Virus record (IMG/VR): IMGVR_UViG_3300025424_000026 | Location: 1-33,466 of that record | Source: a virus | Direction: 5' to 3' (one strand) | Length of the DNA: 33,466 nucleotides | Shown here: positions 1 to 33,466 of the stretch, in pieces | How positions within the stretch are numbered: position 1 is the first letter of the stretch | How the letters are laid out: every line of letters starts with the position of its first letter | The notes under the pieces: model-generated | What the model was told of the DNA's origin: nothing | Seen by the model: only the letters and a program-made list of their open reading frames with translations | Database searches by the model: none | Translations under genes and position numbers: made by a program

Positions 1-423
1 AAGTGGTTCCATAACCAAACAACACAACTTCTCACCCGAAGGCGTGGTAAACAATACCCGAGGCGGGAATCGAAGTTTGGGAAGCAGTATCCCTGGTTTG
101 TTTTGATTGGCAGCAATTACACCGGCAGTGAAATCATAAGCCGGGTCAGCCATCCAAACTTTGACTGCATAGGAACGATTGTCGGGTTGAAATGCTAGTC
201 CATAAGCACCCATACCCAATACATTGAATTTATCAGACTGTTGAATCAATTCCCACAACCGAACCATTAATTTAGATCTTGCCAGACTCACTGAATCACT
301 TGACGTTAGCGATTCTTGGAAAGTAGCCAACAAGTCTTTCAACTCTGCGAAGCTACCGGGACCGGTCAATTCCACTAATCTCTGTTCTTCAATTCGATTG
401 ATATAATACTGGATATGTTTCAT
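1..423 (-). CDS. Protein kinase-like protein, N-terminal part (runs off the window)
   Basis: Reading from the ATG at 423 down to base 1 gives 141 open codons with no stop, so the 3' part lies outside the window. Residues 69-90 carry a glycine-rich loop, LGMGAYGLAF (G70-x-G72-x-x-G75), followed by an AVKVW strand whose Lys88 sits where protein kinases place the ATP-binding lysine. This is the classic N-lobe layout of the kinase fold. The catalytic HRD and DFG motifs would be downstream and cannot be checked. Residues 1-60 are helical and begin with a short stretch (INRIEE, RLVEL) that could be a capsid-targeting or processed leader; that is a guess. There is no Shine-Dalgarno sequence; a late-promoter-like octamer lies 4 nt before the ATG. 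The kinase-like call rests on the loop and lysine only, and a pseudokinase is possible. Confidence 0.6.
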   Translation of the reverse strand, partial: MKHIQYYINRIEEQRLVELTGPGSFAELKDLLATFQESLTSSDSVSLARSKLMVRLWELIQQSDKFNVLGMGAYGLAFQPDNRSYAVKVWMADPAYDFTAGVIAANQNKPGILLPKLRFPPRVLFTTPSGEKLCCLVMEPL

Positions 424-427
424 CACT

Positions 428-435
428 TATTTATT
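428..435 (-). promoter_or_regulatory. Late-promoter-like octamer AATAAATA, 4 nt before the ATG
   Basis: On the minus strand the octamer AATAAATA is followed by AGTG and then the ATG at 423. It resembles the T4 late promoter TATAAATA recognised by gp55-type sigma factors, and gp55 is encoded in this window. With T4 spacing the transcript would start at or next to the ATG, giving a leaderless message. The same 4-nt spacing recurs at four other genes here. Confidence 0.5.
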
Positions 436-451
436 TAAAGGTTGACAACTG

Positions 452-479
452 TTGACTTGTGACAAATGATTAGTATAAT
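452..479 (+). promoter_or_regulatory. sigma70-like promoter of the homing endonuclease
   Basis: TTGACT at 452-457 and a perfect TATAAT at 474-479 are separated by 16 bp. A further TTGACA lies at 442-447. Transcription would start near 486, downstream of the ATG at 466, so translation must begin at the ATG at 505, which has a GAGAAAG-type ribosome-binding site 8-10 nt upstream. This promoter looks host-type rather than late-type, as expected for a self-contained mobile gene. Confidence 0.65.
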
Positions 480-504
480 TGTAACAACTAGAGAAAGATT
501 CCAA

Positions 505-2388
505 ATGAATCCCGAATTAAAACAACAAATAATTGATATCATAAAATCCAACAAACCAGACGGTGTTGTGACCAGACTTAAACATATTCCCGAGTTGTGG
601 AATGAAATTATCACAAACATTCCCAACCTGCCTTATGATAATCAAGCACATAAAATATACCATTATGTGAACGAGTTAGCAGAAATCAAGAAATGTCCAT
701 GCGGCAAACCGGTGTCATTTCAAAGTCTGGTATTGGGATACCGGGAATTTTGTTCAGCCAATTGTAGTTTTGCAAAAGAAGCTGCCAAAACTCGACGTAT
801 TGCAAAAATGCAGGCAAATGGCGGAGTGGGACTGGCCAATCCCAAAACTCGAGCCAAACAGCAAAATAAGGTGTCGAACACTATCAATGCTAATCAACTA
901 TCACCTTCTGAAAACCACACAGATGAAACAATACGTGAAAAGATTTTAGAAATATTTACCAAAACCCCCAAACAATATAGCAGTGTGATAAAAAATGATC
1001 CTGTTATCTGGCCCTGGGTATTGAAGAATAAAAAATTACAAGGAAATTCTGACTCAATTGCAGCAAAAATTTACAGTGCATATTATAATGAATCTGATGT
1101 TTGTCCAAAAGGAAATCTAAAGAAATTCGATCGTTGGTCATCTGGGTTTATGTATTGCGGTCATGCTAATTCATGCGAGTGCAACAAAACATTATCTGCT
1201 GCAAAAACTAGTGAATTTAAGTTAAATTATTCTGAAGAACGGAAGCAAGAAATTAAAGTTTTGAAAGAACAAACTATGATAGCAAACTATGGGGTTGCAT
1301 ATAATTTTCTAAGAACAGATGTTCTAGAAAAAGCAACTAAGTCTCCCCTAAATGCTGAAATATATAACAAATTAATTAATTATGATTGGTTGAATACCGA
1401 ATACAATATTAAAAAAAGATCTGCTACTGACATAGCAAACGAACTCAACATTTACTATAGCACGGTAATTTCATATTGCAGAAAACATGACTTTAGGATT
1501 CGAAAAACAACCCGCTATTCACTTGCTGAAAGGCAAGTTGGCTATTTCTTATCCGAAATCGGTATTGAACATGAAACAAATGATAAATCTGTTCTAGGCA
1601 ATTTGGAATTTGATATTTTGATACGACATAAAAATATGGCAATCGAAATGAATGGATTGCGATGGCATTCATATCATCCAACATTTAAAAACCCGGATGG
1701 ATTAAAATTGGAAGATAGCGAACGACATATTCAGAAAACAAACCTAGCTCGAGAAGAAGGCATATTTTTGTTTCATGTCACTGATTGGGAATGGGAAAAT
1801 AAACGAGATATCATAAAATCACAACTCCGAAGCAAGCTTGGATTGTCTAATCGAATATATGCTCGACAATGTGAAATCAAACTAGTTGATTCTCAGCAAG
1901 CTAGAGATTTCTTGCTTGAAAATCATTTACAAGGATCGTTCAACAGTACTCATTATATTGGACTTTGGTATATGAATGAATTGGTGATGTTGTTGACAGC
2001 TGGACGACACAGATTCAATGGCGGTAATGACGTAATTGAAATACATAGATTGTGTTCAAAATTAAACACCAATGTAATAGGTGGCGGTAGTCGATTGGTA
2101 AAATATTTAAAACAATTAACCAATAATGCAATAATTGTGTCATATTGTGATATTCAAAAATCTGATGGAAAAGGTTATTTGAAAATGGGGTTTACTTTAA
2201 TTCGGCAATCAGAACCTGGTTACTTTTGGACTGATATGAAAAATATAATACCTAGATCTCGTACAACAAAAGAAAAATTAGCCAAATGGTTACCCAATTT
2301 CAATCCTGAAATATCTGAAGCAGAAAATATGTGGGCACAAAAATATGCCAGATATTATGATTGCGGGAATTTTATTTTCGCAATTTAA
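505..2388 (+). CDS. Free-standing homing endonuclease, Vsr-like (EDxHD) family
   Basis: 627 aa from the ATG at 505, chosen because the promoter -10 element at 474-479 lies inside the longer reading that starts at 466. Visible parts in order: a cysteine cluster near residue 63 (CPCG...FCSANC), probably a zinc finger; a second Cys-rich patch near residue 200-220 (YCGHANSCEC); a helix-turn-helix-like segment (ATDIANELNIYYSTVISYC) near residue 310-330; then a Vsr-like/PD-(D/E)xK nuclease core (LEFDILIRHKNMAIEMNG, acidic residues about 369 and 380, followed by WHS). The C-terminal 150 residues resemble an acyltransferase-like domain often found at the end of such phage endonucleases (IHRLCSKLN, GGGSRLVKYL). 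It sits between the kinase-like gene and the capsid gene, a usual place for phage homing genes. It would cut cognate DNA lacking the gene and spread by recombination. Confidence 0.75.
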   Translation: MNPELKQQIIDIIKSNKPDGVVTRLKHIPELWNEIITNIPNLPYDNQAHKIYHYVNELAEIKKCPCGKPVSFQSLVLGYREFCSANCSFAKEAAKTRRIAKMQANGGVGLANPKTRAKQQNKVSNTINANQLSPSENHTDETIREKILEIFTKTPKQYSSVIKNDPVIWPWVLKNKKLQGNSDSIAAKIYSAYYNESDVCPKGNLKKFDRWSSGFMYCGHANSCECNKTLSAAKTSEFKLNYSEERKQEIKVLKEQTMIANYGVAYNFLRTDVLEKATKSPLNAEIYNKLINYDWLNTEYNIKKRSATDIANELNIYYSTVISYCRKHDFRIRKTTRYSLAERQVGYFLSEIGIEHETNDKSVLGNLEFDILIRHKNMAIEMNGLRWHSYHPTFKNPDGLKLEDSERHIQKTNLAREEGIFLFHVTDWEWENKRDIIKSQLRSKLGLSNRIYARQCEIKLVDSQQARDFLLENHLQGSFNSTHYIGLWYMNELVMLLTAGRHRFNGGNDVIEIHRLCSKLNTNVIGGGSRLVKYLKQLTNNAIIVSYCDIQKSDGKGYLKMGFTLIRQSEPGYFWTDMKNIIPRSRTTKEKLAKWLPNFNPEISEAENMWAQKYARYYDCGNFIFAI

Positions 2389-2396
2389 AAAAATAG

Positions 2397-2425
2397 TTGA
2401 CTTAGTATGGCATATGTTGCATAAT
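2397..2425 (+). promoter_or_regulatory. Possible sigma70-like promoter pointing into the 3' end of the capsid gene
   Basis: TTGACT at 2397-2402 and CATAAT at 2420-2425 are 17 bp apart. Downstream there is only a six-codon ORF (ATG at 2429) and then the hairpin at 2472-2497. If active it would make a short RNA or an antisense RNA to gp23. It may equally be a relic of the sequence flanking the homing gene, since GTTGACTT occurs at both flanks (451 and 2396). Confidence 0.3.
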
Positions 2426-2471
2426 CAATGAAGTTAAAAAGGGTTTAAAGATGGACTAATTGATAAGAAGA

Positions 2472-2497
2472 AAATCCCAGGATTTCTCCTGGGATTT
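2472..2497 (-). terminator. Intrinsic terminator of the head operon
   Basis: A perfect 11-bp stem, AAATCCCAGGA paired with TCCTGGGATTT, with a TTTC loop on the plus strand. On the minus strand it lies about 30 bp after the capsid stop codon and is followed by a U-rich run (TTTTCTTCTTAT). It therefore most likely ends the minus-strand head transcript. On the plus strand no T-run follows the stem. Confidence 0.75.
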
Positions 2498-2526
2498 AGT
2501 TGAAAAAGTATTATGTCTTTGAAATT

Positions 2527-3729
2527 TTATAAGAATTTCAAATTCTGAGTGTTCAGCGCAATTCCTGCCAGGTAATCACCTGCATTTCCGAGGCTGGAAG
2601 AAGAATTTGATAATTCTATATAACCATATCTGGACATAAAGGAAACAACTGGCTCAAAGGTATTTGGATCAATTACGACGCCGCTGCTTGTTAGCGGAAT
2701 CCATGGGCAATAATACGCAGCCGCGTCAATCTCGCCAGCGCCCTTATAACCAACCAATACTGGTGTGTTATCAGCAGCATATTGGTCAACATAAACGCGC
2801 ATACTGTTGTTCAAAACGCCAACAAACTTTGTGTTAGTTGGTGCTTCAAAAGTACCTTCAGTTGTACGAGCAAAAGCTGAAGTTGTCGCTGATTGCAGGA
2901 CAGTTAGAGCAGTTGGGCTAACAACCACCCAGTTACCTGCGCCACGACGTGTACGTGCAGCAATCAAGTTAGCACCACGATTGATTAGAACCGCTAGAGC
3001 AGCGTGTTCGTCACCAACGTAGGTAGCTGTACCACTAACTGAACCTTGGTCATAAGTTAGTGTAGTACCAGCTAGGGTACGTAGGCTAACTAGGATTTCT
3101 TGGTCGATTTCAGCAGTAATTTCTTGTGCAAGTGCTGCCATGATTTCAGCTTCGATGTCGATGCCTTGTTGAGCTTGTGCATCTTGCACAGCTTCAAAGG
3201 TCCAACGGGCTGATAGACGGCGTGTCTTAGCTTCAACGGTTTCACGTAGAACTTGGATGTTCAAGCGCTTACCAGCAGTACCTTCCAGAACGCTAACAGG
3301 AGCAGCTTTTGGAGTTGTGCTGTTACCGTTACCAGAATAGTAACGTGCGATTTCGAATGGGCTAAGTGCTTCAGCGCCAGCTACTGTAGCAGTAGGTGAA
3401 CCAAAAGCGTCAGCATAACGAACGCGCAGTGTGTGGATTTGACCAACTGGACCGGTCATTGGTTGAACGCCGATGATTTCGTTGGCAATAACAGTTGGCA
3501 TAACTCGACGGATAACAGGCAGGATCACTTTGTTAAGTGTTGCGATGTTACCAGCGCCAGTTGCACCAGCTGTGGCAGATTCCATTAGCATACCAGCATT
3601 GCGAGTAGCCATGTCTTGTTTTGTATTTTCTAGGATTACTTCCATTACTCGCTTACGATTGCCGCTTAGGCCGTCGCAGAGAGCAGTTTTATAAGCACCC
3701 CATCGTGATTCGAAAAGATTTTGTTTCAT
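2527..3729 (-). CDS. 23: Major capsid protein, T4 gp23-like
   Basis: 400 aa, shorter than T4 gp23 (521 aa) and closer to reduced gp23 forms. The region VILPVIRRVMPTVIANEI followed by QPMTGPVGQI is the recognisable gp23 core signature near residues 68-96. It forms the hexamers of the head shell. The N-terminus carries LMES at residues 48-51, just before a Gly/Ala-rich stretch, which is where gp21 cleavage would be expected; the same tetrapeptide recurs in the DUF4116-like proteins. The start ATG at 3729 has AGGGAG about 8 nt upstream, inside the end of the scaffold gene, 3 bp away. Last gene of the head operon, followed by a terminator. Confidence 0.93.
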   Translation of the reverse strand: MKQNLFESRWGAYKTALCDGLSGNRKRVMEVILENTKQDMATRNAGMLMESATAGATGAGNIATLNKVILPVIRRVMPTVIANEIIGVQPMTGPVGQIHTLRVRYADAFGSPTATVAGAEALSPFEIARYYSGNGNSTTPKAAPVSVLEGTAGKRLNIQVLRETVEAKTRRLSARWTFEAVQDAQAQQGIDIEAEIMAALAQEITAEIDQEILVSLRTLAGTTLTYDQGSVSGTATYVGDEHAALAVLINRGANLIAARTRRGAGNWVVVSPTALTVLQSATTSAFARTTEGTFEAPTNTKFVGVLNNSMRVYVDQYAADNTPVLVGYKGAGEIDAAAYYCPWIPLTSSGVVIDPNTFEPVVSFMSRYGYIELSNSSSSLGNAGDYLAGIALNTQNLKFL

Positions 3730-3732
3730 CTT

Positions 3733-4956
3733 TTAATTCTCCCTAACTTGGTTGTTGAGTCCGGCCAAATGTAAAATTTCAGCAACTTCCTTTTGGATGT
3801 TCTGATCTTCGGTATTTGATTCTACCAGACGTTGTGAACGATTGCCTGTTGCAACTGTTCGAGTTTGAACATTTTCGATCAACTCACGAGGACCGGTGTT
3901 CGTTGCTGGACCGTTTACCACAGCCGGCAAATATCGATTGAATGCTTCTTTTAGATCACCTGTTCTGGTGTTCTTTAGCATTTCAACCATAATAGTTTTC
4001 TTTTCACGACTCAGCGGAGCAGTGAGTTCAGTTAATGTTTCCAATCTTCTTGCCTTGTCTCGTGCTTGAAGTTCTGCGTGTTTTGCTGATTCCACTAGTT
4101 GTGTTTTTTCAAGAACCTGTTGTTTAGCTTTGTTGATTTCTCGTTTTGATTCTTGTAGTTGCTTTTGCAGTTTCTTAATTTCACTGCCTTCGCTCAAATA
4201 GCTGGCCATATATTCGGCTGCTACTGCTTCGAATATTCTGCGTCCAAAGTTATTTTCTCTGGCTGCTCGAATATCTGATCTCCACTGAGTCAGTTCTTTG
4301 CGAATTACTTCGTTCAAAGTCTTGTCCAGCGTTTGTGTTGCACGTTGAATAAAGCTCTTTTGGCTTTCTTGGATTTTTTCACGACCCTCTGCCAACATTT
4401 TTACGCGTTGTTCAACTAGAGCTGTTTTTTCTGCTTCAAAAGCAGTTAGTTCTTCACTCAATTGTTGTAGAACAAAAGTTTCCAATTTGTTGATTTTTTC
4501 CGACATTTGGTTCTTTTGATTTGACTCCATGACTTGTAGTTTCTTGGACATATTTTTACGTTCAAGAACCAGTTGATTTCTGTCTTTGACAAAGCTGCCA
4601 ATTTCTGATTTCAATTGACGAACAACGAATTCATTTAAAATTGCTGTTTGTTTTCTGATTTTATTCTCATAGTGTCTTTTATTTTTGAGTGTTTCTTTAG
4701 TAAGTTTTACTCTTTGTTCACTTAGTGATCGCTTGTCTTTATGGAAATCTTCGACTTCCTTTTTAACAGCTTCACTCAGCATAGTATTCATTGCTTCTAC
4801 CAGTACTGCTTTGTCATGTTGATAACGTGCGGCATAGGTTTCTTGCAATTCAGTTTCTGCTTGTTTTACTTTTGAATCAAAAGCTTCTTGTAGTGCTAAC
4901 TTGACGTCTTCACCAAGTATTTCACTTTCAAGAAGTTCTGTTAATGCATTTTTCAT
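3733..4956 (-). CDS. 22: Prohead core scaffold protein, gp22-like
   Basis: 407 aa, very rich in Lys, Glu, Gln and heptad-like patterns over about residues 12-310, so almost entirely coiled coil. Its position between protease and capsid is that of T4 gp22, which forms the inner core of the prohead and is degraded by gp21 before packaging. Candidate gp21 sites are LLES (residues 8-11) and LVES (E379). The ATG overlaps the protease stop as ATGA, indicating translational coupling. Identity rests on synteny and composition; the sequence itself is low in family signature. Confidence 0.82.
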   Translation of the reverse strand: MKNALTELLESEILGEDVKLALQEAFDSKVKQAETELQETYAARYQHDKAVLVEAMNTMLSEAVKKEVEDFHKDKRSLSEQRVKLTKETLKNKRHYENKIRKQTAILNEFVVRQLKSEIGSFVKDRNQLVLERKNMSKKLQVMESNQKNQMSEKINKLETFVLQQLSEELTAFEAEKTALVEQRVKMLAEGREKIQESQKSFIQRATQTLDKTLNEVIRKELTQWRSDIRAARENNFGRRIFEAVAAEYMASYLSEGSEIKKLQKQLQESKREINKAKQQVLEKTQLVESAKHAELQARDKARRLETLTELTAPLSREKKTIMVEMLKNTRTGDLKEAFNRYLPAVVNGPATNTGPRELIENVQTRTVATGNRSQRLVESNTEDQNIQKEVAEILHLAGLNNQVREN

Positions 4957-5615
4957 CGGACATTACTCCTTTTTGTAAAGTTCAAATCTGTCACATAATT
5001 CAGCAAAATCCGTTTCAGGTGTCTTTGAGCGGCGTCATCGTACCTTGCGCATTCTGCTAAATTCAGTGCTTGTGTACCGTATTTACGACCCATCAGTGCT
5101 TCATATACCGGTACAGGATATGCGTTTGGTGCAGATGGGTTAGCCACTATATCAACTGTCAGCATGTCAAAATCACTGACATCACCTTGTGAATCAACAT
5201 TGCCTGAGCCACGAGAACTAACTCCCAGCTTGACACCACTTTCCAACAATGTTTTGATAATATTTCCTTTGGGGGTTGGCAAAATCTGCAACTTGCCCAT
5301 ACCATTTGAACCATCCATCCACATTTTGGTTATTTTGTGACTGACTCGATCCAAATGAATTTGTAGTTCTTGTGGATGATCACATTCACCCAAAACGCCA
5401 TTGTTTTTTTCAATAGCTTCGTTAATTGTGTTAACGGCTTGTTTTATTTCACTGACTGGATATACACGTCCGTTGTGGTTTCTTTGACCACCTTGAATGA
5501 ATATACCCTGCATATACATCTTTTTTTCTGATGTATCCTTGTCTGATTCAGTCAGAACTTCAGCCTGAGCATTGTCAAATGTCAGATGTTCAACTAGAAC
5601 AGTCGGGTGTTTCAT
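4953..5615 (-). CDS. 21: Prohead maturation protease, gp21-like
   Basis: 220 aa, a serine protease of the T4 gp21 type (herpesvirus assemblin-like fold). GRVYPVSEI near residues 49-57 is the family strand motif; CDHPQ gives the catalytic His80; GVSSRGSG gives the catalytic Ser (133 or 134). It cleaves scaffold, core and capsid proteins inside the prohead. LTES at residues 21-24 lies just before the folded domain and looks like a self-cleavage site; NLAEC near 190 could be a second. The mRNA leader has a late-type octamer (5645-5652) and AAGGA upstream of the ATG. Confidence 0.9.
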   Translation of the reverse strand: MKHPTVLVEHLTFDNAQAEVLTESDKDTSEKKMYMQGIFIQGGQRNHNGRVYPVSEIKQAVNTINEAIEKNNGVLGECDHPQELQIHLDRVSHKITKMWMDGSNGMGKLQILPTPKGNIIKTLLESGVKLGVSSRGSGNVDSQGDVSDFDMLTVDIVANPSAPNAYPVPVYEALMGRKYGTQALNLAECARYDDAAQRHLKRILLNYVTDLNFTKRSNVR

Positions 5616-5644
5616 TAGTTTCCTTTGATAATTTCTATCATTGA

Positions 5645-5652
5645 TATTTATG
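5645..5652 (-). promoter_or_regulatory. Late promoter CATAAATA of gp21-gp22-gp23
   Basis: CATAAATA on the minus strand lies 29 nt before the gp21 ATG, leaving room for a normal leader with AAAGGA. Three nt after the octamer begins a tiny 8-codon ORF (MIEIIKGN) whose stop overlaps the gp21 start as TAATG, so it may be a coupled leader peptide. This promoter would allow strong late expression of protease, scaffold and capsid independently of the upstream genes. Confidence 0.6.
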
Positions 5653-5691
5653 ACAAAAATTAAAAAAGGTGTTTAAACGGCGGTTTTTTGG

Positions 5692-6969
5692 TTATTTTCT
5701 ATGCCAAGTCAAATATTTGGCAGCTTTTGGGAGTGTATCATATATTGCTGCCGTAATTGTTGGTCCAGTACCTTTTGTAATATTGTTTAGTGTACATTCA
5801 AATTGATTTTGTATGGCCTCAATAGTTGCTGTAGCTGTTCTTTTGACCAAACCTTCTTTGTTACGTTCACGATCAAACAAATTGGTGTTTTGATTGAGTT
5901 CAAATTTAGCTTGATGTGGACTTGGGATCCAGTATTCAATTGTAAATTCACCTGACTTGAGTCGAGATTCGGTTAAGTTTTCTTGTCGTTCAATTTTTTC
6001 CAAATATTCTCGCGCGAGAATATCCAAGTCATTTCTATATTTCTTCAAAAGATTAATATCAGTTACTTCAATTGGTTCTATGAGATTGATAGCGTCTGGA
6101 TTTTGTTTACAGGCAGCAGTTTGAATCATGGGACTTGGTGAATGTATATGTGTAATTAAATAACCATTTTGTTGCACAGCCGTCAATTGAACGGGTATAG
6201 TTTTATTCAAACAAAATTCCAAGGCATCGGGATCATTTTTTACTGCGGCCATTTCTACATCAAGATCATCAGTGTCAAAAAACTCCAATAAACCACCATT
6301 TATAGAAACCAATTGCAATTGACATTCTTTGCTTAGCGGCAAATTCTCATGTATCAATCCTTCAGCATGCGTCCAAAAATTTGGATATATTCGATTTTGT
6401 TGGTAAAGATCATACATGGCATCTATCTTAGCCACTAAGTCTTGTTCTTTAGCAGACATGCCTGTATTTGATTCCATCAATTCGGTTTTTAATTTTTCTT
6501 CCCACCACTGTTTGAGACTTGAATCCAAATCTTCTGGTTTAATACCGCGCGGTTCTATTACATACTTTATTACGCCAATTGATTGAAAACATTTGACTGC
6601 GGCCCATTGAATCATGGGACTTGGTCGATCAATATATCGGATTACTTCTCCATTGAGTTTTACTGCTAATAATTGTAGTGGCAGAGTTTTATTTTCCACA
6701 TATACTATTGCAGCATGATCGTTTCTTATTGCCTGTTCAATAACTTGTTCATTATTAGTATCCAAGTCTCCCAATAATTGACCATCAATTTCCACAATTT
6801 GTTTTTGACATTCAATTGACAGTTTACCAAGATCTTCAATCAATTGCTTAGTACTTTCATAAAAAAGATACTTATTATTTTGATCAACAAAATATTTTTG
6901 ATAAAGGCTAGCAATTTGTTCTATTAATCGTTGTTCATCACGCGATAATCCCAAATTATTCGATTTCAT
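5692..6969 (-). CDS. DUF4116-like repeat protein C, probable internal head or core protein
   Basis: 425 aa. Two modules of about 165 residues share the pattern (V)QLxAVKxNGxxIxxI..PSPMIQxAA followed by a Lys/Tyr-rich helix; the repeat resembles DUF4116 helical repeats. The modules end in LMES (E166) and LTES (E334), which look like gp21 cleavage sites. The last 90 residues (GEFTIEYWIPSP onward) are a separate domain I do not recognise. The start ATG overlaps the end of the tail of the preceding gene; just upstream in this frame the DNA still reads SALMKSNN, matching the LMESN of the internal module boundary, so B and C were probably once one longer gene. No Shine-Dalgarno sequence is clear. 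A role as a packaged core protein is inferred from its place between portal and protease, where T4 has genes 67 and 68. Confidence 0.7.
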   Translation of the reverse strand: MKSNNLGLSRDEQRLIEQIASLYQKYFVDQNNKYLFYESTKQLIEDLGKLSIECQKQIVEIDGQLLGDLDTNNEQVIEQAIRNDHAAIVYVENKTLPLQLLAVKLNGEVIRYIDRPSPMIQWAAVKCFQSIGVIKYVIEPRGIKPEDLDSSLKQWWEEKLKTELMESNTGMSAKEQDLVAKIDAMYDLYQQNRIYPNFWTHAEGLIHENLPLSKECQLQLVSINGGLLEFFDTDDLDVEMAAVKNDPDALEFCLNKTIPVQLTAVQQNGYLITHIHSPSPMIQTAACKQNPDAINLIEPIEVTDINLLKKYRNDLDILAREYLEKIERQENLTESRLKSGEFTIEYWIPSPHQAKFELNQNTNLFDRERNKEGLVKRTATATIEAIQNQFECTLNNITKGTGPTITAAIYDTLPKAAKYLTWHRK

Positions 6970-7114
6970 CAGAGCGCTCCTGTTCTATTTTTTCCAAATA
7001 TTTCCGCATCTTTGAAGACAAAAATTTTCTATATTTCTTCATCAGACCAATATCAATTGCTTCAATCGGTCGAATAAATTGTATTGCTCTCGGATCTTGT
7101 TTTAGTGCTGCTGC
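6956..7114 (-). pseudogene. Cut-off in-frame tail of DUF4116-like protein B
   Basis: Downstream of the TAA at 7117-7115 the same frame stays open for 52 codons to a TAA at 6958-6956. It encodes AAALKQDPRAIQFIRPIE and then KKYRKFLSSKMRKYLEKIEQ, the exact conserved end of a module. The stop replaces a Gln codon (CAA) that the other copies have in PMIQxAA. Either a recent nonsense mutation, a read-through stop, or a sequence error. Confidence 0.75.
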
Positions 7115-9268
7115 TTAAACCATGGGACTTGGATTAATAATGTGCCATATTGCTTGGCCATTTTGTTGAACAGCCGCCAATTGAACTGGGATTGCCATTT
7201 TATCTCTAGGTATAAGAGACAATACTTCAACATTATTTTTAACTGCGGGTATGCAAATGTCCGGATCATCTTGGTTTAAATGTTCTAATGTCCATCCATT
7301 TATTGAAGCTATCTTTATTTGACAAGCTTTGGAAATAGGTTGCGCATCTTCTATTAATTGACCTACTCCAGATATCAATGAATATTTTGGTGGATCATGA
7401 GAGTATATTTCCGTTATCTTATCTACTAATGATTGTTCTTTGGGATTTAATTGAGTCATAGTTTCACTATTGGTTGATTCTTCAAGAAACTCCGCCGGCA
7501 TCAAGTCATTGTTTATCAAAAAGTCTCGATATTTTTCACGAATCGTAGGATCCAGTTTTTTGATGTTCATACAAAATAACACTGATCGATTTGCAGATAC
7601 CGCAGCCCATTGTACTAATGGAGCGGGATCTTTGATATAATCAATCATGTAATCCGCTTGTTGAACAGCCCATATTTGAAGTGGGATTGAAATTGGGAAT
7701 TTTTCAGCAAATAATTCAAAACAGCCGGGTTCTATTTTGATAATAGCTTTTATTAGACTTTCACTAGCTGAATCCAAGCGCTTGACCAGTCGTCGAATTT
7801 CATTCACTTCCGTTGTATAATCATTACCTGTTTTGATTCGTTCTGCTCGTTTACTGATATAATCCAATATCTGTTGATCAGTCCAAGTATTGGGATCCAG
7901 CGAATTATATTTTTTTGATTCCACGAACAGTCGGCGAGTAAATTGTTCTTTAGCCCAGTTATTGTAATATGTTTTGACATCCGCTATCACTGATTGCCTG
8001 GGATTTATTTCCCAGATTGCGTTATAGTTATTTTTTACCGCAGTCCATTGTATCATGGGAAGTGGATTATAAATTGTACTAATGACTAATCCATTGTTTT
8101 GCACAGCAGTTAGTTGGACCCCAATACTAGGTGTTTTGCAATAATAAAGCAAACTTGGATTTATTTTAACTAATTCTAATTGTAAATATTCACTCAAATC
8201 AGAACTAGCCATTATTCCATCAAATATGACGGCATCTCGACTATCATTATCACCAGTTTTATAGATTTCTTTTGCAAAATCAATAATATCACTTTCTGGC
8301 CAGGTGTCATCATTGAATGAGTTTGCCCATCTACCTTTAAATAGTCCCATTGTAAAATAACCATCGACTATAAAATATGATTCAGTTAGGGTGGTTTGTT
8401 TTTCTAGTTGTTCCAAATATTTCAGTCTTTCAGGAGTTAATTCAGATCTATATTTTTTCAAAAGATTAATATCCACTGATTCTATAGGTTTAATTGAATT
8501 GATTGCGCGAGGATTTTCTCGGCATGCGGCTGCTTGAATCAAGGGACTTGGTTCCCATATATTAATGATTACGGCACCATTTCTTTTAACGGCTTCTAAC
8601 TGCACCAATATACTTATTTCATTAAAACAATCAATTAGATAAGGGTCTAATTTTACAACAAATAGTTGAACTCGCTCACTTAAGTGGTCTGCATTACAGA
8701 GTGCATCAGTTAAAATATTATCCGTATTGTCGAAATTACGCTTTATAAATTCAATCTGTTCATCTTCATCAAGGTCATCAAGGTCTATTTGGTCATCACC
8801 ATAGTGTTCTAGACTTTCAAATATATTTGACTCAACTATAAATTTTCGATAACCCGGATTTTTATCAGCCCATTTATTGTATTCTTTTGCAAGTTCAGGC
8901 AATACACATGTAATAGGTCTAATATTCCATATTGATAATGGATCATTTTTGAACGCCGCCCACTGAATCATAGGAAGTGGGTTTTGAATTGCATCAATAT
9001 CAGACCCATTATTTTTTACTGCTGTCAATTGAACTTTTATGGTGGGATTCTTGAGACAACTAAAAAGCTCTCCACCGTCTATATTTATTAAAGCAAGTTG
9101 GACATCTTCACTCCATTCTTGACTTGCAATAATATTACGCACGTCCAGAAGATCCCAATTGCGTATCACATAATCAATTTTTTTATCGACCGGCAATGAT
9201 TTGAAATGGTTACACCGTTTTTCAAAAATTTTTGATTCCACTATTTTTTTGTGATTACTGAGTTTCAT
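7115..9268 (-). CDS. DUF4116-like repeat protein B (polyprotein-like, ends at a premature stop)
   Basis: 717 aa from the ATG at 9268 (a TTG one codon upstream is the alternative). It holds about five modules of roughly 135-155 residues, each with a QLxAVxxNGxxI..I.NPxPMIQWAA core. Module borders carry IVES (E11), IVES (E146), LTES (E296), FVES (E450) and LEES (E597). The even spacing and the repeated x-E-S suggest a string of domains released by the prohead protease encoded three genes downstream. The start overlaps the stop of gene A by 1 nt (TGATG). The last module is cut by a TAA where sister modules have CAA. No enzymatic motif is seen. Function unknown; internal head protein or head core is my inference. 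Confidence 0.7.
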   Translation of the reverse strand: MKLSNHKKIVESKIFEKRCNHFKSLPVDKKIDYVIRNWDLLDVRNIIASQEWSEDVQLALINIDGGELFSCLKNPTIKVQLTAVKNNGSDIDAIQNPLPMIQWAAFKNDPLSIWNIRPITCVLPELAKEYNKWADKNPGYRKFIVESNIFESLEHYGDDQIDLDDLDEDEQIEFIKRNFDNTDNILTDALCNADHLSERVQLFVVKLDPYLIDCFNEISILVQLEAVKRNGAVIINIWEPSPLIQAAACRENPRAINSIKPIESVDINLLKKYRSELTPERLKYLEQLEKQTTLTESYFIVDGYFTMGLFKGRWANSFNDDTWPESDIIDFAKEIYKTGDNDSRDAVIFDGIMASSDLSEYLQLELVKINPSLLYYCKTPSIGVQLTAVQNNGLVISTIYNPLPMIQWTAVKNNYNAIWEINPRQSVIADVKTYYNNWAKEQFTRRLFVESKKYNSLDPNTWTDQQILDYISKRAERIKTGNDYTTEVNEIRRLVKRLDSASESLIKAIIKIEPGCFELFAEKFPISIPLQIWAVQQADYMIDYIKDPAPLVQWAAVSANRSVLFCMNIKKLDPTIREKYRDFLINNDLMPAEFLEESTNSETMTQLNPKEQSLVDKITEIYSHDPPKYSLISGVGQLIEDAQPISKACQIKIASINGWTLEHLNQDDPDICIPAVKNNVEVLSLIPRDKMAIPVQLAAVQQNGQAIWHIINPSPMV

Positions 9269-10812
9269 CAATCAGTCCTGTAAAATGTAGGTTTTCTACT
9301 AGTAGGATGTTTAGAAGCCCACTCATTATATGCATCAATAATTTCAGGTAGTACACAAGATTGAGGATATATGTCCCAGATTACTGATTTGGATTTTTGG
9401 AAAGCTGCCCACTGTATCATAGATGCGGGATTTTCTATCATCAAAATACTACCCGGTTTTGATTTAACTGCCGCTAATTGAAATATTAAACTCCAAGGTT
9501 TTTCAAAACATCCCAAAAAGTTACCATTAATCGCAAGTATTTTTAATATGACTGCTTCACTTAAATCAGAGTCCATAATTACATCATCTAACATATGGTC
9601 TGGTTCATCATCTTGATGCAGTTTGACATATTCTACTTGCTGTTCTTCTGTCAAACCATTTAATGTTCTTCTAGGCGTGTTTAGATCCACTGATTCCATT
9701 AGGCTTTCTTGCTGTTCTATTTTTTCCAAATAAGCCAATTGTTCCGATCTCAAATAGTCTCTGTATTTCTTCAATAGTGATATGTCAATTGATTCAATAG
9801 GACTGATACAATTTATTGCATCTGGATTATTACTGCATGCAACACTCTGCACTAATGGAGTTGGATTTTTTATTTGTAATATAGTTTTACCATTATTATT
9901 TACGGCCATAAGTTGCCATTTGATTGAATTTGGTCTCGATATAATATCAGTAAGTGCATATGAGCATTTAGATAAGGCTATTTTAACTAATTCTTCAGTA
10001 AGGCCACTTATATATGGAATCGTATAGGGTTCTTTTTCAATAATCCTTTTTTTAAATTCATAACATGGATGTTTGATTATTTTTATTAGGCCAAATATAG
10101 CCTTGCTTGAATTGCTTGACTTCACAGCCGCTAATTGCAATTCATCTGATGGGTCTGGCATCCATTCAATCGCTAGTGGGAATTTTTTTACAGTAGCTAG
10201 TTTAACTTTTTCACTTGGATTAATACCAGAATCAATTAATTGTCTATATCCTAATTTATTACTGGTAGCATATAAAATCTGTTGTTCATCAGTTTCTAAT
10301 TGCTGCTTATTTACCATGGAATTATTAGTAATAGGTGAAATTGATAAATTTAATTTGATAAAATCGATTTGTTCAGTTATCGTCTTTCTTAGAAATTCAC
10401 TGGGTCTTATTTCTACCAGCTTTTTACCATCTGGTGATAATAATTTAGCAATATTTGTATCTACGAGACTTGGCGGACTGAATTTATTCCAGACCATGAT
10501 AGGAGAAACTGAAACAAAAGAAATTGATTGTCTACCCTGTGACGGGAATTCAATAGCAGCCAAATATTCAAAAGGATAACCAAACTGAGTCAATAAATGT
10601 TGAAAAGCGTTAAACGTTGATTGCTGTACTGGAGTAAATGTATAATCTTCTGGCTGACCACTCCAATATATAGACTGCGGATCACCCGGTTTCCTATTTC
10701 TCAACAGGGGATTTCCCACATTACCAGGCAATTTCTTCATCGCATCATATTCGTCTTTAGTATATGATCGATAAGTATTGTTTTCCAATAAGGTAATAAG
10801 CCGAGATGTCAT
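9268..10812 (-). CDS. DUF4116-like repeat protein A, probable internal head or core protein
   Basis: 514 aa. The first 170 residues are unique (SYTKDEYDAM and FEYLAAIEFPSQGRQSIS), perhaps a small separate domain. The rest is DUF4116-like repeat, with PTPLVQSVAC, KKYRDYLRSEQLAYLEKIE and then LMES (E373), and a last module ending near PASMIQWAAF. LLEN at residues 8-11 could be a processed N-terminal leader. A late-type octamer sits exactly 4 nt before the ATG and AAGGG abuts the ATG, too close to act as a normal ribosome-binding site. First of three tandem repeat genes following the portal. Confidence 0.7.
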   Translation of the reverse strand: MTSRLITLLENNTYRSYTKDEYDAMKKLPGNVGNPLLRNRKPGDPQSIYWSGQPEDYTFTPVQQSTFNAFQHLLTQFGYPFEYLAAIEFPSQGRQSISFVSVSPIMVWNKFSPPSLVDTNIAKLLSPDGKKLVEIRPSEFLRKTITEQIDFIKLNLSISPITNNSMVNKQQLETDEQQILYATSNKLGYRQLIDSGINPSEKVKLATVKKFPLAIEWMPDPSDELQLAAVKSSNSSKAIFGLIKIIKHPCYEFKKRIIEKEPYTIPYISGLTEELVKIALSKCSYALTDIISRPNSIKWQLMAVNNNGKTILQIKNPTPLVQSVACSNNPDAINCISPIESIDISLLKKYRDYLRSEQLAYLEKIEQQESLMESVDLNTPRRTLNGLTEEQQVEYVKLHQDDEPDHMLDDVIMDSDLSEAVILKILAINGNFLGCFEKPWSLIFQLAAVKSKPGSILMIENPASMIQWAAFQKSKSVIWDIYPQSCVLPEIIDAYNEWASKHPTSRKPTFYRTD

Positions 10813-10816
10813 CCCT

Positions 10817-10824
10817 TATTTATT
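10817..10824 (-). promoter_or_regulatory. Late-promoter-like octamer AATAAATA, 4 nt before the ATG
   Basis: Minus strand: AATAAATA, AGGG, ATG (10812). It fills the 14-bp gap between the portal stop and gene A, so it is not forced by coding. The predicted start of transcription falls on the start codon. Confidence 0.5.
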
Positions 10825-10826
10825 AA

Positions 10827-12605
10827 TTATAGACCTTCCAAGCCAGTTCCATTGGTTGCTGAGTTTTGCACTTCTGTTGAAGCCGGTGTATTTTCTTCTG
10901 CTTGTGGCGCGACTTCAGTGGGTTCGGCCCCAGGTGCACCAAAATCACCACCCATATCAAATCCACCAGCTTGTGGTTTAACTCCCACTGAACTCAATCC
11001 CAATTGGTTGGAATCAATTGGTGATTGTCCAGTCTGTGATTTCAACCTGCTGGCATTTTCTTCTTTCCACATACGTTCGTTTTCCAAGATGTCTTCATCA
11101 GTCCATCCCAGATATTTCTTTAGAGCATACCGTTGACTCATGAATCGATTTGCATTAGTTGACATAATACTACTATAGATATTAATACGTTCAGAATCCA
11201 ATTGTATTTGTCGATATTCACTGAAACTTTGTGGTGGCCACATCTGTAGACTAAAATCACTACTGGATATTTCAATACCACGGTTCTTCAAAAACATTTT
11301 AAATTCGTGATCTAGGATCGGAGTAAAATTATTTTGTAGTCGAGCACAATACTTACTGAATCGAAACTCTTGTATGTATGCCGTACCAACTTTACCATCA
11401 TTGAATGTTGCGGTGCCATCATCTGGCCCAGTTGGCAAATAACTACTGGGAATTCCAAGTCCTCTGAACAACTTGTTCTGGAAAAATTTCAAATCATCTA
11501 TTGAACCCAAATTCTCCCCACCTGGCAGTGGCTCAATAGTCGTACCTTTGCCTTCTGAATCAGTTGCAAGGAAAAAATTGTCTGTTATTGAAATTGGTGA
11601 ATAGGATGCATCCACCGCCGATCTCCCATTTGATGTCTGTGAAGGGATTCTACGTTGATATATTTCCTGCTTAACTCTCTCTACGAACTGTTGAGCACGC
11701 GGTCCACTCAGCCCACCAACGTCAATTTTAAATACTAGTCGTTCAGGTGCTCGAACGATTCTATATATAATGACTGCATCTTCCAACAAATCCTTTTGTT
11801 TGAAGATTTTAAAAACATTTTCTAATATACTTGTTCCAAATGGCCACTGGCCATCCAGTCCTTCACTCAAACTAAAATGAACCACGTGCACTGCATCAAC
11901 AGCGAAATTACTAGCTTGACTCATAAAACGGCTATTGCGGCTTGACTGACTATGGATTCCCATGCTAACTGCACCTGCTCCAAGTCCAGTATTTGCATTA
12001 CGAGGAACACCACTGGGGAAAGTATAGGCATCATGCACCAACATGTTGGATCCAACTTGTGATATCAAATTGAGATCCAAGTCACTTACCACATATTGTT
12101 CAATCTTCTTGCCTTTGGATTCATTGACAATAATTTTTTCTACTTTGTTGGGGTCAACCCAAATAAGCTGACATGTTTCAGGATCGCGTATGAAAAATTG
12201 ATCACCATATTTTAAGGTGTTTCTAAATGTTCTCCAAACACGTTTTTTCCAGTCGTTGATTTTAGCCCACTGAGTTAGGGCTTCTTTGAGTATTTTAATC
12301 TCTGTTTCAGTTAAGTTATCACCATATAATATGGTAAATGGCTCATCATCAATTTCGAATGTTTGAGTAGAAAAATCTGCAATAATATCAAGTGCTCGAT
12401 TCACATCAGAATCATTATCCATTTGTTCGTACTGCATATAGCGTTCAATTCGATTTGCTGAGCCACTATATACTTCAGGCAGTGGGCTACCATATTTGTC
12501 CATGGACGTAGCTGATCCATTTGCTGTTGTTTGTTTTTTCTCTAAACGTTTTTGAACTTCTGCTGCTGTGGGAACAGCTGAAAAATATTTTTGCCAACGA
12601 GCCAT
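10827..12605 (-). CDS. 20: Portal protein, gp20-like
   Basis: 592 aa, near the length of T4 gp20 (524 aa). Typical portal features: SANRIERYMQYEQMDNDSDVNRALDIIADF near residues 49-78, then WVDPNKVEKI, the stretch EDAVIIYRIVRAPERLVFKIDVG (about 280-302), and the clip/stem region GKGTTIEPLPGGENLGSIDDLKFFQNKLFRGLGIP. It forms the dodecameric ring at the head vertex through which DNA passes. The C-terminal 60 residues are low-complexity Gly/Pro/Ala/Glu. AGGAA lies 6 nt before the ATG, with a late-type octamer about 25 nt upstream. Confidence 0.92.
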   Translation of the reverse strand: MARWQKYFSAVPTAAEVQKRLEKKQTTANGSATSMDKYGSPLPEVYSGSANRIERYMQYEQMDNDSDVNRALDIIADFSTQTFEIDDEPFTILYGDNLTETEIKILKEALTQWAKINDWKKRVWRTFRNTLKYGDQFFIRDPETCQLIWVDPNKVEKIIVNESKGKKIEQYVVSDLDLNLISQVGSNMLVHDAYTFPSGVPRNANTGLGAGAVSMGIHSQSSRNSRFMSQASNFAVDAVHVVHFSLSEGLDGQWPFGTSILENVFKIFKQKDLLEDAVIIYRIVRAPERLVFKIDVGGLSGPRAQQFVERVKQEIYQRRIPSQTSNGRSAVDASYSPISITDNFFLATDSEGKGTTIEPLPGGENLGSIDDLKFFQNKLFRGLGIPSSYLPTGPDDGTATFNDGKVGTAYIQEFRFSKYCARLQNNFTPILDHEFKMFLKNRGIEISSSDFSLQMWPPQSFSEYRQIQLDSERINIYSSIMSTNANRFMSQRYALKKYLGWTDEDILENERMWKEENASRLKSQTGQSPIDSNQLGLSSVGVKPQAGGFDMGGDFGAPGAEPTEVAPQAEENTPASTEVQNSATNGTGLEGL

Positions 12606-12630
12606 TAAATTCCTAAATATACATTACAAG

Positions 12631-12638
12631 TATTTATT
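12631..12638 (-). promoter_or_regulatory. Late promoter AATAAATA of the portal gene
   Basis: Minus strand CAATAAATACTTG in the 49-bp gap between tape measure and portal. The distance to the ATG (25 nt) leaves a leader containing AGGAA, the normal late-gene arrangement, unlike the 4-nt class. Confidence 0.55.
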
Positions 12639-12654
12639 GATTTATTTGATCAAA

Positions 12655-15060
12655 TCAATATATTTGATTTCCAGATTTCTTTAGTTGACTGATCATGTCA
12701 CCATGTCCTCGAGCCGTAACATTCGCAAGTATATTTACGGCGGTTTCTACTTGTCCCAACAATTCTATTTGTCTTTGATTAGCTTTTTGTACTGCTACAT
12801 AATGTTCCAGAGTTTTCTTTATTACTACATCCATGGTATTTGCCGGGCCGGTAGTAGTCGTTGTTCCCGGGGTAGCAACTGCTTTTCCTTCAGTCATCAT
12901 ACCCGCTAAGCCCAATCCACCACTCAGTAAACCAAGTGGCACTCCAGCAACTGCACCAATTCCAGTAGAGTCCAGACCAGTTGCAAGTAGACCAGTTGCT
13001 GCACCTGCTCCATATAGTCCAGCACTCAACCAATTGCCTTTTTGTGCTTGGCTTGCTGCACCCGCTATATCTAATGCGGCCCCTACGCCTGGTATGAAAC
13101 GTCCCAAAGTTTTACCAAACAGTTTGCCACCACCTTTGGCAGCTACTTGTGCAGCTTCTTCACCGGCTGGATTGGAAATTAATCCTGCTATATTTTTTAT
13201 TGCATTACCGCCTGCGCCAATAATGCCTTTAGCAAGTAATGCACCCCCACCCAATACACCAATATCACGGGCACCTCGGCCAGCAATAGCACCAACCTTT
13301 TTAATATTATCAGCACCAATTAAATTTTTAACATAATCTATAAAATCTGTAAAAATTTTACCAATTGTTTTTAGAGGACTGCCAATTTTCGTATCCCATT
13401 CATCTACAGATTTTGAAATCCAATTACCAAACTTGCCCAATTGTTCCCCAACCCATCCCAATCCTTTTCCAGCAAGATCAATAACTTTTGATAGGTCATG
13501 CAGGGTTGCAGCAACTTGTCCCAGGCCTGATCCCAAAGCATCCATGGCCGGAATTAAAATTGGAATCAAATTCAACAGCAATCTATCGAATGAAGCTGAC
13601 AATTTGTTCATTTGAATTTTCAATTTTTCTTGTACTCGAATAGCTTCTTTTTGTTCAGTACTCATTAAGGTACCATCAGCATTACGACCTTCCAAGGCAT
13701 TTCTACTGGCCTGTGTCAAAGCAACCAGTTGACGAGCTGAATCACCCACTGGCCCACTCATACCAGCAAATGCTTGTAGCCTAGCCAATGCTTCAGGATT
13801 GGCGATAGCTTTGGCCAATTTTCTAGTAGCTTCAGTGGTGTCACCACCTGCTTTGGCAATATCACCCAGCTCACGGAAAGCATCAAATGCCCCTGCTTGA
13901 TTTAGTACCATGGTCATTTCGGGACCAACCCCTGCCAGTCCACGACTTATATAACCACCAAGTGCATTGTCTATCTGAGTATGTTGTGTACCAAACGTTT
14001 TGGCAATCTCAGGAAGTACTTTGGTAATCATATTTTCACGAACCGCTCCGGGCAATCCAGCTAGAGCAATTTGCATGTCTGCATTATTATATGATGAATT
14101 GATCTGTTTTTCCAATTCACGTCGATTCATACCTGTTACTTCAGCAACTTGGTTTAATTCCTGCAAATATTTGTTGGTACTAACTACCAGTTGACTATCT
14201 GATTTACCACGCATATCACCTGTTAACCGAAGTGTTTCCAAATAATCCAATTGTGCATCACGAGCTTCTTCATTGGTCATAAACAGCTCAGAACCCATTT
14301 TTGTTAATTTGCTAAAAGCATTTCCCAATTCAACTGTGCGTTGAATGCCTAGATAAGCAGTGGCAGCAGAATGCTGAGTGAGTTCTTTATTAAGTTCTTC
14401 TGATTTCAAACCCGAAGCGTAAAGCATGTCTGTATATTGAGTTAAGCCTAGACTAAATCCCTGTCCCACTTCATCCAAAGACAGCAAACTTTTTGATATC
14501 TGCACAAAACGATGTTCCACCATTTCCACAGTTTTTTCCAATACCTCAAACCCAATAGCTAGTTCAGTACCCTCTAATGCCAGCGTTCCCAAATTACCAA
14601 TGACAGATGATATAGCGTTACCCGCTGACGCAGATCCACCCACTAATCCCAACGTGTATGAAGACATTGCTTTTCTGAATGCAGCCGATTGTCGTTTTGC
14701 CGCATCTGCATTTTTACCAGTGGCATCTGCTTCTTCTTTGGCTTCCTGCTCTTTGGTTTTTTTCCAACCGTCTTTGGCTTTTGCTTCAGCGCTACTTGCA
14801 TTAGCAGCATCCTTAGCAGCTTTGGTTGATAGATTTAAAGCTGCTTCAAATTCCTGAACAGCCTTTTTACCACCATCCCCTCGTTCCACATATTTTTTGA
14901 ACGCAGATAGTAATATTTGTCCATTGGTGTTTGTTTTACTAACCAGATCCTTTAGAGTCTTTTCAGTTGCCCAGTCAATGCGATCTTTATTGACAATCTT
15001 AATAGGCAGTGGATTGGAATCTTTGATTGCTTTACCATCGGCTGTTGTAATATCAGTCAT
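12655..15060 (-). CDS. Probable tail tape measure protein
   Basis: 801 aa. An N-terminal Ala/Lys/Glu coiled coil (about residues 70-130) is followed by a long helical middle, a hydrophobic stretch near residues 490-540 (LLLNLIPILIPAMDALGSGLG) and a Gly/Ala-rich membrane-active C-terminal third (GGGALLAKGIIGAGGN and similar). That layout is typical of tape measure proteins, which set tail length and line the tube. By the usual rule of about 0.15 nm per residue, 801 residues would fit a tail of about 120 nm. T4 gp29 is shorter (590 aa). It starts back to back with the gp26-like gene, in keeping with tail genes. No clear Shine-Dalgarno sequence precedes the ATG. It could instead be another large tail component. 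Confidence 0.65.
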   Translation of the reverse strand: MTDITTADGKAIKDSNPLPIKIVNKDRIDWATEKTLKDLVSKTNTNGQILLSAFKKYVERGDGGKKAVQEFEAALNLSTKAAKDAANASSAEAKAKDGWKKTKEQEAKEEADATGKNADAAKRQSAAFRKAMSSYTLGLVGGSASAGNAISSVIGNLGTLALEGTELAIGFEVLEKTVEMVEHRFVQISKSLLSLDEVGQGFSLGLTQYTDMLYASGLKSEELNKELTQHSAATAYLGIQRTVELGNAFSKLTKMGSELFMTNEEARDAQLDYLETLRLTGDMRGKSDSQLVVSTNKYLQELNQVAEVTGMNRRELEKQINSSYNNADMQIALAGLPGAVRENMITKVLPEIAKTFGTQHTQIDNALGGYISRGLAGVGPEMTMVLNQAGAFDAFRELGDIAKAGGDTTEATRKLAKAIANPEALARLQAFAGMSGPVGDSARQLVALTQASRNALEGRNADGTLMSTEQKEAIRVQEKLKIQMNKLSASFDRLLLNLIPILIPAMDALGSGLGQVAATLHDLSKVIDLAGKGLGWVGEQLGKFGNWISKSVDEWDTKIGSPLKTIGKIFTDFIDYVKNLIGADNIKKVGAIAGRGARDIGVLGGGALLAKGIIGAGGNAIKNIAGLISNPAGEEAAQVAAKGGGKLFGKTLGRFIPGVGAALDIAGAASQAQKGNWLSAGLYGAGAATGLLATGLDSTGIGAVAGVPLGLLSGGLGLAGMMTEGKAVATPGTTTTTGPANTMDVVIKKTLEHYVAVQKANQRQIELLGQVETAVNILANVTARGHGDMISQLKKSGNQIY

Positions 15061-15078
15061 AAAGTACCATTTTAATAG

Positions 15079-15086
15079 GATAAATA
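15079..15086 (+). promoter_or_regulatory. Late promoter-like GATAAATA of the gp26-like gene
   Basis: GATAAATA lies 28 nt before the ATG at 15115, leaving a leader with AGGAA at 15106-15110. It sits face to face with the minus-strand octamer at 15097-15104, so the two divergent tail genes share a compact late control region. Confidence 0.5.
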
Positions 15087-15096
15087 GTCATATACT

Positions 15097-15104
15097 TATT
15101 TATT
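15097..15104 (-). promoter_or_regulatory. Late promoter-like AATAAATA of the tape measure gene
   Basis: AATAAATA on the minus strand, 36 nt before the ATG at 15060. Five nt after the octamer an ATG opens a 12-codon ORF (MTIYPIKMVLYD) that overlaps the tape measure start in another frame. Whether this leader ORF is used is unknown. Confidence 0.45.
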
Positions 15105-15114
15105 CAGGAAAAAC

Positions 15115-15963
15115 ATGACACAAAATCCACTCAAGTCACACTTTAGACAACCACAAATATTTGTTAAATTTCCCAGTCAAGATCGCTGGTACACAGATTC
15201 TGACATTGACAATCATCAAAAAGATCACAGTGTCTATGCAATGAGGGCGATTGACGACATCATGTTGAATACTCCAGATGCACTTTTAAATGGACATGCC
15301 TTAGAAACTATTATTTCGGGTTGTTGCCCAGATATTAAAAATGTCAAGAATTTCAAATCACCTGATCTAGATGCTCTATATGTTGCTATTAAAGCAGCTA
15401 CAAACAATGGATTAATTGAACTTGAACGCACATGTGAACGTTGTAGTCATGAAAATTTGGTTGACCTCAATTGTCAGATGTTGTTGGACACGATGAGTTT
15501 TGTAGATGATTCAGATTGTTTTATTGAAATGGATCAACAGTTGCTCATTGAAATACAACCCTATAATTTTGAAATGAAACAATTGTTCCTACAGCATCAA
15601 TTTGAAGAAGAAAAACTAATCAAAATGACAGTTGTTGAATCACCAGATGACGAATTCCTACAAGCTGCTCGCATATCAGAGAGTGTGGAACGGCTAAGTC
15701 AAATCACGTTCAATCTAGTAGCAAAAAGTATTATCAGTATCAAAATACTGGAAACCAATCAAGTAGTGCGTGATTCTGATTTTATTAATGAATGGTTGGT
15801 TAATATTGAAAAAGAACGTGCAGACCAAGTTTTTGATGCTGTTAAAAAGCTGAATGCAATTGGCATCAATAAAAACATTCATTTTGAATGTCAAAATTGT
15901 CAACATGTTTGGGAAGAAACGCTGGAGTTTGAACCCACACATTTTTTCGCCAAACGCTCTTGA
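15115..15963 (+). CDS. Baseplate hub subunit, gp26-like
   Basis: 282 aa. Two Cys pairs, CERC near residue 105 and CQNC near residue 262, flank the domain like a split zinc site, and the pattern of a Cys near position 65 (ISGCCPD), DLDALYVAIKAATN and then CERC matches the gp26-type T4 baseplate proteins. It would act in hub assembly. The start has AGGAA 4 nt upstream. The last codons contain T-TTT-TTC at 15942-15948 followed by a stem-loop, a likely -1 frameshift site that would fuse it to the next small ORF as a 357-aa product. The family call rests on motif pattern only. Confidence 0.6.
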   Translation: MTQNPLKSHFRQPQIFVKFPSQDRWYTDSDIDNHQKDHSVYAMRAIDDIMLNTPDALLNGHALETIISGCCPDIKNVKNFKSPDLDALYVAIKAATNNGLIELERTCERCSHENLVDLNCQMLLDTMSFVDDSDCFIEMDQQLLIEIQPYNFEMKQLFLQHQFEEEKLIKMTVVESPDDEFLQAARISESVERLSQITFNLVAKSIISIKILETNQVVRDSDFINEWLVNIEKERADQVFDAVKKLNAIGINKNIHFECQNCQHVWEETLEFEPTHFFAKRS

Positions 15964-16001
15964 CATTTGATTCGGAAGCCATTGAATCACTTCTCAAGAG
16001 C
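15942..16001 (+). promoter_or_regulatory. Candidate -1 programmed ribosomal frameshift signal
   Basis: The slippery heptamer T TTT TTC (15942-15948) is in the gp26-like zero frame. Seven nt later a perfect 8-bp stem starts: GCTCTTGA (15956-15963) pairs with TCAAGAGC (15994-16001). Inside it a second stem, TGATTC (15968-15973) with GAATCA (15984-15989), closes a 10-nt loop. The heptamer falls within the 30-nt stretch (15933-15963) in which both frames are open. Sequence, spacing and structure all fit known -1 frameshift sites such as that of lambda G/GT. Confidence 0.7.
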
Positions 16002-16187
16002 ATGAAGAAAAATAAAAAATTGATTGAACTGGAATTGATGAGACTAATGTTTTATTCGCGTGGTTCGATCGACATCAATTCAGTTTATGAAATTGATCGA
16101 GGGCAACGTGAACTAATGGCAGAAGTCATTGAAGAATACTACAGTAAATTGAATGGTGGTACTGAAGAGCTGCTGATTTCCAATTGA
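15960..16187 (+). CDS. Small tail assembly chaperone-like ORF, probably made as a -1 frameshift extension
   Basis: 75 aa if read from the TTG at 15960, the only start near the 5' end. The next in-frame ATG (16002) has no spaced ribosome-binding site. The middle, LELMRLMFYSRGSIDINSVYEIDRGQRELM, resembles the short helical proteins that follow gp26-type genes (T4 gp51 class or lambda T class), which help load the tape measure. Because no good start exists and a frameshift signal lies just upstream, the likely product is gp26-like residues 1-278 plus 79 residues from this frame. Confidence 0.6.
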   Translation: MTFDSEAIESLLKSMKKNKKLIELELMRLMFYSRGSIDINSVYEIDRGQRELMAEVIEEYYSKLNGGTEELLISN

Positions 16188-17060
16188 GTTTGTCGCGGAT
16201 TCCTGCGGAACTCTATTGGATTTTTCTCCGAAAAATCAGTCAAGAAGATCACAGAAGAAATTCTGAAAACCAATAAATCTGAAAATTTCAAAAAGAAAAA
16301 TTCTGACATCAGAGCGAAGCGATGAGGTCTAGATTTTTCTTTTTGTTGGTCAGGGGCGCGAAGCGTTCCTGAACAAGGAATTCAAGTCATAGAACACCTT
16401 AATTGTTCGGAGCAACTTTCTAGTTTTCTTTTCAATTAGCTGCTAAGTGATTTGTTCAAGCAGTTGTTCTAATTAATTTTCAATCTTAATCAACTATAAC
16501 AAGCACAAGCTACGCTTGGCTTAACCTCGTGTACTTTTCGTACCTAAAGGTACTCAAGTAACACTTCGGTTAGTTGTTTTTAATTAGTTGGTGAATGATA
16601 ATTTAATTGGCGTAGCCCAATAGGCTTCATGTTTGCTGGGTGTCACGGTACTCCCGTTGCCAGGAGTTAACCGTTCTTGAACTGATCGAAGAAATTGCCA
16701 AAAAATTGAATTGGTCTTCATGTATTGCAGTTTTGGAAACGATATGCATATGTCCTTCCGGGATGTTTACCGGTGCTGGCGGAGTACCTAGTTTCCAGCT
16801 TTCGGACCCAATACTCTGATGTTGTCATCATACTCGGTTATGGGAGTCTCACCCAAGCTACACCACCGTCTATGCATAATGTGACGTGTGGTGCATCGTA
16901 GAGTCAGCGTTGTCCCGACTCCAGATCCTTTGTGTCATTTTTCCTACTGGGGCTTATGACTAGAAGTCCCCCTTACGTGATGGCCGCCTCGCCGCTTCCA
17001 GTGGCACGAGTGGTACGGTTAAACCGGATAACCACTATTCAGTATAGGTATGTCTCCGTT
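16188..17060 (+). ncRNA. Candidate large structured non-coding RNA
   Basis: About 870 bases with no credible ORF on either strand, in a genome whose other gaps are tens of bases. GC rises to 52% (16741-16800) and 58% (16981-17040) by hand count, against 32% in a nearby coding line. Many hairpins are visible: 16219-16237 (8 bp), 16252-16265 (GAAA loop), 16289-16345 (13 bp plus), 16350-16372 (10 bp with two G-U), 16501-16522, 16540-16553, 16646-16673 (9 bp with a bulge), 16817-16830, 16872-16896, 16901-16921, 17010-17035. The GAAA loop favours the plus strand. Phages are known to carry giant ornate RNAs (GOLLD, ROOL); I cannot assign a family. Ends are approximate. A group I intron remnant or decayed genes are alternatives. 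Confidence 0.45.
16289..16345 (+). terminator. Long hairpin with T-rich 3' arm, possible terminator
   Basis: CAAAAAGAAAAAT (16289-16301) pairs perfectly with ATTTTTCTTTTTG (16333-16345), and the stem continues inward with GAC/GTC and TCA/TGA around mismatches. The inner GC-containing hairpin followed by a T-rich run could end transcription of the gp26-like unit. It could equally be one arm of the structured RNA. Confidence 0.45.
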
Positions 17061-17084
17061 TTTCCATAATGTGGGGTCACCACA

Positions 17085-17369
17085 CTAGGCAGCTAGCGGC
17101 GCTGGTTCCGTTCGTAGTTGAACGTTCATTGAAATGTTTTCTTGTGTTTTCTGATTTTGTGATTGACGAGGAGATTGGAAAACGGTCAATCTACGGCGCC
17201 CTACTATTTTCGGACTATGCAGCGGTTGTTTCCAATCCCCTCTTTTTTGTGAGTCAAGAACAGTGACAGAGGCGACTGTCTTTCCAACGAATTCTTCGTC
17301 AGCAACACCCATAATGGGGTACCAGGTCTGAACAACCAGGTTTTTCATTTTTCCGCATTCTGCAGTCAT
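17085..17369 (-). CDS. Small hypothetical ORF, doubtful
   Basis: 94 aa, with AGGAAAAAAGG 5-15 nt before the ATG at 17369. The first 50 residues (KNLVVQTWYPIMGVADEEFVGKT in two parts) look protein-like with ordinary codon use; the rest (Arg/Gln/Ser/Pro-rich) does not. It overlaps the end of the GC-rich non-coding stretch and has no recognised family. It may be a real accessory gene, a truncated one, or chance. The remaining bases 17370-17475 hold nothing I can identify. Confidence 0.25.
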   Translation of the reverse strand: MTAECGKMKNLVVQTWYPIMGVADEEFVGKTVASVTVLDSQKRGDWKQPLHSPKIVGRRRLTVFQSPRQSQNQKTQENISMNVQLRTEPAPLAA

Positions 17370-17478
17370 TGGTGCCTTTTTTCCTAAGATGTCCGGGTAA
17401 TTATTCCGTCAACATTAGTAGTATAGGCATCTATTTAATCAATCGCAAAATAAAAAAATATTTTTTCAAATAAAAATG

Positions 17479-17486
17479 TATAAATA
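17479..17486 (+). promoter_or_regulatory. Consensus late promoter TATAAATA, 4 nt before the ATG
   Basis: An exact T4 late consensus, followed by TTTG and the ATG at 17491. It overlaps the upstream ATG at 17476, so that ATG cannot be on the transcript and the start at 17491 is preferred. Nothing like a Shine-Dalgarno sequence lies upstream of either ATG. Confidence 0.65.
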
Positions 17487-17490
17487 TTTG

Positions 17491-17970
17491 ATGAAACTTA
17501 TCGATCTATTTGAATCCAAGCTGGATACGCTCTATGTATCACGTCCACTACTTAATGCTGAAGAAGTCTGGGAATGGGCTAGAAAAAATGGTTGTAAGAC
17601 ACCACTTGACCCAGAAGACATGCATGTAACGATTGCGCATTCAAAAACTCCGGTTGATTGGCTACTTATCCGACCAAAGAAGAAAGAACTGGTCATACCA
17701 GAATCTGATGATAGAAAACTACTAGCATTCGGTGAAGAAGAAACGACTATCGTTTTGTCATTCGAATCAGAAAAACTAGAAGATCGTTGGTTAGAAATTT
17801 GTTCACTGGGAGCCAAGTGGGATTTTCCGGAATACATTCCGCATGTTTCAATTACTTATAATTCCAAGTGGTCAAACTGGGAAGACGTGACGCCCTATGC
17901 TGGAGAACTTGTTTTGGGTCCAGAAAAGTTTGAACCATTTGTTGATAATTGGTCAGAAGATAAAAACTGA
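17491..17970 (+). CDS. Anti-CBASS phosphodiesterase, Acb1-like (2H family)
   Basis: 159 aa from the ATG at 17491. The two 2H motifs are HVTIAHS (about residue 45) and HVSITY (about 120), and flanking blocks LYVSRPLLNAEEVWEWA, WDFPEYIPH and LVLGPEKFEP are those of phage Acb1-type proteins. Acb1 cleaves the cyclic nucleotides that activate CBASS effectors and so blocks abortive infection. The N-terminus MKLIDLFES precedes the conserved domain and resembles a capsid-targeting leader ending in a gp21-type site (LFE/S); if so, the protein could be packaged and injected. Its 3' end overlaps the convergent nuclease gene by 76 bp. A general 2H RNA ligase/phosphodiesterase is the alternative. Confidence 0.75.
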   Translation: MKLIDLFESKLDTLYVSRPLLNAEEVWEWARKNGCKTPLDPEDMHVTIAHSKTPVDWLLIRPKKKELVIPESDDRKLLAFGEEETTIVLSFESEKLEDRWLEICSLGAKWDFPEYIPHVSITYNSKWSNWEDVTPYAGELVLGPEKFEPFVDNWSEDKN

Positions 17971-18470
17971 TTGCGTTCGAAAAAATAGCCATCTGGCATA
18001 GCTAGAAAATCAGTTAGTTTATAAACATACCAAGTCTTGTATTTGGAATAGTCATATATGTCAAGCAGCTTGTCAGCAACTAGAACTATTTCATCCACAT
18101 TATTATATTTGATTATCAAACACATTTTTCTGTTTGATGAGGTCGCATCCTGCTGTGCTTGTTTCAACCAAGAATCCCACATTGTAATGTTGTGATTTAC
18201 TAGTGATTGAAAGGTGGGAGCGGTTTTATAATGTTTGCATTCAATGGAAAATTTGAAATTTTTTGGAGTGATCAAATCACCAAATACAGCATAATCCAAG
18301 TTATGTGTTTCAGTGCGTTGCTTGTTTGTCCCTCCGAAAAATGACCCGGAGTCTGCATTTCTTCTGAAAGAAGATTTTAGACCAGTTTCAGTTTCAAAAC
18401 GTATACTAAGTAAATTGGCAATTTTTCTTTCGAATCCATTGCCTTTATTTTTTCCATTAACTTTTGCCAT
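17895..18470 (-). CDS. PD-(D/E)xK-like nuclease, Holliday-junction resolvase type
   Basis: 191 aa from the ATG at 18470 (a TTG directly before it is the alternative). GNGFERKIANLLSIRF near residues 11-26 supplies the N-terminal Glu helix; LDYAVFGDLITP supplies the Asp; FSIECKHYK supplies the E-x-K strand near residues 75-83. That order fits restriction-like resolvases and related phage nucleases. It follows gp46 in the same direction and so may act in recombination or packaging repair. The last 25 residues are low-complexity Ser/Asn/Gly and lie antisense to the end of the Acb1-like gene, suggesting the ORF was extended when that gene arrived. A late octamer sits 4 nt before the ATG. Confidence 0.6.
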   Translation of the reverse strand: MAKVNGKNKGNGFERKIANLLSIRFETETGLKSSFRRNADSGSFFGGTNKQRTETHNLDYAVFGDLITPKNFKFSIECKHYKTAPTFQSLVNHNITMWDSWLKQAQQDATSSNRKMCLIIKYNNVDEIVLVADKLLDIYDYSKYKTWYVYKLTDFLAMPDGYFFERNQFLSSDQLSTNGSNFSGPKTSSPA

Positions 18471-18474
18471 CAAT

Positions 18475-18482
18475 TATTTATG
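18475..18482 (-). promoter_or_regulatory. Late-promoter-like octamer CATAAATA, 4 nt before the ATG
   Basis: Minus strand: CATAAATA, ATTG, ATG (18470). It lies between the gp46 stop codon (18486) and the nuclease start, with no Shine-Dalgarno sequence, so the nuclease may be expressed late from its own leaderless message as well as by read-through. Confidence 0.5.
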
Positions 18483-18485
18483 CAG

Positions 18486-20255
18486 TCAATTCTGGTAATC
18501 CCAATCAAATCTAGTAAACCCATTTTCTTTTATGACGGTTAGAACTTGACTGACTCTGGAAACCAGTTCTTCACGGTGTGAAATTACAAACACATCTTTA
18601 TTGCGTTCACGTTCCATTTTCTTGAGAACGCCCAGGGCATTTTCCATACCAGCACTATCAATACCCTGGTCAAGTAATTCGTCAATAAACATGAGATTGA
18701 CATTTTCCACAGAACTTTCAAATATGTCTCGGAACGCCCAACTCAACCCAAGTATAAGGCGGGTACGTTCACCACGACTTAATTGGCTGAAATCCAATTC
18801 TTGTCCCAGCAACATGATTTCAACTGAGAGATCATTTTGGAAAATAACATTATGTGGTAAACCAAGTTTTTCCAAATATTCGTTTAATCGATTGTTGAGG
18901 AAATTCAAATTTTGATCAATGATCTTCTTGCGAATGAAACTGTCTTTGTTAGTCAGTAATTTATAGAGAAATTCCTGATGATCTTTTTGCTTAGATAATG
19001 CATTCAAATTATCGAAATTGATTTCTTGTATGGTATTTGTAAGATCAGCAGCTTGTCCAGTATATGGATTTTGTGCCTCTGATTCACGTTCCCAATCTTT
19101 CGCCAATTGATCCAGCGTGTTTTTGTGATTCAATGCTTGAGTCAGTGTGTTGTAAAAAGTGGTGGGTTTCACAATTGTTGATTTTGCCTCTACAACTTCT
19201 GCTAGTTGAAGTTCAATGTTTGAAATCTCAGCAGTTTCTGTTGTAATTTCCGCGTCCAATTTACCAATTGCAGTTTCCAAGTCATCAGTCATTTTTTGAT
19301 GCTGTTCGGCATCAATCGATTGGTGACACGTAGGACACTTCTTTTCAGCAGTATGTTCATAATTGGCAATCAATTTCGTCATCTGAGTATTAAGTTGATT
19401 TAAGTGTCGCTGTTTATGTGTGCGGTTGGATTCAAATTGTTTTTGGCATTGGTCTAATTCCAACCATATTTTTAAATCTTCATGCTTTTTAAGCTCTTCA
19501 TCAATGTCCAACGTTGCTAATGCTTCCATTGCCGAAACAAGTTCTTCAAGAGCCTTTGTTTGTTTTTTATCCCAATTGGCAGCTTTGGTTTCAACATCAA
19601 CAATTGTGTTTTGTATGCGTTCATTACTGAGTCGAATCGTTTTGATTACTAATTCTTCTTTGTCGATTTCAATTTTGGTTGAATTGATAAGTTCTTTTAA
19701 GTTATTGGCTTTTTCACTCAGCATTGTAATACCAAGTAGTTCTTCTATTAGTAGTCGTTGCTTTGCTGCGCCCATGTTTAAAAATGGTTCAGTGGAAGTA
19801 TTGAGTGCCACAATATGTTTGAACATTTCGTGACTCATTCCTAATATCTTGTTTATTTCAGCCTGCGTTTCACGACTCTCGCCCTGTGCTTCATCAGTGT
19901 CTTCAGAACTCACATTATCATCAACATAAAATTTAATAAAGTTGGGTTTACGTCCACGTTCAATTTTATAAGTGTGATTATTGGCTTCAAATTCAATTGA
20001 CACCACCATGTTCTTTTTATTGATCATGTTGATTAAATTATCACGCTTGATGTTGGTTAAAGCCTGTCCATAAAGAGCATAACTTATGGAATTTAATAGA
20101 GAACTTTTCCCAACTCCATTTCTATTACCATTCGCTCCAAGATCAAGGTTTTCACCAAGTATCAAACTAATACCTGTTTTGGTCAAATCCAAAACTTGTT
20201 CTACTGCACCTACTGATAGAAAATTCTTTATGGTTACTTTTTTTAATTTGATCAT
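18486..20255 (-). CDS. 46: Recombination nuclease ATPase subunit, gp46 (SbcC/Rad50-like)
   Basis: 589 aa; T4 gp46 has 560. Walker A GNRNGVGKS at residues 43-51, a long coiled coil, a zinc hook CPTC at 307-310, the ABC signature LSRGERTRL and the Walker B strand LMFIDELLDQG near the C-terminus are all present, with a D-loop and SHR switch after them. With gp47 it resects DNA ends for recombination-dependent replication. The start is 6 nt after the gp47 stop with a weak AAAGAA site. It looks complete and functional. Confidence 0.93.
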   Translation of the reverse strand: MIKLKKVTIKNFLSVGAVEQVLDLTKTGISLILGENLDLGANGNRNGVGKSSLLNSISYALYGQALTNIKRDNLINMINKKNMVVSIEFEANNHTYKIERGRKPNFIKFYVDDNVSSEDTDEAQGESRETQAEINKILGMSHEMFKHIVALNTSTEPFLNMGAAKQRLLIEELLGITMLSEKANNLKELINSTKIEIDKEELVIKTIRLSNERIQNTIVDVETKAANWDKKQTKALEELVSAMEALATLDIDEELKKHEDLKIWLELDQCQKQFESNRTHKQRHLNQLNTQMTKLIANYEHTAEKKCPTCHQSIDAEQHQKMTDDLETAIGKLDAEITTETAEISNIELQLAEVVEAKSTIVKPTTFYNTLTQALNHKNTLDQLAKDWERESEAQNPYTGQAADLTNTIQEINFDNLNALSKQKDHQEFLYKLLTNKDSFIRKKIIDQNLNFLNNRLNEYLEKLGLPHNVIFQNDLSVEIMLLGQELDFSQLSRGERTRLILGLSWAFRDIFESSVENVNLMFIDELLDQGIDSAGMENALGVLKKMERERNKDVFVISHREELVSRVSQVLTVIKENGFTRFDWDYQN

Positions 20256-20261
20256 TTTTCT

Positions 20262-21269
20262 TTAAATTTGTCCATATAATTCAATTAAGTATTTTTTGTC
20301 TATTGTGTTTGATTCAATTGTTTGTAAGTGGCCAATGACGATAGTATCAACAGATTCAAAGTTGATTTCTGCGGTATCATCATATTGTAGATCAATTATT
20401 TTTGGGGAAACCATGGTAATTTCACGAGCATTTAATTCAGTTTCCAGGAGTGATTTCATGAAATTTATTTCTTCATAATTTAGATCAACATCCACATTGA
20501 TCTTTGCATAGGTTTTGTCATCTATTAAATCAAATGGGTTTGCCAAAACATCACTCAGTTGATAGTTTCGGTATTTCGGAGCAGCAGGCCAAGCTCGAAA
20601 TTCGGGTTCGACTCCCCATTCCAAAATCATTACGCCTCGATCATCATCGCCAGTGTCAGAAAAATTATGTGGGAATGCATTGCCGATATAGTAGACATTG
20701 CCTGATTTTTGTCTTTTGTGGAAATGCCCAGTAAATACCTTTTCAAAATTCTTCAAATAGTTGATATTGATTTCGCCATGGTCTGGCATGGAAATTTGAG
20801 CATTCATCATAAAGGTTGGAAGTTCCAGATGACCAAATGCATATTTGGCTCTAATATTTGCCAGCGTTTTATATTCATCACCAATTAACCAGGGGATGAA
20901 TACAGTGTCATCACGTTCTATAAAATCATTGACGATTTCAATATTCGGTAAATGTTTTCCCCATTCAATACTATGTACATCACGTTTTTCTTTATAGTGC
21001 AGATCGTGATTTCCCATAATCATCATGGTCTTTGGAAATGACGCGTTTAGTATTTCTAAAACTTTGTTAGCATAACTCATTGTTTTGAGATTCATGGTAG
21101 ATCTATTGTGGTGAAAGTCTCCCAAGAACAAACACATGTCACAGTTTTCTTTTTTACCAGTTTCAGCAACCCATTTGACAAAGTTGAGACAATCTTGATT
21201 ATGAATATCGCTATTGGAAGATTTACCAACATGTAGGTCAGTAAATACTATGGCTTTTTTAAACAGCAT
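20262..21269 (-). CDS. 47: Recombination nuclease subunit, gp47 (SbcD/Mre11-like)
   Basis: 335 aa; T4 gp47 has 339. The metallophosphoesterase motifs are all visible: D11-x-H13 (TDLHVGK), GDFHHN near residue 49, GNHDLH near 86, FGHLEL and TGHFHKR further on. This is the nuclease half of the gp46/gp47 complex. It is followed directly by gp46 and preceded by a sigma70-like promoter, so the pair is probably expressed before late genes. Confidence 0.93.
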   Translation of the reverse strand: MLFKKAIVFTDLHVGKSSNSDIHNQDCLNFVKWVAETGKKENCDMCLFLGDFHHNRSTMNLKTMSYANKVLEILNASFPKTMMIMGNHDLHYKEKRDVHSIEWGKHLPNIEIVNDFIERDDTVFIPWLIGDEYKTLANIRAKYAFGHLELPTFMMNAQISMPDHGEININYLKNFEKVFTGHFHKRQKSGNVYYIGNAFPHNFSDTGDDDRGVMILEWGVEPEFRAWPAAPKYRNYQLSDVLANPFDLIDDKTYAKINVDVDLNYEEINFMKSLLETELNAREITMVSPKIIDLQYDDTAEINFESVDTIVIGHLQTIESNTIDKKYLIELYGQI

Positions 21270-21298
21270 ACAATTGTCTCAACTATTGAACTTTTTTG

Positions 21299-21328
21299 AT
21301 TATATTGGTTGTCAGTAATTCACATCAA
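21299..21328 (-). promoter_or_regulatory. sigma70-like promoter of gp47-gp46
   Basis: Minus strand TTGATG (21323-21328) and TATAAT (21299-21304) are 18 bp apart, about 30 nt before the gp47 ATG. Host-type rather than late-type, which suits replication and recombination genes. Confidence 0.5.
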
Positions 21329-21336
21329 TAAAACAG

Positions 21337-22185
21337 TTATTCAATATCAGTAACCGCCTTTTTGCTTTTGTGTTCAGCAGTTGTTTTTTGATTTTGGATA
21401 TCATTTTCGGTTTGTCTAGTATAACTAGGCATTGCGCCGCTCATTATTAGTAAATCATCACGAATATCTTGGTTTCTTTTTTCCAAGTTCAAATTTCTAA
21501 TAAACGAACTTTTCAATACTGTAGTAAAATAACTAAACGGGTTGGGGCTATCTGAACGTGATTCATCAAATTGCAGTCCAACTTGACTGAGTTGTAATAG
21601 GGCTTGTCCTTTCATTTCATCCAAATAAGTATAGTTTCTCCAGTTGCCTCGATGACCATATTTTTCCACCAGCATCATAAACATTTTTGCAAGTCGGTTG
21701 GTCATTTTGCCATGTGTCAAACTGAATTCACCATTTTTATAGTGGCTTTGTCCAACTAATTTAAATTCTCCATCTTGAAAAATATAATGTTGGAATGGAG
21801 GAAAGTTGCAGCGAACATGTCTTTCACTGACAGTTTTTGCTTTGGCCAATTTTTCTTCATTGGGATTTGGTGGAATATGATCGAATGTCATCAGTCGAAT
21901 AACGATTTCATCGAGTGGAAATTCAGAAATATCAACAACTGGCTTATAATTTTTAACGCCGTTAGCAGCGTATTCTTTTTTTATTCGAGATATTCGATCA
22001 GCAACTTTCTTCTGTTGTGCCTGTTCCAGTCTTTCAGGAGTGACTTGGTCTAAACTTGTAACTATAAAATCATAGTTTTCATATTTTTTATCAGTAAATT
22101 CAGAATAACTGTTCTTACTCTTGTGTATTTCTTCTAATAAATCACGATTTGTTAAGTAAATTACTTTTTTTACTGTGCCACTCAT
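21337..22185 (-). CDS. 55: Late transcription sigma factor, gp55-like
   Basis: 282 aa, longer than T4 gp55 (185 aa). The conserved part is near residues 155-245: a helix with KMTNRLAKMFMMLVEKY, then NWRNYTYLDEMKGQALLQL, then NPFSYFTTVLKSSFIRN and NLEKRNQDIRDDLL, the region-2-like block of gp55-type sigma factors that binds RNA polymerase and the late -10 octamer. The N-terminal 90 residues and the charged tail are extra. AGAAGGAA lies 6 nt before the ATG. Its presence explains the TATAAATA-like sites across the window. Confidence 0.85.
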   Translation of the reverse strand: MSGTVKKVIYLTNRDLLEEIHKSKNSYSEFTDKKYENYDFIVTSLDQVTPERLEQAQQKKVADRISRIKKEYAANGVKNYKPVVDISEFPLDEIVIRLMTFDHIPPNPNEEKLAKAKTVSERHVRCNFPPFQHYIFQDGEFKLVGQSHYKNGEFSLTHGKMTNRLAKMFMMLVEKYGHRGNWRNYTYLDEMKGQALLQLSQVGLQFDESRSDSPNPFSYFTTVLKSSFIRNLNLEKRNQDIRDDLLIMSGAMPSYTRQTENDIQNQKTTAEHKSKKAVTDIE

Positions 22186-22216
22186 TTAATTCCTTCTATT
22201 TGATATTGCAATTTTA

Positions 22217-22246
22217 AGTATTGCGGTGTTGAAATAGAAAAATCAA
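22217..22246 (-). promoter_or_regulatory. Possible sigma70-like promoter of gp55
   Basis: Minus strand TTGATT (22241-22246) and AATACT (22217-22222) with 18 bp between, about 30 nt before the gp55 start. Weak -10 element. Confidence 0.3.
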
Positions 22247-22270
22247 TAAAAACAGTGGTTAATTTTTTCA

Positions 22271-22278
22271 CATAAATA
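22271..22278 (+). promoter_or_regulatory. Late promoter CATAAATA of the baseplate cluster
   Basis: CATAAATACTGG, 22 nt before the ATG at 22301, leaves a leader with a weak TGGA ribosome-binding site. All genes from 22301 to 29548 overlap or abut, so this one promoter can serve the whole baseplate operon. Confidence 0.6.
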
Positions 22279-22300
22279 CTGGATAATGTTTGGATAAAAA

Positions 22301-23071
22301 ATGGCAACAACAGATATCACAGATGTTTCAGCAGTTACGGAAACCGTTTCAAAGCCTGCTGATCCACGGCGAGTTAGATTGAAACCCAAATCAGGAGCAA
22401 TGGACCAGATTTTGGGAACATATGGTTTGTTACAGCCACTACGAGAATCAAATGGCATGGTTTGGCCCTATCAACCCAATATTACTTGGGCGCAGGGGAT
22501 TAATTATTCCAGTCAAGAAATGATGCATACCATACAAGAATTCAAAACCTATACTCGTTCAAGTGCTGCCACATTTGGAGTAGATGGTATGTTCACAGTA
22601 CAAAATCAAACAGATGGGTTGTATTCATTGGCATGTATTCATTTTTTGCGAACGGTAAGTAAAATGGCATTTGGTGCAAGTCAAAATCCAGGTACACCGC
22701 CCCCGGTGCTGGAATTTTCTGCATATGGTACCATGATGTTTAATCAGTTGCCTGTTATACTAGAACGTTTTTCAGTATCACTTCCCAATGATGTGGATTA
22801 TGTTCCAATTGATTTAGCAAATGTTTCATTTGACAATAATAATAGTTCAACTACTTCTAGAACTCCGAGCTTAAATCAAGATTTGTCTGGTATACAATCA
22901 CTGCTTAGAGGAGGAACAAATTTAACTAGTTCAGCTGGATATGTTTGGTTGCCTTCAGTATTCAATATTTCAGTTGATCTAACAGTACAAAACACTCCAA
23001 ATCGATTGAGACAATTTGATTTGGATCAATTCAGAACAGGCTCTTTACTTAAGAAGGGACGTTGGACATGA
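22301..23071 (+). CDS. Baseplate tail-tube junction protein, gp48/gp54-like
   Basis: 256 aa. The block FLRTVSKMAFG, then GTPPPVLEFSAYG, MFNQLPVILERFSVSLPNDVDYV, is the signature of the tube-like fold that caps or starts the tail tube (T4 gp48 and gp54). The first 35 residues are flexible. The C-terminus ends in RQFDLDQFRTGSLLKKGRW, again family-like. The stop overlaps the start of the next gene (ATGA). I cannot tell gp48 from gp54 without alignment. Confidence 0.7.
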   Translation: MATTDITDVSAVTETVSKPADPRRVRLKPKSGAMDQILGTYGLLQPLRESNGMVWPYQPNITWAQGINYSSQEMMHTIQEFKTYTRSSAATFGVDGMFTVQNQTDGLYSLACIHFLRTVSKMAFGASQNPGTPPPVLEFSAYGTMMFNQLPVILERFSVSLPNDVDYVPIDLANVSFDNNNSSTTSRTPSLNQDLSGIQSLLRGGTNLTSSAGYVWLPSVFNISVDLTVQNTPNRLRQFDLDQFRTGSLLKKGRWT

Positions 23072-23379
23072 CCCAAGTAACTTATGATAAATCCAGCCCT
23101 TGGGCAAACACCCCACAAGTTTCTAAAAATCAAATAAATTATTTGGATTTTTGGCCAGGTGTTGTAATTGATAAAACACCAAGTGACAAATTAATAGAAT
23201 TGTCAAAAAAATATGAACATCGCCCAGATGTTCTAAGTAATGATGTTTATCAAACACCCAAACTTTGGTGGGTTTTTGCTATTAGAAATCCTGATGTAAT
23301 TCGAGATCCTATCTGGGATTTTGTTGCAGGTACAGTGCTTTATGTACCTGATAAATCTGCTGTAAAAAGGTATCTATGA
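23068..23379 (+). CDS. 53: Baseplate wedge subunit, gp53-like
   Basis: 103 aa from the ATG at 23068, which overlaps the previous stop; a TTG two codons upstream is less likely. YEHRPDVLSNDVYQTPKLWWVFAIRNP in two parts followed by DPIWDFVAGTVLYVP is the gp53-type LysM-like fold used in T4 wedges to join neighbouring wedges. Shorter than T4 gp53 (196 aa), as in many relatives. Confidence 0.8.
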   Translation: MTQVTYDKSSPWANTPQVSKNQINYLDFWPGVVIDKTPSDKLIELSKKYEHRPDVLSNDVYQTPKLWWVFAIRNPDVIRDPIWDFVAGTVLYVPDKSAVKRYL

Positions 23380-25862
23380 CTGCTCCCATTCCACCGCGTT
23401 CAGTAAAAAACCCTGATCAATTGTCAATTGTGTTTCCAACACCACAAGAACAATTGGATCAATTTACCTCACGTCCAGTGACTTTGATGGATACTTTACC
23501 AACCAAAACAATTGATGCTACTAAAACAATAGATCCAACTAAAGTAAAATTGGCGACACCTATTGTTCCTGATGTTTCTGCGAATCCTGTAAAATCAAAC
23601 TCAATAAGTGATATTTTTACTAAATTGCGAATTCAACCAAACACGCTAAATGATTTGGCGAGCTATTCCTATCATTTGCGTTGGGTAATGACAAATGATT
23701 ATGATGCCTATAATCGAGTTGGATCCAATGCAAATGGAATTATCCAGTTGGATAACACTATTGATCAAATTACAATTGCTGAATCAGGTGTGACAGCGGA
23801 ATTTAATATACGTGATTTTAGTCTAAATACAATTTGTGGACCCAATTTTCAAACAGCAAATATGCCCGCAACTACATGGACAATGAGTGTAACTGAAGCT
23901 TATGGCATGAGTTTGGTTGACAAATTATTGACCAGTTCAATTGAATTGAATGTAGTGAACCAAAATAGATGTCCCTATTTCATGGAAATTTGGTTTACGG
24001 GTTATGATGAACAGGGAAATATAACTGAAGACAAGTTGTATTATCATTTATATAGACTACTTATTTTAAGTATACAGGCCAAAGCTACCGAAGCAGGCAC
24101 CGCGTGGAATATTACGGGATCAATTGACAATGAATTTGCCAACAACAATCAGATAGCGACCAGCCCGGCCTTAATAGAGATTTCAGCGGGTACGTTTGGT
24201 GAATTTTTGAGTGAACTTACTAAAAAAATGACAGATCAAACTCGAACCGTTGATAATAATGATATTACCGCAGCGACCTACAAATTTGTTTGTCCTCCAG
24301 AAATAGCCAGTTGGAAACTAATTGGACCAGATCCCATTAAAGACTCACAGAGAAATGCTGATTGGGAATCCAGCACTATTGGTGGAAATAAGAAATTAAT
24401 CAAATTCAACAAAGGTATGGATGTTGGACAAATGATAAATTCTGCTGCCAGTTTGTGTCCAGATGCCAATGAATGGATTGTAGGCAGAACCAATACTACC
24501 AATAATTCAGCAGCAGGGCCCAGTTTGTTTGATAATGGATTGATAAAGATATTCCAGATTCACAGTCATGCTAAAATTATTGGATGGGATGCATATACCA
24601 GTGAATATGTTCGTGAATATACTTATACAGTTGTCCCTTATACGTCAACCAAAGCTTATATTGATCAGGGTACTAACACCAAATTGAATAATAAAACAAT
24701 ACAGCAAAACAAAGTTGATACACTAAATCAATTAAATAGAGTTGCCAAAGGTTATCAGTATCAATATACTGGACAAAATACTGAAATAATACATTTTGAT
24801 ATTGATATAGACAATGTTTGGGTAATTGCTCTGCAACAGTTTGATGGCAATAATTCCTATAGTCAAAAAACACACGGACCACTAGCTGCTCAAAAATCAA
24901 CTGGTTTCATCGAGGGACGAGGGTATCATACTCGAGGAGGTAATGCTCTTAGAGTTAAATCAGCACAGTTGCAGTCACAACTTGATGCAGATCAAGCTGC
25001 TAGAGCCAAATCAACAAATACAAAACAGCAGGATCAATTAGCAGAAAAAATAACAGCCGATCAAAAAGCAATTGATGCAAATTCAGCAGATTTAGCGAAT
25101 CAACAGGTTGCAGAACATAATCGCAGTATTTTCCTATTTGGTGATTTAAAAAATAATCCTGACAAACTCAAAGATACACTTGCATTATCTGCACAAGATC
25201 AAGCTAAATTACGAGCGGCCTATACACAAGTAAATAAACCCACCGATACTATAAGAACAGTTAAATTTGCTGAAGATCAAGAATTGTTTGGTGAGTCAGA
25301 TACAACTCGGTTATCTTGGCAAGTTTCTACTGTGGCAAAAAAAGAACCCAGTTTTCAAAATGCTGACCGAAATAGTGATGCCAGTAAAAATCAACAAGCA
25401 GCCGATAACAACAATTTGACCATGCCGCTTGGCAGAGGGTTGTTTGGTACTATATTAGGAAATATACAGGATCCCACAACTTTCCTGCAAATAGATTTAG
25501 AAATACGTGGAGATCCCTATTGGTTGGGTCCCAGTAATATTGACATAGATAAAATGGTAAAAGATGCCAGTGGTGCAATTGACAAGAGTAAATATGATGC
25601 TAATTCAAATCAAGCTCAATATCTGTCTGGCGATGAAATGTTTATTTTAAATTTTAATATTGGTACAGTCCCTTCTGAAGAAACTGGTATAATGGATTTT
25701 GCTGCCGGATCAAGTACATCATTTAATGGATTATATAGAACAGTGCTGGTAGAACATCATTTTAAACAAGGACAGTTTACACAAAGGTTAACAGCATACA
25801 AAGATGTACATAGTCAACTAGTAGATCAATCACTTGCAAGCCAAGTTGTACAAGGAAGCTAA
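23376..25862 (+). CDS. Large baseplate hub protein, gp27/gpD-like (putative)
   Basis: 828 aa. Residues about 120-260 hold FNIRDFSLNTICGP and CPYFMEIWFTGYDEQGN, a hub-type beta domain. Residues 525-580 are a Gln/Ala coiled stretch. The C-terminal part has EIRGDPYWLGPSNI and GLYRTVLVEHHFKQGQFTQRL, a pattern seen in hub proteins of myoviruses. It lies directly before the gp5-like gene, as gp27 partners gp5. Start and stop overlap both neighbours by 1-4 nt. The length is about twice T4 gp27 (391 aa), so extra domains are likely. Assignment rests on position and motif. Confidence 0.6.
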   Translation: MTAPIPPRSVKNPDQLSIVFPTPQEQLDQFTSRPVTLMDTLPTKTIDATKTIDPTKVKLATPIVPDVSANPVKSNSISDIFTKLRIQPNTLNDLASYSYHLRWVMTNDYDAYNRVGSNANGIIQLDNTIDQITIAESGVTAEFNIRDFSLNTICGPNFQTANMPATTWTMSVTEAYGMSLVDKLLTSSIELNVVNQNRCPYFMEIWFTGYDEQGNITEDKLYYHLYRLLILSIQAKATEAGTAWNITGSIDNEFANNNQIATSPALIEISAGTFGEFLSELTKKMTDQTRTVDNNDITAATYKFVCPPEIASWKLIGPDPIKDSQRNADWESSTIGGNKKLIKFNKGMDVGQMINSAASLCPDANEWIVGRTNTTNNSAAGPSLFDNGLIKIFQIHSHAKIIGWDAYTSEYVREYTYTVVPYTSTKAYIDQGTNTKLNNKTIQQNKVDTLNQLNRVAKGYQYQYTGQNTEIIHFDIDIDNVWVIALQQFDGNNSYSQKTHGPLAAQKSTGFIEGRGYHTRGGNALRVKSAQLQSQLDADQAARAKSTNTKQQDQLAEKITADQKAIDANSADLANQQVAEHNRSIFLFGDLKNNPDKLKDTLALSAQDQAKLRAAYTQVNKPTDTIRTVKFAEDQELFGESDTTRLSWQVSTVAKKEPSFQNADRNSDASKNQQAADNNNLTMPLGRGLFGTILGNIQDPTTFLQIDLEIRGDPYWLGPSNIDIDKMVKDASGAIDKSKYDANSNQAQYLSGDEMFILNFNIGTVPSEETGIMDFAAGSSTSFNGLYRTVLVEHHFKQGQFTQRLTAYKDVHSQLVDQSLASQVVQGS

Positions 25863-28645
25863 TGTCAAATGTCTATAAAAGAACAGCTATATCAGGCCCT
25901 AGTTGGGATTTGCAACCAGATGGTCGAAATTCCAGTCTGGACAAGATTTATATTGGGTTCGTCAAGGATTCAAATGACTTACAAAGATTAGGACGTTTGC
26001 GAGTTTGGATCCCTGAGTTTGGTGCACGACAAGATGATGAAAGTAGTTGGATCACAGTAACTTATTGTGCTCCTTTCGCAGGAGCGACCAATTTGTATGA
26101 CAATGGTACAGGAACTTCTTGGGAAGACAGCCAAACAAGTTACGGCATGTGGTTTGTTCCTCCAGACATAGATAATGAAGTTGTGTGTGCATTCATTGCT
26201 GGTGATCCTGGCCGAGGGATTTGGTGGGGAGGACTCTATAACCAATACATGAACCATATGGTTCCGGGTATACCAGGAAATAATAGCAGTACAACATTGC
26301 CTGTTAGTGAATATAATAAACTAAATGAATCTATTGATCCCAATACAGTGGTCAGACCTCGTTATTCACCACTGGCTGATCAACTGGTATTACAAGGACT
26401 AGCAACTGATGCAACTCGAGGAACCAGTTCAAGTGGAGCTAGACGGTCTGATCCAGTAAATCAAGTCAGTGGCATATTGACGCCTGGTGGAAGCCAACTG
26501 GTATTTGATGATAATGCTGCCAACAGTTTTATCAGGATTAGAACTCGCCAGGGCGCACAAATAGTCATCAATGATACTATTGGTAGTGTTTATGTTGCTA
26601 GCCGAGATGGTTTAAATTGGATTGAATTAAGTGGTGATGGATTTTTAGATATTTATTCTGAAAACGATATTAGTCTGCGTACACAAGGAAATATGAATTT
26701 TAGAGCAGATGCTAATATTTATTTTGATGCAGGCAGCAGTATTTATATGAAAGCTCGTGGTGAAGCACGTGAATTTAACCCTACTATATTTCTAGATGTA
26801 ACCGATGCAGCAAACAATATTATTGGTCAACCAGCATATACTTACCAAGGGAATTATCAAATAAGTGGACAAACCCTATCAACCAATACTGTAATACCGC
26901 CTGTTGTTCCTGACCAACAATTTCCCGCAACGCCTAATACTGCTATACAATCGTCTAATGTAGCTGTTAAAATGTCAACTACCAACACCACTATAGTTGG
27001 TGATGGAATTGCAGCGGGGCTAGCAAAAATATTTGGTAATCAGAATATAACAACTCCAGGTATTACTACTGCCAGTGTGATATCAGATTTATCAAAAGCG
27101 ACGATTTCCAACCCCTATGTAATTATATCAACTGGATCAAATGATGATTGGAGAGTAGTTAATACCGTAACTCCCTATCAAACTGTTAGGGCAGCGGTTC
27201 CTGTGGGTGTTAAAGTAGTCTGGGTCGCACCAGCCAATAACAGAGTTGCCGCAGCATTTCAAAAACAAATTGCTGCTCAACACGGAGACACAGTTGTTGA
27301 TTTGTATAAAAATCCCTTTATACCACTGGATTCAACTGACGTATTTCCAAAAAACTATGCAGATGTCATAAACCAAATAACTGGTAGTCCCGTGTTACCT
27401 GGTACCAGTGATCCCACTGTGGCAAACAGTTCATCAGCCACTGTGCCAGGTGCAATTGCCGGCGGCGTCACATTAACAAACGGCCAATACATACAATTTA
27501 AAAAAGATGTGGGAACTTCATATAACGGTCCCATATTTTTAGTTGAAGGTGTGGGAACGTCTATTAAATTGGTTGATACAGGAACCTCTGACGATATTGG
27601 TAATATTAAGATGGAAGCTGCTGCTGATATTCATCAACTTGCGCATGAAAATTTATATCAAAAATCAATTAGTGACACTCATAGAATTGCAGGCGGAGCA
27701 ACTTATGACACTGCAATAGGTGATCATCAAACTTTGAGTGGTGGTGAAATTGCAGTACAAGCGCTTGGTGGTGCTAGTATTCGCGCCGGACATGATATTT
27801 TATTGAGTGGTGCTAAAGTGCATGCAAATGGTCCCTTGGCAGCAGTTGCTAAACAAGCAGAACAAGCAGACCAAATATTAGACAATGTTTTGACTGATGT
27901 TACCTATGATTCACAAAGTCAAACATATAAAGATCGACAAACGTCAGTTGCTAGAATGCCTACTCATGAACCCTATTTTGAACATCTGCAGGTTGGGCAA
28001 ACCGGAGGAGTGCCAGCAAACGGACGAGGTGCAGCGTTTGCCGGTACAAACAAAAATTTACCACCGCTAGCAATTATTACTGGTCCCCATTTGGCTTGGG
28101 GTTCCAAAGTCAACAGTTATGACAAAGGTGGCGCAACATTTAGAGGTAAAGTATGGGACATGGCGAGCAAATTGGGTTTGCCTCCAGCTGATACCCTAGC
28201 TCCAAATTACAGTGGTGCAGATTGGTTGATGGCAGTCATGCATTTGGAATCGGCCGGGACATTTAGTCCTAAGGTAAAGTGTGGAGTAAGTAGTGCAACT
28301 GGTTTAATTCAATTTATGGCAGCAACGGCAGTCAGTATGGGAACTACTACGGCAGCACTTAGTCAAATGACGCCCGAAACACAATTAGATTGGGTCTATA
28401 AATATTTAAGTGTTTATTCTGGAAAATATCAAAGCCTAACCGACCTCTATTTGTCAGTGTTATGGCCTAAAGCAATTGGCAAAGCAGACAATTATATTTT
28501 ATGGAATTCAACTGAAGCCGCTTATAGAGCAAATCATGGATTTGATACTGGTCGCAAAGGTTATGTGTCTAAATCAGATATTACCGTGTCTATATCAAAA
28601 CATTTGATTGATGGGTTACGAGAAGGCAATATATGGAAAGCATAA
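25862..28645 (+). CDS. 5: gp5-like spike/hub protein with degenerate SGNH domain and C-terminal lytic transglycosylase
   Basis: 927 aa. Residues 28-135 are the gp5 OB-fold (NDLQRLGRLRVWIPEFG, then FIAGDPGRGIWWGG). Residues 220-300 and 540-660 are short beta repeats typical of the spike needle. Residues 368-505 match an SGNH hydrolase (VGDGIAAGL, STGSNDD, VVWVAPANN), but the catalytic Ser is Gly382 and the usual His of the DxxH block is Phe495 (D493-V-F-P). Residues 765-920 form an SLT/lysozyme-like domain with Glu796 (HLESAGTFSP) and SATGLIQFM. T4 gp5 carries its lysozyme in the middle; here a different muramidase-type domain is at the end. It would puncture the wall during injection. Confidence 0.82.
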   Translation: MSNVYKRTAISGPSWDLQPDGRNSSLDKIYIGFVKDSNDLQRLGRLRVWIPEFGARQDDESSWITVTYCAPFAGATNLYDNGTGTSWEDSQTSYGMWFVPPDIDNEVVCAFIAGDPGRGIWWGGLYNQYMNHMVPGIPGNNSSTTLPVSEYNKLNESIDPNTVVRPRYSPLADQLVLQGLATDATRGTSSSGARRSDPVNQVSGILTPGGSQLVFDDNAANSFIRIRTRQGAQIVINDTIGSVYVASRDGLNWIELSGDGFLDIYSENDISLRTQGNMNFRADANIYFDAGSSIYMKARGEAREFNPTIFLDVTDAANNIIGQPAYTYQGNYQISGQTLSTNTVIPPVVPDQQFPATPNTAIQSSNVAVKMSTTNTTIVGDGIAAGLAKIFGNQNITTPGITTASVISDLSKATISNPYVIISTGSNDDWRVVNTVTPYQTVRAAVPVGVKVVWVAPANNRVAAAFQKQIAAQHGDTVVDLYKNPFIPLDSTDVFPKNYADVINQITGSPVLPGTSDPTVANSSSATVPGAIAGGVTLTNGQYIQFKKDVGTSYNGPIFLVEGVGTSIKLVDTGTSDDIGNIKMEAAADIHQLAHENLYQKSISDTHRIAGGATYDTAIGDHQTLSGGEIAVQALGGASIRAGHDILLSGAKVHANGPLAAVAKQAEQADQILDNVLTDVTYDSQSQTYKDRQTSVARMPTHEPYFEHLQVGQTGGVPANGRGAAFAGTNKNLPPLAIITGPHLAWGSKVNSYDKGGATFRGKVWDMASKLGLPPADTLAPNYSGADWLMAVMHLESAGTFSPKVKCGVSSATGLIQFMAATAVSMGTTTAALSQMTPETQLDWVYKYLSVYSGKYQSLTDLYLSVLWPKAIGKADNYILWNSTEAAYRANHGFDTGRKGYVSKSDITVSISKHLIDGLREGNIWKA

Positions 28646-29548
28646 ATGGCAATTGATAGAGTTCAACAAGATACAAGTCCCAGTTTGGGAGGAAGCTTAT
28701 CAGCAAATGGGAAAAATATCAGTGGAGTAGGAGATCTTTCTTCCAATACTGTATCCAGTCCACTAAGCAAAGATGTTTTTATTAATAATCGAGCAGCAGT
28801 TATAGCTGGACAACCAAGTGCAAGCCCAAGTACAGCAGGTGGCTCGGCTGCATTGGTTCCAGTTACTGATGAACCAACTCAAATTGCTGCACATACATAT
28901 GCTCAGAATGGGGTAGTATTTTATGATAACACCCCACAAGGCATTAAATTAGCTTTGGCTCATCAACAAGCATTGTTAGGATCACGAGGTGCGGCACTGC
29001 ATGAACCAGTTGGGCCAGCTAAACCACTAACACCCGCAACCAATTGCAAAAATTTTCACACACCATTGACTGATGCAGATTATAACACGCCAGTGAGCAA
29101 ATATTTCCGACTTATAGATTCAGCTGCTCATGGTCAGAGATTAGAACCAAGTCGAGGATTGACGACCAGTGAATTAGCATGTCGTTGGCAAAATTTATGC
29201 ACTGATGTATTGGACCACATCAAAGCTAGATACAACTTCAACATCCACAGTGGATTTCGTTCAGTCGCTTATAATATGGCAGTGGCTCACACAGGAGACC
29301 ATTCAGACCACAGTGTTGCATCAGCAGCAGATATTTCCATGGAAAATAATCAGGTCAATATAGAAATGTTTAAATGGATTGCTAAGAGTGGATTGCCATT
29401 TACACAATTGATACTTTATGAAAATGGCCTTTTTCTCCATGTTGCAAAAGGAGCACAACAGTCAGATTCAAATAGAATATTGTATTCAGCAACAGGTGAT
29501 GCACCTTATCTGAATACAACGACTATGCCACCACAATTTCGTCCATAA
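28646..29548 (+). CDS. Spike-associated M15 peptidase (D-Ala-D-Ala type) with structural N-terminus
   Basis: 300 aa. The N-terminus SPSLGGSLSANGKNISGVG is a common phage fibre or spike linker, and SKDVFINNRAAVIAGQP resembles part of a PAAR tip. Residues about 185-285 form an M15 zinc peptidase: SGFRS, then SDHSVASAADIS with zinc-binding His and Asp, then LFLHVAKG with the last His. Such enzymes cut peptide bridges of peptidoglycan. Placed directly after the gp5-like gene (no gap), it pairs a peptidase with the transglycosylase upstream. It could instead be an endolysin; the structural N-terminus argues for a virion protein. Confidence 0.72.
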   Translation: MAIDRVQQDTSPSLGGSLSANGKNISGVGDLSSNTVSSPLSKDVFINNRAAVIAGQPSASPSTAGGSAALVPVTDEPTQIAAHTYAQNGVVFYDNTPQGIKLALAHQQALLGSRGAALHEPVGPAKPLTPATNCKNFHTPLTDADYNTPVSKYFRLIDSAAHGQRLEPSRGLTTSELACRWQNLCTDVLDHIKARYNFNIHSGFRSVAYNMAVAHTGDHSDHSVASAADISMENNQVNIEMFKWIAKSGLPFTQLILYENGLFLHVAKGAQQSDSNRILYSATGDAPYLNTTTMPPQFRP

Positions 29549-29557
29549 ATCAATTTA

Positions 29558-32125
29558 TCAACCAGTCGACTGGTCTTGCACTCTGTATTTCCGTTGTTCT
29601 GTCAATAAATATTTGAAAAACTTGGTGCGTTTCAAAGCCTTAAATGCTAAATTCCATGGCGTATATTCAACACCTTTAGATTTATCTAATACTGTGGCTC
29701 TAAGTGAAAGTATCTGTTTGTAAGCTTTGACTGCATTATTCACCGCCTTGCGTTTATCACCAGTTTTAGTTAGCATATAATCATATGCATTCTGTAATTT
29801 GGTGTAAAATTCAGTAAAGTGTTTTTTTATTTCAGGCATATCGACATCTGATTTATGTGGTGGATTAGGGATACTCTCCCATTTGCCATGCATTATAGAA
29901 TAAACTGCATCTGAAGAATGTTTTTCATTCCACTGCCGAATGAAAAATTCAACAGGATGCCCGGCAACATTATAGTGATTTTCTTTAGTAAACGCAATCC
30001 GTTTGTTATCCAGTTCTTTAGCAATGCTTGAATTTTCAGGAGGCAATTTGTCAACTAAAATATGAATGTCTACATCTGAATCTTTATGATAAATGTAATT
30101 GGCCATAGAACCTTTGAATTGAATATCATGCACTCTAAACTTATTAATTTCCATTGCAGCAATAAATGTATTAGTCCATTTCACCAAATCATTATGTACG
30201 TTCGGTAATAAATGATTGTCTTTATCCCATATTGCGGGATGTAAATGTTCGTTATATGGATATAGATCTGTCAAAAACTTGTCTACCCATCCAAGTGGTT
30301 TTGCTTTTACTTCTTCTTCAGAATTGAATTCATTCAGTTGCGGTTTGTTCCACTTGTCAGTGGTGTTGATAGGGATTCTCAAGTTTAACTCTTTAATTTT
30401 ATCAATTGCATTCGCTCCAGCAAATGTATTTTCATTAATGGTTTTTATGATTTGGTCTCTGCTTATACCAGCTTTGAACATGTCATTAATATCTTTTAAA
30501 TTTTCAATTGACATCGTTTGGTTATTTACGGTTATTGACTTTGGCCAAATGCATACTTTATAATTTTCTCGTATAGCTTGTAATAACTTTTCAAGTGTAC
30601 TTTTTTTATCTGGTTCATTATCATAGACTATAACTAATTGTGATTGGCGTATATTTTTTGATTGCATAATAGCAGGCAAGTCACTAGTGATACTTTCCCC
30701 GCCGCCCATTGCAATAGCCCGGCCTTTCAGAATCATTGAATCAAATTCCCCTTCCAGTACATAAATGGTCTTGGACAAATCAACGTCATCCAAACCAAAC
30801 GCCTTGACAGCTTTGGTGGTATTATCTTTTTTGTTAATTGAAACAGTTTTATTAGTGAAATTTAATGGTATTTCTACATATTTGATACCATCTGGTCGTT
30901 TAAGTTTATCATCATTTAAATCCAAGTTCCTACATTTCAAATGAGTAACAATTGAATTTTCTCCAAACATGCCCTTTTCTTTTGATATAGTGGGTATAAT
31001 AATAAATGCGCCATTTCTAGGTAGTCGTTTTCTACCTCCCATATATTCCGGTAAATTTTCATTTACCCAATCATTTATATGATCTACATAGAAGCATAAA
31101 TTAAATGCATTTTTAGGCAATCTTCTAGTAGAAAGATATTTGACTGCTGGGTGATTGGGATTTGTGTCTTTTAATTGCTGTAAGCTTGGCGCTAACTTGC
31201 GTAGTTTACTTAACGTAAGTACTGGTGGCTTCGATACATTGATAAATTCATTCAATGATGAATTCGCTACAATTTGTTGAGTAATTTCAGAACAAAATCC
31301 TCGGTTTTCTGCGACTTGCTTCATGGTAATTAAACTTTCTATTTTTCTGTTAATTTTTCGGATTGCAGATAATAAATCTATTTCTTCATAGCCATTTTCC
31401 CAATCCAATATGACTTCAATAGGCATTGTAGATGTTTTTCCCAAGCCTTTTAAAATTTTTATTAATGATCGTAATGCAGGACGTTTATATTCATATAATT
31501 CAACCGCTATCGTTTCATTTGTTTCAACTGCGACTCGGATACACCCAATGCTCAATAAAAATCCATTGATGTCTTTATCATAAGCAATGATTAAATTATG
31601 CTTCTTGATTAATTCTCGCCCAATATCTTGATGTTTTTCGAAAGGTACTGGTTCTATTTCACCAGTCATCATTATCCAATATCCATATTCAGTGGTTGGA
31701 ATAGAATCAGCTTCTAATATTGGTTGGTAATGTGTATTTGATGTTGGTTTTTTATTATGTTGTAGAAACTCAGTTAATATGTGTATTGCGTCTTCACAAT
31801 CAGTTTTAAATGTAAATTCATTTTCCATATGTATGGTAACATGCTTGGGTAAGTTGGTTTTTATCAAGTCAATTAATTTTTTGATTGCACGATCATTTTT
31901 AATTCTTAATACTGCTATGAGTCTTCGATTTTCTATGCTATAATCAAATTTAATGAATCCCATATTCAATGCAGAATCAGATCCATGTTCAAAATCAAAA
32001 ATTTTTTTAGCAGCTTCATCATGTGATGAGTTTCCCAGATGATATAGATTACCGAGATTATCTATCCACCCACCCGGGTGAGTCAATAACTCTGTTGTCA
32101 CATATTCAAATAATTCACGCGTCAT
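29558..32125 (-). CDS. Toprim (primase-like) and nucleotidyltransferase fusion
   Basis: 855 aa. Residues 1-130 and 145-260 look like two diverged copies of one module (G-Y/W-hydrophobic opening, then an A--LI-IK helix), joined by ILEA, a possible gp21-type site. Residues 305-450 resemble the front half of a DnaG-like catalytic core. Residues 452-550 are Toprim: VLEGEFDS (E458, E460), VYDNEPD (D502) and KDINDMFKAG. Residues 660-800 are a nucleotidyltransferase: KGSMANYIYHKDSDVDIHI with G672-S673 and D684/D686. No zinc-binding domain is seen. A late octamer 4 nt before the ATG implies late expression, odd for a primase. Convergent with the M15 gene, 9 bp apart; a 14-bp palindrome lies at 29561-29574 within its last codons. 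Confidence 0.65.
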   Translation of the reverse strand: MTRELFEYVTTELLTHPGGWIDNLGNLYHLGNSSHDEAAKKIFDFEHGSDSALNMGFIKFDYSIENRRLIAVLRIKNDRAIKKLIDLIKTNLPKHVTIHMENEFTFKTDCEDAIHILTEFLQHNKKPTSNTHYQPILEADSIPTTEYGYWIMMTGEIEPVPFEKHQDIGRELIKKHNLIIAYDKDINGFLLSIGCIRVAVETNETIAVELYEYKRPALRSLIKILKGLGKTSTMPIEVILDWENGYEEIDLLSAIRKINRKIESLITMKQVAENRGFCSEITQQIVANSSLNEFINVSKPPVLTLSKLRKLAPSLQQLKDTNPNHPAVKYLSTRRLPKNAFNLCFYVDHINDWVNENLPEYMGGRKRLPRNGAFIIIPTISKEKGMFGENSIVTHLKCRNLDLNDDKLKRPDGIKYVEIPLNFTNKTVSINKKDNTTKAVKAFGLDDVDLSKTIYVLEGEFDSMILKGRAIAMGGGESITSDLPAIMQSKNIRQSQLVIVYDNEPDKKSTLEKLLQAIRENYKVCIWPKSITVNNQTMSIENLKDINDMFKAGISRDQIIKTINENTFAGANAIDKIKELNLRIPINTTDKWNKPQLNEFNSEEEVKAKPLGWVDKFLTDLYPYNEHLHPAIWDKDNHLLPNVHNDLVKWTNTFIAAMEINKFRVHDIQFKGSMANYIYHKDSDVDIHILVDKLPPENSSIAKELDNKRIAFTKENHYNVAGHPVEFFIRQWNEKHSSDAVYSIMHGKWESIPNPPHKSDVDMPEIKKHFTEFYTKLQNAYDYMLTKTGDKRKAVNNAVKAYKQILSLRATVLDKSKGVEYTPWNLAFKALKRTKFFKYLLTEQRKYRVQDQSTG

Positions 32126-32129
32126 ACTT

Positions 32130-32137
32130 TATTTATT
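32130..32137 (-). promoter_or_regulatory. Late-promoter-like octamer AATAAATA, 4 nt before the ATG
   Basis: Minus strand: CAATAAATA, AAGT, ATG (32125). No Shine-Dalgarno sequence. The IS element begins within about 45 bp upstream, so only this core element of the original control region may remain. Confidence 0.5.
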
Positions 32138-32180
32138 GGTTTGAACCAATATATATATATTAGCACCGCGCGTAGGCCTG

Positions 32181-32206
32181 TTGTATCTTCAGATCAACAG
32201 ATACAA
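32181..32206. repeat. Left-end hairpin of the IS605-type element
   Basis: A perfect inverted repeat, TTGTATCT (32181-32188) and AGATACAA (32199-32206), with a 10-nt loop. Y1 transposases recognise such subterminal hairpins as single-stranded DNA. It begins 5 nt after the tnpA stop, so it could also help end that transcript. Confidence 0.7.
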
Positions 32207-32211
32207 GCGCG

Positions 32212-32607
32212 TTATTTCCCTTGCTGAACAATATAATGTTCAATAACTGATTTGTCAACTACTCCAACAGAACTAATAAAACTACTTCTATTCCAAAAAG
32301 TGCGTCGTTTCCAAAAATGCTGAGCTAATTCAAATTCATAATTATTCCATAACTCATAAGCAGTTTTCTGTTTAATTACTCGTACTATTTGACTTGGACT
32401 AATATCCGGTCTGGCAAATACTAATAAATGAATGTGATCCTGTTCCGATTCCATTTTATCTACTTGAAATTTATGATTATTTGATAAATCAAGAATCGTT
32501 TGCTTGATAAATGAATCATATTGATGCATTAACTTCTTCCTGTATTTTACGGTTAATATTATATGGTAATATAATGAATAAACCGAATTTGCTGTTTTTT
32601 GATACAT
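32212..32607 (-). CDS. tnpA: Y1 (HUH) transposase TnpA
   Basis: 131 aa, a normal length for the family. The HUH motif is DHIHLLV near residue 57-63; the catalytic Tyr is in IEHYIVQQ near residue 124. LYYHIILTVKYRKK at the N-terminus is the family's first strand. It cuts and joins single-stranded ends at hairpins. AGG lies about 9 nt before the ATG. All key residues seem intact. Confidence 0.92.
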   Translation of the reverse strand: MYQKTANSVYSLYYHIILTVKYRKKLMHQYDSFIKQTILDLSNNHKFQVDKMESEQDHIHLLVFARPDISPSQIVRVIKQKTAYELWNNYEFELAQHFWKRRTFWNRSSFISSVGVVDKSVIEHYIVQQGK

Positions 32608-32644
32608 ATTAGTGCCTAATTAAATTTCTTTGCTAAATATATTT

Positions 32645-33466
32645 ATGCAGAAAATATCAGCATACAAAATTCGATTGAATCCAACTACCGATCAAATACA
32701 AACTTTGATTGGTTGGCAAGGTCAATTGCGGTTTATCTGGAATAAATTGCTGGAAATCAATATTCACAAATACAATTCTGAAAAGAAGTTTGAATTCCGT
32801 TATGATATGAAAAAAAGACTACCCGCTTTGAAAAAGGAATTTGAATGGCTCAATGCACCAGCGCATGCATTTCAAAATTGTGTATTTGATTTAGATAGAG
32901 CAATTGTGGATTGTTTTAAACGCGGCAAGGGCTTTCCGCATTACAAAAACAAACACACCGCTAATCCATCTATAGAAATAAGTCAAACCAATACAAAACA
33001 CATCAAGTGGTGGTCTGATAAAATACAAATCCCCATAATTGGTAAAATCAAATGGACGTATCATAGGAAAATTAAAGGTCGTCTGCTATCTGCTACAATT
33101 AAACGAGATGGCGATCAGTGGTATGTTTGTATGCTAACAGAACAAGAAGGCAATGAACAACAAACAAATTTTGTTGAATCAGACTGTGTCGGTATTGATT
33201 TGGGATTGACAGACTTCGCTATTACAAGCGATAGCGAGGTATTTGAAACTCCAAAGTTTTATAGAAAGAAGCAAAAGAAATTAAAACGTGCACAACAAAA
33301 ACTGTCACGAAAAGAAAAAGCAAGTCGAAATCGGGAGAAACAAAAGAAGAAAGTAGCACGTATACACCAAAAGATAAGATTCCAAAGAAGTAATTTTCAT
33401 CATCAATTAAGTAGCGCGATAACCAAACGATACCCAGTTGTATTTGTTGAAAATTTGAATATCAAG
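32645..33466 (+). CDS. tnpB: TnpB RNA-guided nuclease, N-terminal 274 residues (runs off the window)
   Basis: Starts ATG CAG AAA at 32645 and stays open to the window edge. The opening KISAYKIRLNPTTDQIQTL is the usual TnpB start; GIDLGLTDFA supplies the RuvC-I Asp, a Lys/Arg-rich helix follows, and VVFVENLNI supplies the RuvC-II Glu. The zinc finger and RuvC-III would lie outside. TnpB is guided by an RNA from the element's right end to cut the empty site and so keep the element. No Shine-Dalgarno sequence is seen before the ATG. Confidence 0.9.
   Translation, partial: MQKISAYKIRLNPTTDQIQTLIGWQGQLRFIWNKLLEINIHKYNSEKKFEFRYDMKKRLPALKKEFEWLNAPAHAFQNCVFDLDRAIVDCFKRGKGFPHYKNKHTANPSIEISQTNTKHIKWWSDKIQIPIIGKIKWTYHRKIKGRLLSATIKRDGDQWYVCMLTEQEGNEQQTNFVESDCVGIDLGLTDFAITSDSEVFETPKFYRKKQKKLKRAQQKLSRKEKASRNREKQKKKVARIHQKIRFQRSNFHHQLSSAITKRYPVVFVENLNIK

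Follow-up and report, generated by a model that had tools for sequence, protein, structure and literature searches.

Gene context

The stretch of DNA analysed here in its entirety, called the window, spans the 33,466 bases of an IMG/VR virus record that is probably a fragment. Its minus strand encodes, in this order, a protein of 801 amino acids (aa) of unknown family, the portal protein gp20, three tandem genes designated A, B, and C, a prohead protease of the S77 family, a scaffold-like protein, and the capsid protein gp23. The preliminary description had recognized three tandem genes with module repeats, and these indeed lie between the portal and protease genes. The features of this block are listed below; Phi stands for L, I, V, M, or F, and an arrow marks the putative cut after Glu.

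10827..12605, minus strand: portal protein gp20 (PF07230, E = 1.2e-102)
9268..10812, minus strand: gene A, 514 aa; leader MTSRLITLLE↓N, a specific N-terminal part of about 180 residues, a DUF4116-like module ending in LME373↓S, and a last module without a site
7115..9268, minus strand: gene B, 717 aa from ATG; leader MKLSNHKKIVE11↓S; borders at E146, E296, E450, and E597; DUF4116 (PF13475, E = 1.6e-7)
6956..7114, minus strand: continuation of the B frame after its stop, module-like up to the next stop and overlapping the start of C
5692..6969, minus strand: gene C, 425 aa; two modules (LME166↓S, LTE334↓S) and a C-terminal domain of 91 residues; no leader; DUF4116 (PF13475, E = 8.6e-13)
4953..5615, minus strand: prohead core protease of the T4 gp21 type (Peptidase_S77; PF03420, E = 1.7e-25; phrog_207, head maturation protease, 1.6e-60)
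3733..4956, minus strand: scaffold-like protein (phrog_10922) with six PhixES sites
2527..3729, minus strand: major capsid protein gp23 (PF07068, E = 8.6e-95)

Among isolates, the portal protein matches those of large T4-superfamily phages (PA5oct, Atu_ph07, 121Q, SCTP-2, and others). Close relatives of the window are two IMG/VR contigs from a single sample, G001 (39 kb) and G002 (140 kb), with a DNA identity of about 83-93% in most aligned stretches; across the protease, scaffold, and capsid genes, the window and its sister contigs share 94.6%. Since the end of G001 falls within gene B and that of G002 lies 53 bases past the protease start codon, both contigs are probably pieces of one genome, with the break near gene C. 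The 801-aa protein upstream of the portal gene (12655-15060, minus strand) has no match in Pfam or PHROGs, and its counterpart in G001 is a 799-aa ORF at the same place. On the opposite strand, a homing/HNH endonuclease-like gene (466-2388, plus strand; phrog_3339, 2.8e-88) adjoins the capsid gene, and G002 has a similar ORF in the corresponding position. The window ends (32212-33466) with a pair of ORFs that resemble, by eye, an IS200/IS605 transposase and a TnpB-like protein.

Gene B is terminated by an in-frame TAA (7117-7115, minus strand) within its last module, beyond which the frame remains open and module-like to 6956 and overlaps the start of C, which is encoded in another frame. This stop, read in this record alone since no relative covers the position of the TAA, may be real, a polymorphism, or an error, and the interrupted B together with the open frame overlapping C possibly represents a split polyprotein.

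Modules bordered by PhixE↓S

Together, A, B, and C comprise about nine modules of 135-185 residues each, most of which end in (L/I/V/M/F)xE↓S. If cut at this motif, the modules align with one another around VQLxAV...NPxPMIQWAA...P, and the linkers between them are hardly alignable except for PhixE↓S itself. All sites that had been listed in the preliminary description are present (E373 in A; E11, E146, E296, E450, and E597 in B; E166 and E334 in C), and two more were noted: IFES at E151 of B, which lies beside a border, and FYES at E38 of C, which is off any border. The residue at P1' is variable (S, A, T, or H). In the terminal module, the C-terminal helix is kept and the site residues are replaced, as seen by comparing NEWASKHPTSRKPTFYRTD at the end of A with NKWADKNPGYRKFIVE, followed by S, inside B. 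The modules are mostly acidic, with net charges ranging from +2 to -15 in the window.

In A, B, and C combined, (L/I/V/M/F)xES occurs 10 times, compared to 2.3 times in shuffled proteins (P = 5e-5). The positions of the sites were analysed in ten polyproteins (A, B, and C of the window, one from G001, three from G002, and three from other contigs) with a total of 35 PhixES sites, 26 of which are located in linkers, 30-70 residues after the NPxPMIQ anchor, and none within the 3,094 residues of module cores. Random placement yielded a mean of 6.2 and a maximum of 16 linker sites in 20,000 placements. In the same ten polyproteins, PhixDS, PhixKS, and PhixQS showed no linker enrichment and, therefore, both the Glu at P1 and the hydrophobic residue at P3 matter.

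The borders were then counted with a wider motif, PhixE followed by S, T, A, or H, and with the G001 copy of B added to the set. An internal anchor was followed by a site in 31 out of 32 cases, and the single exception is a spurious second anchor inside one module, leaving 31 of 31 genuine borders, a count that overstates independence, since the polyproteins are partly homologous and the borders are not independent events. None of the seven C-terminal modules contained this motif. Across all proteins of the sister contigs, N-terminal PhixES was enriched only about 2.7-fold (10 seen, about 4 expected); therefore, the case rests on the border test. The existence of module chains bordered by PhixE↓S is confirmed. 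Furthermore, gene A of G001 (L088) encodes 958 aa with five modules, compared to two in the window, and all of its borders carry PhixE↓S. Because five modules occupy the same region in G001, a comparison of the sequences indicates that modules have been added or dropped among close relatives while the borders stayed intact.

Predicted structures of the modules

A single module modelled with AlphaFold2 (25 relatives) is predicted to be alpha-helical and solenoid-like, with a core pLDDT of 95-99. The confidence is lower at the N-terminal end, which corresponds to IVE↓S, and LTE↓S is found at the end of the last helix. For full-length B, a pLDDT below 50 was obtained for residues 1-7, 141-159, 292-311, 315-321, and 594-604, segments that contain or adjoin E11, E146/E151, E296, and E597; E450 has a pLDDT of about 59 and is placed in a predicted helix. 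Structure prediction of single modules had been proposed beforehand as a check, with sites buried inside the repeats counting against cleavage, and in these models the sites lie outside the folded cores. Searching the PDB for the fold of the module returned nothing with an E below 0.8, and the nearest predicted viral structures in BFVD were DUF4116 proteins.

Relationship to DUF4116

The earlier view of A, B, and C as DUF4116-like polyproteins holds for B and C, which score 31.2 and 48.1 bits against the Pfam gathering cut-off of 24.9, but not at this threshold for A (13 bits, E = 0.079), although the modules of A align with those of B and C despite this score. DUF4116 had been predicted to form an alpha-solenoid (PMC8078820). 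The Pfam matches of B and C and the structural neighbours thus link the modules to DUF4116 (PF13475); however, the typical family member from bacteria, like many from phages, is an uninterrupted row of short repeats that lacks both leaders and PhixE↓S borders, and many phage members are bare repeats. The bacterial controls comprised 44 DUF4116 loci retrieved with a closer alignment, and bacterial DUF4116 proteins are poor in PhixES (5 seen, 11.8 expected; 21 proteins, 7,316 residues). PhixE↓S is not a property of DUF4116 as such.

DUF4116 was also considered as a mark of head proteins and was rejected in this role: a leader-like PhixE at residues 5-16 is present in 40 of 82 nonredundant phage DUF4116 proteins and in 212 of 747 others, and some of the 40 hits are merely N-terminal repeat sequence. 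When gene B was compared to annotated phages by tblastn, a single weak match was found, to Salicola phage SCTP-2, whose DUF4116 gene 45 also starts with a PhixE↓S leader. Genes 48, 46, 45, and 37 of SCTP-2 (L084:1673-6714 and 11612-12517) are paralogues that start like MKVKHITQYLFE or MKIKHITQYLFE, each followed by S, and have a GKNTKWCT-type domain. These paralogues, with gene 45 containing DUF4116 repeats, constitute a candidate head-packaged family in a cultivated phage.

Putative protease sites and leaders

The prohead protease of T4, gp21, cleaves after L/I-x-E (PMC9026906), and a gp21-type protease with a presumably matching site specificity is present in the same genome as A, B, and C (PF03420; capsid E7/E50). 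Among the gp23 proteins of 52 relatives, E7 is kept in 50 and its P3 residue is L throughout; E50 is kept in 52 of 52, with S, N, T, or A at P1'. The scaffold contains six PhixES sites (0.75 expected), and the S77 protease itself carries LTE23↓S and LLE125↓S. The recurrence of the same x-E-S elsewhere in the head genes, as initially reported for E50 of the capsid, LLES and LVES of the scaffold, and LTES of the protease, could be reproduced in full. Judging from these sequences, the capsid and scaffold sites support cutting of PhixE↓S by the phage protease, and the S77 protease (4953..5615) is the presumed cutter. With a motif that matches the capsid and scaffold sites and predicted structures that leave the sites outside the cores, the proposal that prohead-protease-like sites punctuate the modules has gained support. 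No S77 protease was found on the contigs of L090 and L095, both of which are fragments, and the enzyme is thus not seen next to these polyproteins. An S77 search of DUF4116-bearing contigs did not separate carriers from non-carriers, because most of these contigs are fragments.

Capsid targeting in T4 needs only a 10-residue leader (PMC7411985), and the first 10 residues of internal protein III suffice for packaging and are then removed by gp21 (PMC9026906). By analogy, the N-terminal leaders of A and B, which are 10-11 residues long and end in LLE↓N and IVE↓S, are like T4 capsid-targeting sequences; C has no T4-type leader and starts with MKSNNLGLSRDEQ. DUF4116 polyproteins on other contigs have the leaders MKILDLIE↓D, MRLIDLFE↓S, and MASRLVDLLWE↓S. 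In G002, five proteins whose bodies look unrelated share a leader of the form xEIRK...LxE, followed by S, T, or G (L099-L106; e.g., G002:39459, 59370, 72500, 92980, and 132242), which is possibly a family of capsid-targeting leaders.

Unrelated modules behind the same border

The border is not confined to DUF4116-like modules. A second tandem family is represented by G002:132242-133498, which has the leader LFE↓G, two SDQMTPADREAML modules with LSE↓S before each, and a third site, ISE↓SDQ. In the window, two further genes are of interest:

17476..17970, plus strand: Acb1 anti-CBASS protein (PF23474, E = 1e-35 over residues 18-161); leader M(YKYL)MKLIDLFE↓S
29558..32125, minus strand: second multidomain candidate, 855 aa; leader MTRELFE; two GYWI-type domains joined via ILE↓A; weak nucleotidyltransferase match near the C terminus

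The leader of Acb1 is nearly identical to that of the DUF4116 protein of L095 (MRLIDLFE↓S), and relatives encode 739-aa fusion proteins in which Acb1 follows other domains after an internal VME↓A or VME↓S. In unrelated phages of Rhizobium and Synechococcus, Acb1 is C-terminal in a protein that is annotated as the portal or positioned like it. These arrangements suggest that Acb1 is delivered in the virion. The homologue of the 855-aa protein in G001 (G001:12113-15229) has the same leader and two GYWI-type domains, with GYWI following ISE↓S. The C-terminal halves of the two proteins differ, with the weak nucleotidyltransferase match in the window and a GH19 chitinase/lysozyme domain in G001, an apparent swap of cargo. 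Furthermore, a 1548-aa protein encoded behind the capsid gene of G002 (L105/L106, G002:127565-132211) combines DUF4116 modules with GYWI-type domains, and its borders are PhixE with S, A, T, H, or N at P1'. At the level of sequence, the border is independent of the fold of the module, as exemplified by the second tandem family, the GYWI domains, and Acb1.

Interpretation of the module chains

Sequence and structural models make it likely that A, B, and probably C encode capsid-targeted head cargo polyproteins that are cut by the gp21-type protease of the phage. A and B would enter the prohead core via their 10-11-residue leader, a functional equivalent of the T4 capsid-targeting sequence. As the head matures, the S77 protease would cut after Glu in (L/I/V/F/M)xE↓S (or A or T at P1'), which would remove the leader and free alpha-helical DUF4116-type modules of 15-18 kDa. 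The freed modules would remain in the head alongside the DNA and would most likely accompany it into the host as a group of related binding proteins. We infer the cleavage, packaging, ejection, and binding function of the modules alike. Counterpoints to a role as cargo are the length of the motif, which comprises only three to four residues, the missing leader of C, the placement of E450 in a predicted helix, the stop within B in this record, the frequent lack of leader and sites in DUF4116 proteins of other phages, the contigs of L090 and L095 with no S77 protease found, and the mostly acidic nature of the modules, unlike that of DNA-binding internal proteins.

The main alternative, which we regard as unlikely, assigns the chains to the prohead core, with a role like that of T4 gp67, gp68, and gp22: they would help to size or fill the core and be cut, with the pieces removed instead of delivered. 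The acidic modules and the gene slot beside the protease are in line with this role, as is the fate of the T4 core proteins, which are cut into several pieces, most of which are lost from the head (PMC9026906); however, with no PhixES in the module cores, the products would be folded units of 15-18 kDa, and the same borders flank the anti-defence protein Acb1. The slot itself had been equated with that of T4 genes 67 and 68. A, B, and C are indeed positioned there, between the portal and protease genes, but they are not replacements of gp67/gp68: the sister genome has a separate gene for a gp67-like acidic core protein elsewhere (G002:116705-117670), which ruled out a replacement and also speaks against a core role, and no homology of A, B, and C to the gp67-like acidic core protein, or to T4 gp67/gp68, was seen. 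In the relatives L004, L005, L007, and L015, a gene for a gp67-like acidic protein precedes the protease gene, beside fibre-like or collagen-like genes.

It is less probable still that PhixES belongs merely to the repeat unit that is being duplicated, or to a flexible linker, and is no cleavage site. Duplication of modules can copy linkers along and short motifs can recur by chance, but PhixE↓S is kept in linkers that are otherwise hardly alignable, is common to unrelated module types, is missing from C-terminal modules, and is scarce in bacterial DUF4116 proteins. That A, B, and C act outside the head, as intracellular alpha-solenoid binding proteins of infection encoded by chance between the portal and protease genes, is very improbable: many DUF4116 proteins of phages, giant viruses, and bacteria have no leader or structural context, but A and B have leaders, the sites match those of capsid and scaffold, and the genes lie within the head block.

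The preferred reading, head cargo polyproteins, can be extended to a general cargo code, for which the balance is nearly even but tilts slightly towards doubt: any module after a PhixE↓S border, behind a leader or in a polyprotein, would be packed, cut free, and delivered with the DNA. DUF4116, GYWI, the second tandem family, the nucleotidyltransferase-like domain, and Acb1 would then be parts of one system, and close relatives would differ by the gain, loss, and exchange of modules.

Comparison with known systems and significance

The T4 internal proteins IPI-III and Alt have a leader that is cleaved by gp21, and the proteins are ejected into the host. They share with A and B a short N-terminal leader that ends in a gp21-type site, and in both cases an S77 protease and genes of the gp20-gp22-gp23 type are present in the block. 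However, IPI-III and Alt are single units after cleavage of the leader (Alt is also cleaved C-terminally), whereas here each chain contains several folded modules with internal sites. The polyvalent proteins of phages and conjugative elements are likewise multidomain proteins, have been proposed to be packaged and injected, and have been suggested to undergo processing (Iyer et al. 2017, PMC5512222). Their processing has been attributed to embedded, mostly zincin-like peptidase domains (PMC5512222); in contrast, the cutter here would be a separate prohead protease, and no peptidase match was found in A, B, and C in Pfam and PHROGs. Instead of domains of disparate activity, A, B, and C repeat one domain type; mixed domain types in one chain are found in the 855-aa protein (29558-32125) and the 1548-aa protein of G002.

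In phiKZ and SPN3US, inner-body and ejection proteins are cut by gp175 and gp245 at S/A-x-E or A-x-E (PMC5694885, PMC10052503). As far as the covered portions of these reports extend, the likeness lies in the extensive cutting of head-internal proteins after Glu, at a three-residue motif and at several sites within propeptides. In the same portions, it is propeptides that are removed, and a tandem release of several folded modules is not described.

In the open literature, with subscription journals largely outside this scope, we found no description of DUF4116 in phages or of polyproteins from which a prohead protease liberates several folded modules. Precedents exist for single leaders, for propeptides that are cut several times, and for polyvalent proteins. 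The mechanism proposed here would be a variation on the maturation of T4-type internal proteins. Polyproteins are a strategy familiar from RNA viruses. If the cargo reading is true, polyproteins processed by the capsid protease would be the way in which a tailed phage supplies its head with cargo, and this would provide a first role for DUF4116 modules in these phages. Moreover, a three-residue motif would then reveal, from the sequence alone, the proteins that are carried and delivered by a T4-type phage, among them anti-defence proteins such as Acb1.
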